Of a stretch of 64,000 nucleotides of DNA, positions 1 through 64,000 are shown piece by piece. The DNA comes from Pseudomonas sp. Seg1 (GTDB taxonomy: Bacteria > Pseudomonadota > Gammaproteobacteria > Pseudomonadales > Pseudomonadaceae), in NCBI RefSeq assembly GCF_018326005.1, contig NZ_AP021903.1, forward strand, positions 3,381,501-3,445,500. The letters are read 5' to 3'. Every line of letters begins with the position of its first letter. Positions within the stretch are counted from its first letter, which is position 1. The notes under the pieces were generated by a model, which saw only the letters and a program-made list of their open reading frames with translations, was not told where the DNA came from and did no database searches. Position numbers and translations under genes: made by a program.

Positions 1-229
1 TAACTGATAGTGAGCCTTCATCTGTGAAAATCTGTCCCGCGATTGCGCCAATCGGCGCTCACAGCGTCATCGCCCTATCGTTTAAAGAGCCAGACCAGTA
101 CAATCGCCGCCAAACTTTACGCGCACCCCTTGGTTGATGACGGGAACCTCCCCGCTTCAGCGCACTTTGACTCGGGCCAAGCGCTCCAGCCGCACCCTCG
201 CTACTCAGAATGCTTCGCAGGAAAAACTC

Positions 230-1816
230 TTGATTTCTACAGCTAACATCACGATGCAGTTCGGCGCCAAGCCGCTCTTCGAAAACGTTTCGGTCAAATT
301 CGGCGCGGGCAACCGTTATGGCCTGATCGGCGCCAACGGTTGCGGCAAGTCGACCTTCATGAAAATCCTCGGCGGTGACCTCGACCCGTCCGCTGGCCAG
401 GTCATGCTTGAGCCGAACGTGCGCCTGGGTAAATTGCGCCAGGATCAGTTCGCTTACGAAGAATTCACCGTGATCGACACCGTGATCATGGGTCACGAAG
501 AGCTGTGGAAGGTCAAGGCTGAACGCGACCGCATCTACTCGCTGCCGGAAATGAGCGAAGAAGACGGCATGGCCGTTGCCGAGCTGGAAACCGAATTCGC
601 CGAAATGGACGGCTACACCGCCGAATCCCGTGCCGGTGAGTTGCTGCTGGGTCTGGGTATCGGTATCGAGCAACACTTCGGCCCGATGAGCGAAGTCTCG
701 CCAGGCTGGAAGCTCCGTGTGTTGCTGGCACAGGCACTGTTCTCCGATCCGGAAGTGCTGTTGCTCGACGAACCGACCAACCACCTGGACATCAACACCA
801 TTCGCTGGCTGGAAAACGTTCTGACCCAGCGTAACAGCCTGATGATCATCATCTCTCACGACCGTCACTTCCTGAACAGCGTGTGCACGCACATGGCTGA
901 CCTGGATTACGGCGAGCTGCGTCTGTTCCCGGGCAACTACGACGAGTACATGACCGTGGCGACCCAGTCCCGCGAGCAACTGCTGTCGGACAACGCCAAG
1001 AAGAAAGCACAGATTTCCGAGCTGCAATCGTTCGTCAGCCGCTTCTCGGCCAACGCCTCGAAAGCCAAGCAGGCCACTTCCCGCGCCAAGGCGATCGACA
1101 AGATCCAGTTGGCTGAGGTCAAGCCTTCGAGCCGTGTCAGCCCGTTCATCCGTTTCGATCAGAACAAGAAGCTGCACCGCCAGGCTGTCATGGTCGAAAA
1201 AATGGCCAAAGGTTTCGACGGCAAGCCGCTGTTCAAGGACTTCAGCTTCCAGGTTGAAGCGGGCGAGCGCGTAGCGATCATCGGCCCGAACGGTATCGGC
1301 AAGACTACCCTGCTGCGCACTCTGGTCAACGAACTGACCCCGGACGCCGGCACCGTCAAGTGGACCGACGCCGCGGAACTGGGCTACTACGCTCAGGACC
1401 ACGCGCACGACTTCGAAGACGACGTCACCCTGTTTGACTGGATGGGTCAGTGGACTCAGGGCGAGCAGATGATTCGCGGTACTTTGGGGCGCATGCTGTT
1501 CTCCAACGACGAGATCCTCAAGTCGGTCAAGGTGATTTCCGGTGGTGAGCAAGGTCGCATGCTGTTCGGCAAGCTGATCCTGCAAAAGCCGAACGTCCTG
1601 ATCATGGACGAACCGACCAACCACTTGGACATGGAATCGATCGAGGCGCTGAACCTGGCGCTGGAAAACTACCCGGGCACGCTGATCTTCGTCAGCCACG
1701 ACCGTGAGTTCGTATCGTCCCTGGCCACGCGCATCATCGAGCTGAGCCCGAACGGCGTGACCGACTTCAGCGGCACCTACGACGACTACCTGCGTAGCCA
1801 AGGCGTAGTGTTCTAA
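230..1816 (+). CDS. ybiT: ABC-F family ATPase (YbiT type)
   Basis: Soluble twin-ATPase protein of the ABC-F family, whose members bind the ribosome and have no membrane domain. The 528 residues carry two nucleotide-binding domains. The first has Walker [10 protein letters not shown] near residue 34 and Walker [12 protein letters not shown]. The second has Walker [10 protein letters not shown] near residue 351, signature SGGEQGRML and Walker [12 protein letters not shown]. The first signature is degenerate (SPGWK). I chose the TTG start at 230 because the protein then begins [12 protein letters not shown], as YbiT homologues do, and an AGGA lies about 8 bases upstream. The frame stays open to an ATG at 134, but those extra 32 residues look non-homologous. 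It stands alone and is followed by a hairpin terminator. The ABC-F assignment is firm; the ribosomal role is family knowledge. Confidence 0.93.
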
Positions 1817-1833
1817 AACGCTGCTGCAATCTG

Positions 1834-1864
1834 AAAGCCCTGTCCACGTGACGGGGCTTTTGCA
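1834..1864 (+). terminator. Rho-independent terminator after ybiT
   Basis: Stem AAAGCCCTGTC pairing with GACGGGGCTTT (one G-T pair) around a short loop, followed by a T-rich tail, 18 bases after the ybiT stop. Confidence 0.8.
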
Positions 1865-1880
1865 TTTTAAAGCGCTGATC

Positions 1881-1980
1881 GTTCCCACGCTCTGCGTGGG
1901 AATGCATCCCGTGACGCTCTGCGTCACACGAGCGGGACGCGGAGCGTCCGTGGCGGCGTTACCACGCAGAGCGTGGGAAC
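1881..1980. repeat. REP-like inverted repeat (GTTCCCACGCTCTGCGTGGG type)
   Basis: A 100-base element starts with GTTCCCACGCTCTGCGTGG and ends with its reverse complement CCACGCAGAGCGTGGGAAC. A third related palindrome, GACGCTCTGCGTCA, lies in the middle. This kind of short palindromic repeat is common between genes in fluorescent pseudomonads. Only one copy of this family was seen in the window. Confidence 0.8.
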
Positions 1981-2079
1981 GTTCGGTCACTTTTCAGGAA
2001 AATAGTTAGCCTGCTTTCTTTTGATTCAGACCCAAGCCATGATGCGAGCTCTCCTACCGCCGCCCGCGAACGAGTTCTC

Positions 2080-3267
2080 ATGTCTGCGCAGCAACAGCCA
2101 CCGCAAAGCTCCATGGCGATCACCCTGCAGATCGTCTCCATCGTTTTTTATACCTTTATAGCCTTCCTCTGCATCGGCCTGCCGATTGCCGTGTTGCCCG
2201 GTTACGTGCATGAACAGTTGGGTTTCAGCGCGATCATTGCCGGGCTGGTCATCGGCTCGCAGTATCTGGCCACCCTGCTCAGCCGACCGATGGCCGGGCG
2301 CATGTCGGACACCATCGGCACCAAACGGGCGATTGTTTATGGCTTGCTGGGGATCGTGCTTAGCGGTGTGCTGACGCTGATTTCCACGCTGTTGCAAAGC
2401 TTCCCGCTGACCAGCCTGTTGATACTGATCGCCGGGCGTTTGCTGCTTGGCATCGCTCAGGGCCTGATCGGTGTCGGCACCATCAGTTGGTGCATGGGCC
2501 AGGTCGGCGCTGAACACACGGCGCGCTCCATCGGCTGGAATGGCATCGCCTCGTATGGCGCGATTGCGATTGGTGCGCCGCTGGGCGTGGTGATGGTCGC
2601 CGACTACGGTTTTGCCAGTCTGGGGGTTGCGCTGACAGCATTGGCGACCATGGCGTTGGTGCTCATCCGCAATAAACCGTCAGTACCCGTGGTGCGCGGT
2701 GAACGCTTGCCGTTTTGGGCGGTGTTCGGCCGGATCGCACCGTTTGGCGCCAGTCTGAGCCTGGCGTCGATCGGTTACGGCACGCTGACCACGTTCATCA
2801 CCCTGTATTACCTCAATCGCGGCTGGACCGGCGCGGCGTACTGCCTGACGGTGTTCGGCGTGTGCTTCATCCTTTCACGCCTGATGTTCATTTCTGCGAT
2901 TGCGCGATTCGGCGGGTTCAGCTCGGCAATTGCCTGCATGACCGTCGAAACCGTCGGGCTGACAATGTTGTGGCTGGCGCCTTCCACCGCGTATGCGCTG
3001 ATCGGTGCGGGTCTGGCCGGATTTGGCCTGTCGCTGGTGTATCCGGCGCTGGGCGTCGAAGCGATCAAGCAAGTGCCCAGCTCCAGCCGTGGCGCGGGGT
3101 TGAGCGCTTATGCCGTGTTCTTCGATCTGGCGCTGGCGGTGGCCGGCCCGTTGATGGGCGCAGTGGCGTTGAACCTGGGCTATTCGTGGATTTTCTTTTG
3201 CGCGGCGATGCTTTCGGTCACCGGGCTGGGGCTGACCTTGCTGCTCAAGCGCCGCGCGATGGCTTGA
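2080..3267 (+). CDS. MFS transporter (YhhS/YfcJ-like)
   Basis: Inner-membrane major facilitator of 395 residues with about 12 hydrophobic segments. The MFS loop-2/3 motif appears as GRMSDTIGTKRA near residue 78. The N-terminal region (LCIGLPIAVLPGYVH) and the overall length resemble the YhhS/YfcJ (UPF0226) group of putative exporters, whose substrate is unclear. The start at 2080 has only a weak ribosome-binding site, and the ATG at 2113 just before the first helix is an alternative. The gene is monocistronic between two repeat elements, so context gives no hint of substrate. Confidence 0.82.
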   Translation: MSAQQQPPQSSMAITLQIVSIVFYTFIAFLCIGLPIAVLPGYVHEQLGFSAIIAGLVIGSQYLATLLSRPMAGRMSDTIGTKRAIVYGLLGIVLSGVLTLISTLLQSFPLTSLLILIAGRLLLGIAQGLIGVGTISWCMGQVGAEHTARSIGWNGIASYGAIAIGAPLGVVMVADYGFASLGVALTALATMALVLIRNKPSVPVVRGERLPFWAVFGRIAPFGASLSLASIGYGTLTTFITLYYLNRGWTGAAYCLTVFGVCFILSRLMFISAIARFGGFSSAIACMTVETVGLTMLWLAPSTAYALIGAGLAGFGLSLVYPALGVEAIKQVPSSSRGAGLSAYAVFFDLALAVAGPLMGAVALNLGYSWIFFCAAMLSVTGLGLTLLLKRRAMA

Positions 3268-3284
3268 ATCTTCGGTCTAAAACC

Positions 3285-3374
3285 TGTGGGAGCGAGCCTG
3301 CTCGCGAAGGCGTAGCTTCAGTCGATACACGTGCTGACTGATTCACCGCCTTCGCGAGCAGGCTCGCTCCCACA
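3285..3374. repeat. REP pair, GGGAGCGAGCCTGCTCGCGA type
   Basis: Forward TGTGGGAGCGAGCCTGCTCG and its reverse complement CGAGCAGGCTCGCTCCCACA lie about 50 bases apart, forming one long stem-loop. It sits just after an MFS gene and before the 3' end of the convergent hydrolase gene. The same family recurs at 6687-6776 and 21952-22040. Confidence 0.88.
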
Positions 3375-3396
3375 AGGGTTCTGCGGTGGGATCAGG

Positions 3397-4434
3397 TTAT
3401 TGATCGGCCGTCTGCATGCCCGCCCGCGTCGGTTTGCCCAGTGCATGTGCAAAGAACCGCCCCGCTTCGGAAATCAGATTGCGATGGATGTCTTCGCGAT
3501 CGACGCCATCGGCGTCGGTGCACAGTGCCGGCATCGCAAGAATCTGCTCTTCGGTGCACGGCGCCATGAACACGAAGTGCCCTGCCCCGGCCAGTAACTT
3601 GAAGTCTGGTGCTGTGGGCAGTTTGCGCGCCAGTGCGGCAGCATTTTTGTCGAACGCGACGAGTTTGTCGCCATCGCCGCTGTAGAGCAGCACCGGCACA
3701 TGCACATCGGCCAGGGTGTGACGACCAAATTTCAGGCTCAACGGCGCCATCAGCAACAACGCGTGCACGCGCGGATCGGCCACCGGCTGCAGGTCATCGC
3801 GATCAACGATCAGTTCGCCCTGGGTGTTGCAGGCGTCGCGGTCGTCCGGACGTTCCTGGCAATAGCGGCGCAGGCGATCCAGATCCGGTTGCGCGCCGGA
3901 CAGAATCAGCGCCGTCTCGCCACCCGCCGAATAGCCGATCACGCCAACCTGATCAGCATTGACGAACGGCGCCAGCATGCGATCGCCGAGGGTCGCGGTG
4001 ATCGCTTCGGAAATCTGGATGGGCCGGCCGTAGAGATTGCTCAGGGTGCCGAGACGGCTGTGGTCTTTGGAGTTATCGCCGGGGTGAATCACGGCCACCA
4101 CGACAAAACCTTTGCGCGCCAGCGATGTGGCGAGGTCGTGCAGCGCCAGCGGTGTGCCGGTGTTGCCATGGGACAGCATCAGCATTGGAAAGCGGCCCAT
4201 GGCGACTTTGGTGTCTTCACCGGCTTCGACCGAATAGCCTTCGAGCAGGCTCATGTGCTCGCGGTCGCTGGAGGGGTAGAACGCGATGGCGCGCATCGGT
4301 TGCAGGTCGAGCGGATCGAGGAAGGTCATCTCGTGATAACCGACGCTCCAGACAGGGTGTCGCCCCGGCGCAGCCTGCACTGAATTCAGGCTGCCGAGCA
4401 GGCAAATCAGTAACGTTGCACAAAGACGCATCAT
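3397..4434 (-). CDS. Secreted alpha/beta hydrolase (dienelactone hydrolase / PAF-acetylhydrolase-like)
   Basis: Probable periplasmic serine hydrolase of 345 residues. It starts with a signal peptide (MMRLCATLLICLLGSLNSVQA). Family marks are HGNTG for the oxyanion region, the nucleophile elbow GYSAGGE, and a late GHFVF that supplies the catalytic histidine. I chose the ATG at 4434 because AGGGTGGGG precedes it and the signal peptide begins there; the open frame runs on upstream to 4527. The fold is clear. The substrate is unknown, and related proteins are annotated as dienelactone hydrolase or platelet-activating-factor acetylhydrolase. No functionally related neighbour was seen. Confidence 0.85.
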   Translation of the reverse strand: MMRLCATLLICLLGSLNSVQAAPGRHPVWSVGYHEMTFLDPLDLQPMRAIAFYPSSDREHMSLLEGYSVEAGEDTKVAMGRFPMLMLSHGNTGTPLALHDLATSLARKGFVVVAVIHPGDNSKDHSRLGTLSNLYGRPIQISEAITATLGDRMLAPFVNADQVGVIGYSAGGETALILSGAQPDLDRLRRYCQERPDDRDACNTQGELIVDRDDLQPVADPRVHALLLMAPLSLKFGRHTLADVHVPVLLYSGDGDKLVAFDKNAAALARKLPTAPDFKLLAGAGHFVFMAPCTEEQILAMPALCTDADGVDREDIHRNLISEAGRFFAHALGKPTRAGMQTADQ

Positions 4435-4584
4435 GGGATGCCCCACCCTGTTGTTACTCAATCGAAAGATCCGTTGCGTTGTCAGGCCGGAACGCCGAGG
4501 ATTCAGCGCTCCGTTACGACACTGCACTCAGACGTTGATCGTTTGACTGCATAACCCGGGCCAGATTATGTAACAGTCAGAAAC

Positions 4585-4632
4585 AAAAAACTCCGTATTC
4601 GGCCCTTGCAGAACCAGAATACAGAGTTTTTT
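4585..4632. terminator. Bidirectional hairpin downstream of azoR
   Basis: AAAAAACTCCGTATTC pairs with GAATACAGAGTTTTTT (one mismatch) around a 16-base loop. T-runs on either strand suit termination of azoR on the minus strand. Confidence 0.75.
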
Positions 4633-4670
4633 GGGTATTACCTGAACCTCAGCTGTTCTTTACGCAAGCC

Positions 4671-5282
4671 TTACGCGGCGGCGAACAATTGCTCGCTGAT
4701 CTTCGCTTGAGCTGCGGTCATGGCGTTGTTGCGCACTTCGTCACCATACGCCAGACCTTCGGCACGGACGATTTCGATGTCGGTGATGCCGAGGAAGCCC
4801 AATACCAGCTTCAAGTATTCTTCGTGGGCGATGCCGCTGGCCTGACCGGCGTGGATACCGCCGGAGGTGGAAACGATCACCACTTTCTTGCCACCGCACA
4901 GGCCTTCAGGGCCGGCTTCGGTGTAACGGAAGGTCTGACCGGCAACGGCCACACGGTCGATCCACGCCTTGAGTTGGGTCGGTACAGTGAAGTTGTACAT
5001 CGGCGCAGCAATCACCACAGCGTCAGCAGCGATGAACTCGGCCAGGGTCGACGCGCTCAGCTCGGCTTCGTGCTGTTGCGCGGCGTTACGCAGCTCAGCG
5101 GTGGTGCCGGCGGCGACCAGCGTGGTCGAAGAGAAGTGACTGATGGCGTCAGCCGCCAGATCGCGGTAAGTCACCACGGCGCCTGGCTCAGCAGCTTGCC
5201 AGGCTTTGACGACTTGGCTGCTCAACTGACGGGAAGCCGAGTTGTCGCCCAGAATGCTCGAATCGATATGCAGCAGTTTCAT
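4671..5282 (-). CDS. azoR: FMN-dependent NADH-azoreductase
   Basis: Cytosolic flavodoxin-fold oxidoreductase of 203 residues that uses NADH and FMN to reduce azo dyes and quinones. Family features are the N-terminal [14 protein letters not shown] phosphate/FMN-binding loop, [19 protein letters not shown] near residues 94-112, and STSGG near 140. The ATG at 5282 follows CCAGGAG and gives the standard length of about 200 residues; the frame extends upstream without homology. It is divergent from a LysR regulator that starts 129 bases away, an arrangement typical of azoreductase and quinone-response genes. Confidence 0.94.
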
Positions 5283-5410
5283 GTGGAATCTCCTGGAATG
5301 AATCGCCGGTGGCGACGGAATGGAGAGAATCCTACGCAAGAAACCAATGGATGATTAGACGGCGACAATGCGATAGTTTGTCCCACTGATAGAACAGTCG
5401 GATTTAAACC

Positions 5411-6319
5411 ATGCAAGACCTCAACGATCTCTACTACTTCGCCAAAGTCGTCGAAGCTGGCGGCTTTGCAGCTGCCGGCCGATTGCTGGGTATTCCCAAA
5501 TCGCGGCTGTCGCGACGTATCGCCGAACTGGAAGAGCGTCTCGGCGCGCGCCTGTTGCAACGCACCACCCGCCAACTCAATCTCACCGCCGTGGGTGAGC
5601 GTTATTTGCGCCACTGCCAGGCCATGTTGCTGGAAGCGGAAATGGCCGACGAAGCCGTCGCCAGTATGTCCACCGAGCCACGTGGGCGCCTGCGCGTGTC
5701 ATGCCCGACGGGGCTGGCTCGGGAAATGCTGCCGTGGGTGATCAGCGATTTCCTCGGCAAATTCCCTCAGGTGCAACTGGAAGTCGTGCTGCTCAACCGT
5801 CGGGTGGATCTGGTTGCAGAAGGTTTCGATGTGGCCTTGCGCGTGCGAGAACTGGGCGACGAAGATCCGCTGCTGGTGACGCGACGTTTGCGTCAGGCGC
5901 AAATGGTCGTGGTGGCCAGCCCGGAGTTTATTCAAGGCCAGTCGATCAATCATCCGCAAGACCTGAAGAATCTGCCGGTGCTGGGTGCATTGGAGGCCGA
6001 TCGCATGGTCCACGTACGCCTGCTCGATCAACAAGGCGAAAGCTTCGAACTGAACATGGAAGCACGGTTGGGCATCGACGACTTTATCGTGCGCAAGACC
6101 TGTGTGCTGGCCGGCCAGGGCTTCACGATGTTGCCGATGATGTATTGCGAAGCGGAGCTGCAAAGCGGCGCGCTGGTGCAGTTGCTGCCCGAATGGTCGC
6201 TACCCGGCGGCTGGCTGCAAGCGGTGTATCCGCATCGGCGCGGCGTGATGCCAGCCGTGCGCGCGTGGATCGATCACCTGGTCGAATCGTTCAATGCCTG
6301 TGGGGAGCGGTTGTTATGA
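5411..6319 (+). CDS. LysR-type regulator, divergent from azoR
   Basis: DNA-binding regulator of 302 residues. The N-terminal winged helix (about residues 5-62) shows the LysR pattern FAAAGRLLGIPKSRLSRRIA, and a periplasmic-binding-protein-like effector domain follows. It is transcribed away from azoR across a short shared promoter region, so control of azoR and of itself is the natural inference. Its stop codon overlaps the start of the next gene by ATGA, so the two are probably translationally coupled. The effector is unknown; electrophiles or quinones are plausible from the azoR link only. Confidence 0.9.
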   Translation: MQDLNDLYYFAKVVEAGGFAAAGRLLGIPKSRLSRRIAELEERLGARLLQRTTRQLNLTAVGERYLRHCQAMLLEAEMADEAVASMSTEPRGRLRVSCPTGLAREMLPWVISDFLGKFPQVQLEVVLLNRRVDLVAEGFDVALRVRELGDEDPLLVTRRLRQAQMVVVASPEFIQGQSINHPQDLKNLPVLGALEADRMVHVRLLDQQGESFELNMEARLGIDDFIVRKTCVLAGQGFTMLPMMYCEAELQSGALVQLLPEWSLPGGWLQAVYPHRRGVMPAVRAWIDHLVESFNACGERLL

Positions 6320-6675
6320 AGAAGGGAAAAATGAGCGAAGCGGACGTTGCGGCGTTCTGTCTGGCGTTGCCCGGTGCGCGGGAAGACTACAAGTGGGGTG
6401 GCGTGCGAGTGTTTTCGATTGCCGGCAACAAGATGTTTGCCTTGCAGGGGCTGCGCGGCGACTCGCTGGCATTCAAGGTCGACAAGGATCTGTTTCTCGG
6501 CCATTGCGACCGGCCGGGCATCCACCCCGCGCCGTATCTGGCCCGGGCCCAGTGGATCATCATGCACCCGCCCTACCCGCTGGGCGCCGAGGAATTACAG
6601 GGGTTATTGCAGCGTTCGCATCAGTTGGTGGTGAGCAAGTTGCCGAAGAAAACTCAGGTGGGATTACTGCTTTAA
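6316..6675 (+). CDS. MmcQ/YjbR family protein
   Basis: Small cytosolic protein of 119 residues of the MmcQ/YjbR (CyaY-like fold) family, some of whose members bind DNA. Seen here are FCLALPGAREDYKWG near the start, the central FKVDKDLFLGH, and the C-terminal LLQRSHQLVVSKL helix. The ATG at 6316 overlaps the stop of the preceding LysR gene (ATGA), which marks translational coupling. Its role next to a LysR regulator and azoR is unknown. Confidence 0.85.
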   Translation: MKKGKMSEADVAAFCLALPGAREDYKWGGVRVFSIAGNKMFALQGLRGDSLAFKVDKDLFLGHCDRPGIHPAPYLARAQWIIMHPPYPLGAEELQGLLQRSHQLVVSKLPKKTQVGLLL

Positions 6676-6686
6676 CTCTAATCCCC

Positions 6687-6776
6687 TGTGGGAGCGAGCC
6701 TGCTCGCGAAAGCGGACTTTCATTCAACAATGATGTTGTCTGACACGGCCTTTTCGCGAGCAGGCTCGCTCCTACA
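6687..6776. repeat. REP pair, GGGAGCGAGCCTGCTCGCGA type
   Basis: Forward TGTGGGAGCGAGCCTGCTCG and reverse CGAGCAGGCTCGCTCCTACA copies form one stem-loop in the gap between two convergent genes. It is the same family as 3285-3374, with one base changed in the right arm. Confidence 0.88.
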
Positions 6777-6794
6777 TTGGTTTTTTGCAGGTCT

Positions 6795-7223
6795 TTAGAA
6801 CAGATTGAGCAGGTTCAAACGGAGGAACAACTGGTCGATCCAGAACACCTGGTGCAACAGGACGATGACCCAGAACAGAACCTGAAACGACACCTTGCGC
6901 GTCTTGTGCCGAAACACCTGCTGAGCAATCAACGCGCCTGGCCAGCCGCCGGCCAGTTCCACCGCGTGCAGGATATTCTCCGGCGTGCGCCACGCATCCG
7001 TCCGGGCCTTGCGTTTGTCGGCCCAGTACATGAAGAACGCCAGCACGCTGACGATTCCATACGCGGCCAACGGCACCAGTGAAATCCCGCGCAGCCACAT
7101 CGACAGCGAGCCGAACAACGGCAGCGCGCAGACGATTACCAGCACCACCAGTTTCAATTTCAGATGCTGAACATGGCCGCCAGAGGGGCGACCTTCAGGA
7201 CGGCGTGCGCGGGAATCGCTCAT
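6795..7223 (-). CDS. DUF1294 family membrane protein
   Basis: Small inner-membrane protein of 142 residues. After a polar N-terminus it has two hydrophobic segments ([16 protein letters not shown] and [20 protein letters not shown]), then the DUF1294 core with [18 protein letters not shown] and [14 protein letters not shown], and a final hydrophobic helix. Many DUF1294 proteins carry an N-terminal cold-shock domain; this one does not. Its ATG overlaps the uppP stop by four bases, so it is coupled to uppP. Function is unknown. Confidence 0.85.
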
Positions 7224-8050
7224 GGCTTGGCCGCCGCCCAGTCCACCCAGCCGAACTGCCACGTCGCCAGAATGAACAGGCCAAAGACGATCCGATACCA
7301 GGCGAATGCCGCATAGCTGTGGCTGCCGATAAACTTGAGCAGGCCACGCACTGCGATCATCGCGAAGATAAACGCGGTGACGAAACCGATGGCGAACACC
7401 GGGAAATCCGCCGGGACAAACAGATGGCGGTATTTGAAGCCCGAGTACACCGCAGCACTGACCATGGTTGGCATGGCAAGGAAGAACGAGAACTCGGTGG
7501 CCGTCTTGCGCGACAGACCGAACAGCAAGCCGCCAATGATGGTCGAGCCAGAACGCGATGTGCCGGGGATCATGGCCAGGCATTGGGCGAAACCGATTTT
7601 CAGCGCATCGGTCCAGCGAATCTCATCAACCGTTTCTGCGTGCACTTCATGCTGACGTTGTTCAGCCCACAACATGATGATCCCGCCGACGACCAACGCC
7701 GCCGCAACGGTGATCGGGTTGAACAGGTATTTGTGGATCAGGTCGGCAAAGATCACGCCCAGCACGACGGCGGGCAAAAACGCGATCAGCAGGTTGGCGG
7801 TGAAACGCCGTGCGCTTGGCTGTGTTGGCAAACCGACCACCACATCCAGAATCTTGCGGCGAAACTCCCAGACCACCGCGAGGATCGCGCCGAGCTGAAT
7901 AATGATGTTGAACGCCATGGCCCTCTCGCCGCCGAAGTCGAGCAAGTCGGCAACAATGATCTGGTGTCCGGTACTGGAAATGGGCAAAAACTCCGTCAGC
8001 CCTTCTACAACTCCTAGTATCAGTGCCTGCAAGGCGGTCCAAAGATCCAT
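7220..8050 (-). CDS. uppP: Undecaprenyl-diphosphatase
   Basis: Integral membrane phosphatase of 276 residues that recycles undecaprenyl diphosphate to the monophosphate carrier for peptidoglycan and surface polysaccharide synthesis. Both family signatures are present: [14 protein letters not shown] near residue 16 and PGTSRSGST near residue 160. About eight hydrophobic segments are visible. I prefer the ATG at 8050, five bases after a GGGGG box, over the adjacent in-frame TTG at 8053. The following DUF1294 gene overlaps its stop codon. Confidence 0.95.
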
Positions 8051-8354
8051 CAATCCCCCAAAGAGCGATGCACGCAGGCATGCCCCGATAGTATTTTTTT
8101 ACGTTCACTGCGATCAGCGTAGCTGGTTGTTGCTGTACCGATTCCGCGCGCACAGGATCCACACGAAAGGGTCAAAATTCCGTGAAATATCAACTTGGAT
8201 TCAGGTTTTCACGCGCGGGGCCGAAATCCTAACAGACAAGCCTTAATAGCGCTGCCGCGTTATACGACTTGGGTCGCGTATGCCAGACCGCGAAATCGTG
8301 GTTGGATGCTGGCGGTCGTTTATTACAAGAAAAAGAATCCGGAGTGACAGCGTT
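8051..8354. other. Divergent intergenic region between uppP and a chemoreceptor
   Basis: About 300 bases with no convincing gene. It must carry the uppP promoter on the minus strand and the chemoreceptor promoter on the plus strand. The stretch TTCAGGTT-N11-GCCGAAAT at 8200-8226 loosely resembles a flagellar sigma-28 site, but with too many mismatches to call. No hairpin or repeat was seen. Confidence 0.4.
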
Positions 8355-9989
8355 ATGAACAGCTTGCGCAGTGTGTCGATCAGCCGACGCTTGTGGCTCA
8401 TTTTGGTGGTGGCAGTGGTCATGTTGCTGACCTTGGGCGTGTTGATGCTCAAGCAGATCCACGATGACCTGTATCGCGCCAAAGCCCAGAAAACCCAGCA
8501 TGTGGTGCAGACCGCCAGCGGTTTGCTGACCTACTACCACGATCTGGAAACCGCCGGCACTCTGAGCAAAGAGGCTGCGCAAAAGCAGGCGCTCACCGCC
8601 ATCCGTGGTCTGCGTTATGACCAGAGCGACTATTTCTGGATCAACGACCTCACCCCCGTGATGGTCATGCACCCGACCAACCCCAAACTCGAGGGCCAGA
8701 ATCTCTCGGCAATTCGCGATCCGGATGGTTTCGCGGTGTTCAACGAGATGGTTGCCATTGCCAGGTCCAAGGGCGCCGGCATGGTCGATTACCGGTGGCC
8801 GAAGCCCGGCGCCAGTGAGCCCGTGGCAAAAACTTCGTACGTAAAACTGTTCGAGCCGTGGGGCTGGGTGCTCGGTTCTGGCGTGTATGTGGACGATGTG
8901 CAGGCCGAGTTCCAGGGACAGGTGATCAAGGCCACGGTGATTGGCCTGGCCATCGCCGTGATCATGGCATTGCTGGTGATCCTGATTGCGCGCAGCATCG
9001 TCCGTCCGCTGCAGGAAACCGTGAACGCCATGGCCAACATCGCCAGCGGTGAAAGCGACCTGACCCGCAGCCTCGATACCCATGGCAAGGATGAAGTGAC
9101 TGAGCTGGCTCATCATTTCAACGCGTTTACGGCCAAACTGCGCCGGGTGATCGGCGACTTGCAGGTCTCGGCCAGCGCGCTGGGCCAGTCGTCCAGCGAA
9201 CTGGGCAACGATGCGTCGCAGGCCCAGCAGCGCAGCCAGCAGCAATCGCAGCAGATGGAACTGGTGGCCACCGCGATCAACGAGGTGACCTACGGTGTGC
9301 AGGATGTGGCGAAAAACGCCGAGCATGCTGCCGCCGAAATGCGTGATGCCGAGGCCCAGGCGCAGCAAGGCCAGATCAACATTGACGGTAGCCTGCAACA
9401 GATCGACAAGCTGTCCGGCACTATCGATCAAGCGGTAGAGGTGATTCGCACCCTTGCCGCCGAAAGCACGCAGATCGGCAGCGTCCTGGAAGTGATTCGC
9501 TCGATTGCCGAGCAGACCAATCTGCTCGCACTGAATGCGGCCATCGAAGCGGCCCGGGCCGGTGAACAGGGGCGTGGTTTTGCCGTGGTGGCAGATGAAG
9601 TGCGCTTGCTCGCGCAGCGTACACAGAAGTCGACAGCGGAAATCCAGTCGATGATCGAGCGCCTGCAAAATCACTCCGAGGCAGCGGTCAAGGTGATTGG
9701 TGACAGCAGCAAAGCTTCGCAACTGACCATTGAACAAGCCGGACTGGCCGGCGCCAGCCTGAACGCTATCGGCCAGGCGCTGCGTAATCTCAATGGCCTG
9801 AATGCATCGATTGCCAGCGCCACGTTGCAACAGGCGCATGTGGTCGAGGACATCAATCAGAACGTGACCCAGGCTGCCGGGCTGTCGCACAGCACGGCCA
9901 TCGCAGCCGAGCAGTCGAGTGCCGCCAGCGTGCGGCTCGGCCAGTTGAGCGAACAGTTGAACAGCCTGCTGCGTCAGTTCCGCGTCTAG
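8355..9989 (+). CDS. Methyl-accepting chemotaxis protein, single-Cache sensor
   Basis: Transmembrane chemoreceptor of 544 residues. Layout: a transmembrane helix at about 11-30; a periplasmic single-Cache-type sensor at about 35-190, with the typical DYFWINDL and [13 protein letters not shown] segments; a second transmembrane helix at about 193-216; HAMP to about 268; and the cytoplasmic signalling rod with the hairpin-tip motif [20 protein letters not shown] near 384. The ATG at 8355 follows GGAGTGA; the open frame runs to 8280 upstream. No C-terminal CheR-docking pentapeptide is present (it ends QFRV). The ligand is unknown; related sCache receptors often sense small carboxylates. Confidence 0.92.
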
Positions 9990-10000
9990 CACCGCCCCAC

Positions 10001-10222
10001 TATAGGAGTGAGCCTGCTGGAGACAGGTTTATGTCAGCCAATATCTACCGTGCTGACATACCGCCATCGCTGGCAAGCCAGCTCCCACAAGGATTTATGC
10101 CATGCCCACCCATCTTGGGCATTACTCAAAACCCTGTGGGAGCTGGCTTGCCAGCGATGAAGGCGGAACATTCAACATCATTGTTGACGCCGCCGAAGCC
10201 ATCGCGAGCAGGCTCACTCCTA
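10001..10222. repeat. Compound REP cluster of two interleaved families
   Basis: Four REP units lie in order. A forward TAGGAGTGAGCCTGCT starts near 10001. A reverse ATCGCTGGCAAGCCAGCTCC is at 10065-10084. Its forward partner is at 10135-10157 (GTGGGAGCTGGCTTGCCAGC). A reverse ATCGCGAGCAGGCTCACTCC is near 10200-10219. The outer units belong to the GAGCCTGCTCGCGA family and the inner units to the GCTGGCTTGCCAGCGAT family. Confidence 0.82.
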
Positions 10223-10275
10223 CAGCTTTTCTGGGTACAATCCGCCCCCTCCTCAACTCCCTCCAAGGAACCCAC

Positions 10276-10839
10276 ATGTCCGGGCTTGAACTGTTTGCCG
10301 CCGCTCTCGGTGTGATTGCCGTGTGGCTGACGGTTAAACAGAATCCGTGGTGCTGGCCGATCGGGCTGGTCATGGTGCTGCTCTATAGCTGGGTCTTCTT
10401 TGAAGTGAAGCTCTATTCGGACATGTTGCTGCAAGTGATCTATGCCGCGCTGCAAGTCTATGGCTGGTGGCAATGGACTCGCGCCGGGACGATGCACGAC
10501 GGACGTCAGGTCACGCACCTGGATGCTCGCTCGATAATGCTGGGGCTGAGCGTGGGCGCCATCGGCAGCGTGTTGCTGGGCGCCGCCATGGCGCACTGGA
10601 CTGACGCCGCGCAACCCTGGCTGGACGCGGCGCTGACCGGTTTCAGCCTGGTGGCGCAGTTGTGGATGGCGCAGAAACGCCTGCAATGCTGGGCGCTTTG
10701 GTTCGTGCTGGATGTGATTTTCGTCGGATTGTTTCTTTATAAGGGCCTGTACCTCACCGCCGCCCTGTATGCCTTGTTCACGCTTATTGCGATTCAGGGC
10801 TGGCGCGAATGGCGCGCCGATCCGGCGTTGCGCACATGA
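10276..10839 (+). CDS. pnuC: Nicotinamide riboside transporter PnuC
   Basis: Inner-membrane carrier of 187 residues for facilitated uptake of nicotinamide riboside. It has about seven hydrophobic segments and PnuC hallmarks: WLTVKQNPWCWPIGLV near residue 17, YSDMLLQVIYAALQVYGWWQW near 47, and the late WALWFVLDVIFVGLFLYKG. The ATG at 10276 follows AAGGAA. Its stop overlaps the next gene by ATGA. That gene encodes a NadR-like kinase, so together they form an NAD-precursor salvage pair that imports and then phosphorylates the riboside. Confidence 0.93.
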   Translation: MSGLELFAAALGVIAVWLTVKQNPWCWPIGLVMVLLYSWVFFEVKLYSDMLLQVIYAALQVYGWWQWTRAGTMHDGRQVTHLDARSIMLGLSVGAIGSVLLGAAMAHWTDAAQPWLDAALTGFSLVAQLWMAQKRLQCWALWFVLDVIFVGLFLYKGLYLTAALYALFTLIAIQGWREWRADPALRT

Positions 10840-11360
10840 AGGTCGTGGTGCTGACCGGCCCCGAGTCCACCGGCAAGAGCTGGCTGGCGGCCGGCCTGCA
10901 ACAACGTTTCGGCGGGCTGCGGGTAGACGAGTACGTGCGCTGGTTTATCGAGCAGAACCCTCGCGACACCCGTCTGGCCGACATTCCCGAGATCGCTCGC
11001 GGGCAACTGCAATGGGAAGATCAGGCTCGGGCGCAACGGCCGCCGCTGCTGATTCTCGACACTCATCTGCTGAGCAACATGCTCTGGAGCCAGACGCTGT
11101 TCGGCGACTGTCCGGCCTGGCTTGAGCCGCAATTGCTGGCGCGGCATTACGACCTGCACCTTCTCCTGTCTCCCGAGCAGATCGACTGGACCGATGACGG
11201 TCAGCGCTGCCAGCCGGGTCTGGATCAGCGCCTGGCGTTCTACCAGGCCACCCGCGAGTGGCTGGAACGCCATGACCAGCCATTCAAGGTCATAGAGGGC
11301 AATTGGGCTGAACGCCAGACTCGAGCCTTCGCAGCGGTCGAGGAACTGCTCGCGCAATAA
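10836..11360 (+). CDS. NadR-type nicotinamide riboside kinase-like ATPase
   Basis: Cytosolic P-loop protein of 174 residues of the NadR C-terminal kinase family (AAA_28). The Walker A GPESTGKS is at residues 8-15, followed by the ARVDEY-like LRVDEYVRWF, and ILDTHLLSNMLWS serves as the Walker B region. It lacks the HTH and adenylyltransferase domains of full-length NadR. It is translationally coupled to pnuC, so trapping imported nicotinamide riboside as the mononucleotide is the likely role. Substrate specificity is inferred from context. Confidence 0.85.
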   Translation: MKVVVLTGPESTGKSWLAAGLQQRFGGLRVDEYVRWFIEQNPRDTRLADIPEIARGQLQWEDQARAQRPPLLILDTHLLSNMLWSQTLFGDCPAWLEPQLLARHYDLHLLLSPEQIDWTDDGQRCQPGLDQRLAFYQATREWLERHDQPFKVIEGNWAERQTRAFAAVEELLAQ

Positions 11361-11704
11361 CCCGTCTTTGTGGGTCCGTTTACCCGGTTTCGGGGGCAAA
11401 GTGTCCGTTCCTGAAACACTTCCTCGCGTGCAAACGGCCCGTTTCAGCGGATTGATCAGTTTGACACTGCCGTTGTTACTTTGCTGAAACACTGCGCCGC
11501 AAACCCTTGTCCCAGAGCATTGTTCAGCCAATAGACAGCTCAACGCGGCAGTGCCTGTTTCACCGCTGAAACAGCTTGCGTATCAAGTGCGCGCTCTTTC
11601 TGCGTAACTCATTGAAAATCCTAAGCAATTAAAAAGCGGCACAGCTTTCGCTCTCTCCTTCACAACGCTGACAAGGGCAGCCCACTGAAGAAGGAATTGC
11701 AGCC
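11361..11704 (+). promoter_or_regulatory. fap operon control region with TGAAACA half-sites
   Basis: A 344-base gene-free region upstream of fapA. It holds repeated half-sites of CTGAAACA: forward at 11411-11418, reverse (GTTTCAG) at 11441-11447, forward at 11484-11491, and a palindrome CTGTTTCA-N4-TGAAACAG at 11555-11574. The ten bases GTTTCAGCGG at 11441 recur exactly inverted at 11563-11572. A sigma-54-type promoter follows. The clustering 65-250 bases upstream of that promoter is what enhancer sites for a sigma-54 activator look like, and such an activator is encoded just beyond the operon. Confidence 0.65.
11637..11652 (+). promoter_or_regulatory. Sigma-54-type promoter of fapA
   Basis: CGGCACAGCTTTCGCT has the invariant GG (11638-11639) and GC (11650-11651) at the required 10-base spacing, plus a good -24 half (GGCAC). 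Transcription would start near 11662, giving a leader of about 43 bases before fapA. Confidence 0.65.
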
Positions 11705-12154
11705 GTGGGGAACTTCAATAAAACCTTTACCTGCCTCCTGCTGATCGGATCAGCAGCCAGTGCGTTCATCAGTTTCAACGTTCAGGCCGAAGGCAATGGC
11801 GTGATCGTCCTCAACCGCGATGTCCAGCCGATCCCTATCGGTCGCAGCGGGGGCAAAGACCCCTACCCGACCACCGTCAACGCCAACCCTTCGGCGCGCA
11901 TCAATCAAGCGATGACCAGCACCGAACTCAATGACGGTGACTTTGCCAGTATCGCCAGCGGCTCTTCGATTCGCGGCAACATCACCACCCCAACTTCGAA
12001 CATGCCTGGCATGAACGTGCTGAGCAATCCCAACGGCCTGCCAGGGATGAGCTCCGGTCATGGCGGCGGCGGTGGCGGCTCGATCTCCAACACCGTCAAC
12101 CGCGCAATGGGCGCCGGCCTGGCCCCGCTGACCCGCATGGCTGGAGGCCAATAA
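11705..12154 (+). CDS. fapA: Functional amyloid protein FapA
   Basis: First gene of the Fap amyloid operon, 149 residues. A signal peptide ends around NVQA (residue 28), and a low-complexity Gly-rich stretch (GHGGGGGG) lies near residue 120. FapA is a periplasmic chaperone-like protein that controls the timing and balance of FapB and FapC fibrillation. The start is GTG at 11705 with GAAGGAA upstream. It is followed after one base by fapB. Identification rests on the size, position and sequence character of the operon. Confidence 0.9.
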   Translation: MGNFNKTFTCLLLIGSAASAFISFNVQAEGNGVIVLNRDVQPIPIGRSGGKDPYPTTVNANPSARINQAMTSTELNDGDFASIASGSSIRGNITTPTSNMPGMNVLSNPNGLPGMSSGHGGGGGGSISNTVNRAMGAGLAPLTRMAGGQ

Positions 12155-12155
12155 G

Positions 12156-12728
12156 ATGAATCGCTACCTGCTCCTGCTTGCCCTCTTCGGCTGCGCCAGC
12201 GCGATGGCGGACCCCAGCTCAGTGAACGACGCGAACATTCAAGACACCGGCATCCAGTACCGCGGCAACTACAACATCAACCAGGCCGCCGGCGACCAGA
12301 TGCAACAGACCAACACCAAAGCCATCGCCATTGGCACCTCGGCCAGCGCCACCACCATCGTCAGGCAGAAGCTCGATACACCGGCCGATCCGTCGATGAA
12401 TGCCAGCGCAACCATTGGCGGCAACTCTTTCAGTAACGGCAACGGGATCCTCGGTGTGAACCAGGGCGCCGGTGCCAACAACCAGATGGCCAACGTGACG
12501 CGCGTCAGCATCAGTGCTGCGCCGCAGAGCGTTGACGACAGCGCCCTGTCGCAACAGAACGTGGCGCTTTTACCGAGCTCAGGAGCAACTGGCACCTCAT
12601 CCGGCAGTCGCCAGATCACGACAAGTGATCAGGCCTTCACCGGCAGCCGAGGGGTGATTCAGGTGAACCAGAGTGCCGGGGTGGGGAACCGAATGGCTAA
12701 CACCCTGAGCATCCGGGTCGCTGACTGA
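12156..12728 (+). CDS. fapB: Minor amyloid subunit FapB
   Basis: Secreted minor fibre subunit thought to nucleate FapC polymerisation; 190 residues. The signal peptide ends at SAMA (residue 18). Three imperfect repeats are visible: GNYNINQAAGDQMQQTN (37-53), GILGVNQGAGANNQMAN (97-113) and GVIQVNQSAGVGNRMAN (166-182). They share the Asn/Gln-rich xVNQxAGxxNxMAN core and are separated by linkers. It lies one base after fapA and 73 bases before fapC. Confidence 0.95.
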   Translation: MNRYLLLLALFGCASAMADPSSVNDANIQDTGIQYRGNYNINQAAGDQMQQTNTKAIAIGTSASATTIVRQKLDTPADPSMNASATIGGNSFSNGNGILGVNQGAGANNQMANVTRVSISAAPQSVDDSALSQQNVALLPSSGATGTSSGSRQITTSDQAFTGSRGVIQVNQSAGVGNRMANTLSIRVAD

Positions 12729-12801
12729 CCCAAATAACAAAAGCAGTGCAATTAGAAAGTACCAACACTTAACCAACTAATAAGCACGATGGAGAAACAC
12801 C

Positions 12802-13824
12802 ATGAAACCTACAATGGCTCTCAAACCACTGGTTTTCGCACTTGCAGCAGTGATGGCAATCGCAGCACAGGCAGGCGGTCGTGATGACGATCATGGTAAT
12901 GGTAACGGGCACGGCAACGGTCATGGCAACAACCATGATCCGAAAGGCCCTACCCTCGAAGAACTGCTGCAAATCGGCGCTGGCGCCGGTGCCGCAGTGC
13001 TCGATGTGCAGAACAGCCAAGGCAACGTAGTCGGCAACCAAGGCACAAAAAATAGTGCCGGTATCGAAAACTCGGCCAACGGTTCCAACGGCAACCTGGG
13101 CATGAACAACACCGCTGGCGACGGCAACCAACAAGACAACGCCGCCGCACTGGCCACTGCTGACGAAAGCTTCATTTTCGGCACCGCAGTCGCTGCATCC
13201 AGCGCTACTCAGGTCAACGCCAGCAACTCCGTTGCCAACTACTCCACCACCAACACCGCAGGCTTGAACAATGTGGGTAACGGCGGTTCCGGCAACATTG
13301 GCGTGAACAACAGTGCCGGCAACTTCAACCAACAGAAAAACAACCTCGCAATCGCCGTATCCGGTGGCCGTGTGGCCCAGGCTGCTGCCGCTGCGAACCA
13401 AAGCTCCACAGGTCTGAACGTAGGCAACTACGGCACTCAAACCTACAAAAAAGATACCCTCACTGGCACTGTTGCCGCCGTCGGCGTGTTCGGCGCCGTT
13501 GGCGAAGCTACCATCAAAGATGACGATCATGGTCACGGCGGTGGCGGCTACGGCAACAACGACCGTGGCGGTAACGGTGGGCATGGCGGTAGCAAAGATC
13601 AGAAAGCTACCTTCGAAGCTGTGGGTGTCTTCGGTCTGGCTGGCGTAACCACTCAACAAGTGATGACTCCAGACGGCTGGAAAAACCCTGTAACCAACAA
13701 TGCTGCAGTCAGCAACGTTGGCAACAACTTCTCCGGCAACGCTGGCTTCAACAACGCCGCAGGTGTTGGCAACCAACAAAGCAACTCGCTGTCCATCGCT
13801 GCAGGTTGCAAAGCCTGCATGTAA
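12802..13824 (+). CDS. fapC: Major amyloid subunit FapC
   Basis: Main structural protein of the extracellular Fap amyloid; 340 residues. The signal peptide ends at AQA (residue 23-24). A His/Gly/Asp/Asn-rich stretch follows (25-47). Three amyloid repeats follow at about 79-115, 150-182 and 301-332, each with a GxNNxAGxxNQQxN core. The last linker (about 183-300) is the longest and contains an unusual HGHGGGGYGNN segment. The C-terminus ends CKACM, the CxxC pair typical of FapC. The RBS is GGAGAAAC. A hairpin follows the stop, consistent with FapC being made in excess. Confidence 0.97.
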   Translation: MKPTMALKPLVFALAAVMAIAAQAGGRDDDHGNGNGHGNGHGNNHDPKGPTLEELLQIGAGAGAAVLDVQNSQGNVVGNQGTKNSAGIENSANGSNGNLGMNNTAGDGNQQDNAAALATADESFIFGTAVAASSATQVNASNSVANYSTTNTAGLNNVGNGGSGNIGVNNSAGNFNQQKNNLAIAVSGGRVAQAAAAANQSSTGLNVGNYGTQTYKKDTLTGTVAAVGVFGAVGEATIKDDDHGHGGGGYGNNDRGGNGGHGGSKDQKATFEAVGVFGLAGVTTQQVMTPDGWKNPVTNNAAVSNVGNNFSGNAGFNNAAGVGNQQSNSLSIAAGCKACM

Positions 13825-13837
13825 TCGCGATCGAAAC

Positions 13838-13864
13838 GAAAGCCCCGGAAACGGGGCTTTTCCT
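13838..13864 (+). terminator. Intercistronic hairpin between fapC and fapD
   Basis: AAAGCCCCGGAAACGGGGCTTTT is a strong stem with a GAAA-like loop and a U-rich tail, 14 bases after the fapC stop. It probably acts as a partial terminator or 3'-stabiliser that raises fapABC over fapDEF. Confidence 0.8.
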
Positions 13865-13887
13865 CAGTCCGCAAAGGCGTATCGATC

Positions 13888-14568
13888 ATGCGTAAGACTG
13901 CCCTCATCGCTCTGCTTTGTCTGTCTGGCCTGACCCAGGCGGCGCAGATGCCCGTGGCTGCCCTTCCCGGCGGCACACTCATCTACAAGAACGTGCAAAG
14001 CATTCGTGAGCGCAAGTTTGCCGACATTGTCGAACAGAAAACCGATTTCAGCTGCGGCGCTGCTGCACTGGCCACGGTGTTACGCCAAGGCTATTGGCTC
14101 GACGTCGATGAGGAGCACATCATCAAAGGCATGCTGGTCAACGCTGACCAGGACCTTGTTCGTACTCAGGGTTTTTCCATGCTCGACATGAAGCGCTACA
14201 TAGAAAGCATCGGCATGCGCGCCAGAGGCTACAAGATTCCGCCGGAAAAACTCGACGCTGTAACAATCCCGGTGGTGGTACTGATGGAAATTCGCGGCTA
14301 CAAGCATTTCGTGGTGTTGCAACGTGCGGACAAGGATTGGGTTTACATCGGAGACCCGGTTCTGGGCCACAAACGTTACTCCCATGATGACTTTGTCAAA
14401 GGTTGGAACGGCATCGTCTTCGCCATCGTCGGCCCCGGATATGACAAGGCCAACGCCTTGCGCAGCCCGCCGACACCGCTGACGGCCAAGAACAAGCTGG
14501 ATAACTTCAACCCTGTCAAAGATGCTGAATTGATGGACTTCGGGTTCATACAGAGCGACTTCTTTTAA
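13888..14568 (+). CDS. fapD: FapD C39-family protease
   Basis: Predicted periplasmic cysteine protease of 226 residues, with a signal peptide ending near TQAAQ (residue 20). The peptidase C39 core is intact: Cys56 in DFSCGAAALATVL, His140 in GYKHFVVL and Asp156 in VYIGDP. FapD is required for Fap export and processing. It follows fapC after a hairpin and precedes fapE by 44 bases. Confidence 0.95.
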   Translation: MRKTALIALLCLSGLTQAAQMPVAALPGGTLIYKNVQSIRERKFADIVEQKTDFSCGAAALATVLRQGYWLDVDEEHIIKGMLVNADQDLVRTQGFSMLDMKRYIESIGMRARGYKIPPEKLDAVTIPVVVLMEIRGYKHFVVLQRADKDWVYIGDPVLGHKRYSHDDFVKGWNGIVFAIVGPGYDKANALRSPPTPLTAKNKLDNFNPVKDAELMDFGFIQSDFF

Positions 14569-14612
14569 TCGCCGATTATAAAGAATGGGGCTGGATGTCC
14601 CGGGAGCAGCAG

Positions 14613-15359
14613 ATGAAAACCTCATACTGGCTGGCCGCCGCCTGCCTGGCAGCGAGCGCGTCAGGCTATGCCAATGCAGGATTCAAACCTATAGAAATAC
14701 AGGATAAGGAATTGTCCGAGCTACGTGGTCGTTATGTCATGCCGGGGCGGATTATCAGCTTCGGCATTGTCATGAGCAGTACCTGGCGCAACGCCAGTGG
14801 TGATCTGATCGGGGCTGCGACCTCGATGCAACTTCAGGCAGCAACGGTCAAACCCGAATTCTATGTGCAAACCATCAAGGAGCACGGCAACGGCAGCACG
14901 CTGCCAACGGGCACCGGGACAATCACCGGTGGCGCCGGCCTCGACAGCAGCCAGGGCGTGACGCAAAGCGTGCGTGCCGCTGGCGACAGCAATACGGCCT
15001 ATAACAACGTTGCCATTAACGTTTCGGAAGCCAGTCAGGCACCGGCACTGGTGCCCGCGCAAGGACAGGCCCTGATGGCCGGACAAACCATCGGCGGCAG
15101 TAATGCCGCGGGCAGCGTGGCCGTTTCGGCCAACGGTGGTGGCGTACAAATGGCCATTCAGGCTTCAGGTAATCAGGGCACGGCCCTGCAACAAGTTGCC
15201 CAGGGCGGTTTGCTGCAGAACACCCGTCTGCTCGGCAGTGCCAACGTGGTCAATAACATGACCCAACTCAACGTTGTGTTGAACAATAACGGCATGAGTG
15301 CCGGTGCACTGGACTGCAACCTGACTCAACTCAGGGCACTACGCAATATCGGATATTGA
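14613..15359 (+). CDS. fapE: FapE, extracellular amyloid accessory protein
   Basis: Secreted protein of 248 residues found as a minor component of Fap fibres. The signal peptide ends near ANAGF (residue 21). The mature part is rich in Gly, Asn, Gln and Ser, and a cysteine lies near the C-terminus (LDCNLTQLRALRN). I chose the ATG at 14613 because GGGAG sits 7 bases upstream and the signal sequence begins there; an in-frame ATG at 14595 is less likely. It lies between fapD and fapF as in known operons. Confidence 0.92.
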   Translation: MKTSYWLAAACLAASASGYANAGFKPIEIQDKELSELRGRYVMPGRIISFGIVMSSTWRNASGDLIGAATSMQLQAATVKPEFYVQTIKEHGNGSTLPTGTGTITGGAGLDSSQGVTQSVRAAGDSNTAYNNVAINVSEASQAPALVPAQGQALMAGQTIGGSNAAGSVAVSANGGGVQMAIQASGNQGTALQQVAQGGLLQNTRLLGSANVVNNMTQLNVVLNNNGMSAGALDCNLTQLRALRNIGY

Positions 15360-15404
15360 ACTACGCTGAGTCTCGATCATTGGGCTTAAAGGGACGGCTT
15401 ATTC

Positions 15405-16712
15405 ATGTATCGATCAGTATCACTGCGTGCCGCTGTATGTCTGAGTACGCTTCTACCGGCCGCGATGCTGCAAGCAGCACCCGACGCTGACGTGGAAACG
15501 CTGAAACAGGAACTTCTGGAGCTGAAGCAACGATACGAAGTACAACAAAAGGCCCTGGCGGTACTCGAACAACGGGTCCGCCAGGTCGAAGATCAACCCG
15601 CCGCTCCGCAACCCAAACGCCTGGCCAAATCGCCATCCGACATGAAAGGCAATCCGAAAGTGGCCACCGGCACCGGGGCCGCAGCAGCGTCGGGGGGCGC
15701 CGCCGGGGGCAGTGGCGCTTCCTACGGGCAATCGCTGGCCGACGATTCGCAACCGGCGCAGAGTGTGTCCAATCTGTACGACGAGGCCAGCGGCTTCTTC
15801 GGCGGGGGCAAATTCAGCTTTGAAACCGGCATCACCTATTCGCGTTATGACACTCGCCAGTTGATTCTCAACGGCTTCCTGGCGCTGGACTCGATCTTCC
15901 TCGGCAATATCAACCTTGACCGGATCAAGGCGGATACCTGGACTCTCGATCTCACCGGTCGCTACAACTTCGACAATCGTTGGCAGTTCGACCTGAACGT
16001 GCCAGTGGTCTACCGCGATTCGACCTATCAGTCCGGCGGCGGCAACGGCGGTGCGTCCAACGTCACCACCGAGCAGGATGTCGACCGCGACCCGACCATC
16101 GGTGACGTCAACTTCGGCATCGCCTACAAGTTCCTCGACGAGTCGGTCAACACCCCGGACGCAGTGGTCACCTTGCGCGTCAAGGCGCCTACCGGCAAAG
16201 ACCCCTTCGGCATCAAGTTGCGTCAGACCGATGCCAACTCCAACCTGTTCGTGCCTGACACCCTGCCGACCGGCAACGGCGTCTGGTCGGTCACGCCCGG
16301 CATCTCGCTGGTCAAGACGTTCGACCCGGCGGTGCTGTTCGGTAGCCTGTCCTACACCCACAACCTGGAAGAGTCGTTCGACGACATCAGCTCCACCGTC
16401 AACCAGAAAAACCCGGGCAAGGTGAAGATCGGCGACAGCTTCCAGATCGGTGCCGGTATCGCCTTTGCACTGAACGAGAAGATGAGTATGTCGTTCTCGA
16501 TGTCTGACCTGGTGCAACGCAAGAGCAAGCTGAAACAGGATGGCGGAGATTGGCAATCGGTGGTGTCCAGCGACGCCAACGCCGGTTACTTCAACGTCGG
16601 CATGACCATTGCGGCCACCGACAACCTGACCATTGTGCCTAACCTGTCCATCGGCCTTACGGATGATGCCCCGGACTTTTCCTTCAGCCTGAAATTCCCG
16701 TACTACTTCTAA
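15405..16712 (+). CDS. fapF: FapF outer-membrane amyloid secretion channel
   Basis: Outer-membrane beta-barrel that exports the Fap subunits; 435 residues. The signal peptide ends at LQA (about 24). A coiled coil follows at about 28-65 ([15 protein letters not shown]...LEQRV), then a Gly/Ala/Ser linker (about 85-110), then the barrel, ending in a C-terminal aromatic strand ([10 protein letters not shown]). The N-terminal coiled coil and linker match the trimeric gated FapF pore. It is the last gene of the operon, followed by a large hairpin repeat facing the convergent activator gene. Confidence 0.95.
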
Positions 16713-16725
16713 ACCACGCACAAGC

Positions 16726-16794
16726 AAAAGATCGCAGCCTGCGCCAGCGCCTACAGGATTTAAATGTAGGCGCTGGCACAGGCTGCGATCTTTT
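16726..16794. repeat. Inverted repeat (GATCGCAGCCTGCGCCAGCG type), likely bidirectional terminator
   Basis: AAAAGATCGCAGCCTG...CGCCTACA pairs with TGTAGGCG...CAGGCTGCGATCTTTT: about 30-base arms with one mismatch and an 11-base loop. It lies between convergent fapF and the activator gene. The end A/T tracts suit transcription stops in both directions, and the sequence is a known-looking Pseudomonas repeat family. Confidence 0.82.
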
Positions 16795-16806
16795 GATCTA
16801 TGGTTT

Positions 16807-18132
16807 CTACCGAATCTGATGCTTGTGCAACAGCCGATAAAACGTCGGCCTTGAAACCCCGAGTACCTTGGCGGCCACGCTGAGATTATCGCTGTGCCGG
16901 TTCAACACATCGCACAACGCCTGACGTTCAGCGCGGGTCTTGTAGTCCTCCAGCGTCCCCATGGGCGTGGCGATCGACTGCTGACTGATCAGGCCAAGAT
17001 CACGCGCCTCAATCTGCCGACCTTCAGCCAGGACCAGGCCGCGACGCACCCGGTTGGCCAGTTCGCGCACGTTCCCTGGCCAATCGTGTTTGCCCATCGC
17101 AATCAGCGCATCCTCACTGAAACTGCGCGGACGACGCCCGGTTTCATGACTGTAGAAATGCGAGAAGTGGTTGGCCAGCATCGACAGATCGCCGTGACGT
17201 TCTCGCAACGGTGCCGTCACGACTTGCAGCACGTTGAGCCGGTAATACAGGTCTTCACGAAAACGTTTTTTCTCGATGGCGGCCTCAAGATCGACGTGAG
17301 TCGCCGCCAATACCCGAACATCAACCGGGATAGGCTGACTGCCGCCCACGCGCTCGATGTGTTTTTCCTGCAGGAAGCGCAGCAGGTTGGCTTGCAATTC
17401 CAGCGGTAGATCACCGATTTCATCGAGAAACAACGTGCCACCGTTGGCCGCTTCAATACGCCCGACCTTGCGCTGATGAGCGCCGGTGAACGCGCCTTTT
17501 TCATGACCAAACAGCTCGGACTGGATCAAGTGTTCGGGAATTGCCCCGCAGTTGATCGCGACAAAAGGTTTGCTGTGGCGCTGGGACTGACGGTGCAGCG
17601 TGCGCGCAACCAGTTCTTTGCCGGTGCCGCTTTCGCCACGGATCAGCACCGGCGATTCGGTGGGCGCCAGTTTACTCAGCAGCTTGCGCAGTTCGCGGAT
17701 CGGCTTGCTGTCACCCAGCAGTTCATGCTCGGGCTGATCGACGTGAATCGTGCCCTGCCCGCGCAGTCGCGCCATGCCGAACGCCCGGCCGAGGGTGACC
17801 TGCACTCGCGACACATCGAACGGCAAGGTATGGAAATCGAAAAACCACTCGCAGACGAAGTCACCGACGTTCTGTAAACGCAGGACTTCCTGATTGAGCA
17901 CAGCGATCCATTCGGTGCCGCTGCGGCTGATCAGCTCTTTGACGGCCTCAGGCCGTTCGAGGTGAAAAGGCTGCAAACGCAGCAAGCCGACATCACAGCT
18001 GCGGTCGGCGGCGTTTTCCAGAGTACAACTGTCGACATCCCACCCTACCGCTCGCAAACCGGGCAATAAGCGGTGACAGTCGTCGCAGGGGTCGACTACC
18101 AATAAACGTCTTAACGCTGGCGCTTCGCTCAT
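16807..18132 (-). CDS. Sigma-54-dependent activator with VpsR-like degenerate receiver
   Basis: Enhancer-binding regulator of 441 residues. The N-terminal domain (1-125) looks like a response-regulator receiver (LLVVDPCDD), but the phospho-acceptor position in CDVGLLRLQP lacks the aspartate, as in VpsR-like proteins. The AAA+ domain follows, with Walker A GESGTGKE near residue 165, the sigma-54 contact loop GAFTGA near 213, and LFLDEIGDLPL as Walker B. A Fis-type HTH (SVAAKVLGVSRPTFYRLL) ends the protein. I chose the ATG at 18132 because AAGGAA precedes it. It is convergent with the fap operon, which has a sigma-54-type promoter, so control of fap is the obvious hypothesis. An input of c-di-GMP is possible but not shown. 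Confidence 0.9.
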   Translation of the reverse strand: MSEAPALRRLLVVDPCDDCHRLLPGLRAVGWDVDSCTLENAADRSCDVGLLRLQPFHLERPEAVKELISRSGTEWIAVLNQEVLRLQNVGDFVCEWFFDFHTLPFDVSRVQVTLGRAFGMARLRGQGTIHVDQPEHELLGDSKPIRELRKLLSKLAPTESPVLIRGESGTGKELVARTLHRQSQRHSKPFVAINCGAIPEHLIQSELFGHEKGAFTGAHQRKVGRIEAANGGTLFLDEIGDLPLELQANLLRFLQEKHIERVGGSQPIPVDVRVLAATHVDLEAAIEKKRFREDLYYRLNVLQVVTAPLRERHGDLSMLANHFSHFYSHETGRRPRSFSEDALIAMGKHDWPGNVRELANRVRRGLVLAEGRQIEARDLGLISQQSIATPMGTLEDYKTRAERQALCDVLNRHSDNLSVAAKVLGVSRPTFYRLLHKHQIR

Positions 18133-18487
18133 GACTGTTCCTTGGCGCCAAATATTAGAAATGATTGTAAAAACAGTCATTTGGCAGACCCGACTGTAAC
18201 GTTAGCAAGATTTTGACAGCGCCTTGTATCAATTGCTTATAGGTGTACAAGCAAATTCGTTATAAGTATCCGCTTGATTAGTTGGCTATCGACTTAATCC
18301 CTGCCGAATACCTTTCAAGAACCTTCCAAAAGCGCTCGAAAAACCGAGTGAATGAAAGAAAGTTGAAATTTCTTTGTTTCGAGTGTGACCCGCTCCCGGG
18401 TTGCGTGCATCAGTACAAGTAACCAGCCGAACGGTAAGCCCAACCGACGGCACATCACTTGATTGGGCACTAAAGAGAGAAGACCCC
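18133..18487. other. Intergenic region upstream of the activator and a small conserved gene
   Basis: A 355-base AT-rich region. On the plus strand TTGACA at 18213-18218 is followed after 17 bases by CTTATA, a plausible sigma-70 promoter. It would give a long leader of about 240 bases to the small gene at 18488. An imperfect inverted repeat TTGCTT-N10-AAGCAA (about 18233-18254) overlaps that promoter and could be an operator. No reading frame in the region looks real. Confidence 0.45.
18213..18241 (+). promoter_or_regulatory. Candidate sigma-70 promoter
   Basis: TTGACA, 17-base spacer, CTTATA. The -35 is a perfect match and the -10 is moderate. It is the best candidate promoter for the small gene at 18488. 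Confidence 0.45.
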
Positions 18488-18754
18488 ATGACCGCCCCGC
18501 TCCGTATCAACGAAGCTCTTTTGATTGCCAACCGCGCGTTCCAACCTTTCCAATGCGTGGCCTGGGCCCCACAAGACGGCAATGGCGAACTGAACCTGAC
18601 CGTCATCGATCGCACTAATTCGCACATCGGCCGCAAACAGATTCCATGCAGCACCTACTCCGATCCTGCGCAGCTGGAGCAACTGTTGCAACAGGCCCGC
18701 GCTGAACTGAGCAAAGAAGGTTATGCGCTGCAATCCTGGTCGATGTCACACTGA
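18488..18754 (+). CDS. Conserved small protein of unknown function
   Basis: A cytosolic-looking protein of 88 residues with balanced composition, no signal peptide and no membrane segment. It reads like a compact alpha/beta domain: LRINEALLIANRAF, then FQCVAWAPQDGNGELNLTVI, then a C-terminal helix SDPAQLEQLLQQARAEL. I recognise no catalytic motif. The start at 18488 follows a purine-rich AAAGAGAGAAG. A perfect palindrome lies shortly after the stop. Codon use matches neighbouring genes, which supports it being real. Confidence 0.75.
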   Translation: MTAPLRINEALLIANRAFQPFQCVAWAPQDGNGELNLTVIDRTNSHIGRKQIPCSTYSDPAQLEQLLQQARAELSKEGYALQSWSMSH

Positions 18755-18767
18755 CCAGCCGGGCGCT

Positions 18768-18791
18768 GCGGATGACGTCGACGTCATCCGC
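18768..18791. repeat. Perfect 24-base palindrome, possible terminator or operator
   Basis: GCGGATGACGTC followed directly by its reverse complement GACGTCATCCGC, 13 bases after the small gene's stop. The tail CCTCCTCTTGC is pyrimidine-rich without a strong T-run, so termination is likely but not certain. A dimeric-protein site is the alternative. Confidence 0.5.
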
Positions 18792-19037
18792 CCTCCTCTT
18801 GCTAGTTACTCTTTCTGATTATCCCCTGATACTTTTGTACAACTTCTGGCAGCGCGTTCTCGCGTAACTGCTTGGCAGGCTTGCTATTGGTTCAAAAAGA
18901 CACTGTTCTGGCACAGTGTGACCCTCCACCTGTTAGTTCTTACAGTTGTACTTCTTCTAGTTCAGGTTTTGAATGTTCCGCTCATGCAGTTAGCCACCGG
19001 TTCCCCGGTCATGGTCAACTTGCAAGGAGATGCGTGC

Positions 19038-20327
19038 ATGTCCACCCTGAACGCCGTTGCGCTCCCGACGTTATTGAATAATGCCGGTCAACTCGACAAA
19101 TCGTTTGCCAGCACCGGCGTGGCTCAGGTGTATTTCGCCGGCAGCCTGTCCAGCCTGACCCAGGATGTCGCACTCGACGCGCAGGGGCGGATTCTGGTTG
19201 CCGCCAAAGTCGGCATCACCGAGGGCAGCCGTTTCGGTTTGGCACGCCTGCTGGCGGATGGCTCGGCCGATCTGTCCTTTGGTGAGCAAGGCAGCGTGAT
19301 CGATACATTTGCCCCAGGCTTCGAAGCCATGGCCGGCAAAGTGCAGGCGCTGCCCGATGGACGGATCCTGCTGGCGGGCCTGCATTATGAAAACAGTCAC
19401 CGCACCCTGCCCGCGCTTGCCCTGTTCGACGCGCAGGGCCAACCGGATCAATCTTTCGGTGACAACGGTTACCAAGTGGTGCGCCTACCGGGCGACTTGT
19501 CCATGGGCACCCGCGACAGCTGGCTACCGCCCGGAGTGCCGGGCGCAGAGGCCTGCGATTTTGCGGTGCAGGATGACGGACATATTCTACTGATCGCCAA
19601 CCATCACTTCGAACTGGCCGACCACGCCGGCATGCTCATCCGCCTCAAGCCTGACGGCAGCCTGGATGACACGTTCAACGGGCGCGGTTTCGTGATGATC
19701 CGCCATCTGCTGCTCAACACCTGGCTCAGCCGGCTGATGCTGCAGAAGGATGGGCGAATTTTGGTGGGCGGCTCGATCGATTTTCCTCAGGAAGGCCTGT
19801 TGGCGCGTTACCTGCCCGATGGCCGGCTGGACGAACGTTTTGCGGTAGATGGTTTCATGGCATTCAAGGCCCACGGCAAAAGCGCTCTGGTCAGTCAGAT
19901 CCTTGAATCGGCGGACACCCTGCACTGCTTCGGCAGCAGCCGCGACCCGATCCGATGCATGGCATTCAGCCTGCACCTCAATGGCCGGCCGAACCTGCGC
20001 AGCAATAACGGCCAGCCCCATTTGCTGGAAATCGGCCCCAGCGGCTGTCAGTGGAGCGCCGCCCAGTGCATGGCAGACGGCCGCATCATCGCGGTGGGCG
20101 CCACCCTTGGCGGGGTCGAGGCCGACTTCATCGTCGCGCGTTACTGCGCAGACGGGCGCCTTGACCAGAGTTTCGGTCAGGGCCGCGGCTGGTTGCGTAC
20201 GCGCCTGGGACGCAGCCTCGACACGGCGAATTCACTTGCCGTGCAATCGGATGACGCCATTCTGGTCGGTGGCTATTCGCTGGATGGCAACTACCGGGCG
20301 ATGGTCGCGCGGTATCTCAATCAATAA
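19038..20327 (+). CDS. Delta-60 repeat protein
   Basis: A protein of 429 residues built of tandem beta-propeller-like units of the delta-60 type. The repeated phrase is LDxSFGxxG followed by a DGRILVGG-like strand. Examples are GQLDKSFASTGVAQV, ADLSFGEQGSVI, PDQSFGDNGYQVV, LDDTFNGRGFVMI, LDERFAVDGFMAF and LDQSFGQGRGWLR, each paired with segments such as LPDGRILLAG and QKDGRILVGG. I chose the ATG at 19038 because AAGGAGA precedes it; an open frame continues upstream to 18918 with a hydrophobic segment but no RBS. No signal peptide is present from this start. Function is unknown. Confidence 0.8.
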   Translation: MSTLNAVALPTLLNNAGQLDKSFASTGVAQVYFAGSLSSLTQDVALDAQGRILVAAKVGITEGSRFGLARLLADGSADLSFGEQGSVIDTFAPGFEAMAGKVQALPDGRILLAGLHYENSHRTLPALALFDAQGQPDQSFGDNGYQVVRLPGDLSMGTRDSWLPPGVPGAEACDFAVQDDGHILLIANHHFELADHAGMLIRLKPDGSLDDTFNGRGFVMIRHLLLNTWLSRLMLQKDGRILVGGSIDFPQEGLLARYLPDGRLDERFAVDGFMAFKAHGKSALVSQILESADTLHCFGSSRDPIRCMAFSLHLNGRPNLRSNNGQPHLLEIGPSGCQWSAAQCMADGRIIAVGATLGGVEADFIVARYCADGRLDQSFGQGRGWLRTRLGRSLDTANSLAVQSDDAILVGGYSLDGNYRAMVARYLNQ

Positions 20328-20433
20328 CAGCCTTCGGCAGCACCTACATGGAATCGTGTTCAAGTCAGGAACAACTTGAACTTGTCTGACACATCCGGCA
20401 ACTTGCGCGCTTCTTAAAAACAAGGAGCAACCG

Positions 20434-21936
20434 ATGTCCGGTTCAATGGCCCAGGCGTTCGCGCAAAATTTTCTCGGGCACTCGCCACGCTGGTACAAGG
20501 CGACCATCGTCGGATTTCTGATCCTTAACGCTGTCGTGCTGTTCACGGTGGGGCCGGTCGCGGCTGGCTGGTTGCTGGTGATCGAGTTCATCTTCACCTT
20601 GGCCATGGCGCTCAAGTGCTATCCGTTGATGCCCGGCGGTTTGCTATTGATCGAAGCTCTGCTGTTGAAGATGACCACGCCGCAGGCGCTCTACGATGAA
20701 CTGGTACACAACTTCCCGGTGATCCTGCTGCTGATGTTTATGGTGGCCGGGATTTACTTTATGAAGGATCTGCTGCTGTTTCTGTTCTCGCGGTTGTTAT
20801 TGGGCGTGCGCTCGAAAACGGCACTGGCCCTGATGTTCTGCTTTCTATCGGCGTTTCTGTCGGCATTTCTCGATGCGTTGACGGTTACTGCGGTGATCAT
20901 CAGCGCGGCGGTCGGCTTTTACTCGGTCTACCATCGGGTGGCGTCGGGTAACGATCCGCGTCAGGACAGCGGGTTCAGCGACGACCAACACCTGCCGACA
21001 CTTCATCACGATGATCTGAATCAGTTTCGCGCATTCCTGCGCAGCCTGTTGATGCACGGCGCGGTCGGCACGGCGCTCGGTGGCGTGTGTACGCTGGTGG
21101 GCGAACCGCAGAATCTGCTGATCGGCCATGAAATGGGCTGGCACTTCGCGGAGTTCTTTCAGAAAGTCGCCCCCGTGTCCTTGCCGGTCCTGGCTGCGGG
21201 CCTGATCACCTGCGTTCTGCTGGAGAAGCTGCGCTGGTTCGGCTACGGCACGCTGCTGCCGGACAACGTCCGCGCCGTGTTGGCCAATTACGCCGCCGAA
21301 GACAACGCCGAACGCACCCCGCGCCAACGTGCGGCGCTGCTGGTGCAAGGCACTGCGGCACTGATCCTGATCGGCTGCCTGGCGTTTCACGTCGCCGAGG
21401 TCGGCCTGATCGGCTTGATGGTGATTGTGCTGATCACCGCGTTTACCGGCATCACCGACGAGCATCGTCTGGGCAGCGCATTCAAGGATGCCATGCCGTT
21501 TACCGCGCTGCTGGTGGTGTTCTTTGCCGTGGTCGCGGTGATTCACGATCAACAGCTGTTTGTGCCGCTGATCGAGTGGGTGCTGGCTCTGCCGATCGAT
21601 CAACAACCGGGCATGCTGTTTATTGCCAACGGTCTGCTCTCGGCGATCAGCGACAACGTCTTCGTTGCGACGATTTACATCACCGAAGTGAAACAGGCGT
21701 TCCTGGCCGGGCACATGAGCCGCGAGCACTTCGAGACGCTGGCAATTGCGATCAACACTGGTACTAACCTGCCAAGCGTGGCGACGCCAAATGGCCAGGC
21801 AGCGTTTCTGTTTCTGCTGACGTCGGCAATTGCGCCGCTGGTACGCCTGTCGTACGGGCGCATGGTGTGGATGGCATTACCGTACACCTTCGTCATGGGC
21901 CTGCTGGGCTGGTACGCGGTCAGCTACTGGCTGTAG
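20434..21936 (+). CDS. nhaB: Na+/H+ antiporter NhaB
   Basis: Inner-membrane sodium/proton antiporter of 500 residues, the usual NhaB length, with about 12 hydrophobic segments. Family features include [17 protein letters not shown] near residue 138, [21 protein letters not shown] near 215, GITDEHRLG, and [18 protein letters not shown] followed by [17 protein letters not shown]. An AAGGAG box precedes the start. It contributes to Na+ extrusion and pH homeostasis. It is a single-gene unit followed by a REP pair. Confidence 0.96.
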
Positions 21937-21951
21937 TTACACCGAATAAAG

Positions 21952-22040
21952 TGTAGGAGTGAGCCTGCTCGCGATAGCGGTGTGTCAGCCCAGAAAATGG
22001 TGACTGAAACATTGCTATCGCGAGCAGGCTCACTCCTACA
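21952..22040. repeat. REP pair, GAGTGAGCCTGCTCGCGAT variant
   Basis: TGTAGGAGTGAGCCTGCTCG and its reverse complement CGAGCAGGCTCACTCCTACA flank about 50 bases, between convergent nhaB and the HAD gene. Confidence 0.88.
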
Positions 22041-22057
22041 TTTGTTTTGGGGTGAAT

Positions 22058-22867
22058 TCAGTGAGGAAGGATGTACTTTTCGATCGCCTGAGCCACGCCG
22101 TCTTCGGTGTTCGGCGCGGTGATCACGTCGGCCTGACGCTTCACCGCCTCCTCCGCCTGTCCCATGGCAATCGACAGTCCCGCGCAATGAAACATCGCCG
22201 GGTCGTTGCCGCCATCGCCAATCGCGGCCGTCTGCTCCAGCGGGATGCCCAAGTGCGCGGCAATGGTCGCCAGTGCGGTGCCTTTGTTGGCCTCCAGCGC
22301 CGTGACGTCGAGGTACACCGATTGCGAGCGCGAGACTTGCGCCATGCCGTTGACCTTGGACAGTAAACGCGCCTCCAGTTCGATCAACAGCTCAGTGTTG
22401 TTGCTGGTCGCGACGATCTTGTCGATGCGCTCAAGATACGGTTCGAAACTCTCGACCACCACCGGCGGATAGCCGAGGCCATGCTGCTCGCGCGGCACCA
22501 TCGGCCCGTGCGGATCCTTGAGCAGCCAGTCGCCGCCGCTGAACACCCAGATTTCGACATCCGGTTGATCGGCAAACGTCGCGAGAGCAATCAGCGCCGT
22601 TGTCGCCGGCAGGTAATGCGCGACGAGCATACTACCGTCCGGATTGACGATTGTGCCGCCGTTGAACGCCGCCGTCGGCAGATCGACGCCCAAGGCTTCG
22701 ATCTGCTGCAACATGGCTTTCGGCGGACGCCCGGTGGCGAGACTGAACAGGACGCCCGCCTCGCGTAACGACCGCACGGCGTCGATAGTACGCTGGCTCA
22801 GCCTGTGATCGGGCAGCAACAGCGTGCCGTCCATGTCGCTCAGCAGAAAACGGATCGGCTTGCTCAT
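22058..22867 (-). CDS. Cof-type HAD-family phosphatase
   Basis: Cytosolic haloacid-dehalogenase hydrolase of 269 residues. Motif I is LSDMDGTLL (nucleophile Asp11), motif II is LATGRPP, the conserved lysine lies in ALEANKGTAL, and motif IV is IGDGGNDPAMF. The Cof/IIB-type cap lies between motifs II and III. It probably dephosphorylates a sugar phosphate or related metabolite. It overlaps the zwf stop by four bases and forms the end of a gnd-zwf-HAD operon, so a pentose-phosphate-linked substrate is a reasonable guess. Confidence 0.9.
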   Translation of the reverse strand: MSKPIRFLLSDMDGTLLLPDHRLSQRTIDAVRSLREAGVLFSLATGRPPKAMLQQIEALGVDLPTAAFNGGTIVNPDGSMLVAHYLPATTALIALATFADQPDVEIWVFSGGDWLLKDPHGPMVPREQHGLGYPPVVVESFEPYLERIDKIVATSNNTELLIELEARLLSKVNGMAQVSRSQSVYLDVTALEANKGTALATIAAHLGIPLEQTAAIGDGGNDPAMFHCAGLSIAMGQAEEAVKRQADVITAPNTEDGVAQAIEKYILPH

Positions 22868-24387
22868 CCGAGGCCATGCCAGACGCGGCCATCGCGAGTC
22901 AGCAGGTCTTCGGCGGCTTGCGGGCCATCTTCACCGGCGGCATAGGTTTGCACACTCGCGTCCTGCTGCCAGGCGTCGAGGAACGGTTGCACCGCACGCC
23001 AGCCGTTCTCGATGTTGTCGGCACGCTGGAACAGCGTCTGATCGCCGGTCAGGCAGTCGTAAATCAGGGTTTCGTAACCGGTCGATGGCTGCATTTCGAA
23101 GAAGTCTTTGTAGGCAAACCCCAATTCGATGTTGGCCATGTTCAGCGCCGGCCCCGGGCGCTTGGCCAGCAGGTCGAACCACATGCCTTCATTGGGCTGG
23201 ATCTGGATACGCAGATAGGTCGGTTGTAGCTCGTCGACTTCGGTGTCGCGAAATTGCGCATAAGGCGCCGGTTTGAAGCAGATGACGATCTCGGTGTCGC
23301 GCACACTCATGCGCTTGCCGGTACGCAGGTAGAACGGCACGCCGACCCAACGCCAGTTGTCGATCATCACCTTCAGCGCCACATAGGTTTCCGTGGTGCT
23401 GTCGGGCGAGACGTTGGCCTCCTGGCGATAACCGGCCAGTGCCTTGCCGCCGACTTCACCGGCGCTGTACTGGCCACGCACCGAGTTGGCCCGAGCTTCT
23501 TCAACCGTCCATGGACGGATCGCGCCGACCACTTTGGCTTTCTCGCCACGTACCGCATCGGCGCCGAACGCCGCCGGCGGTTCCATGGCAACCATGGCCA
23601 GCAACTGGAACAGGTGATTGGGCACCATGTCGCGCAACGCACCGGTGTGCTCGTAAAAACTGCCACGGGTTTCGACGCCGACGGTTTCGGCGGCGGTGAT
23701 CTGTACGTGGTCGATGTAATGGTTGTTCCAGAACGCCTCGAACAGGCTGTTGGAGAACCGGCTGACCAGAATGTTCTGCACGGTCTCCTTGCCCAGGTAA
23801 TGGTCGATCCGATAGATCTGTTTCTCGGACATCACCTTGAGCAGGCAGGCGTTCAGTGCTTCGGCGGTCTGCAGATCGGAGCCGAACGGCTTCTCGATCA
23901 CCACCCTTCTGAACGCTTCGGGGGTTTCTTCTAGCAAACCGGCGCTGCCGAGTCGACGCACCACTTCACTGAAGAAACGCGGCGCGGTGGCTAGGTAGAA
24001 CACCGCATTGCCGGTGCCGCTGTCGGCGATTTTCGCCGCCAGCGCTGAATAAGTGCTGTCGTCGAGGAAGTCGCCCTGGACGTAGCTGATACCTTTGGCG
24101 AGCTTGGCCCACAAGGCCGGATCAAGCATCTGATCGCCCTTGCCGACCTTCGCCGCCACTTCGGTACGAATGAAGTCCTCGAGCTTTTGCGCGAAGGCTT
24201 CATCGGTAATGGCGTTGTGGTCAACGCCAACGATCCGCAGGTTCTCATCAAGCAGGCCGTCGCGACTGAGGTTGTACAGCGCCGGCATCAGCAAGCGCTT
24301 GACCAGGTCGCCGTGGGCACCGAACAGAAACAGCGTGGTCGGTGGTGCCGGTTCTGCCTTGGATTTTCTGCGGATCGTATGGGTCAT
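22864..24387 (-). CDS. zwf: Glucose-6-phosphate 1-dehydrogenase
   Basis: Converts glucose 6-phosphate to 6-phosphogluconolactone with NADP+ or NAD+; 507 residues, normal length. The dinucleotide motif is [12 protein letters not shown] (most homologues have GASGDL), and the active-site signature [13 protein letters not shown] is intact. The start at 24387 (MTHTIRRK) fits homologues; an open frame extends to 24546. It overlaps gnd by four bases upstream and the HAD gene by four bases downstream. It is probably one of several Zwf isozymes in the genome, since it is not next to pgl/edd/hexR. Confidence 0.95.
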
Positions 24388-25364
24388 TTCTTCGGTGTCT
24401 CCACATGGCCGCCGAAGCCGAAGCGCTGGGCCGAAAGAATCTTGTCGCCAAAGGTGCCTTGGCCACGTGAGCGGTAGCGCGAGAACAGCGAGTTGGACAG
24501 CACCGGTACCGGCACCGCTTGCTCCATGGCGGCTTCGATGGTCCATTGACCTTCACCGCTGTCGGCAACCGAACCGGAGAAACCGTCAAGTTTCGGGTCG
24601 CTGGCCAGCGCGTCAGCCGTCAGGTCGAGCAACCACGATGACACCACGCTGCCACGACGCCACACTTCAGCAATGTCGGCCACGTTCAGATCGAAACGCT
24701 GATCTTCCGGCAGGCGCTCGCTGGACTTGGTCTTGAGGATGTCGAAGCCTTCGGCGAACGCGGCCATCATGCCGTACTCGATGCCGTTGTGGATCATCTT
24801 GACGAAGTGACCGGCGCCGGCAGGACCGGCGTGAATGTAGCCGTGCTCGGCGCGCGGGTCATCGGACTTGCGATCCTTGGTGCGCGGGATGTCGCCCATG
24901 CCTGGCGCCAGTGCGGCGAACAGCGGATCAAGACGCTTAACGGTCTCGGTATCGCCGCCGATCATCATGCAGTAGCCGCGTTCCAGGCCCCAGACGCCGC
25001 CAGAGGTGCCGACGTCGATGTAGTGCAGGCCTTTCTCGGCCAGGGTTTTGGCGCGGCGGATGTCATCCTTATAGTTGGTGTTGCCGCCGTCGATGATGGT
25101 GTCACCGGCTTCCAGCAGAGTGCTCAGGGTGTTGATGGTGTCTTCGGTCGGCGCGCCGGCCGGCAGCATGACCCAAACGGCACGCGGCTTGGCCAGGCCT
25201 GCAACCAGTGCCGGCAAGTCGGCAACGCCGGTGGATCCCTCGGCGACCAGGTTGTCGATGAAAGCGGTATTGCGGTCGTAAACAACGGTGGTGTGACCGC
25301 TGAGCATCAGGCGCCGCGCAATATTACCGCCCATGCGGCCCAGTCCAATAATCCCGAGTTGCAT
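24384..25364 (-). CDS. gnd: 6-phosphogluconate dehydrogenase, short (NAD-type) form
   Basis: Oxidative decarboxylase making ribulose 5-phosphate from 6-phosphogluconate; 326 residues. It belongs to the short YqeC/GndA-like group rather than the 470-residue NADP enzyme. Features are the Rossmann motif [16 protein letters not shown], the substrate loop [21 protein letters not shown], and the catalytic [15 protein letters not shown] with the essential lysine. It is the first gene of the gnd-zwf-HAD operon, joined to zwf by an ATGA overlap. Confidence 0.95.
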
Positions 25365-25638
25365 GTGCTGATGCTCCTTACTACAAATAAATGTGTGTCA
25401 AAGGTTATAGCCCAACGCGACTAATGGAGGTTAGTCCAGAGCGTCGGGATGAAGTTTCCGGGCATTGTGCCCGATTCAGACAGATAACGCCCTGAATCGT
25501 GCCGAAGACACACCGACCATGAAAAATAAAAAAGTTCCATTCACTGGCAAAAGAAATCAAAATTGGCGCCGATAGTAAGTCAGTCACCCGAAATCGGGGG
25601 CGATTTACAGTTGAGACACACCATTTGCGAGGTGAGCA

Positions 25639-25821
25639 ATGGGCACAGTACACACAGCAATGCCGCCACAAACCCTGTACGTGACAATCCGTCGCGATGA
25701 ATTGCGCCAGTTGAAAGACGAGCGCGACCAACTGAAACAGGAGTTGGCGCAACTGCGCGCGATGACACTGGGTGCTCAGCCCAAGCCGCTGCCGGTTGTT
25801 CAGCGCCACCCGCACGCCTGA
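25639..25821 (+). CDS. Small coiled-coil protein, unknown function
   Basis: A protein of 60 residues, preceded by a good GAGGTGAG ribosome-binding site. After a short N-terminal strand (TLYVTIRR) it has a charged helix DELRQLKDERDQLKQELAQL that would form a coiled coil, then a Pro-rich tail. No known domain is recognised. It stands alone between gnd and cptA. The RBS and codon bias support it; its shortness keeps confidence moderate. Confidence 0.62.
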   Translation: MGTVHTAMPPQTLYVTIRRDELRQLKDERDQLKQELAQLRAMTLGAQPKPLPVVQRHPHA

Positions 25822-26034
25822 TCTCCCCCGCCTGATTCGGGAACGGCACTCGCGGTTCCCGACACGCTGTACTTCTGACCGTTGCCACGTCTACTGGCGC
25901 GGTAATTAACAAAACTTTCACATTCGCTTCGTAATACTCCGCCTCCATTCTGGCCGTACCTGCGCGTGCGGCCTTTGTTCGTCGGCTTCATGGATGTTCC
26001 GGCGGTGGTTGTAACGAGACAGCTGGAGCGCCGA

Positions 26035-27783
26035 ATGGCATTGTTCAAACGCAGCACAACGACTGCGGCAGGTTTCGACTGGGCCGGTCTACTCTGGCTT
26101 TTTGTGTTCTTCTGGTACTTTTCCGGCATTACCCAACTGCTGATTCAGATCACCGGCACCTCCGGTTTCAGCGGGTTCCGCCAGGCGTTCTTCATGAGCG
26201 CACTCTGGCTGGCGCCGATGCTGCTGTTCCCCAAGCGCACCAAACTGCTGGCCGCCGTGATCGGCATCGTGCTGTGGGCTTGCTCGATGGCCAGTCTGGG
26301 TTACTTCTTCATTTATCAGCAGGAATTCTCCCAGAGCGTCATCTTCATCATGTTCGAGTCGAACGTGTCCGAAGCCGGCGAGTACATGACCCAGTACTTT
26401 GCCTGGTGGATGGTGCCGGCGTTCCTCGCGCATACCGCATTCGCCTACTTCCTGTGGACGCGCCTGCGCCCGGTGTACATGCCGCGCGGCCGTGCCATGG
26501 TCGCCGCCGCCGCCATCGTGATTGCCGTGGTCGGTTATCCGCTGGTCAAACAGACCCTGCGCATGGGCACCTTCGCTCAAGGCTTCGAGAAATTCGAGAC
26601 CCGCATCGAGCCGGCCGTGCCGTGGCAAATGGCCGTGGCCTACCACCGTTATCTCGATACGCTGGCCGACATGCAAGGCATGCTGCACAGCGCGAGCAAG
26701 ATCCCGCCGCTGCATAACCTCAAGACAGCGGGCGCCGATCAGCCGTCCACGCTGGTGCTGGTGATCGGCGAATCGACCAACCGCCAGCGCATGAGCCTCT
26801 ACGGTTATCAACGCAACACCACGCCTGAGCTGGACAAACTCAAGGATCAACTGGCTGTCTTCGACAACGTCGTCACCCCTCGCCCGTACACCATCGAGGC
26901 GTTGCAGCAGGTGCTGACCTTCGCTGACGAAGAAAATCCCGACCTGTACCTGTCGACGCCGTCGCTGGTCAGCATGATGAAACAGGCAGGCTACAAGACC
27001 TTCTGGATCACCAACCAGCAGACCATGACCAAGCGCAACACCATGCTCACGACGTTCTCCGAGCAGGCTGACGAGCAGGTCTACCTGAACAACAACCGCA
27101 ACCAGAACGCCGCCCAATACGACGGTGACGTGATCGAACCATTCAACAAAGCCCTGGCCGATGCTGCACCGCGCAAATTGATCGTTGTTCATCTGCTCGG
27201 CACGCACATGAGCTACCAGTACCGCTATCCGCCGACCTTCGACAAGTTCCAGGATCGCAATGGCGTCCCGGCCGGCGTACGTGACGATCAGGTGCCAACC
27301 TACAACAGCTACGACAACGCGGTGCTGTACAACGACTTCGTGGTGTCGAGCCTGATCAAGGATTACGCCAAGTCCGATCCGAACGGGTTCCTGCTGTATC
27401 TCTCGGACCACGGTGAAGACGTGTTCGACTCTGCCGGTCACAGCACCCTGGGGCGTAACGAAAACAAGCCGACGGCGCCGATGTACACCATCCCGTTCAT
27501 GGCTTGGGCGTCGCCGAAATGGAAGGCTAACCATGACTGGAACTTCGCCGGCGACCTTGACCGTCCGTACAGCAGCTCGCACCTGATACACACCTGGGCG
27601 GACATGGCCGGTTTGAGTTTCGATGAGCTGGACCGCAGCAAGAGCGTGGTCAGCGACAGCTTCAAGCAACGTCCGTTGCTGATCGGTGATCCGTACCAGA
27701 CCGAGCAGCGTGCACTGATCGACTTCAGTCTGATGAAGCCGAAAAAGCCCGACACCGCACCCGCAGACGTCGCGCAAAAGTAA
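26035..27783 (+). CDS. cptA: Phosphoethanolamine transferase (CptA type)
   Basis: Inner-membrane enzyme of 582 residues that transfers phosphoethanolamine to LPS core or lipid A. Five hydrophobic segments fill the first 180 or so residues, and a periplasmic sulfatase-fold domain follows. Metal-site motifs are VIGEST (Glu246), YLSDHGEDV and GHSTLG. The candidate catalytic nucleophile is Thr286 in RPYTIEAL. The start at 26035 has GGAG upstream; upstream in-frame codons add no recognisable sequence. It is closer in pattern to CptA than to EptA. A terminator follows. Confidence 0.9.
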   Translation: MALFKRSTTTAAGFDWAGLLWLFVFFWYFSGITQLLIQITGTSGFSGFRQAFFMSALWLAPMLLFPKRTKLLAAVIGIVLWACSMASLGYFFIYQQEFSQSVIFIMFESNVSEAGEYMTQYFAWWMVPAFLAHTAFAYFLWTRLRPVYMPRGRAMVAAAAIVIAVVGYPLVKQTLRMGTFAQGFEKFETRIEPAVPWQMAVAYHRYLDTLADMQGMLHSASKIPPLHNLKTAGADQPSTLVLVIGESTNRQRMSLYGYQRNTTPELDKLKDQLAVFDNVVTPRPYTIEALQQVLTFADEENPDLYLSTPSLVSMMKQAGYKTFWITNQQTMTKRNTMLTTFSEQADEQVYLNNNRNQNAAQYDGDVIEPFNKALADAAPRKLIVVHLLGTHMSYQYRYPPTFDKFQDRNGVPAGVRDDQVPTYNSYDNAVLYNDFVVSSLIKDYAKSDPNGFLLYLSDHGEDVFDSAGHSTLGRNENKPTAPMYTIPFMAWASPKWKANHDWNFAGDLDRPYSSSHLIHTWADMAGLSFDELDRSKSVVSDSFKQRPLLIGDPYQTEQRALIDFSLMKPKKPDTAPADVAQK

Positions 27784-27790
27784 CACTGTG

Positions 27791-27817
27791 AAGGGGCCGA
27801 AACCGGCCCCTTTTTCT
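27791..27817 (+). terminator. Terminator after cptA
   Basis: AAGGGGCCGAAACCGGCCCCTTTTTCT is a strong stem with a short AAA loop and a T-run, eight bases after the stop. Confidence 0.9.
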
Positions 27818-27859
27818 TGCCCGCCACACCTCCAAACAATAATGTTTCGCGTTTGATAC

Positions 27860-27882
27860 TAAATCTCAGGCTGGCGCTTCGT
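27860..27882 (+). promoter_or_regulatory. Candidate iron-starvation (PvdS/ECF-type) promoter
   Basis: TAAAT followed after 15 bases by CGT, about 48 bases before the receptor start. Known PvdS sites are TAAAT-N16/17-CGT, so spacing is one base short. The -35 context ACTAAATCTC is close to the described consensus. Confidence 0.45.
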
Positions 27883-27929
27883 CTTTGAGCAAACGGATTT
27901 TTTCCCTCGAAGACAAGGAGTCGGCTGCG

Positions 27930-30158
27930 ATGTTCGCGCCCATCACCCGTTCCATGACCCTCACGCTCGGCCTCTGTGGAGCCGCCCTGAGCCCCGATCT
28001 GCTGGCTGAATCCGAAACGGAAAAGCCGCCGGAACCCGCCGCCACGGCGCTGGAGCTGGCATCGACCAGCGTCACCGCACAAGGTTTGGGCACCACCACT
28101 GAAAATACCAGCGCCTATACCACCGGCGCCATGAGCACCGCGACGCGGATGAACCTGTCGATCAAGGAAACCCCGCAATCGGTGTCCGTGGTGACGCGTC
28201 AGCAAATGGATGATTTCAAGCTCGGTACATTGTCCGAGGCCATGCGCCAGACCACGGGCGTGGTTGTGCAGCACATGGACTCCGACCGGGTCGACTATTC
28301 GGCGCGCGGTTATTCGATCGAAAACTTCCAGATCGACGGAATGCTCAACACCTTCGATCGCATGAAGACCGATGCCGACACCATCATTTACGACCGCATC
28401 GAGGTGGTACGCGGCGCCACCGGGCTGACGACGGGTGCGGGCGATCCTTCGGCGACCATCAACATGGTGCGCAAGCGTCCGACCGCGCAATGGCAGGCGC
28501 TGGCCGGAGTCAGTGGCGGCAGCTACGACAATTACTACAGCTACGTCGACGTCGGCGGGCCGTTGGCTTTCGACGGGCGCTTGCGCGGGCGGACGGTGTT
28601 GGCCTATCGCGACAACCAGTCGATCAAAGACAAATACGCGCTGCAACGCGAAGTCGGTTACGGCGTGCTGGAGGCCGACTTGACCGACTCCACGGTGCTG
28701 GCGGTCGGTTACGACTATCAGAACAAGCACGTGCAAGGCTCATCATGGGGCACCGTACCCTACTGGAATGCCGATGGCGGCAAGGCCGGTCTGGGGCGTT
28801 CGACCAACATGGCGACGTCCTGGAGCTCCTGGCCGCTGCAAGACAAAACCGCATTCGCCACCCTCGATCAGCAACTGGCCGGCGGCTGGCACCTGAAAGC
28901 GGCGTACACCCATCGCGACAGCAACAGTGACGGCAAGGTCTATTACGGCGGAGGCGGTTTCCCCGAGGCCGACCGCAGCGGCATGAACGCCTACACCTCG
29001 CACATGATCGGCACGCAGAAAATGCAGGCGTATGACTTCAACGTCTCCGGTCCTTACTCGCTGCTGGGGCGTGAGCACGAAATGATGTTCGGCTACGGTG
29101 AGGCGGAGCGCCGCTCAAACTCCCCTTACACCATTGCCGGTGCGCGCCCCAAGGATTACGCAACCATCCGCGACTGGAAATACATGGGTGACATCGCAAA
29201 ATTCAGCGACACCGTCACCGACCTCACCAGCTCGAAGGACAATACCCGACAAAAGGCCGGATACATCGCCACGCGCCTGAGCCTGACTGATGAGTTGCAC
29301 GCGGTGCTGGGCAGCCGATACGGCAGTTGGGAAGCCTCCAGCACCAGCAACCGTTACGACGCCAATCGGCAACTGAGCAAAGTCGATTACACCCGTCAGA
29401 AACAGAACGACGTATGGACGCCTTACGCTGGCCTGTTGTATGACCTGACCCCGGAATACACCGCGTACGTGAGCTACACCGACATCTTCAAACCCCAGGG
29501 CAACCGCGACAAGAATCGCAAGTACATCGACCCGGTGGTTGGCAAAAACTATGAAGTGGGCATCAAGGGCAGTTTGCTGGAGGAGCGCCTGAACCTTTCA
29601 ACGGCGGTGTTCTGGAGCAAACAGGACAACGTCGCCGAACTCGATAACTCGGTACCGGCGGATCCGGTTACCCGCGAACAGTTCTATAAATCCGGCGGCA
29701 AGGGCAACAAGGTCAACGGTTTTGAGGCCGAAGTGTCCGGGGAAGTCCTCCAGGGCTGGAACATGACCGCCGGTTACACCTATACCCACTCGGTGAACGG
29801 CGAGAGCGAGCGCACCAACACCAATCAGCCGATGAACCTGTTACGCGTCTCCACGGCGTACCGTTTGCCGGGCGAATGGCAGGCCCTGACCGTGGGCGGT
29901 GCGGTGAACTGGCAAAGCGATGTATATGGCACCTCAAGCCGGCCGGTCGGCCTCGACACTGAAGAGGCACGAATCAACCAGAGCGCCTACACAGTGGTCA
30001 ATCTGATGTCGCGGTACGAACTTGATCGGCACCTGTCGGCGTCGCTGAACGTCAACAACCTGTTCGACAAGAAGTATTACGACAACGTCGGCTTCTATAA
30101 CGGCGTGTACTGGGGCGATCCGCGCACAGTGACGCTGAGTCTCGACTGGAAGCTTTGA
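27930..30158 (+). CDS. TonB-dependent siderophore receptor (FhuE/FpvA-like)
   Basis: Outer-membrane ferric-siderophore receptor of 742 residues. A signal peptide ends near LLAES (about 26), and a TonB-box-like LASTSVTAQ follows at about 45. The plug domain has ETPQSVSVVTRQQMDDF and GYSIENFQIDG. A 22-strand barrel ends in SLNVNNLFDKKYYDNVG and TVTLSLDWKL. No N-terminal STN signalling domain is present, so it is a transporter and not a transducer. The start at 27930 follows AAGGAG; an in-frame ATG at 27885 is less likely. The hydroxamate-type siderophore guess is from FhuE similarity only. Confidence 0.92.
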   Translation: MFAPITRSMTLTLGLCGAALSPDLLAESETEKPPEPAATALELASTSVTAQGLGTTTENTSAYTTGAMSTATRMNLSIKETPQSVSVVTRQQMDDFKLGTLSEAMRQTTGVVVQHMDSDRVDYSARGYSIENFQIDGMLNTFDRMKTDADTIIYDRIEVVRGATGLTTGAGDPSATINMVRKRPTAQWQALAGVSGGSYDNYYSYVDVGGPLAFDGRLRGRTVLAYRDNQSIKDKYALQREVGYGVLEADLTDSTVLAVGYDYQNKHVQGSSWGTVPYWNADGGKAGLGRSTNMATSWSSWPLQDKTAFATLDQQLAGGWHLKAAYTHRDSNSDGKVYYGGGGFPEADRSGMNAYTSHMIGTQKMQAYDFNVSGPYSLLGREHEMMFGYGEAERRSNSPYTIAGARPKDYATIRDWKYMGDIAKFSDTVTDLTSSKDNTRQKAGYIATRLSLTDELHAVLGSRYGSWEASSTSNRYDANRQLSKVDYTRQKQNDVWTPYAGLLYDLTPEYTAYVSYTDIFKPQGNRDKNRKYIDPVVGKNYEVGIKGSLLEERLNLSTAVFWSKQDNVAELDNSVPADPVTREQFYKSGGKGNKVNGFEAEVSGEVLQGWNMTAGYTYTHSVNGESERTNTNQPMNLLRVSTAYRLPGEWQALTVGGAVNWQSDVYGTSSRPVGLDTEEARINQSAYTVVNLMSRYELDRHLSASLNVNNLFDKKYYDNVGFYNGVYWGDPRTVTLSLDWKL

Positions 30159-30344
30159 CCCCTTCACCTCTGGCGCGGTGCACCTTGGCCTGATGTGCGC
30201 CGCGTCTGTCAGACAGCGCCCGGCAACATGCTGCAAAAACCACACTGAGGGGGCGTTAACCCGGTGTTAATTCAGGCCACCCAGACTCGCTTCCGAGATC
30301 TGCTTCATGGACGAACGGCTCCCACTTGTTCAGTAGGAGGCACC

Positions 30345-30554
30345 ATGAAAATCACTACCGTAATCCTTGCCGGGGTGTTTGCCCTCGGTTCTGCCAGCGT
30401 CTTCGCCGAAGGTGGCGCTGAGCGCATGCGTTATTACTACGACAACTTCCCTGTCCACCAGGCCCAGAGCGAGCAGAAGAGCGACGACAACGCGAAAGAA
30501 ATTCGCGTTCCCGCCGATCAGACGGCGCAAGTGACCGAGTCCTATCGCGACTGA
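30345..30554 (+). CDS. Small secreted protein, unknown function
   Basis: A 69-residue product with a clear signal peptide (MKITTVILAGVFALGSASVFA) and a short polar mature part of about 48 residues with MRYYYDNF and a Gln/Asp/Lys-rich tail. A perfect TAGGAGG ribosome-binding site and a strong terminator downstream frame it as its own unit. No domain recognised. Periplasmic localisation is inferred. Confidence 0.82.
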   Translation: MKITTVILAGVFALGSASVFAEGGAERMRYYYDNFPVHQAQSEQKSDDNAKEIRVPADQTAQVTESYRD

Positions 30555-30614
30555 GATTGACCGAGCAACCGATGGACCTCTCATGGCTCCGCTCTGGCCT
30601 GGGAGAAGACAGTT

Positions 30615-30642
30615 GGGCGCCCTTTTCGGGCGCCTTTTTTTA
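30615..30642 (+). terminator. Terminator after small secreted protein gene
   Basis: GGGCGCCCTTTTCGGGCGCC followed by seven T bases. Confidence 0.9.
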
Positions 30643-30645
30643 TGG

Positions 30646-31137
30646 CTAAAGGTTTTTGATCCAGAACAGCATGCGTCCGTGATCCGGATTGAACATACCG
30701 GGCGCGAAGCCGAATTTGCTATAGGAATTCTGGGCCACAGTATTGCCTTCCAACACTTCGAGGGTGATCTTGCAGCAGCCGCGCTGGCGGGCGATTTCCT
30801 CGACTTTCTGCAGCATTGTCTGGCTCAGACCGAGACCGCGAAACTCGTTCACCACCATCACGTCATGGACGTTGACCAACGGTTTGCAGGCAAATGTGGA
30901 AAACCCTTCAAAGCAGTTAACCAGCCCCGCCGGTTCACCACCGACAAAGGCCAGCACACTGAACGCATGCGGCCGGCAAGCCAGTTCTTCGGGCAGACGA
31001 CGCAGCAGATCAGGGTCGAGAGAATGGCCACCGCCCATAGGGTCTTCGGCGTAATGATTGAGCACGATACCGATGGCTTCGGCGTGCGTTGGATTGCTGT
31101 AGCTGGCTTGAAGCACAAGAATTTCTGTGGAATCCAT
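30646..31137 (-). CDS. GNAT-family N-acetyltransferase
   Basis: A cytosolic GNAT enzyme of 163 residues. The core holds VHDVMVVNEFRGLGLSQTML, whose Q/RxxGxG-like loop binds acetyl-CoA, and a C-terminal EVLEGNTVAQNSYSKFGF where the conserved Asn and Tyr sit. I chose the ATG at 31137 because GAGG lies six bases upstream; the ATG at 31143 touches that box. The substrate is unknown; neighbours give no hint. Confidence 0.87.
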   Translation of the reverse strand: MDSTEILVLQASYSNPTHAEAIGIVLNHYAEDPMGGGHSLDPDLLRRLPEELACRPHAFSVLAFVGGEPAGLVNCFEGFSTFACKPLVNVHDVMVVNEFRGLGLSQTMLQKVEEIARQRGCCKITLEVLEGNTVAQNSYSKFGFAPGMFNPDHGRMLFWIKNL

Positions 31138-31230
31138 TTCCATCCTCAAACACACAAAAGCCCCGGCGCGCAAAGTGCTTGCTGAAAGGCTGTCCCGACC
31201 TTAGCGCGAGCGTGGTACAGCAAACAACCC

Positions 31231-31348
31231 TGTAGTGAGGGGATTTAGCGAAACGTCGCACCGCCCCGATGGGGGTGCGAAGCAGCCCTTTTTTAAATCA
31301 AAAGTGGGCCTGCTGCGCACGCCATCGGGGATAAATCCCCTCACCACA
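31231..31348. repeat. Repeat, GTGAGGGGATTTATCCCCGATGGGG family, copy 1
   Basis: TGTAGTGAGGGGATTTA begins the element and TAAATCCCCTCACCACA ends it, with CCCGATGGGGGTGCG and GGCCTGCTGCGCACGCCATCGGGG inside. It is the first of three copies in the window (others at 36259-36384 and 41985-42089). Confidence 0.85.
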
Positions 31349-31371
31349 GGCAGATTTCAGGCAGGGGTTTC

Positions 31372-31953
31372 TCAGTGACCCCAGATCAGTTCTTCGGTCC
31401 AGCCCAGTTCGGCGAAGTCTTCTGCGCGTAATGCCGCTTCACCGACGCAGAAAAATTCGTCCAGTTGCGGCGGTTTTACCGAGGTGTCGCTGAGCATCGC
31501 ATGCACTTGCCCACGATGATGGATCTGGTGTTCGAACAGGTGCGAAAGCATGCGCAGGCGGCTGTCATGCTGCGGTGTATCGCGGGCAATGGTCACGATC
31601 CGGGCCAGATCGGCATCGCGCAGTTGCTCGCAATAGGCGATTAGCCGTCTATCGACATGGGCCTGCTCTTCGCGCAGTTGCGGGCCGTCGGTAAACGGCT
31701 CGTCCACGCTGAAAAACACATAGCAGTCGGGGTGCGGCTCGGCCCCGCGCAGCTCGCGTTCAAGCGCGTCCACGTAGAACCAGTCACAGGCAAGAATGTG
31801 ATTGAGGGTCAGGCGGATGCTCGGGAAAAAACTCACTCGCGGCGCTACCAGATCATGCTCATCGAGTTGCGTCCAGGCCTTGGCCAAGCGGTGATTGGCC
31901 CACGCATTCTGGTAAGCCATGGTCAACAGATGATGTGATAACGGTTGGCTCAT
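31372..31953 (-). CDS. DinB-family protein
   Basis: A four-helix-bundle protein of 193 residues of the DinB/YfiT-like superfamily, whose members often bind a metal through three histidines. Candidate ligands are the His in TLNHILACDWFY (about residue 52) and the pair in SHLFEHQIHHRGQVHAML. The start at 31953 has AGAGGGCG upstream. It lies 17 bases after zapE and is probably cotranscribed with it. DinB-like proteins include thiol transferases and metal-dependent hydrolases; the function here is unknown. Confidence 0.86.
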   Translation of the reverse strand: MSQPLSHHLLTMAYQNAWANHRLAKAWTQLDEHDLVAPRVSFFPSIRLTLNHILACDWFYVDALERELRGAEPHPDCYVFFSVDEPFTDGPQLREEQAHVDRRLIAYCEQLRDADLARIVTIARDTPQHDSRLRMLSHLFEHQIHHRGQVHAMLSDTSVKPPQLDEFFCVGEAALRAEDFAELGWTEELIWGH

Positions 31954-31970
31954 GTCGGCGCCCTCTTCAC

Positions 31971-33089
31971 TCAAGCTTCGGCAAAGCGCTGTAGCTGCAT
32001 CTCCTGCAAACGGCTGAGGGTGCGGCGGAACGGGAATTCCAGATAACCCTCGGTGTACAGCGCATCCATTGACACTTGAGCCTCGATGTACAACGGCACC
32101 TTGCGGTCGTAGCACTCGTCGACCAACGCGATGAAACGCCGCACGCCATCGTCGTGAACCGACAATTGCGGCAACTCGCGGTCACCCGCCACCACCCGCT
32201 GCGCACCGTCTTCGGTGCCGCGCGCGATGCGCCCTTCGCGTTTCTGTGCGCTGAGGTTCGGCACTTCGCTCAACAGGATAGCCCGGTAGCGGTCGCACAG
32301 CGCGATGAAATCCATGGCGGCGAATGGCTGCTCGCAGAGGTCAGCGTAGCGACACCAGATAACGCTTTCACTGGCCTGCACCACATTGAGCACACGATGC
32401 CCGACCGGCACCGGTTCCGCGCTGCTCGACTGCCCTGAGGTCAGCACTCGAAAAACCTCTGCCAATGCACTGGCGGCTCCCGGCGCAGCAATAAAGTAGC
32501 GCTGTTCGATAGTGCCCGGATGCAGCCGATGATCCTCGGCGCCATTTACCGCGACCACCTGCATATGCGCCTTGATCGCAGCGATCGCCGGAACAAAACG
32601 GTCGCGATTGAAGCCATCGGCATACAGGTCATCCGGTGGCAGGTTCGAGGTACAGACCACCACCACACCTTCGTCAAACATCACCTGAAACAGCCGGCCG
32701 AGAATGATCGCATCGCCAATGTCGTTGACGAACAGTTCATCGAAGCACAACACCCGCACTTCGGCTGCCAGCTCTTTGGCCAGTGCGCGCAGTGGATCGG
32801 CGATCCCGGTCAACTGGAACGAACGCTGATGCACCCAGCCCATGAAATGATGGAAATGCTGACGCCGCGCCGGCACTCGCAGGCTCTGATAAAACTGATC
32901 CATTAGCCAGGTCTTGCCGCGCCCCACCGGGCCCCACAGATAAACGCCGGTGACCGAACGGGCACCGGCGTGCAAGGCTTCGTGGCATTTTTGCAACGCC
33001 CAGACAGCATGTTCCTGAGCTTCATCCTGGATGAAACCCGTGTGTTCGATGGCGTGCTGCCAGGCGCTTAGCGGAGAGTCGAAAGTCAT
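31971..33089 (-). CDS. zapE: Cell division ATPase ZapE / AFG1-like
   Basis: P-loop ATPase of 372 residues of the AFG1/ZapE family; ZapE acts on FtsZ rings under stress. Walker A GPVGRGKT is near residue 53, HFHHFMGWVHQR follows, and Walker B is VLCFDELFVNDIGDA. The arginine-finger region (TSNLPPDDLYADGFNRDRF) and the C-terminal domain are complete. Length matches E. coli ZapE. The start at 33089 has a weak RBS, but the protein begins as homologues do. Fluorescent pseudomonads may carry more than one copy, so this could be a paralogue. Confidence 0.88.
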   Translation of the reverse strand: MTFDSPLSAWQHAIEHTGFIQDEAQEHAVWALQKCHEALHAGARSVTGVYLWGPVGRGKTWLMDQFYQSLRVPARRQHFHHFMGWVHQRSFQLTGIADPLRALAKELAAEVRVLCFDELFVNDIGDAIILGRLFQVMFDEGVVVVCTSNLPPDDLYADGFNRDRFVPAIAAIKAHMQVVAVNGAEDHRLHPGTIEQRYFIAAPGAASALAEVFRVLTSGQSSSAEPVPVGHRVLNVVQASESVIWCRYADLCEQPFAAMDFIALCDRYRAILLSEVPNLSAQKREGRIARGTEDGAQRVVAGDRELPQLSVHDDGVRRFIALVDECYDRKVPLYIEAQVSMDALYTEGYLEFPFRRTLSRLQEMQLQRFAEA

Positions 33090-33163
33090 GCGCGGCAGTA
33101 TGCACGATGCTCCCCGGGCAACACATCCCCCGCCTCGCGTCGCCCCTGTAGGAGCTGGGCGTT

Positions 33164-34123
33164 TTAGAGGTCGACTTTGTGCCGGGCGGCATAGAGACAG
33201 AGCATTTCCATAGCCAATGTAGCGGCGGCTAACGAAGTGACTTCTGCATGATCGTAAGCCGGCGCCACTTCCACCACGTCCATGCCCACCAGATTGATCC
33301 CGCGCAAACCACCCAGTATCTCCAGCGCCTGCACCGTGCTCAAACCGCCGCACACCGGGGTGCCGGTGCCGGGAGCGAACGCCGGATCGAGGCAATCGAT
33401 GTCGAACGTCAGATACACCGGGTTATCGCCGACGCGTGCGCGAATCGCTTCGACGATTGCCTCGCAGCCACGCCGATGCACTTGCCGGGCGTCGAGCACC
33501 TGAAAACCCTGATGATCGTCATTGGTGGTACGCAAGCCGATCTGCACCGAACGCGCCGGATCGACCAGACCTTCGCGCGCCGCATGCCAGAACATGGTGC
33601 CGTGATCGACACGCTTGCCCTCCTCGTCCGGCCATGTGTCGCTGTGCGCATCGAAGTGGATCAGCGACAGCGTGCCGTGCTTGCGGGCATGCGCCTTGAG
33701 CAGTGGATAACTGATGAAGTGGTCGCCACCGAAGGTCAGCATGGCGCTGCCGGCATTGAGAATATGTTCGGCGTGGGCCTCGATGCTTTCCGGGATGCTG
33801 TGGGGCGAGCCGTAATCGAAATCACAGTCGCCGTAATCGATCACCGCCAGCTGATCGAACGGGTCAAACGCCCATGGCCAATGGCGCTCCCAGGCAATCC
33901 CGGTGGACGCAGCGCGTATCCCCCGTGGCCCGAAACGGGCGCCCGGCCGGTTGCTGGTGGCGGTGTCGAACGGCACGCCGCTGACCGCTACGTCGACACC
34001 GCGTAGGTCGCGGCTGTAGCGGCGGCGCATGAAACTGGTGATGCCGGCGTAGGTGCTTTCGGCGGCAGTGCCGTACAGGCTGTCACGGGTCAAAGCCTGG
34101 TCGTTGAGCATGGGCTGATCCAT
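33164..34123 (-). CDS. Agmatinase/guanidinobutyrase-family ureohydrolase
   Basis: Manganese-dependent hydrolase of 319 residues that releases urea from a guanidino compound. All metal-ligand motifs are present: GGDHFISYP, HFDAHSDTW and TFDIDCLDPAFAPGTGTP. The start at 34123 follows CCAGGAG. Length and sequence fit GbuA/SpeB-type enzymes (agmatine, 4-guanidinobutyrate or 3-guanidinopropionate). It lies 28 bases behind a PotF-like binding-protein gene with a LysR regulator divergent from that gene, which suggests catabolism of a guanidino compound or polyamine. Exact substrate is open. Confidence 0.9.
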   Translation of the reverse strand: MDQPMLNDQALTRDSLYGTAAESTYAGITSFMRRRYSRDLRGVDVAVSGVPFDTATSNRPGARFGPRGIRAASTGIAWERHWPWAFDPFDQLAVIDYGDCDFDYGSPHSIPESIEAHAEHILNAGSAMLTFGGDHFISYPLLKAHARKHGTLSLIHFDAHSDTWPDEEGKRVDHGTMFWHAAREGLVDPARSVQIGLRTTNDDHQGFQVLDARQVHRRGCEAIVEAIRARVGDNPVYLTFDIDCLDPAFAPGTGTPVCGGLSTVQALEILGGLRGINLVGMDVVEVAPAYDHAEVTSLAAATLAMEMLCLYAARHKVDL

Positions 34124-34151
34124 CGGTGTGCTCCTGGTTGTCATTGTTGAG

Positions 34152-35243
34152 TTATTGATGGCTACGGAACGTGGTCCACAGACGCGTGCGCTGACGCATG
34201 TCCTTGAGACTCATGCTGCGGTCGGCGTACAGGCGTTCGCGCACTGCGTTCGGCGGGTAGATGTCAGGGTCGTTGCGCACCGCTTCATCCACCAGCGGCG
34301 TCGCGGCCTGGTTGGCGGTGGCGAAAAACAGCGTGTTGGTCAGTTCCGCCACCGAGTCGGGACGCAACATGAACTCGATAAACGCCCGCGCCGCTTCGGG
34401 GTGCGGCGCGTCCTTGGGGATCGCCAGGTTGTCCTGCCAGATCAACGTGCCTTCCTTGGGAATGCGATAAGCGACTTCATACGGCTTGTTGGCCTTGCGC
34501 GCCTGATCGGCGGCCATGCTCGCGTCACCGTTGTAGGTCAGGGCCAGGCACACGTTACCGCTGGCCAGATCGTTGATCTGCCGGCCGGTGGCGACGTACA
34601 GCACCGACGGCTGAAGCTTTTGCAACAACGCTTCGGCGGCGGCCAGATCCTGCTTGTCGGTGCTGTAGGGATCTTTGCCGAGGTAGTGCAGCGCCAGACC
34701 GATCACTTCCTGCGGCGAATCGAGAATCGCGATGCCGCAGTCCTTGAGCTTGCTGGCGTATTCGGGTTTGAACAGCAAGTCGAGACTGTTCAGCGGCACG
34801 TTCGGAAGACGTTGCTTGACCGCTTCGACGTTCATGCCCAAGCCGAGCGTGCCCCAGGTGTACGGAACGCCGTAGCGATTACCCGGGTCGACGGCGGCAA
34901 GTTTCTCCAGCAGATCGGCATCAAGATTGGCGTAGCCCTTGAGCCCGTCGTGGGGAATCTCTTTCAGCGCCCCGGCTGCCAGCCCACGGGCCAGCACGCT
35001 GGAGGACGGCACCACAACGTCGTACCCACTGCCGCCGGTAAGCAATTTGGTTTCCAGCACTTCCGAGGTATCGAACGTGTCGTAGCGCACGTGGATCCCG
35101 GTTTGCTGTTCGAAACGCTGCAGAGTCTGCGGCGGCACGTAATCGGCCCAGCTGTAGAGATTGAGGGTTTGGTCCTCGGCCTGGGCACTGATGGCCACGG
35201 ACAACAACAGCGCGGGGAAACACAGCTTGAACATGGGAGCCAT
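34152..35243 (-). CDS. Putrescine/polyamine-type periplasmic binding protein (PotF-like)
   Basis: Periplasmic solute-binding protein of 363 residues. The signal peptide ends at SAQA. Polyamine-binding family marks are LNLYSWADYVPPQTL near residue 30, YDVVVPSSSVLARG, YTWGTLGLGMN and ALTYNGDASMAADQA. The start at 35243 has AGGTG upstream. No ABC permease or ATPase gene accompanies it, so it must share a transporter encoded elsewhere. It is cotranscribed with the ureohydrolase and divergent from a LysR gene. Confidence 0.9.
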   Translation of the reverse strand: MAPMFKLCFPALLLSVAISAQAEDQTLNLYSWADYVPPQTLQRFEQQTGIHVRYDTFDTSEVLETKLLTGGSGYDVVVPSSSVLARGLAAGALKEIPHDGLKGYANLDADLLEKLAAVDPGNRYGVPYTWGTLGLGMNVEAVKQRLPNVPLNSLDLLFKPEYASKLKDCGIAILDSPQEVIGLALHYLGKDPYSTDKQDLAAAEALLQKLQPSVLYVATGRQINDLASGNVCLALTYNGDASMAADQARKANKPYEVAYRIPKEGTLIWQDNLAIPKDAPHPEAARAFIEFMLRPDSVAELTNTLFFATANQAATPLVDEAVRNDPDIYPPNAVRERLYADRSMSLKDMRQRTRLWTTFRSHQ

Positions 35244-35342
35244 GACGAACACCTGACCGGAGGAAGTGGTGACAGGATGCGCGCTCGGATACATTGGCAA
35301 AATTCCAAGTTTGTTAACCTGACTTTATCGCGGAGTAATGTG

Positions 35343-36236
35343 ATGCTCGGACAGCTTCACGACGTCGATCTGCAGCTGTTGCGCCTGTTCGTGCGGGTGG
35401 TCGAGTGCGGGGGCTTCAGTGCCGCGCAAGGCGAACTGGGCCTGAGCCAATCGAGCATCAGCCAGCAGATGGCCAAACTGGAAACCCGTCTCGGCTATCG
35501 GCTGTGCAGCCGTGGCAAGGGCGGTTTCAGTGTCACCCCCAAAGGTGAGCAGTTACTGATCGCTGTGCGCAGCCTGTTTGAGTCGATTGAAACCTTCCGC
35601 CATCAATCCAACGGCGTCGCCGGGCGATTGATCGGTGAAGTGCGGTTGGGTATTTCCGAGGCCGTCGATCAATCGGTGCTGCAACGCGTCGCCGAGGCGA
35701 TACGCCGTTTTCGTGAGCGCGATCAATCGGTGCGTATCGAGTTGATCAGCGCAATGCCAGGCGAGATGGAGCGCTTGCTGCTGCAACAGCGGCTGGATCT
35801 GGCGATCGGCTACTTCTCGCAGGTACAGAGTGCCTTCGACTACCGCCAGTTGTTCAGTGAAACCCAGCATTTGTATTGCGCGCCCGGGCATCCGTTGTTC
35901 ACGGATGAGGCGCCCAGCGATGCGGCAATAGAGGCTTGTGACCGGGTCGATCACCCGTATCGGTTTTTGCGTTCGGATGAGCCGTTTCAGGGCAAGCACT
36001 GTTCGGCGCGCTCGGAGCAGGTCGAGGGGACGCTGGCGTTTATCTTGTCGGGCAAGCATGTCGGTTATCTGCCGGATCACTATGCGCGTGACTGGCAGGC
36101 CAAAGGCTTGTTGCGGCCGGTGCGTGAGGGCGAATTGAGTTTCGAGGTGGCATTTCATCTGGCCCGCCATCGCGCGCAGGTGCCGGGGGACGCGCAGAAG
36201 GCCTTTGAAGAGGATTTGCTCGCGGCGTTTGCTTGA
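35343..36236 (+). CDS. LysR-type regulator, divergent from potF-like gene
   Basis: Transcription regulator of 297 residues with the N-terminal LysR winged helix (GGFSAAQGELGLSQSSISQQMAKLE at about 22-46) and an effector-binding domain. The same frame is open far upstream, but the product clearly starts at the ATG at 35343, 99 bases from the divergent potF-like gene. It most likely activates the binding-protein and ureohydrolase genes in response to their substrate, like GbuR- or GpuR-type regulators. Confidence 0.9.
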   Translation: MLGQLHDVDLQLLRLFVRVVECGGFSAAQGELGLSQSSISQQMAKLETRLGYRLCSRGKGGFSVTPKGEQLLIAVRSLFESIETFRHQSNGVAGRLIGEVRLGISEAVDQSVLQRVAEAIRRFRERDQSVRIELISAMPGEMERLLLQQRLDLAIGYFSQVQSAFDYRQLFSETQHLYCAPGHPLFTDEAPSDAAIEACDRVDHPYRFLRSDEPFQGKHCSARSEQVEGTLAFILSGKHVGYLPDHYARDWQAKGLLRPVREGELSFEVAFHLARHRAQVPGDAQKAFEEDLLAAFA

Positions 36237-36540
36237 ACAACCTTTGAGAATACCCCCCTGTGGCGAGGGGATTTATCCCCGATGGGGTGCGCAGCGCCCC
36301 CAGCTCTGTGCCCTGAAAGAATGGGCCTGCTGCGCAGTCCATCGGGGATAAATCCCCTCACCACAGATAAATCCCCTCGCCACAAAGTTCTCTGTTGGTC
36401 TGATGGCTATGTTCAAACCCGCTTGCCCCAATAAAACCTGACCTTTCAGGCAGTTTTAATGCGTTGCCCTCGCCGCCCTCTTCCGGCATTCTGCGCCTCC
36501 ATTTTTTGACCCGGCCTCGCCTCACGGCGCGCAAAACACC
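36237..36540. other. Intergenic region with repeat element and permease leader
   Basis: About 300 bases. The first half is a repeat (see 36259-36384). The remainder precedes the permease and contains CCTGACCTTTCAGG, a 14-base near-palindrome around 36437, which may be an operator. No convincing -35/-10 pair or riboswitch-like fold was recognised. Confidence 0.4.
36259..36384. repeat. Repeat, GTGGCGAGGGGATTTATCCCCGATGGGG family, copy 2
   Basis: TGTGGCGAGGGGATTTATCC opens and ATAAATCCCCTCACCACA closes the element. A partial extra right end, ATAAATCCCCTCGCCACA, directly follows, so the right arm is duplicated. Confidence 0.85.
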
Positions 36541-38007
36541 ATGACCGTCTCTGAAAAAGTCCCGCGCAACAACGATCTGATCTACGGCCTCAACGACCGC
36601 CCGCACCTCACCGCGACCGTATTTGCCGCACTGCAGCATGTGCTCGCCAGTTTCGTCGGCATCATCACCCCGACCCTGATCATGGGCGGTGCCCTCGGCC
36701 TGCAAAGCGAAATTCCGTATTTGATCAGCATGGCGCTGTTCGTCTCCGGCCTCGGCACCTTCGTGCAAGCCAAGCGCTTCGGCCCGGTCGGTTCGGGGCT
36801 GCTGTGCCTGCAAGGGACGAGTTTTTCCTTTATCAGCGTGATTCTCAGCGCCGGTTTCATGGTCAAGGCGCGCGGCGGCGGCACCGATGAAATCCTCTCG
36901 ACGATCTTTGGCGTGTGCTTCTTCGCCGCGTTCATCGAGGTGGTCCTGAGCCAGTTCATCGGCAAACTGCGCATGCTGATCACCCCGGTGGTGACGGGCA
37001 CGATCATCACCCTGATGGGCTTGTCGCTGATCAAAGTGGCAATGACCGACATTGCCGGCGGTTTCGGCGCGCCTGACCTGGGCGCCGCCAGCCACATCTT
37101 CCTCGCGGCGCTGGTGATCGGCACCATCGTTGTGCTGAACCGCGTCGACGTACCGTTTCTGCGTCTGGGTGCCATCGTCATCGGCCTGACCCTCGGCTAC
37201 GTGGTGGCGTGGCTGATGGGTACCGTGGATTTCGCGACGATGCCCGAGGTGCCGCTGGTCAGCGTGCCCGTACCGTTCAAGTACGGTTTCAACTTCGACT
37301 GGGTGGCGTTCGTGCCCGTGGCGGTAATTTTCCTCGTGTCGCCGCTGGAAGCCGCCGGCGACCTGACCGCCAACTCGATGATCTCCCGGCAACCGGTGAA
37401 AGGCCCGCTGTACATCCGCCGGATCAAGTCCGGCCTGCTCGCCGACGGCCTCAACTCGGCCATGGCCGCTGTGTTCAACAGCATGCCGATGGTGACCTTC
37501 GCACAGAACAACGGGGTGATTCAGCTCACCGGCGTGGCCAGCCGTTACGTGGCGTTCTTTATCGCCGGCCTGCTGGTGGTGTTGGGGCTGTTCCCGATGA
37601 TTGGCGCTGTTCTGCAACTGATGCCGAAACCGGTGCTCGGCGGTGCGGAACTGGTGATGTTCGGCACCGTCGCCGTGGCCGGGATCAAGATTCTCGCCGA
37701 GGCCGGCCTGCATCGACGCAACATGCTCATCGTGGCGATTTCCCTGGGGATGGGCCTGGGCATCGCCGCTGTTCCGGAAGTGCTGCGCGAACTGCCGCAG
37801 GCTTTGCGCAACATCTTTGAATCGCCGATCACCGTCGGTGCCTTGTGCGCTATCGTGCTGAACATTTTCCTGCCGGAGGAATTCATCGAGCTGGAAGAAG
37901 ACGACTTCGATCCGGAAGCCTCTATTCTTCAGGTCATGGAAAACCCGGACGTCCCGGCCAAGGGTGAACCTGCCTCGGCTGCGGCTGTCGCACAGTTGAA
38001 CCGCTAA
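36541..38007 (+). CDS. NCS2 uracil/xanthine permease
   Basis: Inner-membrane nucleobase transporter of 488 residues with about 14 hydrophobic segments. Family marks are LQHVLASFVGIITPTL near residue 31, the substrate-region LQGTSFSFI near 97, SPLEAAGDLTANSM near 266, and SMPMVTFAQNNGVIQLTG near 315 (the NCS2 signature with QNNGVIxxT). The residue pattern resembles XanP-like purine permeases more than UraA. It stands alone and ends in a terminator. Confidence 0.92.
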   Translation: MTVSEKVPRNNDLIYGLNDRPHLTATVFAALQHVLASFVGIITPTLIMGGALGLQSEIPYLISMALFVSGLGTFVQAKRFGPVGSGLLCLQGTSFSFISVILSAGFMVKARGGGTDEILSTIFGVCFFAAFIEVVLSQFIGKLRMLITPVVTGTIITLMGLSLIKVAMTDIAGGFGAPDLGAASHIFLAALVIGTIVVLNRVDVPFLRLGAIVIGLTLGYVVAWLMGTVDFATMPEVPLVSVPVPFKYGFNFDWVAFVPVAVIFLVSPLEAAGDLTANSMISRQPVKGPLYIRRIKSGLLADGLNSAMAAVFNSMPMVTFAQNNGVIQLTGVASRYVAFFIAGLLVVLGLFPMIGAVLQLMPKPVLGGAELVMFGTVAVAGIKILAEAGLHRRNMLIVAISLGMGLGIAAVPEVLRELPQALRNIFESPITVGALCAIVLNIFLPEEFIELEEDDFDPEASILQVMENPDVPAKGEPASAAAVAQLNR

Positions 38008-38020
38008 AAGCTTCGCCAAT

Positions 38021-38060
38021 AAAAAGGGCTGAGCCGGCAACGGTTCAGCCCTTTTTTATT
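38021..38060 (+). terminator. Terminator after NCS2 permease
   Basis: AAAAAGGGCTGAGCC pairs with GGTTCAGCCCTTTTTT around a CGGCAAC loop: a strong stem with a T-run, 13 bases after the stop. Confidence 0.9.
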
Positions 38061-38071
38061 GAGAGATTTTT

Positions 38072-38545
38072 ATGCGCCGTTTGCACGCCGTCATCCTGTT
38101 GCTACTGCTGTTGTCGCTCAGTGCCTGCGCGCTGTTTCCCAATCGTGATCCGGTCAATATCAACGTGGTCGGCATCGAGCCACTGACCAGCCAGGATCTG
38201 GAAGTGCGCTTCGCCATCAAACTGCGCGTGCAAAACCCCAACGAAACCGCCATCGATTACAACGGCATTGCCCTGGATCTTGAAGTCAACGGCCACCCGC
38301 TGGCCTCAGGCGTCAGTGACCAGAGCGGTACGATCGCGCGCTTCTCTGAAACCGTGGTCAGTGTGCCGGTCAGCGTTTCCGCATTCTCGGTGCTACGCCA
38401 GACCCTCGGTCTGAGCCAGACACAAACCCTCGACAACCTGCCTTACGTGCTGCGCGGCAAGCTCGCCGGCGGGCTGTTCGGCACCATGCGCTTTACCGAC
38501 AGCGGCAAACTGAGCCTGCCCAAAGCCAGCGCCGCGACCTGGTAA
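38072..38545 (+). CDS. LEA14-like (WHy domain) lipoprotein
   Basis: A 157-residue lipoprotein. The signal sequence ends in the lipobox LSAC (Cys19). The mature part is a LEA type-2/WHy domain: VNINVVGIEPLTSQDLEVRF, then LRVQNPNETAIDYNGIALDLEVNG, where NPN is the family hallmark. Such proteins are linked to desiccation or stress in some organisms; the role here is unknown. It begins 64 bases after the permease stop, beyond a terminator, so it is probably its own unit. Confidence 0.85.
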   Translation: MRRLHAVILLLLLLSLSACALFPNRDPVNINVVGIEPLTSQDLEVRFAIKLRVQNPNETAIDYNGIALDLEVNGHPLASGVSDQSGTIARFSETVVSVPVSVSAFSVLRQTLGLSQTQTLDNLPYVLRGKLAGGLFGTMRFTDSGKLSLPKASAATW

Positions 38546-38598
38546 AGATGCGGTAGTCTGCGTCGTTCAACACAGACACACATGGAGGCCGCAGGTTT

Positions 38599-39144
38599 AT
38601 GGAAGACACACCGACGTTGTACACCGAACGGCTGGTCCTGCGTCCGCTGGAGCTGGCGGATGCCCACGCTGTACAACAGCAGTTTGCCCACTGGGAAGTG
38701 GTGCGCTACCTGAACGCCGCCGTGCCGTGGCCGTACCCGGAGGATGGCGCCCTCACCTACCTGCGTGACATCGCGCTACCGGCGATGGCCGCCGGCAAGG
38801 AATGGCATTGGTCGATTCGCCCGAAGACCGCGCCGCAACAGTTGATCGGCAATATCAGCCTGATGGATCAAGCAGACAACAACCGTGGACTTTGGCTGGC
38901 ACCGGCCTGGCAAGGTCAGGGGCTGATGACCGAGGCCTGTGTGGCCGTGACTGACCACTGGTTTGGAACCCTTGCTCGCCCGGTGATGCGAGTGCCGAAA
39001 GCGGCGCCGAATATCGGCTCGCGCCGCCTCTCCGAACGCGCCGGCATGCGCCTGATTCGCAGCGACGAAGACAATTTTGTCGGAGGGCGCTTTGCTCGGG
39101 ATCTCTGGGAAATCACCCGCGAGGAATGGCTGCAACAGAAGTGA
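38599..39144 (+). CDS. RimJ/RimL-type GNAT acetyltransferase
   Basis: A GNAT enzyme of 181 residues of the RimJ/RimL group. The opening LYTERLVLRPLELADAHAV is typical. RGLWLAPAWQGQGLMTEAC holds the acetyl-CoA loop (QGQGLM), and NIGSRRLSERAGMRL is the late helix with the usual Asn. The target could be a ribosomal protein N-terminus or an amino acid; not determinable here. It starts 53 bases after the lipoprotein gene. Confidence 0.88.
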   Translation: MEDTPTLYTERLVLRPLELADAHAVQQQFAHWEVVRYLNAAVPWPYPEDGALTYLRDIALPAMAAGKEWHWSIRPKTAPQQLIGNISLMDQADNNRGLWLAPAWQGQGLMTEACVAVTDHWFGTLARPVMRVPKAAPNIGSRRLSERAGMRLIRSDEDNFVGGRFARDLWEITREEWLQQK

Positions 39145-39170
39145 TCCCTGAACCCTGGATCTCTGAACCC

Positions 39171-39260
39171 TGTGGGAGCTGGCTTGCCAGCGATGGGGGC
39201 TTATCTGCCAACATCACTGTTGTTTGACCTGCCGCCATCGCTGGCAAGCCAGCTCCCACA
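39171..39260. repeat. REP pair, GGAGCTGGCTTGCCAGCGAT type
   Basis: TGTGGGAGCTGGCTTGCCAG and its reverse complement CTGGCAAGCCAGCTCCCACA flank about 50 bases, between two convergent genes. It is the same family as the inner units at 10063-10158 and the element at 63648-63736. Confidence 0.88.
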
Positions 39261-39282
39261 TGTTATGTGTCAAGCCCGAACG

Positions 39283-40206
39283 TCATGTGTTGAAGCGCAC
39301 CCCCGGTTTGGCGCGTTCGTCGACGCTCAGCTCGAAGATATCGGGCCGGGCGTAATGGCCGACCACGTCGTAGTCATACCGGGCGCGAACCAGGTCTGCC
39401 GTATCGATTTCGGCCGTCAGCAACCCCGCCTCCCCACGCAACGGCCCTGCGAGTACGTCGCCCATCGGCCCGACGATCACACTGCCACCGGCAATCAACG
39501 GACGATCCGCCGGCCAGTTGGCAATCTCCACGCCCAGTTGATTCGGCGACGCCTGCACCTGACAGGCACTGACCACAAAGCAACGGCCCTCATGGGCGAT
39601 GTGGCGCATGCTCACCTGCCACATTTCACGCTCATCCACGGTCGGCGCGCACCAGACTTCAATGCCCTTGGCGTACATCGCTGTGCGCAGCAGCGGCATC
39701 ATGTTTTCCCAGCACACCACCGCGCCGAGTTTGCCGACCTGCGTGTCGAGCACAGGCAATGTCGAGCCATCGCCCTTGCCCCAGATCAGCCGTTCGGTGC
39801 CCGTGGGCATCAGTTTGCGGTGCCTGGCTACCAGTCCGGTCTGCGGATCGAAATACAGCACCGTGCAATACAAGGTGCTGCCGGCGCGCTCGATCACGCC
39901 GATCACCAGATTGGCGCCGGTACGCGCCGACAGACCGGCCAAGGCTTCGGTTTCTGCCCCGGGTACATCAATCGCATTGGCGAAATAACGCGCATACGCC
40001 TCGCGACCTTCCGGCAACCGATAACCCAGCTGCGTGCCGAAGCCTTCGCCTTTCGGATAACCACCGAGCAACGCTTCCGGCATCACCACCAACGCCGCGC
40101 CGGACTCGATGATCGCCGCCTCCCAGCCCAGAATCTGCTCCAGGGTTTCGCCCTTGCCACCGGGCAGAGAGCCGATTTGCAGGGCAGCAACAATTGACTT
40201 TGGCAT
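39283..40206 (-). CDS. Nitrilase-superfamily hydrolase
   Basis: Carbon-nitrogen hydrolase of 307 residues. The catalytic triad is visible: Glu in [14 protein letters not shown] (about 44), Lys in [12 protein letters not shown] (about 129) and Cys in [11 protein letters not shown] (about 163). The CWENxMPL form is that of true nitrilases (branch 1), which turn nitriles into acids, and not of amidases. I chose the ATG at 40206, with GGAGTG upstream; an in-frame GTG lies at 40215. It is divergent from a LysR regulator. The substrate is not predictable. Confidence 0.9.
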
Positions 40207-40290
40207 CGCGGTCACTCCATCCGATTCAAGTGTTGCTGATTCTCCGGCGCCACGGGATCATGAATAAAGCCCCGATCACTGCTGAATGAT

Positions 40291-41205
40291 ATGAGCCAGA
40301 TGAATATCGCCAATGTCGACCTCAACCTGCTGAAAGTCTTCGAAGCGCTGCATGAGGAATCCAGTGCCAGCCGTGCAGCGTTGCGCCTGGGCGTGACGCA
40401 ATCGGCCGTCAGCGCGGCGTTGCGGCGCTTGCGTGAGGTGTATGGCGATCAACTGTTTGTGCGCACCGGCCGGGGACTCGCGCCGACGCTCAGGGCCAAT
40501 CAGCTCAAACCGGTGGTCAGCGAGGCCCTGAACAAATGCCGACAAAGCCTGGCGATGGTCGACCCGGCGGCCAATCAATACGACGGGCGTTCGGTGACCG
40601 TTGGCTTGTCGGACGACTTTGAAATCGCCTATGGCCGTCGCTTGATCGAGGAAATCGCCCGAAGCGCGCCGAAACTGCGGCTGATTTTCCGCCAGACGCA
40701 TAGCCAGATCGTCGCCCGCGCCCTGATGGAACGCAGTATCGATCTGGCGATAACCGCCGGTGGCTTTGCCGAACGCCTGCTCAGCCGTCAGGTCTTGGGT
40801 GAAGGGGGTTACGCCTGTCTGGTGGATTCGGCGAGCCTTGCGCCCGGCCAGCAGCAGATCACTCTGCACGAGTTCGTCGACCGCGAGCACATTCTGGTGT
40901 CGTCCGGCGGTTTTATCGGGATTACCGATGAGGGGCTGGCAGCGGTGGGGATGAGTCGCCGGGTATGCGCGTCGACCACGCATTTTGCTGCACTGCCTCA
41001 TCTGCTCAAGGGCAGTCAGGCCGTGGCGACGATCCCGGCACATGCCGCCGAAAGTATCGCCGCGCTTACCGGTCTGGCGTTGTTGCCCTGCCCGCTGGCC
41101 TTGCCGCGTTACCCGATCGAACTGGGCTGGCGCACCAGCACGCAGATCGACCCGGTGGTGGTGAAGGTCCGCGAGGCGATTGTCGCGTGTTTCGCCCCCG
41201 ACTGA
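40291..41205 (+). CDS. LysR-type regulator, divergent from nitrilase
   Basis: Regulator of 304 residues with a typical winged helix (DLNLLKVFEALHEESSASRA then RLGVTQSAVSAALRRLRE) and an effector domain resembling the NodD/NahR-like group. It lies 84 bases from the nitrilase gene in the opposite direction, so it probably controls it. The effector, perhaps a nitrile or its acid, is unknown. Confidence 0.9.
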   Translation: MSQMNIANVDLNLLKVFEALHEESSASRAALRLGVTQSAVSAALRRLREVYGDQLFVRTGRGLAPTLRANQLKPVVSEALNKCRQSLAMVDPAANQYDGRSVTVGLSDDFEIAYGRRLIEEIARSAPKLRLIFRQTHSQIVARALMERSIDLAITAGGFAERLLSRQVLGEGGYACLVDSASLAPGQQQITLHEFVDREHILVSSGGFIGITDEGLAAVGMSRRVCASTTHFAALPHLLKGSQAVATIPAHAAESIAALTGLALLPCPLALPRYPIELGWRTSTQIDPVVVKVREAIVACFAPD

Positions 41206-41212
41206 GGCGGCG

Positions 41213-41467
41213 TTACTTGTTCGCCGCCATCAGGCGATTGACTTCACTGCGCACCATGTTGGCGAACTCGGGTGGCGACATGCCGTCCAGTTCCGCGCGG
41301 ACCCACTCGGCCCACTTGCCCTTGCGCTTGGCGCGCTCGCCGAACAAACGCGCGGCTTCGCCTTTGGCTTTGCCCAGATTGTTCTGCCAGAGTTCGAACA
41401 GACGGGATTTCTCATCTTCCAGCGCGGCGCGCTCTGCGAGGGATTTGTCGGCCAGATTGAAACTCAT
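41213..41467 (-). CDS. Conserved small helical protein, unknown function
   Basis: A highly charged, all-helical cytosolic protein of 84 residues (DEKSRLFELWQNNLGKAKGE, then GERAKRKGKWAEWVRAEL, then ANMVRSEVNRLM). No known domain recognised. It is convergent with the LysR gene, with only seven bases between stops. Composition and periodicity support a real gene. Confidence 0.72.
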   Translation of the reverse strand: MSFNLADKSLAERAALEDEKSRLFELWQNNLGKAKGEAARLFGERAKRKGKWAEWVRAELDGMSPPEFANMVRSEVNRLMAANK

Positions 41468-41621
41468 GGGGAATTATCCTGCTGCGTAAAATGGCGACAT
41501 CTTACACGCTCGACGGAAATCTCCCGTGCAGGTTTTTGTTCACGGGCTAAATTCAGTGCAACTTTTTACAAAGCGCCACACTCCATTGATCACTGTCCAT
41601 TCAACTGCAAGGAGTCACCCA

Positions 41622-41939
41622 ATGGCCCGGAAATCCGCCGTGCAAGCCGCCGAAGACCAAATCAAGGATCAAGCCTTCAGCGAACTTCAGGCTCTGATCG
41701 AAGAGTCCGACAAACTGCTCAAGAGCAGCGCCTCACTGGTCGGTGAAGAAGCGGAGACCCTGCGCGGGCAAATCGCCCTGAAACTGCAACAGGCGCTGGA
41801 TTCGGTTTCCAGCGTACGCGACCGCACCAAACCTGCCGTCGATGCGACCGAAAGCTACATTGGCGGCCATCCATGGCAGACCGTGGCGATTTCCGCCGGT
41901 TTCGGTCTGGTGGTTGGCTTGTTGCTCGGCCGTCGTTAA
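41622..41939 (+). CDS. DUF883 (ElaB/YqjD-type) inner-membrane protein
   Basis: A 105-residue protein with a long amphipathic helical region followed by a C-terminal membrane anchor (HPWQTVAISAGFGLVVGLLLGRR). ElaB/YqjD proteins are C-tail-anchored and associate with ribosomes in stationary phase. The HPWQTVAIS segment is a family hallmark. AAGGAGTC precedes the start. Confidence 0.9.
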   Translation: MARKSAVQAAEDQIKDQAFSELQALIEESDKLLKSSASLVGEEAETLRGQIALKLQQALDSVSSVRDRTKPAVDATESYIGGHPWQTVAISAGFGLVVGLLLGRR

Positions 41940-41984
41940 GCAAAATAATTTTGAGCAGAAACTCGCACCTGAGTTTGAACTCAT

Positions 41985-42089
41985 TGTGGTGAGGGGATTT
42001 ATCCCCGATGGGGCACGAAGTGGCCCCCGCTTTTAAATTAAAAGCCGGGCCTGCTGTGCAGGCCATCGGGGATAAATCCCCTCGCTACA
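41985..42089. repeat. Repeat, GTGGTGAGGGGATTTATCCCCGATGGGG family, copy 3
   Basis: TGTGGTGAGGGGATTTATCC opens and GGATAAATCCCCTCGCTACA closes the element, between the DUF883 gene and the 3' end of the dehydrogenase gene. Confidence 0.86.
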
Positions 42090-42107
42090 TATGTATTACC
42101 AGTCAAC

Positions 42108-43148
42108 TCAATCAGCAGCCAGTTCCCGCAACTGCGCCAGCGCCTGCTGATCCAGCACGATTCCCTCAGCCAACGACTTCGCCCGCTGCAAATGCCGACG
42201 ATCGCCCGGCAAACGCTTGAGCCCGACCCCGTGCATCTGCCGCACCAGCTCTTCACTGCGCTCGGCAAAACTCTGCCCGGCAGCCTTGCTCGGGTCGATA
42301 ACGATCAGCAACTGCCCGGTCCATGGGGTTTTCGCCCCGGGATGATTCGACCAGTCGAACTCGAAGGAGAAGTTGCCGCCAGTCAGCGCCGCCGCCAACA
42401 ATTCCACCATCATCGACAGCGCCGAGCCCTTGTGCCCGCCAAACGGCAACAACGCTCCACCTTCGAGAATCGCCTTGGGGTCCTGGGTGGGCTGACCGAG
42501 GCTGTCGACGCCCATGCCTGCCGGTAACTTCTCACCTTTGCGTGCAGCGATTTGTACGTCGCCATGGGCGATTGCGCTGGTGGCCAGATCGAAGACGATC
42601 GGTGCAGCGCCGGCACGTGGTGCGGCAAAGGCTATCGGATTGGTGCCGAACAACGGCCGATCGGCGCCGTGCGGTACCACGCAGGTCATGCTGTTGACCA
42701 CGCTGAGCGCCACCAGACCTTCGTCGGCGAAGGGTTCGACATCCGGCCACAGCGCCGCAAAGTGATGGGAATTGCGAATCGCCAACACCGCGATGCCGGC
42801 ATGCCGCGCCTTCTCTACCAGCAATGGTCTGGCGGCGGCCAATGCCGGTTGGGCGAAACCGTTACCGGCATCGACGCGGACAAATCCGGGGGCGATATCT
42901 TCGACCTGAGGCACGGCATGTCCATTGACCCAGCCGCTGCTCAGGGTCGAGACGTAACCGGGAATGCGGAACACGCCATGGCTGTGGGCACCGTCGCGCT
43001 CGGCGTTGGCGCAGTTGGCGGCCAGGACTCGGGCGACCTCGGCAGAAGTGCCGTGACGCAGAAAAATCGTTTCGAGCAGTTGTGTCAGCGCTTCAAGCGA
43101 TAACACGGAGGATTCGGCGTTTGAGACGTGATCGTGTGGCGCAGACAT
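42108..43148 (-). CDS. Malate/L-lactate dehydrogenase-family reductase (DpkA-like)
   Basis: NAD(P)H-dependent oxidoreductase of 346 residues of the type-2 malate/lactate dehydrogenase family. Marks are ERDGAHSHGVFRIPGYV near residue 52 (catalytic His), AIRNSHHFAALWPDVE near 118, NSMTCVVPHG, GTNPIAFAAP and PFGGHKGSALSMMVELL. In Pseudomonas the closest described members are DpkA-like delta1-piperideine-2-carboxylate/delta1-pyrroline-2-carboxylate reductases of D-lysine and proline-analogue catabolism. The start at 43148 follows GGAG. DpkA is my preferred reading, but ureidoglycolate or sulfolactate dehydrogenase-like roles are not excluded. Confidence 0.82.
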   Translation of the reverse strand: MSAPHDHVSNAESSVLSLEALTQLLETIFLRHGTSAEVARVLAANCANAERDGAHSHGVFRIPGYVSTLSSGWVNGHAVPQVEDIAPGFVRVDAGNGFAQPALAAARPLLVEKARHAGIAVLAIRNSHHFAALWPDVEPFADEGLVALSVVNSMTCVVPHGADRPLFGTNPIAFAAPRAGAAPIVFDLATSAIAHGDVQIAARKGEKLPAGMGVDSLGQPTQDPKAILEGGALLPFGGHKGSALSMMVELLAAALTGGNFSFEFDWSNHPGAKTPWTGQLLIVIDPSKAAGQSFAERSEELVRQMHGVGLKRLPGDRRHLQRAKSLAEGIVLDQQALAQLRELAAD

Positions 43149-43391
43149 CTGAAGCTCCAGAATAATTATTGGAGGGAACAACAGCGTACGAACAACTTGC
43201 CGACCGATTAACCATGCCCGGGCGGCCGCGTGTCAACCTTCAATACCGAGCGTGTCATGGATAACCCGTCAGCCTGACACTTTTACCTGTGCACCGTGAC
43301 CTAACTATCTACCGCCTGCGCAGCAGCGTGCGGTCCTAGTCTGGCGGCTCCGTCTGCTGGCGCTGATCCATGCGCCCCGAAAAGAGCCTCG

Positions 43392-46300
43392 ATGATGACC
43401 ACCTCCGTTTCTCCCCTCCTGTTTCCCGAAACCTTGAACTCGCCCGGTTTGTGGAAAGCGCTGGCCAAGACTCATCTGCTGAATCAAAACGATTTTGACT
43501 GGCTGGCCCATGTGAAGCTGGCCTCGCACACACTGCGCAATGAGCAGAAGCCGCCCATGCTCGCCCAGCGCATTCGTATCACGGCGGGCACGCAATCACC
43601 CGTCACCCTGGCGGGAAGTTTCATCCTCAGTGCCACTCCCGATGACAACGGCGCGATCCTCTACACGCCATACGACGGCATCAAGAAATACGACAGCCTG
43701 GCGTCGCTGCAAACGGCACTTGAAGAGCGGGTGAAAAAAGCTGCCGAGGAAGATGAGTTGCTGGCGTTTCTCGGTTCGCTTCAACGCCAACAACTTGTCG
43801 AGCAACCCAGCATTGCGTTGACCTACGAGACCATCGAGGGCGATGTGTTTGATGATCAGAAGGCGGCCATTCTGGCGTCTCGACAGTTGAATGCCGAGGC
43901 CATGCTGAGCGAGTTGAAACAACTGCCATCGCTCACGGCCCTGCTGGAGACCAGCCTCGACGAGTTGCTGAAGGAACATTTTCCGAACCTGCAGCAAGGG
44001 CAGACCCGCACCAGTTTCTATACGCTGGCAGACCCGAGCGTCAAGGAGACATCCGCCCGGCACTGGCACGACTCGACCAGCCTGAGTGAAGCGGTGCTGA
44101 TGCGTTACCGCCAGCAGAACTGGCCTGCCGGGCAACTGCATGAGTTTTCCAACCCGCGCCACACCCCGATCCCCGGTGATCAGGCGCTGTGGGACAACGC
44201 CCTCAAAGCCGCGTCGGGCAAGTTGTTGGTACTGCTGTTTCACGCGATGGAAAGCTATTGGGATGGCGCCAGCGCAGAGGGCTCGACTCGCCGCGTATTT
44301 TTCGCCAAGGCCCTGCTCGAACAGGCGCGTACCGAGCTGATGATCAAACGCGAAACCGGCATCATCGATGCCGCCCAATTCGCCACCCTGCACCAGATGA
44401 TTCGCCCCGCCGCTTTGCCGACCCGCCGCGCGACCATCGAAAACGTACGGCTGTGGGAATACGAGCCCAACTACGTCGAACTGGCCGGCTCGTTGATGAT
44501 CAGTTTCAGCGAGGCCTGTCTCGACACGCCAACCCTGGGTCTGCAAGTGCTCAAGGATTACCAGGACCTGAAAGACACCGTGCAGAGCAAATTCCTCGCG
44601 GCCGGCCATGAAGACGAGTTGTATGGCCTGCTGAGCCTCGAAGAACGAAAACGCTTTGTAGGCTTCGACAAGCCCCACGTGACGGGTGTGTCGATCGGCG
44701 GCGAGATTTTCGAGGTGCTGTTCGAAGCCATCATCACCAAACAGCGGCAGAACATCGAATACGCCTTGCAGGTGTTCCGCCTCAGTGATGGTGCCGTGGA
44801 TATCCATGCGCTGTTCGACAAGGCCCTCGACATACGCGCCATGATCCAGGAACGCTTGCTGGAACTTGATGCCGGCGAGCGCTGGACCACGCGACCGGTA
44901 CTGGTGGGAGTGCAACAACCGTCCGCGGTCCTCGCAGAGAAGGCCGATAACCTGGCGCGCTCCTGCACGGGCATCGAAGCGTTGCTCACCGGGTCGTTTC
45001 GCGGCCAGCCCATTGCTACAGCGGCGGCACAGCGCAGCTACCTTGAGGGCATGCAGTCACGATTGGGGCATTCACTGTATGTCGGGGTACGCGGTGAAGC
45101 CCAATTGCGCGAACTCAGCGGGTCGCTGAAGGCTGCCGAACGGGCCATTGTCGATACCGTGTTCCATTCCGATCAACCGAGCCGCCGCGAGCGACGTTCG
45201 CTCAACGGCTTTCGGCCGGATGCCTGGTCACTGAGCGTTGAACGTGAGGGCATCCAGGCACTATTGCCCTTGGCCCACTGTGTGTTGCTGACCGAACGCG
45301 GCGGGCTCGACGATGCGCACTCCGGGCGCGCGGTGCTGTGGACGCCCGCCCTCGGGCTGGAAGTGTTCGCAGGCATCGGCATTGCACGCCAAGCGCTGGC
45401 GCGACGGCTCAAGGACCCGGTTGACAGCCTGACCCTGCTGGAAAACCTTGCCCCGCAAAAGCGCCAGCCCCATCAGCGCTACACCCTGGGCGCCTTGCGC
45501 TTGATCGAGGACGATGTGCTGCCCAACCGCGCGCAATCGGGCATCGAGCACTTTCTTGCCCGCTGTGATCAAGTACGTGAGCACATGAAAGATAAAACCG
45601 GCCTGCCCGCCGCCCTCGACAAGCTGAAGAGGACGCTGATCGACACCAACCTGCCTCGCGCCATTCACCTTGCGAAAGCCATCAATCAGCAACAGACGCT
45701 ACCGGCATGGCTGGGCATGGCACCGGTCGCTGAGCAACAACTGCACCTGGAATTGCTGGAGCAGTGGCACAGCAGCGTCGTCGACAACAAGGATTACCTC
45801 AGCGGTGTCCCGACTCTGCAGGATTACGTGGACAAGACATTGCAGTCACTGCTCGACAGCCGGTTTGCCGATAGCAAGCTCGCGCCGAAAGACATCGAGA
45901 TCACCCCGAACCTGACCCTCGCCGGCCCTGCCCTCACCCTGGGCGAATTTGCCCTGAACCATGTAAATATCGCTCAAGGCACTGGCTTCAAGGTCGCGTC
46001 AAAAACCACGCAGAAATTACCGAAAGGGTTTGACCAGGCGGCGGTCAATCAACTGTTGCTGTCGCTGGAAATACCCTCGACTTTTGCCGCGCAGGTGACC
46101 GAGGCCCTGACGGGGGATTCGACCGAGGTGCAGAAACGCAAACAACGTTTTTATCGGCAGATCCCCTGGCAACTGTTGCAGCATGCCCACGCCATGAAAC
46201 TGCAACAGCGATTGTCCGGCACGGCGTTCGACCAGATCTGCCAGGTGCTGGACATGCCTGACGGCATCGCCCGCGCGACGGTCGAGGGCGCTCATGCTCT

Positions 46301-48269
46301 GGTCTCGCCGTTGTCGCTGATCAAAACAGCTGGCGCCGACGCGGTGGAAGCGTTGGGGTTGTATGTGATCGGCCCGGGCACGGGGCACAAAGGCCCGTCG
46401 GTGCTTTACACACCCTATGCCGACCAGGTGTTTCACGAATTCGAAGGCCAGACGCAACTGATCGCGGCACTGAATTCGCCGGGGCCTCTGCAGGATTTGC
46501 TGATTCGCCGGTTGCCGGCCGAGCATCAGGCGGTCTTTCGCGCATTGCTGAAGTCGAGTGTCGGCGAAACCAGTGAAATGACCCTGTCAGGCGCCGCCAT
46601 TACCGGCAATCTGTTGCACCGGTTGTTCAAGGACAACCTACAACTGTTGACGCAATTTTTGGGCTGCCAGGGGCAAAGCACGGCGCAGGGTGATTGGGAA
46701 AACGCGAAAAACCTGTTCAGCCACGGGATCAAACTGCTCTCCGGTCTGCTGCCGGGTAAATTGTCCTATCTGACGTTTCTCTGGCAGGCCTACAAGGACT
46801 TCAAGGTCTCGGCCGAAGCGCTGCAGGATCACCACTGGGCAATAGCCTTGAAAGCTTTTATCGACGGAGGGATGCAGATGATCAGTCTTGGCCGGATAGC
46901 ACTTGAGGGATCGGAAGCCTCGGCGCAGGCACCCGAGGTGGCGGTTGCGACGGCAAGGGTCAGCCGTCAGACGCCAACCACTTTGGCGACCATCACTGAA
47001 GTGACAACCAAAGCGGTCGACCTGACAAAACCACTCACGCTGCCTGTTCCACGCTGGTCAACCATCAGGCTCACGTCGCCATTGCGCACGGTGCTGCAAG
47101 TATTTGAAGCGGTAAACGTGGCACTTGAGGGTCTCAAGCGCAATGCGAAGAATGGCACCTACGAGCAGTCGCTCAGCAAGCGGATTTACAACGTTATTGC
47201 CGGCAAGGTTTATCGCGTCGAAAAACCTGGAATTGTCTGGCGCATCGTCACTGATCAAATCCAGGGGCCGTCGCTAAAAGAACAGGATAAGCGGCTGTTA
47301 CTGGCGCCGGATCCACACACGGTCCATTACGGCAAAGCCATTTCCAGACTGCACAATCGCTTCGTCGTCGAGCAAAGTCGGCGGACTGTGCTGAACATCG
47401 AAGCCAAGGGCATGGAGAATATCCGTCGCCATCATCCCGATAAAGCCCACGCCATTCAGCATGCAGTCGATATGGCGCGGTTCTATGCGTTCAACAGCCT
47501 GCACAATCTGGTTCAACTGAAAAACAACGTATCTGGTAGTCGTCTGAATGGCTTTCTGAAGAGTTTTTTCGGGGTCTCACAGATTGATAAGGTGCTGTTG
47601 GGCAAAATCAACAACGCCATCGTGCCTATCTGCAATGCCCTGGTCGATCCTGACGAAGACCTGATGAACACCGATCGCTTCATTGTCGGCTCAAATGTTT
47701 TCAAGTCATCGCTCATTGCGTTCGTGTTGATCAACGACAAGCAAAAAAATGTGCATTTCACCGAGCACTTCTTCAATCAACAGTTGGACTTGTACGAAGG
47801 TTTCTTGTCCGAGTCCTTCGATGTCAACGGACACGCGCAAGCTGCGACCCTGATCCACGAATTCGCCCATCAATTTTCCAAGGCCGAGGACATCGCCTCA
47901 CTGGAAGCGCGCCGACCGTTTTTCGATTTGATTGATCCTCTGACCCACTACGGACAGGAGATGCGCGATGACCTGGAGTCTTTCCAGAGCAAGGCGCTGT
48001 CACTGCTTACCCCCCGCGACGAGCTGTTTGCACATTGGAGCGCCAAAAAGGGCGCGTTTGTCAGTCTGGACAAGATTCGCGGAGGGGAAGTATTGACCCA
48101 GAATATTCTCAAGTTGACCCAGAGTTCGACCATCGATGAGGCACGCAACAAATTTTATGATCGAACGTCATCGGATGTACGTGCCGATGTCATCCTGCGC
48201 AACGCCGACTCGATCGCACGGCTGATTTGCGAGATGGGCCGACGGCTTGATCCGGTGCCCGTGCGCTGA
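43392..48269 (+). CDS. Giant toxin-like protein with C-terminal HExxH motif (dermonecrotic-toxin-like, DUF6543 type)
   Basis: A single protein of 1,625 residues with no signal peptide. The long N-terminal part (about 1-1150) has alternating helical and domain-like segments. It reads like the large Pseudomonas proteins annotated as dermonecrotic-toxin-like (DUF6543); this is a recollection, not a search result. LIKTAGADAVEALGLYVIGP and GPSVLYTPYADQVFHEF near residues 975-1018 echo the earlier GAILYTPYDGIKKYDSL near 86-102, hinting at an internally repeated module. The last third ends in a candidate zinc protease: HEFAH at 1489-1493, with possible third ligands Asp1515 or His1519. The 3' part is clearly AT-richer. 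No immunity-like gene follows and no secretion genes are adjacent. Confidence 0.8.
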   Translation: MMTTSVSPLLFPETLNSPGLWKALAKTHLLNQNDFDWLAHVKLASHTLRNEQKPPMLAQRIRITAGTQSPVTLAGSFILSATPDDNGAILYTPYDGIKKYDSLASLQTALEERVKKAAEEDELLAFLGSLQRQQLVEQPSIALTYETIEGDVFDDQKAAILASRQLNAEAMLSELKQLPSLTALLETSLDELLKEHFPNLQQGQTRTSFYTLADPSVKETSARHWHDSTSLSEAVLMRYRQQNWPAGQLHEFSNPRHTPIPGDQALWDNALKAASGKLLVLLFHAMESYWDGASAEGSTRRVFFAKALLEQARTELMIKRETGIIDAAQFATLHQMIRPAALPTRRATIENVRLWEYEPNYVELAGSLMISFSEACLDTPTLGLQVLKDYQDLKDTVQSKFLAAGHEDELYGLLSLEERKRFVGFDKPHVTGVSIGGEIFEVLFEAIITKQRQNIEYALQVFRLSDGAVDIHALFDKALDIRAMIQERLLELDAGERWTTRPVLVGVQQPSAVLAEKADNLARSCTGIEALLTGSFRGQPIATAAAQRSYLEGMQSRLGHSLYVGVRGEAQLRELSGSLKAAERAIVDTVFHSDQPSRRERRSLNGFRPDAWSLSVEREGIQALLPLAHCVLLTERGGLDDAHSGRAVLWTPALGLEVFAGIGIARQALARRLKDPVDSLTLLENLAPQKRQPHQRYTLGALRLIEDDVLPNRAQSGIEHFLARCDQVREHMKDKTGLPAALDKLKRTLIDTNLPRAIHLAKAINQQQTLPAWLGMAPVAEQQLHLELLEQWHSSVVDNKDYLSGVPTLQDYVDKTLQSLLDSRFADSKLAPKDIEITPNLTLAGPALTLGEFALNHVNIAQGTGFKVASKTTQKLPKGFDQAAVNQLLLSLEIPSTFAAQVTEALTGDSTEVQKRKQRFYRQIPWQLLQHAHAMKLQQRLSGTAFDQICQVLDMPDGIARATVEGAHALVSPLSLIKTAGADAVEALGLYVIGPGTGHKGPSVLYTPYADQVFHEFEGQTQLIAALNSPGPLQDLLIRRLPAEHQAVFRALLKSSVGETSEMTLSGAAITGNLLHRLFKDNLQLLTQFLGCQGQSTAQGDWENAKNLFSHGIKLLSGLLPGKLSYLTFLWQAYKDFKVSAEALQDHHWAIALKAFIDGGMQMISLGRIALEGSEASAQAPEVAVATARVSRQTPTTLATITEVTTKAVDLTKPLTLPVPRWSTIRLTSPLRTVLQVFEAVNVALEGLKRNAKNGTYEQSLSKRIYNVIAGKVYRVEKPGIVWRIVTDQIQGPSLKEQDKRLLLAPDPHTVHYGKAISRLHNRFVVEQSRRTVLNIEAKGMENIRRHHPDKAHAIQHAVDMARFYAFNSLHNLVQLKNNVSGSRLNGFLKSFFGVSQIDKVLLGKINNAIVPICNALVDPDEDLMNTDRFIVGSNVFKSSLIAFVLINDKQKNVHFTEHFFNQQLDLYEGFLSESFDVNGHAQAATLIHEFAHQFSKAEDIASLEARRPFFDLIDPLTHYGQEMRDDLESFQSKALSLLTPRDELFAHWSAKKGAFVSLDKIRGGEVLTQNILKLTQSSTIDEARNKFYDRTSSDVRADVILRNADSIARLICEMGRRLDPVPVR

Positions 48270-48281
48270 AAACCGGACATG

Positions 48282-48315
48282 AAAAAGGCGCAGGTCGTAA
48301 CCTGCGCCTTTTTCG
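48282..48315. terminator. Bidirectional terminator between toxin-like gene and PepSY gene
   Basis: AAAAAGGCGCAGGT pairs with ACCTGCGCCTTTTT around CGTA: a strong stem with A and T tracts for both strands, between convergent genes. Confidence 0.9.
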
Positions 48316-48327
48316 GGTCAAGCCGGA

Positions 48328-48597
48328 TCAGTCTTTCTGATCACGCAGCACATTGCCCGATGCGCCGTCGATGCGGAATTCGTAGACGATGCCATCGGCC
48401 TTGCGTCCTTCGCCTTCCCAGTAACCGTCGTTGTCGGCCTCGATTTTGTAGATTTCTACATAACCGGCCTTGGTTTTAGCGGTTTCGATGGCTTTTTCGA
48501 TAGTGATCCAGCCTGCGCCTGGCTTGTCAGCCAACGCGGCACCCGCGCTGAGCAAAGTGGCAGTGGCAATCAGGGCGGCGAAAGTCTTTTTGATCAT
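48328..48597 (-). CDS. Secreted PepSY-domain protein
   Basis: An 89-residue periplasmic protein. The signal peptide ends at ALA (residue 23), followed by one PepSY domain: WITIEKAIETAKTKAGYVEIYKIE, then YEFRIDGASGNVLRDQ. PepSY domains often inhibit proteases or sit near two-component systems. The start at 48597 follows GGAGTGA. It is convergent with the toxin-like gene that carries an HExxH motif. A functional link is tempting but unsupported, since PepSY proteins are common. Confidence 0.88.
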   Translation of the reverse strand: MIKKTFAALIATATLLSAGAALADKPGAGWITIEKAIETAKTKAGYVEIYKIEADNDGYWEGEGRKADGIVYEFRIDGASGNVLRDQKD

Positions 48598-48680
48598 TTT
48601 TTCACTCCATTTATGGATAGTGGTCATTGGCGTCCTGCTTTTTGGGCGCCTGTGGGAAAAATAAGTTCCACTTTGATGGG

Positions 48681-48705
48681 TAAATGCCATGACGGTTGTT
48701 CTCGG
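48681..48705 (+). promoter_or_regulatory. Near-match to an iron-starvation (PvdS) promoter
   Basis: TAAAT, 17 bases, then CGG (the consensus has CGT), about 45 bases before the FecR-type gene. One mismatch in the -10 makes it tentative. Confidence 0.35.
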
Positions 48706-48749
48706 TAACTTCCCGTCAAGGTTAGAATGTGCGAAATCAGGACGAGTCA

Positions 48750-49751
48750 ATGACCCAAGACACCCTCTCGGAAGCCGAATACGACGCGATCACCGATGCC
48801 GCCGCGCACTGGTGCATGCGTCTGCACGCCGCCGACTGCACGGACGACGAGCGTCGCGCATTCGAACATTGGCACGAAGCCCATCCTCTGCATGCGTTCG
48901 AGTACGAAGCCATGCTGGAAATCTGGGACGTGGCCGAGCATTTGCCGCGCCCCGAACCAGCGCTGGCCACGCCGATCCGGCAAGCCCCTCGCTCCTGGCG
49001 TCAATACACTGTAGCCGCCAGTGTCTGCGCACTGGCGTTGCCGCTGGCGGCTTTCACCGGCTGGAACCTCGGCTGGCTGCCCGACAGCTATCAGCATTTC
49101 AGCGCCACCGACAACGTCCGTCAGGTCACCCTGAGTGATGGCAGTCAGCTTGAGTTGAACCTCAATACTGATCTGACCTTCAGCAACTACAAGGACGAGC
49201 GGCGGGTCACGCTGAAAAAAGGCGAGGCGTTCTTCACCGTCAGTCATGACACCTCGCACCCGTTTGTCGTGCGCGCCGGTGAAGGCAAAATCCGCGTGAC
49301 CGGCACGCGCTTCAACGTCTGGATGTATGAAGATCAAGTGCGAGTGAACCTGATCGAAGGTTCAGTGCTGGTGACCAGCAACAGTGCATTACCGGGCGAC
49401 GGGTTGCGCCTGGGGCCGGCCATGCAGGCACGCTATAAACACGGCGATTACATGCCGCAGATCAGCCAGACCTATCCCGGCGACACTTCGCTGACCTGGC
49501 GCAGCGGCAAACTGGTGCTGGACAACCTGGCACTCAATGACGCCCTGCCACTGATCAATCGTTACCTGGACAAGCCGTTGATGCTCGCCGACAGCAGCAC
49601 TGGCTCGATTCGCGTGGGCGGCATTTACAACGTCAAAGAACTGCACAATCTGGCCAACTCCCTGCCCAAGGTGTTGCCCGTCTACCTGACGCGCAACAAG
49701 GAAGGCAACCCGGTAATCAACCCGATGCCGCAACAGCCGCCAAAAAACTGA
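48750..49751 (+). CDS. FecR-type transmembrane anti-sigma regulator (orphan)
   Basis: Inner-membrane sigma-factor regulator of 333 residues. The cytoplasmic part (1-80) is a FecR N-terminal domain (WCMRLHAADCTDDERRAFEHW). A transmembrane helix follows at about 87-110. The periplasmic FecR domain has QVTLSDGSQLELNLNTDL and RFNVWMYEDQVRVNLIEGSV, and a C-terminal STN-interacting region includes LVLDNLALNDALPLINRYL. I chose the ATG at 48750 with AGGACGAG upstream. FecR genes normally follow a FecI-type sigma gene; none is here and no STN-bearing receptor is adjacent. Next to pvdQ, an FpvR-like role over PvdS is a reasonable guess. Confidence 0.88.
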   Translation: MTQDTLSEAEYDAITDAAAHWCMRLHAADCTDDERRAFEHWHEAHPLHAFEYEAMLEIWDVAEHLPRPEPALATPIRQAPRSWRQYTVAASVCALALPLAAFTGWNLGWLPDSYQHFSATDNVRQVTLSDGSQLELNLNTDLTFSNYKDERRVTLKKGEAFFTVSHDTSHPFVVRAGEGKIRVTGTRFNVWMYEDQVRVNLIEGSVLVTSNSALPGDGLRLGPAMQARYKHGDYMPQISQTYPGDTSLTWRSGKLVLDNLALNDALPLINRYLDKPLMLADSSTGSIRVGGIYNVKELHNLANSLPKVLPVYLTRNKEGNPVINPMPQQPPKN

Positions 49752-49780
49752 AGGCCGCGCCCCTTGCGGGATGCGGCCTT
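49751..49780. terminator. Bidirectional hairpin between convergent fecR-type gene and pvdQ
   Basis: AAGGCCGC and GCGGCCTT form an eight-base stem around a 14-base loop, starting at the last base of the fecR-type stop codon. No long T-run. Confidence 0.6.
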
Positions 49781-49807
49781 CAACGTTTGCTCAACTGACG
49801 TTCGGTT

Positions 49808-52153
49808 TTACTGCGCGGCGACTTTCCCCGCCTTGTCCAACGCCCCGCGAATGGTCTGCACCTGATAGTGCGGATCCGCCTGGATCTGCTGCTCGGTGAA
49901 TGGCATCACACTCCACTGCTTCTTCGAGAAGGCCTCGGTCTGATCCCGCGCATACTTCGATGCTGGATCGCTGGACAGCGAGAATGCCAACAGCCCCTGC
50001 GCGTGCGGGCCCTTTTCATCGAACGTCACCACTTGCAGGTAGCTGGTGCCGCTGACCACTTCAAGTTTGCCGTCTTCGCGTGGCACGCTCTGGATGGCGT
50101 TGTAGATCCCCAGCGTGCCCGGCCCGCCATGAATCGGCGTCTGCTGCCCGCCGCTGCTGACCACCTGGATATCGCCCCAACGGGTTTTCGGCGTAAGCCC
50201 CATCTTGCCGGCCAGTTCAGCCGATGCCAGCATCGCCGCGCGCAATGCCTTGGCCACCTCTGGCTGCTCGATCGCCAGACCACGCGGCGTGTGTTGCGGA
50301 TCTTTTGCATCGAAGGCAACGCGCCAGACATCGGCGGAGCCCTGCATGGCCTGCATGATGTTCTGGAAGTGCACCAGGCCTGCGCCCGAATCCAGATTGG
50401 CCCGACCGTCCCACGCCTTGAGGCTCGCGCATACCGGTTTCAGTGCTTGCGCATCAGCCCCCAGATCGGCGGCGCAGAACTTCAACAGATCCGGTACGAC
50501 CTGAGTCGCCAGATACACCTGATCATCCATCACCATCTGCTGCAAATCTTTCACCGCCAGCGGACCTTTTTTGCTCAGGCCCGCCAGACGATCGAGGGCA
50601 AAGCGCGAACGCAGGCCCAACGGTTGACCGTCCTGACTGATCACTGGCGAGAAACCGGTCAGCGGTTGCGCCGGGTTGGCCAGCCATGCGGAATCGTTGG
50701 AGTGCTGGACGAAGTCCTTGCGCAACAGTTGCGGCAATTGGCTGGACGCATAGATGCCCTTCTGCGCCGCTTGCGGATCAATGTCCCAGGCGCAGGCGCT
50801 GTTGGAGCCGTCCAGCACGATCATCTGTGTGCCGATGCGCGGGTCGCTGCACCGGGCAAGTTTTTCGCGGCTGACGTTCGGCACCACCGACAGGTTCATG
50901 TACAGCGTCTGCCCCTTGTCATCGACGGCGAGCGTGTTGACCCATGGAATGCCCTGGATCTTGTGCACCGAATCCTGCAGCGCCTGAAGCGTCGGGGCCT
51001 GATTCATCGCATACCACTGCGTGAGGACGCGATCGTTGTCGAGGTTGGCATCGCGCAGGCTGTAGGCGAACTGATTGTCCCAGTCGAGCTTGCCCGGCCA
51101 TTGCACGATCGGGCCGAACTTAGAGCTGTAAACGTCGCGGGCCACCGGCACCACTTGCCCGTCAGCCTGTTTGACCTGCACGGTAACGGTCTGCTTGTTC
51201 ATGGGCACGGATTGACCGTCGAGCAGATAATGCGTCGGGTCTTTCGGATCGAGTTGCAGGCGATACAGGGTGAAGTGCTTCGATGAGTCGACCGTGTGCG
51301 TCCAGGCCAGATGCTGGTTGAAGCCGATGTTGATCATCGGCAGGCCCGGCAAGGCCGCGCCCATCACGTCGAGTTTGCCCGGGATGGTCAGGTGCATTTG
51401 ATAGAAGCGCATGCCGCCGACCCACGGAAAGTGCGGGTTGGCCAAGAGCATGCCGCGACCGTTGAACGAGCGTTCGCTGCCCACCGCCACCGCATTGCTG
51501 CCACGATCCAGGGCAAAACGCTGCTGACGGGCGTCGGCCATCTGGTAGGCGTGCTTATCGTGTTCGACGCGAGCCGTAGCCTGCGGAGGTGTCGCACCCG
51601 CCAGTGCTTCGGCGAATTGGCCGACACCGCCCTCGACCAGCAGACGGCGGGTCAGTTTGACCAGATCTTCCGGCGCAATGTCGCGTACCCACTCGCCCTG
51701 ACATTGCTGCGGCAACCCCTGCGGACGACGCTCGGCGAGATAACGGTTGTAGCCAGCGGCGTAACCTTCGACCAGATCCCGCACCTGTGCCGGCTGGGCT
51801 TGCCAGAACGCATTGACCGCTTCAGGCGTATTGAGCCAGTTGAAGAAGACGTCGCTGACGCGGTTTTCGCGTTCTTCCACGGTCAATTGATCCGGACCGA
51901 AGTAACGTGAGCGCTGGCCATTGACTGTAACAATCTCGTTGGCCAACAGGCACAGGTTGTCCTGTGCGTACGCATAACCGATGCCGAAACCCAGGCCGCG
52001 CTCATCTTCGGCGCGGATATGCGGCACACCAAAACCGGTACGACGAATCTCGGCGCTGGCATCAACGGCCGAGGTCAATGCATGAGCCGACGGGCTCAGC
52101 CCGAAAAACAGACCGGCAAGGGTCAGCCCGGTTAATTGCCTGGAAATAATCAC
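49808..52153 (-). CDS. pvdQ: Acyl-homoserine lactone acylase PvdQ
   Basis: Periplasmic Ntn-hydrolase of 781 residues that removes the fatty-acid chain from pyoverdine precursors and also cleaves long-chain acyl-homoserine lactones. The signal peptide ends at AHA. Segments match PvdQ as I remember it: [33 protein letters not shown], and the autoprocessing site [14 protein letters not shown] with nucleophile Ser219. The later [18 protein letters not shown] and [18 protein letters not shown] also fit. I chose the GTG at 52153 because AGGAG lies six bases upstream. A PvdS-type promoter sits about 120 bases upstream. It is not next to other pyoverdine biosynthesis genes in this window. Confidence 0.93.
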
Positions 52154-52457
52154 GCTCGCTCCTGATCGAAATGCCGAAGAGCGGATCTGGCGCTGCCACA
52201 CGAAGACGATATGACGGGCAATGGATCCGCTCTGGAAACACCCACGCGTCCACGCGCAATGAGCCTGTCCTGAAAACGAACCCGAAGAAAAAATATTTAG
52301 TGCGGCGCAGGGCGTTTTTTGCCCGGCATTACAAGGTGAGGACGAATTTCCGACAAATTTTCTACATTTTTTCTTTCATGATTTGTCGAGCTGATACGTC
52401 TTGTTTAGAGAACGCAAAAAAACCTTTCCCGATCAGGCTCTGAAAAGGAGTAATCGC
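52154..52457. other. Divergent control region of pvdQ and a Fur-like gene
   Basis: A 304-base region, AT-rich in the middle. It holds the PvdS-type promoter for pvdQ (52276-52299, minus strand) and a hairpin-like GGGCGTTTTTTGCCC at about 52310-52325. Further T-rich DNA precedes the plus-strand gene at 52458. No clear Fur box (GATAAT triplets) was seen. Confidence 0.55.
52276..52299 (-). promoter_or_regulatory. PvdS-type iron-starvation promoter of pvdQ
   Basis: On the minus strand TAAAT is followed after exactly 16 bases by CGT, the published PvdS recognition pattern, about 120 bases before the pvdQ start. Spacing and both elements match perfectly. Confidence 0.75.
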
Positions 52458-52835
52458 ATGTACAACTCGCAACTACCAACGGACGGTAGCCAGGCCCCAC
52501 AAGGAGTTTCCATGAGCCCCCACGCGAGCGATTTCGGGCAACGCGTCGAGCGTCACGGTAACGAACGCATCCGGCTGTTGCTGAAAAGTTTCGGTCTGCG
52601 CACCAGCCTGATTCGCCTGAAAGTCATCGACGCGCTGCTGGTCGCAGCACAAAGCGAGCGCCGTCTGGGCGTGCGTGGCGTCCACAGCCAATTGCTCGAC
52701 CTGGATATTCCGCTGTCCTTCCTCAGTGTGCGCGAAGTCCTCAAGCGTCTGTGCGCCGAAGGCGTGATCACCTTCAATGCGGACAAGAGCTACAGCCTGC
52801 ATCCACAGGCTGCTGCCGTGCTCAACAACGACTGA
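52458..52835 (+). CDS. Fur-like winged-helix regulator lacking metal sites
   Basis: A 125-residue protein whose centre matches the Fur DNA-binding fold: ERIRLLLKSFGLRTSLIRLKVIDALL, then HSQLLDLDIPLSFLSVREVLKRLCAEGVI. The HHDH metal-binding and CxxC zinc motifs of real Fur proteins are absent, and the dimerisation domain is missing. AAAGGAG precedes the ATG at 52458. It is divergent from pvdQ with about 300 bases between, so a link to iron regulation is possible. Similar proteins are often annotated as Fe2+/Zn2+ uptake regulators without evidence. Confidence 0.8.
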   Translation: MYNSQLPTDGSQAPQGVSMSPHASDFGQRVERHGNERIRLLLKSFGLRTSLIRLKVIDALLVAAQSERRLGVRGVHSQLLDLDIPLSFLSVREVLKRLCAEGVITFNADKSYSLHPQAAAVLNND

Positions 52836-52853
52836 AGCGTAGAGCGATCGCCG

Positions 52854-53042
52854 TCAGGGCTTGACCTTGCGGCGCATCACGCCGTTGATCACCACCACAA
52901 CCACCGCCACACCGATGGCGATGTACTGGAACGTCTTTTCATCGATTTTTCCGGCGTTTTGCAGCCAGGACAGGCCGAGCATGATCGCCAGTACGGACAC
53001 GGCGATCAGAATCGAATAAATCAAGCGTTGCTTCTGGGTCAT
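52854..53042 (-). CDS. Small two-helix membrane protein, unknown function
   Basis: A 62-residue protein with two hydrophobic segments (LIYSILIAVSVLAIMLGLSWL and YIAIGVAVVVVVINGVM) and a basic tail. The start at 53042 follows CAGGAAG. No family recognised. It is convergent with the Fur-like gene. Confidence 0.75.
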   Translation of the reverse strand: MTQKQRLIYSILIAVSVLAIMLGLSWLQNAGKIDEKTFQYIAIGVAVVVVVINGVMRRKVKP

Positions 53043-53199
53043 TGCGGCTTCCTGAATCTTTGAAATGTATCCGGTTTGTATCCGTTCGCATGCCATGCAC
53101 TTACCGTGTTTCGGGGATGCACCGACGCAAACGGGGTCTCATGTTACAGCCGATGAAGAGTTTTGGCTTCATGACGGCATCACCATGAGGACTTTTGAA

Positions 53200-53340
53200 A
53201 TGCTGCGTCGAATCACCTGGCTGATTCCCCTTCTCGCCCTGCTGACCCTGAGCGGTTGCATCATCTTCCCCCACGGCGGCTGGCATGACGATCACCATCG
53301 CTATTACCAGGGCGGTCCTGGTTATTATCAACATCGTTAG
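53200..53340 (+). CDS. Very small lipoprotein, unknown function
   Basis: A 46-residue lipoprotein precursor with lipobox LSGC (Cys20). The mature part of about 27 residues is rich in His, Tyr and Gly (HGGWHDDHHRYYQGGPGYYQ), which could bind metal. The start at 53200 has GAGG about ten bases upstream; an ATG at 53185 is an alternative. Confidence 0.72.
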   Translation: MLRRITWLIPLLALLTLSGCIIFPHGGWHDDHHRYYQGGPGYYQHR

Positions 53341-53408
53341 AACAGGATTGTTCGCCCTGCTCACTGACCGATAAATGCGCAGGGACATTCACAGCCCACC
53401 CCACTTCC

Positions 53409-53442
53409 AACAATGCCCGCTTACAGCGGGCATTGTTTTTTG
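53409..53442 (+). terminator. Terminator upstream of the lux-like operon
   Basis: AACAATGCCCGC pairs with GCGGGCATTGTT around TTACA and is followed by a T-run. It ends the small lipoprotein unit and insulates the next operon. Confidence 0.9.
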
Positions 53443-53517
53443 CGCAACTTGCCCACGACGCATCCTGGATCCAATAAACACGATGCAAGCATTTGAAATT
53501 TAATGTCGTAGCAAACA

Positions 53518-53546
53518 ACTAGGTCACCCACACCACACCCCCTAGT
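53518..53546 (+). promoter_or_regulatory. Inverted repeat before the lux-like operon, possible operator
   Basis: ACTAGG and CCTAGT are inverted, 17 bases apart, about 40 bases before the MFS gene. A regulator dimer could bind here. No promoter consensus nearby is convincing. Confidence 0.35.
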
Positions 53547-53586
53547 CTCTGCAAGCTTCCTGAAAACTAACTGACAAGGATGTTTT

Positions 53587-54834
53587 ATGCAGAGAACACT
53601 TATAACTATCGGCCCTCGTAAACTGATCGGATTCTGTTTGGCCCTGACCGCTTTCGAGCTGCTGACTTATATGGCCAGCGACTTGATCATGCCGGCGATG
53701 TTGAATGTCACTACTGATTTACAAGCCGATATCCGCCATGTCCCCAATGCGTTCAATCTTTATTTGCTGGGGGGCGTCTGCCTGCAATGGTTGATGGGGC
53801 CGCTGTCCGATCATTGGGGCCGACGACCGATGTTATTGATCGGTTGCGCAGTGTTCGGTGTGGCTTGTGCTGCCACATTCGTCACTCACAGCATTGAACT
53901 GTTCAATCTGCTGCGACTGATTCAAGGCGCAGGCCTGGGGTTCGTCGTTGCCGTCAGTTATCCGGCCCTGCAGGAAGTGTTCCGCGAGGCCGATGCCGTG
54001 CGACTGATGGCCCTGCTGGGCAACGTCGCTCTGTTATCGCCATTGCTCGGTCCATTGCTCGGCAGCCTGCTGCTGGAATGGCTGACCTGGCGCGAGTTGT
54101 TTCTGGCTCTCGGTCTCGCTGCAGCGGCGGTGTGGCTGGGGCTCTACGCTTGCATGCCAGAGACCGTGGGCGTTGTGCGCCATGATGGCCGGCAACAGGC
54201 GCAAGTGCGTTTTTCCCTGCGGCAGACGTGGCAGCGCTACCTGGCATTGTTTGGCAATCGGCGGTTCCTTTGGGCGTGCCTCGCATTGGGGCTGATGAGC
54301 CTGCCGCTGATTGCCTGGATCGGCCTGGCACCGCTATTGCTGATCCAGTTGCTGGGCCTGACGCCGCTGGAGTACGGGCTGTGGCAGATCCCGATTTTCT
54401 CGGCCGTCATCGCCGGCAATCTGATCTTCGACCGCTTGCTGGTCACGCATTCGTTGCCCCAGTTGATTCAACTGGGGCAGTGGCCATTTTGCCTGGGCCT
54501 GATGGGGCTGATTGGCTGCGCGCTACTGAGGACAGGCCTGGAACCCGTGGTCGCCAGCCTGGCGCTTTACGCCGTCGGGCTGGGCATGAGCAATGCCGCA
54601 CTGTATCGAGTGGCCCTGTTTTGCACCGATGACAGTAAAGGCCTGGTCTCGGCCATGATCGGCATGATTTCGATTGCCGTGATGGGCGTCGGTGGAACAC
54701 TCATTGCCACCCTCAGCGGCGGCACACACCTTGAACTTTTCGCGCTCTTGTCCGCCTTCGGCGGCCTGATGTGCCTGCCCTTTCTGCACGGAATCCTGCA
54801 GGACGGGAACAACAATTCCACCTCACTTCAATAA
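53587..54834 (+). CDS. MFS exporter, DHA/MdfA-like
   Basis: Drug:H+ antiporter-type major facilitator of 415 residues with 12 hydrophobic segments. The marks are GPLSDHWGRRPMLLIG near residue 72 (motif A), LIQGAGLGFVVAVSYPALQEVF near 112, and ALLGNVALLSPLLGPLLGSLL near 140 (motif C-like). The opening resembles MdfA/MdtM (FELLTYMASDLIMPAM, with the acidic residue in helix 1). It is the first gene of a five-gene operon, ten bases before the LuxE-like gene. Export of the operon's product or protection from it is the natural inference. Confidence 0.88.
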   Translation: MQRTLITIGPRKLIGFCLALTAFELLTYMASDLIMPAMLNVTTDLQADIRHVPNAFNLYLLGGVCLQWLMGPLSDHWGRRPMLLIGCAVFGVACAATFVTHSIELFNLLRLIQGAGLGFVVAVSYPALQEVFREADAVRLMALLGNVALLSPLLGPLLGSLLLEWLTWRELFLALGLAAAAVWLGLYACMPETVGVVRHDGRQQAQVRFSLRQTWQRYLALFGNRRFLWACLALGLMSLPLIAWIGLAPLLLIQLLGLTPLEYGLWQIPIFSAVIAGNLIFDRLLVTHSLPQLIQLGQWPFCLGLMGLIGCALLRTGLEPVVASLALYAVGLGMSNAALYRVALFCTDDSKGLVSAMIGMISIAVMGVGGTLIATLSGGTHLELFALLSAFGGLMCLPFLHGILQDGNNNSTSLQ

Positions 54835-54844
54835 AGGAATATTG

Positions 54845-55975
54845 ATGACTCACTTACCCGCGAGCGACGCGCTCTGCGCGTTGCCAAGGCCTTATTGCCC
54901 GGATTCCGTGCCCTGTGGTCTGTTTGACCAGGCCATGGCCGAAATCAGCCGGTTTCACTGCCGGCACACACCCGGTTATGAAGGCTGGCTGAACGCCAAC
55001 GGCCTCACGGTAGACGATCTGGACAGCCTCGATGACTGGTCACGCCTGCCGCCAATCTTCGCCAATTTTTTCAAGCAGCGACTGCTGCTCAGCACCACCG
55101 GCGAAGACGCGCTGGAACTGACCTCTTCCGGCACCAGCGGTCAGCAAAGCCGCATGCGCTATGACGCGCGCAGTCTGGCAGCGGCGCAGTTCATGGTCGC
55201 GCAGATATTCCGGCACTACGGCTGGGACACCCCGGACACGCCCTGCAACTACTTGCTGCTGAGTTACGAGCCGCAAGGCCGGATCACCCTGGGCACCTCA
55301 TTCACTGACCAGTTTCTCTGTGGTTTTGCCCCCGCCAACCGCGTGGTGTATGCCCTGCGCAATACCGGTGGCGGTCACCAATTCGATGTGTTCGGCGTGA
55401 TCCAGGCCTTGCAGGCATTCGCCGAAGAAGGGCTGCCCGTGCGCATCCTCGGCTTCCCGGCATTTCTCTGGCAGACCCTGCAACTAATGCAGGCCACCGG
55501 CGCTGCGGATCTTCAGTTGCCCGCCGGCTCGCTGGCTTTTTTTGGTGGTGGCTGGAAAACCCAGGCCGCACAAGAAATTCCCCGACAGCAGTTATACGCA
55601 CGCATCCACCGGCAACTGGGCATTGAAAAGGTCCGTTGTCGCGATGGCTACGGCGCTGTCGAGCACGCGGTGCCTTATATCGAATGTGACCACCATCACT
55701 TCCATGTCCCGGTTTATTCAAAGGTACTGGTGCGCAATCCGGCGGACTTTTCCCTGCAGCCTTATGGCCAGCAAGGCCTGCTCGGTTTTGTCTCGCCATA
55801 TATCTCGTCGAGTCCCGGGCATGCGGTGGTGATGAGTGATCTGGCGACGCTGCACCCTGGCGCAAGCTGCGGTTGTGGATTGGCCAGCGACTGGTTTGAA
55901 CTGCATGGCCGCGCGGGCACCACGCCGGGCAGAAGCTGTGCGATGGCAGCTTCCGAACTGCTCGGAGGTCGATGA
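54845..55975 (+). CDS. LuxE-family acyl-protein synthetase-like ligase
   Basis: AMP-forming acid ligase of 376 residues in the LuxE branch. LuxE activates a fatty acid as acyl-AMP and passes it to a cysteine and then to the LuxC reductase. Seen here are the phosphate loop LTSSGTSGQ near residue 95, and CRDGYGAVEHAVPYIECDHHHFHVP near 275, with YGxxE as the adenylate motif. The late LGFVSPYISSSPG and SCGCGLASDWFELHGRAG follow. AAGGAA precedes the ATG at 54845. It overlaps no gene, and the LuxC fusion begins two bases after its stop. The luciferase genes luxAB are absent. Confidence 0.87.
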   Translation: MTHLPASDALCALPRPYCPDSVPCGLFDQAMAEISRFHCRHTPGYEGWLNANGLTVDDLDSLDDWSRLPPIFANFFKQRLLLSTTGEDALELTSSGTSGQQSRMRYDARSLAAAQFMVAQIFRHYGWDTPDTPCNYLLLSYEPQGRITLGTSFTDQFLCGFAPANRVVYALRNTGGGHQFDVFGVIQALQAFAEEGLPVRILGFPAFLWQTLQLMQATGAADLQLPAGSLAFFGGGWKTQAAQEIPRQQLYARIHRQLGIEKVRCRDGYGAVEHAVPYIECDHHHFHVPVYSKVLVRNPADFSLQPYGQQGLLGFVSPYISSSPGHAVVMSDLATLHPGASCGCGLASDWFELHGRAGTTPGRSCAMAASELLGGR

Positions 55976-55976
55976 C

Positions 55977-58379
55977 ATGTACTTGATCAACGGACAGCAA
56001 CACGACGTCTGCAACTTCGACAATGCACTCGAAAACCTTGAGGCGCAGCTGGCGCAACAGTTGAGTACGCCGCTGGACAGCCACACGGTCATTGAAGCCG
56101 CCGCGCATTTTTCGCTAAACCTGCGCAGCGCTGACATAACGCTGCCACTCACTATCGAGCAACGGCAGGCGTTGATCGACTTCTGCGAACCGCAGGCGTT
56201 GCGCCGCAAGATGCAGCGCGAACTCGGCACGCAACCCGGCTCATTGCGGCGATTCGATTATCGTCAGGCCCGATTCGAATGCTGGAGCCCGCTTGGCCTG
56301 GTGGTGCATATCACGCCGGGCAACGCGCCCTTGCTGGCATTTTGCGCGGTGCTGGAAAGTCTGCTGGCCGGCAACGTCAACTGGTTGCGGCCCAGCAGCA
56401 GCGATCAGGGTCTGACCGCGAGCCTGCTTGGCGCTTTGCTGCAATGCGACCCGAGCGGTCAACTCGCCCGTTACGTTGCCGTACTGCCGGTCAGCACTGC
56501 GCAGATCGCGCGCCTGTGCAAACGGGCCAACGGGGTCGCAGCCTGGGGCGGTGAAGCGGCCCTGCAAGCCATTCGCCAACAGATCCCGACCGGCTGCCGC
56601 TGGATCGATTGGGGCCACCGCATCAGTTTCGTTTATCTGACGCCTGACGCCGCCACCCCACAAGGGCTGGATGCCGTGGCGGATGAAGTCTGCCGGCTGG
56701 ATCAGCAAGCCTGCTCCAGTCCGCAATGGTTACTGGTCGACAGCGACGATCCGCAGGTTCTGCGGGACATCGGCGAACGGCTGACGGCCGCCTTCGAACG
56801 CCGCGCCGGACAATGGCCGGCGTTGTTGCCTACGTCGCAAGAAGCCGCGCAAATCACTACGCACACACAAATGGCGCGGCTGGCGCAGAGTTTCGCTGAA
56901 CAAACCGGACATATCTGGAGTGCACCGGGCTGGCGAATCATCTGGGCGCACAACCGTCAACTGACGCCTTCGCCGCTGTTTCGCAGCGTACTGCTGCATC
57001 CCGTGCCCCGCGCCCTGATCACCGAGACGCTGTTGCCGTGGCGCAATGTCCTGCAAAGTTGCGCGCTGCTGTGTGGCGCAGCGCAGACCGGCGAGCTGGC
57101 ACGCACGCTGATCGGTGCGGGCGTCACGCGAATCGCCCCGGTCAGCAGCATTCATGACGGCTATGACGGTGAGCCACATGACGGCGTCTACGCCTTGCAA
57201 CGGCTGAGCCGACGTGTGTCCGTCAGCCTGCCCGCCGATGTCCTGCCGAACCATGCCACGCTTGATCGCACGTCATTGCCCGCGACGCAATCCGGGCAGC
57301 CGCTCATGGACAAGGCTGCTTTCGTCACCCAACCATTCAACGCCGCTGCGCGGCTATATTTCCGTTCCGGAGGCAGCAGCGGTACTCCGGCGTTATCGGC
57401 TTACAGCTATGCCGATTTCCATCGACAAATGCGTGCTACCGCCGACGGACTGTTCGCCGCCGGCCTCGACCCGGCTCGGGATCGAGTGATGAACCTGTTC
57501 TTCTGCGGCGGCTTGTACGGCGGCTTCCTCAGTTTTGCCAAAGTGCTTGAGTTGCTGGACATCCCGCACCTGCCGATGGGCGCTCCGGCCGATGACGATT
57601 ACCGCGAAATCGCCGAAATGATCGTCAGTCAGCGCGTGACCGTGTTGATTGGCATGCCGAGCACCGTGCATCGCCTGTTCCTCAACGAACGACAACGGTT
57701 GCAGGCCTATGGCGGGATCGACAAGGTTTTTCTCGGCGGCGAACACCTCAGTACACAAAGTCGCGAGCTGCTGCACAGCTGTGGCGTGCCAAGCATCCGC
57801 TCGGCGATTTACGGCAGTGTCGACGCAGGCCCGCTTGGCCATGCTTGCCAAGCCACCGACGATGGCGTCTTCCATTTGCTGAGTGACACCCAGCACCTGG
57901 AAATTGTCGGCCTCGACGTCGATGAACCCGTCACGGGCAATCAAGTCGGCCGCTTGCTGTTCACGTCGATCGCACGCGAGGCGCAAAACGTTCGGCGTTA
58001 CGAGGTGGGCGACACGGGACGCTGGATTTCCGGCCCCTGCGCCTGCGGACTCACGTCGCCGCGCTTCGAACTGTTGCAACGGCACGGCAAGCTGATTCGC
58101 ATCGGCTCTGACTTCATCTCGTTGAGCGAACTGGAGGAACACCTGCAGGTGCCGTTCCAGTTGCTGCTCGGCCATGCCCCCGATGGACTGGAACGCATGT
58201 GCCTGCGAATCGGGATTGACGCGGCAGACGCACGATTGCGGTTGTCCCGGTACCCGACTCTGGCGACGCTGATCGAAACCGGACTATTGCATCTGGACGT
58301 TGACGTCTGTGCCGTCGAGCACTTCACCCGCAACAGACACAGCGGCAAGACGCCGATCCTGATTGATTCACGTAGTTGA
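55977..58379 (+). CDS. LuxC acyl reductase fused to a PaaK/LuxE-like ligase
   Basis: A two-domain protein of 800 residues. The first part (about 1-400) is a LuxC-type NADPH-dependent acyl-CoA/acyl-enzyme reductase. Its catalytic Cys246 lies in DQQACSSPQ, and PLGLVVHITPGNAPLLAF near 103 and NVNWLRPSSSDQGL near 131 are LuxC marks. The second part (about 435-790) is a phenylacetate-CoA-ligase-like adenylating domain with phosphate loop SGGSSGTP at 464-471 and SIRSAIYGSVDAGPLG near 607. The C-terminal HGKLIRIGSDFISLSELE follows. The ATG at 55977 has GGAGG nine bases upstream. I know LuxC and PaaK as separate proteins; this joining is unusual. Activation and reduction of one acid to an aldehyde is the likely activity. 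Confidence 0.87.
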   Translation: MYLINGQQHDVCNFDNALENLEAQLAQQLSTPLDSHTVIEAAAHFSLNLRSADITLPLTIEQRQALIDFCEPQALRRKMQRELGTQPGSLRRFDYRQARFECWSPLGLVVHITPGNAPLLAFCAVLESLLAGNVNWLRPSSSDQGLTASLLGALLQCDPSGQLARYVAVLPVSTAQIARLCKRANGVAAWGGEAALQAIRQQIPTGCRWIDWGHRISFVYLTPDAATPQGLDAVADEVCRLDQQACSSPQWLLVDSDDPQVLRDIGERLTAAFERRAGQWPALLPTSQEAAQITTHTQMARLAQSFAEQTGHIWSAPGWRIIWAHNRQLTPSPLFRSVLLHPVPRALITETLLPWRNVLQSCALLCGAAQTGELARTLIGAGVTRIAPVSSIHDGYDGEPHDGVYALQRLSRRVSVSLPADVLPNHATLDRTSLPATQSGQPLMDKAAFVTQPFNAAARLYFRSGGSSGTPALSAYSYADFHRQMRATADGLFAAGLDPARDRVMNLFFCGGLYGGFLSFAKVLELLDIPHLPMGAPADDDYREIAEMIVSQRVTVLIGMPSTVHRLFLNERQRLQAYGGIDKVFLGGEHLSTQSRELLHSCGVPSIRSAIYGSVDAGPLGHACQATDDGVFHLLSDTQHLEIVGLDVDEPVTGNQVGRLLFTSIAREAQNVRRYEVGDTGRWISGPCACGLTSPRFELLQRHGKLIRIGSDFISLSELEEHLQVPFQLLLGHAPDGLERMCLRIGIDAADARLRLSRYPTLATLIETGLLHLDVDVCAVEHFTRNRHSGKTPILIDSRS

Positions 58380-58421
58380 TGCCGTGAGTTCGATCAGACC
58401 ACAACAAGAATGGTGAACATT

Positions 58422-59732
58422 ATGAAAACTTCCGAACAACTGAACGAGTTGATCAACTACGCTCGTCAACATTCGCGCTATTACCGCGCACACTTTTCTG
58501 GCGTCTCGAAACAAACATCAACATTGACCGAACTGCCGCTGATTGAACCTGCTGAATATTGGCAAAACAGTCAGACGCTAAATAAATGGCCGGTACTCAC
58601 CGGCGCTGTGGCACAGGCTCTGATATTTAAAACCGGCGGTTCAACCAGCGCCGGGAAGCTCTCTGTTTATACGCAAAATGAATGGCGTTTATTGGTCAGT
58701 GAATTCGGCAAAAGTCTGAGTTCACAATTCCAGCCCGGTGATCGCGTCGCCAATCTATTCTTTGCCGGTGACCTGTATGCCAGCTTCCTGTTCGTCCACG
58801 ACGCACTGGCCCATGTTGACGTAGAGATTACCGAGTTCCCCTTTACCGGCAATGTCGACTCCGCCGTTCTGGCGCAATCCATCGTGCAGCATGAGATCAA
58901 TGTACTGGCGGGCGTGCCGGCACATCTGCTGACCTTCGCGGCGTGGCTCAATCGTCAGGAACAGACCCTGCCTGAGGTCGACACCCTGCTTTACGGCGGG
59001 GAAAGTCTGTTCGCGTCGCAACGCCAACAACTCGAACTGGCATTTCCCAACGCGCGCATTGCCTCTGTCGGCTATGCCAGTGTCGATGCCGGTTTCATCG
59101 GTAGCAGTCAGCGCGACTGCGCCGAAGGCGAGCATCGAATGCATGCCGAGCACACCTTGGTGGAAATCATCGACGAACATTCCGGTGCCGTGATCGATGC
59201 CTGTGATCACACCGGTTTGCTGGTGATCACCAGTCTGCACCGTCGGTTGATGCCGCTGATTCGCTACCCGGTCGGCGACCGCGCCTGCTGGCGAGAGCCC
59301 GCAGGCAGCGCCCGGCGCAAGTTCGCGCTCAAGGGCCGCAGCGCTGACAGCCAACGGGTTCGGCTGGGGATTTTGTCGCTGATGCCGCAGGAAATCGGTG
59401 CGCTGATCCAGCACACCGCCAACAGTGACGACTGGCAACTGCTGATCGAACAGGTCGGGCACACGGATGTGCTGAGCCTGAAATGGGTGGCGACCGCGCA
59501 ATCCCCCGCCGTGGCCGACGTCAACCGGGATCTGGAGGCGGGATTGGTTGAACAGTACCCGCTGATTGCGCAACTGCGGGCAGACCATCTGCTGAATCTG
59601 CGAATCGAGTGCTGCCCCCATGGGGATCTGTCACGCCACGCCCGCTCGGGCAAATGCATGCGCGTGGTAGATCTGCGCTGCTATGAACACAGGCACAAGG
59701 AGGTGCCCTATGCCACCGCTGATTCTGCGTAA
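58422..59732 (+). CDS. PaaK/LuxE-like adenylate-forming ligase
   Basis: Acid-activating enzyme of 436 residues similar to the C-terminal half of the preceding fusion. Shared segments are the phosphate loop FKTGGSTSAGK near residue 73, FQPGDRVANLFFAGDLYASFLF, VLAGVPAHLLTFA, LLYGGESLFASQRQ and ASVGYASVDAGFIGSSQ. The C-terminal ALKGRSADSQRVRLGILS replaces the usual GK-lysine region, so catalysis may be changed. I prefer the ATG at 58422 (GGTGA upstream) over 58410. It ends 23 bases inside the next gene. It probably arose by duplication of the fused ligase domain. Confidence 0.83.
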   Translation: MKTSEQLNELINYARQHSRYYRAHFSGVSKQTSTLTELPLIEPAEYWQNSQTLNKWPVLTGAVAQALIFKTGGSTSAGKLSVYTQNEWRLLVSEFGKSLSSQFQPGDRVANLFFAGDLYASFLFVHDALAHVDVEITEFPFTGNVDSAVLAQSIVQHEINVLAGVPAHLLTFAAWLNRQEQTLPEVDTLLYGGESLFASQRQQLELAFPNARIASVGYASVDAGFIGSSQRDCAEGEHRMHAEHTLVEIIDEHSGAVIDACDHTGLLVITSLHRRLMPLIRYPVGDRACWREPAGSARRKFALKGRSADSQRVRLGILSLMPQEIGALIQHTANSDDWQLLIEQVGHTDVLSLKWVATAQSPAVADVNRDLEAGLVEQYPLIAQLRADHLLNLRIECCPHGDLSRHARSGKCMRVVDLRCYEHRHKEVPYATADSA

Positions 59733-60654
59733 CTACCGTGACACCGATGCAACGGCCGTCAGCCAATTGTTTCGCAAGGTGTACGGCGACCTTTATGTGC
59801 AGCCCCATGTGTATCTGCCGCACATGATCAGTCAGAACCACGCCGACAAGCGCTGGCACTCGCTGGTTGCAGTGGTCGGTGAGGAAATTTGCGGGCACGC
59901 CACGCTGTTCCGCGAGCCAAACGCCAGCACGGCCGAACTGGCCCTGTGTGTGGTTCACCCGGATACCCGGGGACAAAATATCGCCACACGTCTGGGCCAG
60001 CATTTATTGACCCACGCACAGGCATTGGGCTGTCAGAACGTCGTGATCAAACAGGTCACCCACCATCCGTACACGCAGCGGATGGCAATCAACCTCGGCT
60101 TTCATAACACCGGATTATTGCCGGACTACGTCCCTTCACCGTTCGATAGCCCGGTGCCGGAATCAATTGTCCTGGGATGTTATGCCATCGACGGCTACCG
60201 ACGCCCCTTGCCCCGGCAAACCTGGCCTGCCGGTTACCGGGATTTCATGCAGCAGTTAGGTCGGGTGTTCGGTACGAAGAAGCAAACATTTCGATGGCAC
60301 GGCGCGGCCGTTCAGCTGGAAAAGCACGCTAATCGTTATGACATGCGCCTGAAAAAACTGCGGCCCGGGCTGCTCAAACAATTACGCGAACTGCCTCGGC
60401 AATGGCTGATTTCGCTTCAACTGCGACTGTCGCGGCACTTTGCCTGGGACCTGACCCGGCTGAACGCGATTGGCTTTTTCTTTACCGGGCTGGCGCCCAT
60501 GGAAGGTAAAGGGGGGGGATGGCTGGCGCTGTTTCACCGGGGGTTCCGGTCACGGCAGCTGACATTGCCCTGTCCGCACATGCAGCACCTGCATGATCAG
60601 GCCCAACAGGAACTCGCCGCTCACTTGAGCGAGAGCCCGCCACCGCAGGTTTGA
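59710..60654 (+). CDS. GNAT-family acyltransferase with a C-terminal extension
   Basis: A 314-residue protein. The first 155 or so residues are a GNAT domain (LILRNYRDTDATAVSQLFRKV, then LALCVVHPDTRGQNIATRLGQHL with the CoA loop RGQNIA). The remaining 160 are an unrecognised basic region (KLRPGLLKQLRELPRQWLISLQ, then GIGFFFTGLAPMEGKGGG-like). AAGGAGG lies nine bases upstream of the ATG at 59710, inside the preceding gene, so it is coupled to it. An acyl transfer onto an amine as the last step of the pathway is plausible. Confidence 0.82.
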   Translation: MPPLILRNYRDTDATAVSQLFRKVYGDLYVQPHVYLPHMISQNHADKRWHSLVAVVGEEICGHATLFREPNASTAELALCVVHPDTRGQNIATRLGQHLLTHAQALGCQNVVIKQVTHHPYTQRMAINLGFHNTGLLPDYVPSPFDSPVPESIVLGCYAIDGYRRPLPRQTWPAGYRDFMQQLGRVFGTKKQTFRWHGAAVQLEKHANRYDMRLKKLRPGLLKQLRELPRQWLISLQLRLSRHFAWDLTRLNAIGFFFTGLAPMEGKGGGWLALFHRGFRSRQLTLPCPHMQHLHDQAQQELAAHLSESPPPQV

Positions 60655-60677
60655 ACGCGGTGCCGGTTTTCGACCAA

Positions 60678-60701
60678 GGCCCGCTCGATGTCGGGCGGGC
60701 C
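60678..60701. terminator. GC-rich hairpin between convergent genes
   Basis: GGCCCGC and GCGGGCC pair around a ten-base loop, between the GNAT gene and a convergent unknown gene. There is no T-run, so terminator function is uncertain. Confidence 0.45.
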
Positions 60702-60712
60702 ACATTAACGTC

Positions 60713-61240
60713 TCAAGCCTTGGCTTTAACGCCTTGGTCGATCGGCTTCGGCGCGTTGCCTTCACCATACGTCTTGAGATTCTGCAGGACGTAGATGGCT
60801 TTTTTGTACTCAGGGATCAGCGCTTTGCCGTAAGCGTTGCCATTGAGGCCATTGTTCTGGATCGCATCAAGCTGAGTCGCGAAATATTCCAGTGCGTTGA
60901 ATTTGACATCAATGTCTTTGGTCACGCCGAAACGGTCAAACTTGTCGCCGGCGTTCATCAGCGTAAAAGATGTGATCTCGGAAATCAGCCCGCGGCTACG
61001 CAGCATGGCGGCAAGGTTGCCCATCTGTTTGACCGAAACGTTCGCAGGATCGAAGCCCTTGATGTTCTTGCGCAGGCCTTGCTTGTCCATTTCGGCGGTA
61101 TTGATAGCGTTGGGATCATTCCCCACCATGGTGAGCATTTGCTGCACCTTGACGCTTTGAGCCACCTGTTTCTTCGCGCCAGTGTTACGCACCATCACGC
61201 CAGCCTTGCTCTCCCAACCGCCGACTATGCCGATCGTCAT
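60713..61240 (-). CDS. Protein of unknown function, 175 residues
   Basis: Cytosolic or exported without a classical signal: no hydrophobic N-terminal segment. It is mostly helical, with Gly, Asn and Lys-rich stretches (MLTMVGNDPNAINTAEMDKQ, AAMLRSRGLISEITSFTLMN, YFATQLDAIQNNGLNGNAYG) and a Pro/Lys tail (KPIDQGVKAKA). No family recognised. GGGAG precedes the start. It is convergent with the lux-like operon and divergent from a chemoreceptor gene. Confidence 0.78.
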   Translation of the reverse strand: MTIGIVGGWESKAGVMVRNTGAKKQVAQSVKVQQMLTMVGNDPNAINTAEMDKQGLRKNIKGFDPANVSVKQMGNLAAMLRSRGLISEITSFTLMNAGDKFDRFGVTKDIDVKFNALEYFATQLDAIQNNGLNGNAYGKALIPEYKKAIYVLQNLKTYGEGNAPKPIDQGVKAKA

Positions 61241-61621
61241 GAGAAAACTCCCTGTGCAATAAACATGAAATGTCCTTGTTGAACCATTCGAATGCCGGGG
61301 AGTATCTACCGGCTAACTGATAGCACCAACCCTTTTAGTGCGCCTTTTTACAATTCTTGTACATTCTCGATACAAACCAGCAAACGCCCATAAATGCTGG
61401 CCTGCACGCCCTCGCTTGAAAAGCTTTCAATAGATCTTTTGCTCTAACGGACAGGTTCCTGAGGTTGCCTGTATCAGACTCGATACTAACCGGTCATCGC
61501 CACAGGGCTTTTTAGGACGGCTGTACCTAAAGCTTCTCGCAGCGGCGACGATACGTTAGGGATACCCGCACTGTTTTATCCCCCGCCCCTAATAAGAATT
61601 GCAGCTCAAGGACCGGTCTCC
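61241..61621. other. Divergent intergenic region before chemoreceptor 2
   Basis: A 381-base region without a convincing gene. It carries a sigma-28-type promoter for the chemoreceptor (61528-61554). The AT-rich stretch at 61300-61440 (TTTTTACAATTCTTGTACATTC and TTGAAAAGCTTTCAATAG) includes two short inverted repeats, GAAAAGCTTTC and TTGTA/TACAA. It must also contain the promoter of the minus-strand unknown gene. Confidence 0.5.
61528..61554 (+). promoter_or_regulatory. Sigma-28 (FliA)-type flagellar promoter
   Basis: TAAAGCTT, 11 bases, GACGATAC. Consensus is TAAAGTTT-N11-GCCGATAA, so 13 of 16 positions match with exact spacing, about 70 bases before the chemoreceptor start. Confidence 0.6.
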
Positions 61622-63613
61622 ATGCCCGCATTCCGCACTATTCAGGCTCGCTACACGCTGTTTCTGGTTCTGTTCATTCTGCTGCTGTCGGTACTGACCG
61701 TCGCGGGCATCAGCCAACTGGTTGCGCCCAAACTGCGGCATACCGAAGAACAGGTAGTGCTCAACCGCATCGCTGAAGTCGCCGAGCAGATTCAGGGCGA
61801 ACTGAACAAGGTTCAGGCCCAGCAACGCAGCATCACCCAGACTATTCCGTTGCTCGACAGTGCAGCCATCGACACGGTATTGCCGGGATTGGTGGATCAG
61901 TACGGCGAATTGAAAGTGTTTGGCGGCGGGATCTGGCCTTTGCCGGGCCAGCGTGAAGCCGGACGCAACAAGTTCAGCACCTTCTGGCACCGCGATGCCT
62001 CGGGCAAACTGGCCGTAAACACGTTCTGGAACAGCGATGCGGCGCCCAACTATTACGACCAGAGCTGGTACAAGGGCGGCATGGCCACACCTCGCGGTCA
62101 GTGCGCCTGGGCGGCGGCCTATAAAGATGACGCCAGTGCCGAGCCGCGCACCAACTGCGCCATGGCTATCCAGAAAAACGGCAACGCCTGGGGCGTCTCG
62201 ACCATTGACGTGACCCTGGGCTTTTTCAATGACCTGGTGGCCCGCAAGGAAAAAGACCTCAACGCCGAAATGCTCATCGTCGAGGCCGACGGCAAGATCA
62301 TCAGCAACAGTTCGCGCATCAGCGGCCCGATCGTGCTGAAGAACATCAGCGAACTGGCCACCAACTCAACCTTCGCCAGCCAGGTCAAGGCCGGCCTGCA
62401 AAATCGCGATCAGGCGCAGCGCGTCGAGTTCGACAACAACGGCCAGGACAGCACTTTCTTCATGCGCCCGATCGAAGGCACACCGTGGTTCCTCGCCACC
62501 GCCCTGCCGACCCAAATGCTCACCGCCCAGCGTGACGACGTGCTCAGCACCCTGAGCCTGTTGCAGATACCGCTGGTGATCCTGTTGGTATTGCTGCAGA
62601 TCTATGCGATTCGCCAGTTGGTGCAGCGCATGAAAGCGCTGAAAGCCAACATCGATTTACTGTCCAGCGGCGATGCCGACCTGACCCGACGCATCACCAT
62701 CCGCGCCGAAGACGAACTCGGCGCCATCGGTCACTCGGTCAACACCTTTATCGCCTACCTGCAAAACATGATCGGCGAAGTCACTCAGGCCACCGGCGCC
62801 ATGGCGTCGAGCCTCGACAACCTGCAACGCACGTCGACGCACACCAGCCAGATTCTCCTGCGTCACGCCTCGGAAACCGATCAGACCGTCACCGCCATTA
62901 CCGAGATGAGTTCGACCGCCGAAAGCGTGGCGCAGAACGCCGCTGAAACCGCAGCGTTTACCCAACGTGCCAACGAAAACGCCGACCGTTCGCGGGTGGT
63001 CGTCGGCGAGGCAACCAACAGCGTGGTGGCACTGATCGACGAGGTGGCCAGCGCCACCCATAAAGTTGAAAACATGCAACAGGACGCCCAGCGCATCACC
63101 GAGATTCTCGGCGTGATCGGCGCGATTGCCGGCCAGACCAATCTGCTGGCCCTCAACGCCGCCATTGAAGCGGCCCGTGCCGGTGAACAGGGCCGCGGGT
63201 TTGCCGTGGTCGCCGACGAAGTCCGCGCCCTCGCCGCCCGCACCCAGGCCAGCACTTCGGAAATCAACGAGATGTTGACGCGTCTGACGCAAGGCGTGAG
63301 TTCGTCGGTCAGTGCCATGGAAAACACCCAGGCCAGCTGTCAGTCGGCCGCCGACGCCACCGCCCGGGTCAACTCCGGGCTGGATGAAATGGCCGGCTCG
63401 GTCAGCCACATCAACAGCCTCAGCACGCAGATTGCCACCGCCGCCGAACAGCAAAGTGCAGTGACCGAAGAAATCAATCGCAGCATGGTGCAGATCCGCC
63501 ACATGGTTGATGAACTGGTGCAGAGCGGCCAGGCCAGCGAACTCAACACCCGTCAGTTGCTGGAAGCCAATGGCCGGGTGAGTGCGATCATGGGGCGCTT
63601 CAAGGTCCGCTGA
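61622..63613 (+). CDS. Methyl-accepting chemotaxis protein, large Cache sensor
   Basis: Chemoreceptor of 663 residues. Layout: a transmembrane helix at about 10-31, and a large periplasmic Cache-type sensor at about 35-305 with [19 protein letters not shown] and [13 protein letters not shown] segments. A second transmembrane helix lies at about 310-330, with HAMP to about 385. The signalling rod has the tip motif [20 protein letters not shown] near 503. Two cysteines in the sensor (GQCAWA and TNCAMA) may form a disulfide. A sigma-28-type promoter fits coregulation with flagella. Ligand unknown. The RBS (AAGGAC) is somewhat far from the start. Confidence 0.93.
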
Positions 63614-63647
63614 TTCGTGCAGGGATTTTCGCCAATCAGATAACCCC

Positions 63648-63736
63648 TGTGGGAGCTGGCTTGCCAGCGATGGGGCCCGGTCAGTCAGACATTCATTGAC
63701 TGACTCTGCGCCATCGCGGGCAAGCCCGCTCCCACA
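63648..63736. repeat. REP pair, GGAGCTGGCTTGCCAGCGAT type
   Basis: TGTGGGAGCTGGCTTGCCAG on the left and GGCAAGCCCGCTCCCACA on the right. The right arm has GCGGGCAAGCCCGC in place of GCTGGCAAGCCAGC, with compensated ends. Confidence 0.85.
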
Positions 63737-63936
63737 GGGTTCTACTTCGTTCACGCAATAGTCATTCGTGGCCACCTGACAACATTGTCATCTCGCGCTC
63801 AGCAAGCTGTCAGCCGTGATCTACGATCATCCTGCCTGTCCGCGTTGCAACAACTGGAAACATTGCGTTGATGCCCGGCGGAAAAAACCGTTCAAAATGC
63901 GTGCTTTCCGATCGTCACCCGAGCCGAGAATCCGTT

Positions 63937-64000
63937 ATGCGAACCCATCTGCGTCTGCTCGCCCTGAGCGCCCTGTTCATCTCCTCCCTGGCCCAGGCCG
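63937..64000 (+). CDS. Secreted protein, N-terminus only (cut by window end)
   Basis: The ATG at 63937 begins a 21-residue stretch MRTHLRLLALSALFISSLAQA that is a clear signal peptide and runs off the window. Nothing of the mature protein is visible, so no function can be assigned. Confidence 0.7.
   Translation, partial: MRTHLRLLALSALFISSLAQA

Follow-up and report, generated by a model that had tools for sequence, protein, structure and literature searches.

A luciferase-free LuxE/LuxC operon with a LuxC–PaaK fusion: a candidate carrier-protein-free pathway in Pseudomonas

Introduction

Were the acid reductases of the lux type recruited for chemistry besides light? The question is raised by a locus of Pseudomonas sp. 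Seg1 that lies within a 64,000-nucleotide stretch of contig NZ_AP021903.1 (positions 3,381,501 to 3,445,500; this whole stretch is referred to here as the window). Between window positions 53587 and 60654, five genes follow one another on the + strand: the first encodes an MdfA-like MFS pump, the second a LuxE, the third a LuxC that continues into a PaaK-type domain, and the last two another PaaK-type ligase and a GNAT acyltransferase. The locus also bears on how LuxE and a PaaK ligase joined to LuxC in one chain divide the use of that reductase, and, as a carrier-free unit of five genes, it is small enough for direct transfer to a laboratory host. Judging from gene content and conservation, we favor the reading, with a probability of roughly 0.6, that the five genes constitute one co-transcribed, carrier-protein-free pathway to a small exported compound.

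Results

Gene content and layout of the locus

All five genes of the first-pass annotation were found at their place and on their strand (Table 1), and domain matches to Pfam and NCBIfam models supported the identities that it had assigned, including its count of three separate acid-activating domains next to one reductase, one GNAT and one exporter. Its description of the spacing, as gaps of 2–42 bases or overlaps, was roughly right; upon correction of the start sites, 7 (or 10) bases separate the MFS and LuxE genes, with TTG 54842 and ATG 54845 as the possible LuxE starts, 1 base separates LuxE from the fusion, and 30 bases separate the fusion from the second PaaK gene. The second PaaK and GNAT reading frames overlap by 23 bases, given the conserved GNAT start at 59710 rather than 59683. 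For the fusion, ATG 55977 and not GTG 55836 is the conserved start; the resulting 800 residues are the commonest fusion length among the relatives listed (best 120 of 1229). This spacing suggests that the five genes are co-transcribed.

Table 1 Features of the locus (window coordinates)
Feature	Position	Strand	Basis and remarks
Leader before the MFS gene	53440..53586	+	CTA..TCTCTG element ~45 bases before start
MFS exporter, MdfA/CraA-like	53587..54834	+	Pfam/NCBIfam
LuxE-type acyl-protein synthetase (PF04443)	54842..55975	+	Pfam; Cys366 invariant
LuxC reductase (~residues 1–430) fused to PaaK-type adenylation domain (~440–800)	55977..58379	+	Pfam, alignments
Second PaaK-type ligase	58410..59732	+	Pfam/NCBIfam; Lys415 near C-terminus invariant
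GNAT acyltransferase	59710..60654	+	PF00583, 45 bits; ORF can start at 59683

The domain assignments differ in strength. The LuxE and LuxC domains match PF04443 and PF05893 at 72 and 356 bits, respectively, and the LuxC domain is followed by an AMP-binding/PaaK-like domain. Against PF00501, this fused domain scores 22 bits (cut-off 29.9) and the second ligase 24 bits, likewise below cut-off; NCBIfam matches reach E 5e-19 and weaker for the fused domain, all below the cut-offs of the PaaK-type models, and E 1e-34 and weaker for the second ligase. The exporter matches MFS_1 at 107 bits (Pfam), and its best NCBIfam neighbor is the MdfA family, at 322.6 bits and below the model cut-off of 439. The C-terminal part of the GNAT, ~150 residues, has no Pfam match and lies outside the fold-search rows, which span residues 2–172 and provide no evidence of a new fold. 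A domain scan at E 0.001 detected no carrier-protein domain in the five proteins, and no LuxD thioesterase is among the five genes.

Upstream of the MFS gene, the leader element recurs in close relatives and may be part of a promoter. A sigma-70 scan of the leader region found no site (2.4 expected), and an Rfam scan of 52–62 kb returned 0 matches at the gathering score.

LuxE and LuxC in the absence of luciferase

The genome encodes one LuxE; it has two LuxC matches, a strong one at 358.7 bits and a weak one at 26.8 bits, just above the cut-off of 21. The claim that luxA and luxB are missing from the locus was borne out genome-wide, as none of seven luciferase-family stretches reached the LuxA or LuxB models; the best scores were 74 bits against the LuxA cut-off of 600 and 53 bits against the LuxB cut-off of 500. 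The implied rarity of LuxE and LuxC without luciferase was overstated. In a survey across the phylum, which looked for LuxC near LuxE, 24 of 29 LuxE loci had a LuxC-like match in their flanks; the count of 24 leaves out locus L190, where only the ligase part matched. LuxE followed at once by LuxC is thus common elsewhere, and this arrangement differs from the gene order of lux operons. Both genes are also found in flagellin glycosylation islands. What is novel is the LuxC–PaaK fusion and the conserved gene set; the LuxE–LuxC neighborhood itself is common.

According to the available excerpts of two studies, LuxE and LuxC are cluster neighbors in the flagellin glycosylation islands of Aeromonas and Enterobacteriaceae, where AMP-dependent or CoA ligases accompany them and the context given is fatty acid synthesis and not light (PMC7874193, PMC4875605). 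By analogy with the role proposed there, the window operon could decorate a cell-surface glycan or flagellin. However, the island genes are described among glycosyltransferases and an acyl carrier protein, and these excerpts mention no LuxC–PaaK fusion, whereas nothing recognisable as a glycosyltransferase, an acyl carrier protein or a pse gene lies in the immediate flanks of the unit; in the window and most relatives these flanks hold an enzyme resembling penicillin acylase, a chemoreceptor and small genes without a family assignment. At other examined sites the unit lies among unrelated genes, as seen in ORF lists and annotation, and a drug-type exporter is part of the unit in the window lineage. 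We regard a role in surface decoration as highly unlikely.

Conservation and distribution of the operon

A search for the same gene order in other genomes, suggested by the first-pass annotation, recovered the complete order at every one of 65 named Pseudomonas loci, and the order of the last four genes at every one of 15 loci from other genera. The core order is thus present in 80 of 80 named loci, which argues that the array is not due to chance. With starts picked nearest the expected place, LuxE and LuxC are separated by precisely 1 base at 72 of the 80. The operon was seen again in separately fetched genomes, some of them identical to named ones. The four-gene core is present on a Salmonella plasmid, and a megablast search of E. 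coli genomes gave no near match to this copy.

The MFS gene opens the operon at all 65 named Pseudomonas loci and at 4 of the 15 loci of other genera. It is missing before the core at the remaining 11 and at six Pseudomonas loci of a second lineage; a pump of the window type is therefore not essential to the core. Streptomyces-type plasmids (3 of 3 fetched) encode the same five functions in a different order, PaaK-MFS-GNAT-LuxE-LuxC.PaaK. Compared with the window proteins, the Streptomyces LuxE is 50% identical, the fusion 43% and the second ligase 37%, while BLASTP gave no significant match between the two sources for the GNAT (E 0.51) or the MFS protein (E 6.6), so that demonstrable sharing is limited to the first three. 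Protein searches at E 0.001 returned 1229 proteins for the Pseudomonas fusion and 951 for the Streptomyces fusion, totals that include distant matches and of which the best 120 each are listed.

Values of dN/dS between 0.045 and 0.266 across 44 gene comparisons, with dS near 1 in many, indicate that the operon genes are under purifying selection. In several relatives one operon gene is in pieces, which counts against the one-pathway reading. In one relative, G011, the operon is gone and a 3′ remnant of the GNAT gene is left. For the window lineage, a recent arrival by mobile insertion was rejected because the operon occupies the same slot in most relatives and G011 keeps this remnant. Phage origin was likewise rejected, with one match in 50,697 records, 28% identical over 48% of the query.

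Scored at E 1e-50, the fusion is present in 74 of 398 Pseudomonas genomes (window included) and absent from 324, and this absence speaks against reading the five genes as one pathway. About one in five of the Pseudomonas genomes examined thus carry the fusion, yet neither a description nor a product of the operon was found in the open-access papers searched; this is consistent with the first-pass annotation, in which no described pathway had been recognised. Three candidates were set aside on the accessible text of their sources. In the Vfm quorum-sensing cluster of Dickeya, the ligases are adenylation proteins of the NRPS type that stand alone, with no LuxE/LuxC described there (PMC9306890); an apparent mention of LuxE for the solanimycin cluster is an author name (PMC10204066); and the proteome of P. 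fluorescens ITEM 17298 has generic ‘fatty acyl-CoA reductase’ and GNAT table entries unlinked to the operon (PMC7326052).

Catalytic residues and nearest relatives

The two lux-type proteins were matched to the LuxC–LuxE fatty acid reductase (PDB 7xc6) in profile searches of solved structures. For LuxE, 7xc6_E was the sole hit (E 1.2e-23), and the C-terminal Cys of this chain pairs with Cys366 in the alignment; Cys366 is kept in all 21 rows of one alignment and in all 6 of another that includes Salmonella and Streptomyces. Cys366 is likely the acyl acceptor, a role that we take over from the corresponding cysteine of lux LuxE. The LuxC domain matched 7xc6_A (E 9.6e-18) at ~20% identity, with Cys246 in QQACSSPQ aligned to the DQQAC motif; all 21 rows of one alignment have this residue, as do all 11 of another that includes Salmonella and Streptomyces. 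The homology and the conserved cysteines are shared with the lux system, whereas the operon here is without luciferase, bears a PaaK domain on its LuxC and adds a further ligase, a GNAT and a pump.

The fusion also carries a P-loop-like FRSGGSSG motif, and the C-terminal Lys791 of its PaaK domain is invariant, Salmonella and Streptomyces rows included. For this domain, a profile search of solved structures placed ClxA (9s3l, 1.3e-19) ahead of 4r1l (2e-16); among ligase chains, a single-sequence search returned 4r1l first and ClxA second, and Foldseek ranked 4r1l and PaaK1 well ahead, with ClxA at rank 22. ClxA being first in one of three comparisons, its standing as the plain nearest relative is weakened and the hint to a substrate is weak. 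The predicted structure of the fusion is modest (pLDDT 72, pTM 0.45). Ligases of the ClxA/NatL2 type resemble the fused domain in sequence and fold; unlike it, they are not joined to a reductase. For the second ligase, PaaK1 (2y27, 1.1e-16) and 4r1l (1.4e-16) were level in the profile search.

These relationships invite another reading, in which the fusion would by itself reduce an aryl carboxylic acid, as the GriC/GriD pair of proteins does, while LuxE, the second PaaK and the GNAT would act in an acylation of their own; a modified aromatic aldehyde or alcohol would result. Presumably, GriD belongs to a LuxC-like family, and GriH, the type of synthase that makes 3,4-AHBA, is a member of PF01959. 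In the available excerpts, ClxA adenylates 3-amino-4-hydroxybenzoate (PMC12519233), and the AMP-binding GriC and GriD of grixazone biosynthesis jointly reduce an aryl acid to the aldehyde (PMC10179220). Compared by description, GriC and GriD are separate proteins from a larger cluster that makes 3,4-AHBA, whereas here both domains lie in one chain. No PF01959 (3,4-AHBA synthase-like) gene was matched in the genome, with a control search positive in 3 of 14 genomes, all archaea; 3,4-AHBA is therefore unlikely as the acid. LuxE, moreover, is the most conserved protein shared between the phyla and the partner of LuxC in lux, which argues that it feeds LuxC. With two of three comparisons not ranking ClxA first, the odds are lowered further, and we consider the aryl reductase reading unlikely.

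NRPS-like carboxylic acid reductases (A-T-R) use a reductase of another family. The overall acid-to-aldehyde reaction is alike, as described in the accessible text of PMC9605436; the carrier (T) domain required there is absent from the five proteins here.

A proposed pathway

Under the favored one-pathway reading, we infer reactions, step order and substrates from characterized homologs. LuxE would adenylate an acid and, as in lux, take the acyl group onto Cys366. By analogy with the LuxC–LuxE complex, the acyl group would then pass to LuxC Cys246, and LuxC would reduce it with NAD(P)H to the aldehyde. The fused PaaK domain would adenylate an acid, possibly aromatic, and may either feed the same LuxC or make an amide or ester directly, like its relative ClxA, which in the excerpts available makes amides and esters via acyl-AMP (PMC12519233). 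The second PaaK could activate another acid as acyl-AMP or acyl-CoA, the GNAT could move an acyl group onto an amine, and the MFS pump could export the product, protect the producer, or both.

The operon could also be read as a detoxification or self-protection cassette directed at a compound from outside, which the GNAT would inactivate, the pump expel, and the ligases and the reductase break down. The fold neighbors of the GNAT include phosphinothricin, tabtoxin and ArsN acetyltransferases, and MdfA-type pumps, by their family name, expel drugs; we nonetheless hold this reading to be the least probable.

More tentatively, and with somewhat less than even confidence, we extend the one-pathway reading to an undescribed class of carrier-protein-free pathways, common to Pseudomonas, Xenorhabdus, other proteobacteria and Streptomyces, in which two different activating enzymes would feed one reductase. 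The product might be an exported aldehyde-derived amide, a signal or antibiotic; LuxE and LuxC.PaaK would be constant, with the second ligase, GNAT and exporter varying and setting the structure of each analog. Three activating domains accompany only one reductase, an observation that runs against a single pathway.

A conserved LuxC/LuxE gene set with no luciferase detected in its genome

The five-gene operon reported in the first-pass annotation is present in the 6.6 Mb single-contig genome, the closest matches of which are Pseudomonas, with families assigned by Pfam and NCBIfam, including an MdfA-type MFS pump as its first gene. The PaaK-type assignment of both ligase parts draws on sub-threshold Pfam and NCBIfam matches together with structure searches. 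The LuxC-PaaK fusion, 800 residues long, starts at 55977, one base past the LuxE stop. Of the 80 named loci measured, which are the best of 137 confirmed in a genome scan, 72 retain this gap. The genome holds one LuxE match, and one strong LuxC match alongside a second of 26.8 bits, barely above the cut-off. A genome-wide search found no luciferase for the set: none of the seven luciferase-family matches reaches the LuxA or LuxB models (best 74 and 53 bits against cut-offs of 600 and 500); two of the seven are alkanesulfonate monooxygenases by NCBIfam.

Location of the operon, its neighbors, and related loci (window coordinates unless a fetched region, L, is named)
Feature	Location	Strand or arrangement	Description
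ToxA_N protein	43392-48269	+	1625 aa; dermonecrotic toxin N-terminal domain, 75 bits
Penicillin-amidase family enzyme	49808-52201	-	PF01804, 470 bits; adjoins the operon in most Pseudomonas relatives
Small conserved protein	52401-52835	+	About 140 aa; no Pfam or NCBIfam match; upstream of the operon
Five-gene operon	53587-60654	head to tail	MFS, LuxE, LuxC-PaaK, PaaK-type ligase, GNAT
175-aa protein	60713-61240	-	No Pfam or NCBIfam match; downstream of the operon in many operon-bearing relatives
Salmonella plasmid core	L196, 8467-14630		Four-gene core
LuxE-LuxC pair	L193, 9038-14204		Followed by apparent ABC transporter genes (visual inspection of translations); another LuxE-LuxC context
GNAT 3'-end remnant	L160 (relative G011), about 4600-4960		Deletion scar at the former operon place

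Conservation among relatives and evidence for two lineages

All eight related genomes fetched carry the five genes at the same slot, adjoining the same small upstream gene (itself matched in 27 of 57 genomes searched, its own included), with a penicillin-acylase-like gene upstream in seven and a chemoreceptor gene downstream in seven. The search for the gene order elsewhere that the first-pass annotation had proposed recovered it in full in 65/65 named Pseudomonas loci; some named loci come from genomes that were also fetched separately. The last four genes are retained in 15/15 named loci outside Pseudomonas (10 Xenorhabdus, 2 Rugamonas, 1 Parachitinimonas, 2 enterobacterial MAGs), preceded in four by an MFS of the window type. 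At E 1e-50, the fusion was detected in 74 of 398 Pseudomonas genomes, the window's included, the gene appearing as two matches in two of these; among 369 genomes drawn from the class, the sole match at E 1e-30 was the window's own genome.

The four-gene core (LuxE through GNAT) also occurs in 11/11 further Pseudomonas regions, in pieces in three. Six of these regions represent a second lineage without the window-type pump, and its core is set among other genes in the five regions whose surroundings were examined. In a tree of 28 LuxC-PaaK proteins, three second-lineage members group with the Parachitinimonas and Salmonella plasmid copies (98/96 support) and the window lineage forms a separate group (99/99); this separation suggests two acquisitions.

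Across 44 gene comparisons in nine genome pairs, dN/dS ranged from 0.045 to 0.266, these values being rough with dS near 1 in many; the lowest was that of LuxE in eight of nine pairs, and the highest that of the second ligase or GNAT in all nine. Alignments of relatives revealed invariant LuxC Cys246 (in QQACSSPQ), PaaK Lys791, second-ligase Lys415, and LuxE Cys366, residues of types that we take to be catalytic. Cys246, Lys791, and the LuxE cysteine are likewise invariant in the Salmonella and Streptomyces rows, and the latter cysteine aligns with the C-terminal cysteine of 7xc6_E.

Plasmid copies and other phyla

A translated plasmid search with the fusion matched 45 records, six covering at least 80% of it. 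Four of the six were fetched; one of the two remaining belongs to the same organism as a fetched Streptomyces/Streptantibioticus plasmid. The conjugative IncF plasmid CP054717.1 of Salmonella enterica carries the core, preceded by just a remnant of the MFS. The other three are linear plasmids of Streptomyces or Streptantibioticus. In one, NBC_00158, PaaK, MFS, GNAT, acyl-protein synthase, and acyl-CoA reductase are annotated back to back in that order, with which Pfam agrees; tblastn placed the same five genes in the same order on the other two. NBC_00158 and the window share 50% identity in LuxE, 43% in the fusion, and 37% in the second ligase, and these three proteins are therefore common by descent. 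BLASTP detected no significant likeness between the respective GNAT and MFS proteins; either a GNAT and an MFS joined the shared three long ago and have since diverged strongly, or they were recruited independently. With the Streptomyces fusion as query, 951 proteins were recovered; among the 120 matches listed, all the named ones come from Streptomyces apart from a single Kitasatospora, and most of them carry the annotation 'acyl-CoA reductase'.

Structural comparisons and a candidate pathway

In profile searches, LuxE and LuxC both matched the LuxC-LuxE complex of Photobacterium (7xc6). The top profile match of the fused PaaK domain was the PaaK-type ligase ClxA (9s3l), and the single-sequence search ranked the ligase 4r1l before ClxA; Foldseek on a modest fusion model (pLDDT 72, pTM 0.45) returned 7xc6_A first, then 4r1l and PaaK1 (2y27), with ClxA 22nd. 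PaaK1 and 4r1l were level for the second ligase. ClxA is described, in excerpts of its report, as following an acyl-AMP route to amides and esters of aminohydroxybenzoates (PMC12519233). Given these rankings and this chemistry, identity of the fused domain as a PaaK-type ligase is secure, and an aromatic substrate is no more than possible. GNAT gave a good model (pLDDT 93), in which the domain occupies the first 160–170 residues; neither Pfam nor the fold search assigned the remainder.

Taken together, the protein families point to a putative route. LuxE would activate an acid and hand the acyl group via two cysteines to LuxC, which would reduce it to an aldehyde; the fused and second PaaK ligases may activate further acids, GNAT and/or the ligases may form an amide or ester, and the MFS pump would export the product. 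Between phyla, no other protein is as well conserved as LuxE, and this favors a presumptive core that forms an aldehyde and stays constant, combined with an acyl part that varies. The initial biosynthetic interpretation is partly supported: conservation strengthens it, with chemistry and product predicted from sequence.

Finding LuxE and LuxC side by side outside a lux operon is nothing unusual. A survey of 398 genomes from the phylum, scored on LuxC/LuxE matches only, provided 29 fetched LuxE loci, 24 of which have a LuxC-like match in their flanks; among the 29 loci, L191 falls in the window operon's family (LuxE identity 60%). Published LuxE/LuxC cases include, from the portions consulted, flagellin glycosylation islands (PMC7874193, PMC4875605); in GriC/GriD, an AMP-binding protein and a reductase constitute a carboxylic acid reductase, according to part of PMC10179220. 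Searches of open-access papers yielded no description of the LuxC-PaaK fusion or the five-gene set, in keeping with the first-pass annotation, which did not recognize the set as a described pathway.

Loss and fragmentation in relatives

Relative G011 is without the operon and retains its flanks (small upstream gene 95%, chemoreceptor 97%, and acylase 89% identical). A stretch there matches the last 43 residues of GNAT at 79%, preceded by a weak match; the operon was therefore lost by deletion. Elsewhere, the fusion gene matches in two pieces in G302 and G315 (L147, L148), as do the MFS and second ligase in G129 (L150). GNAT is in two pieces in G034 (L025), one of the eight fetched relatives, where flanking genes are also broken. 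The split genes in these four genomes suggest decay or sequencing errors; those in G034 may reflect sequencing error.
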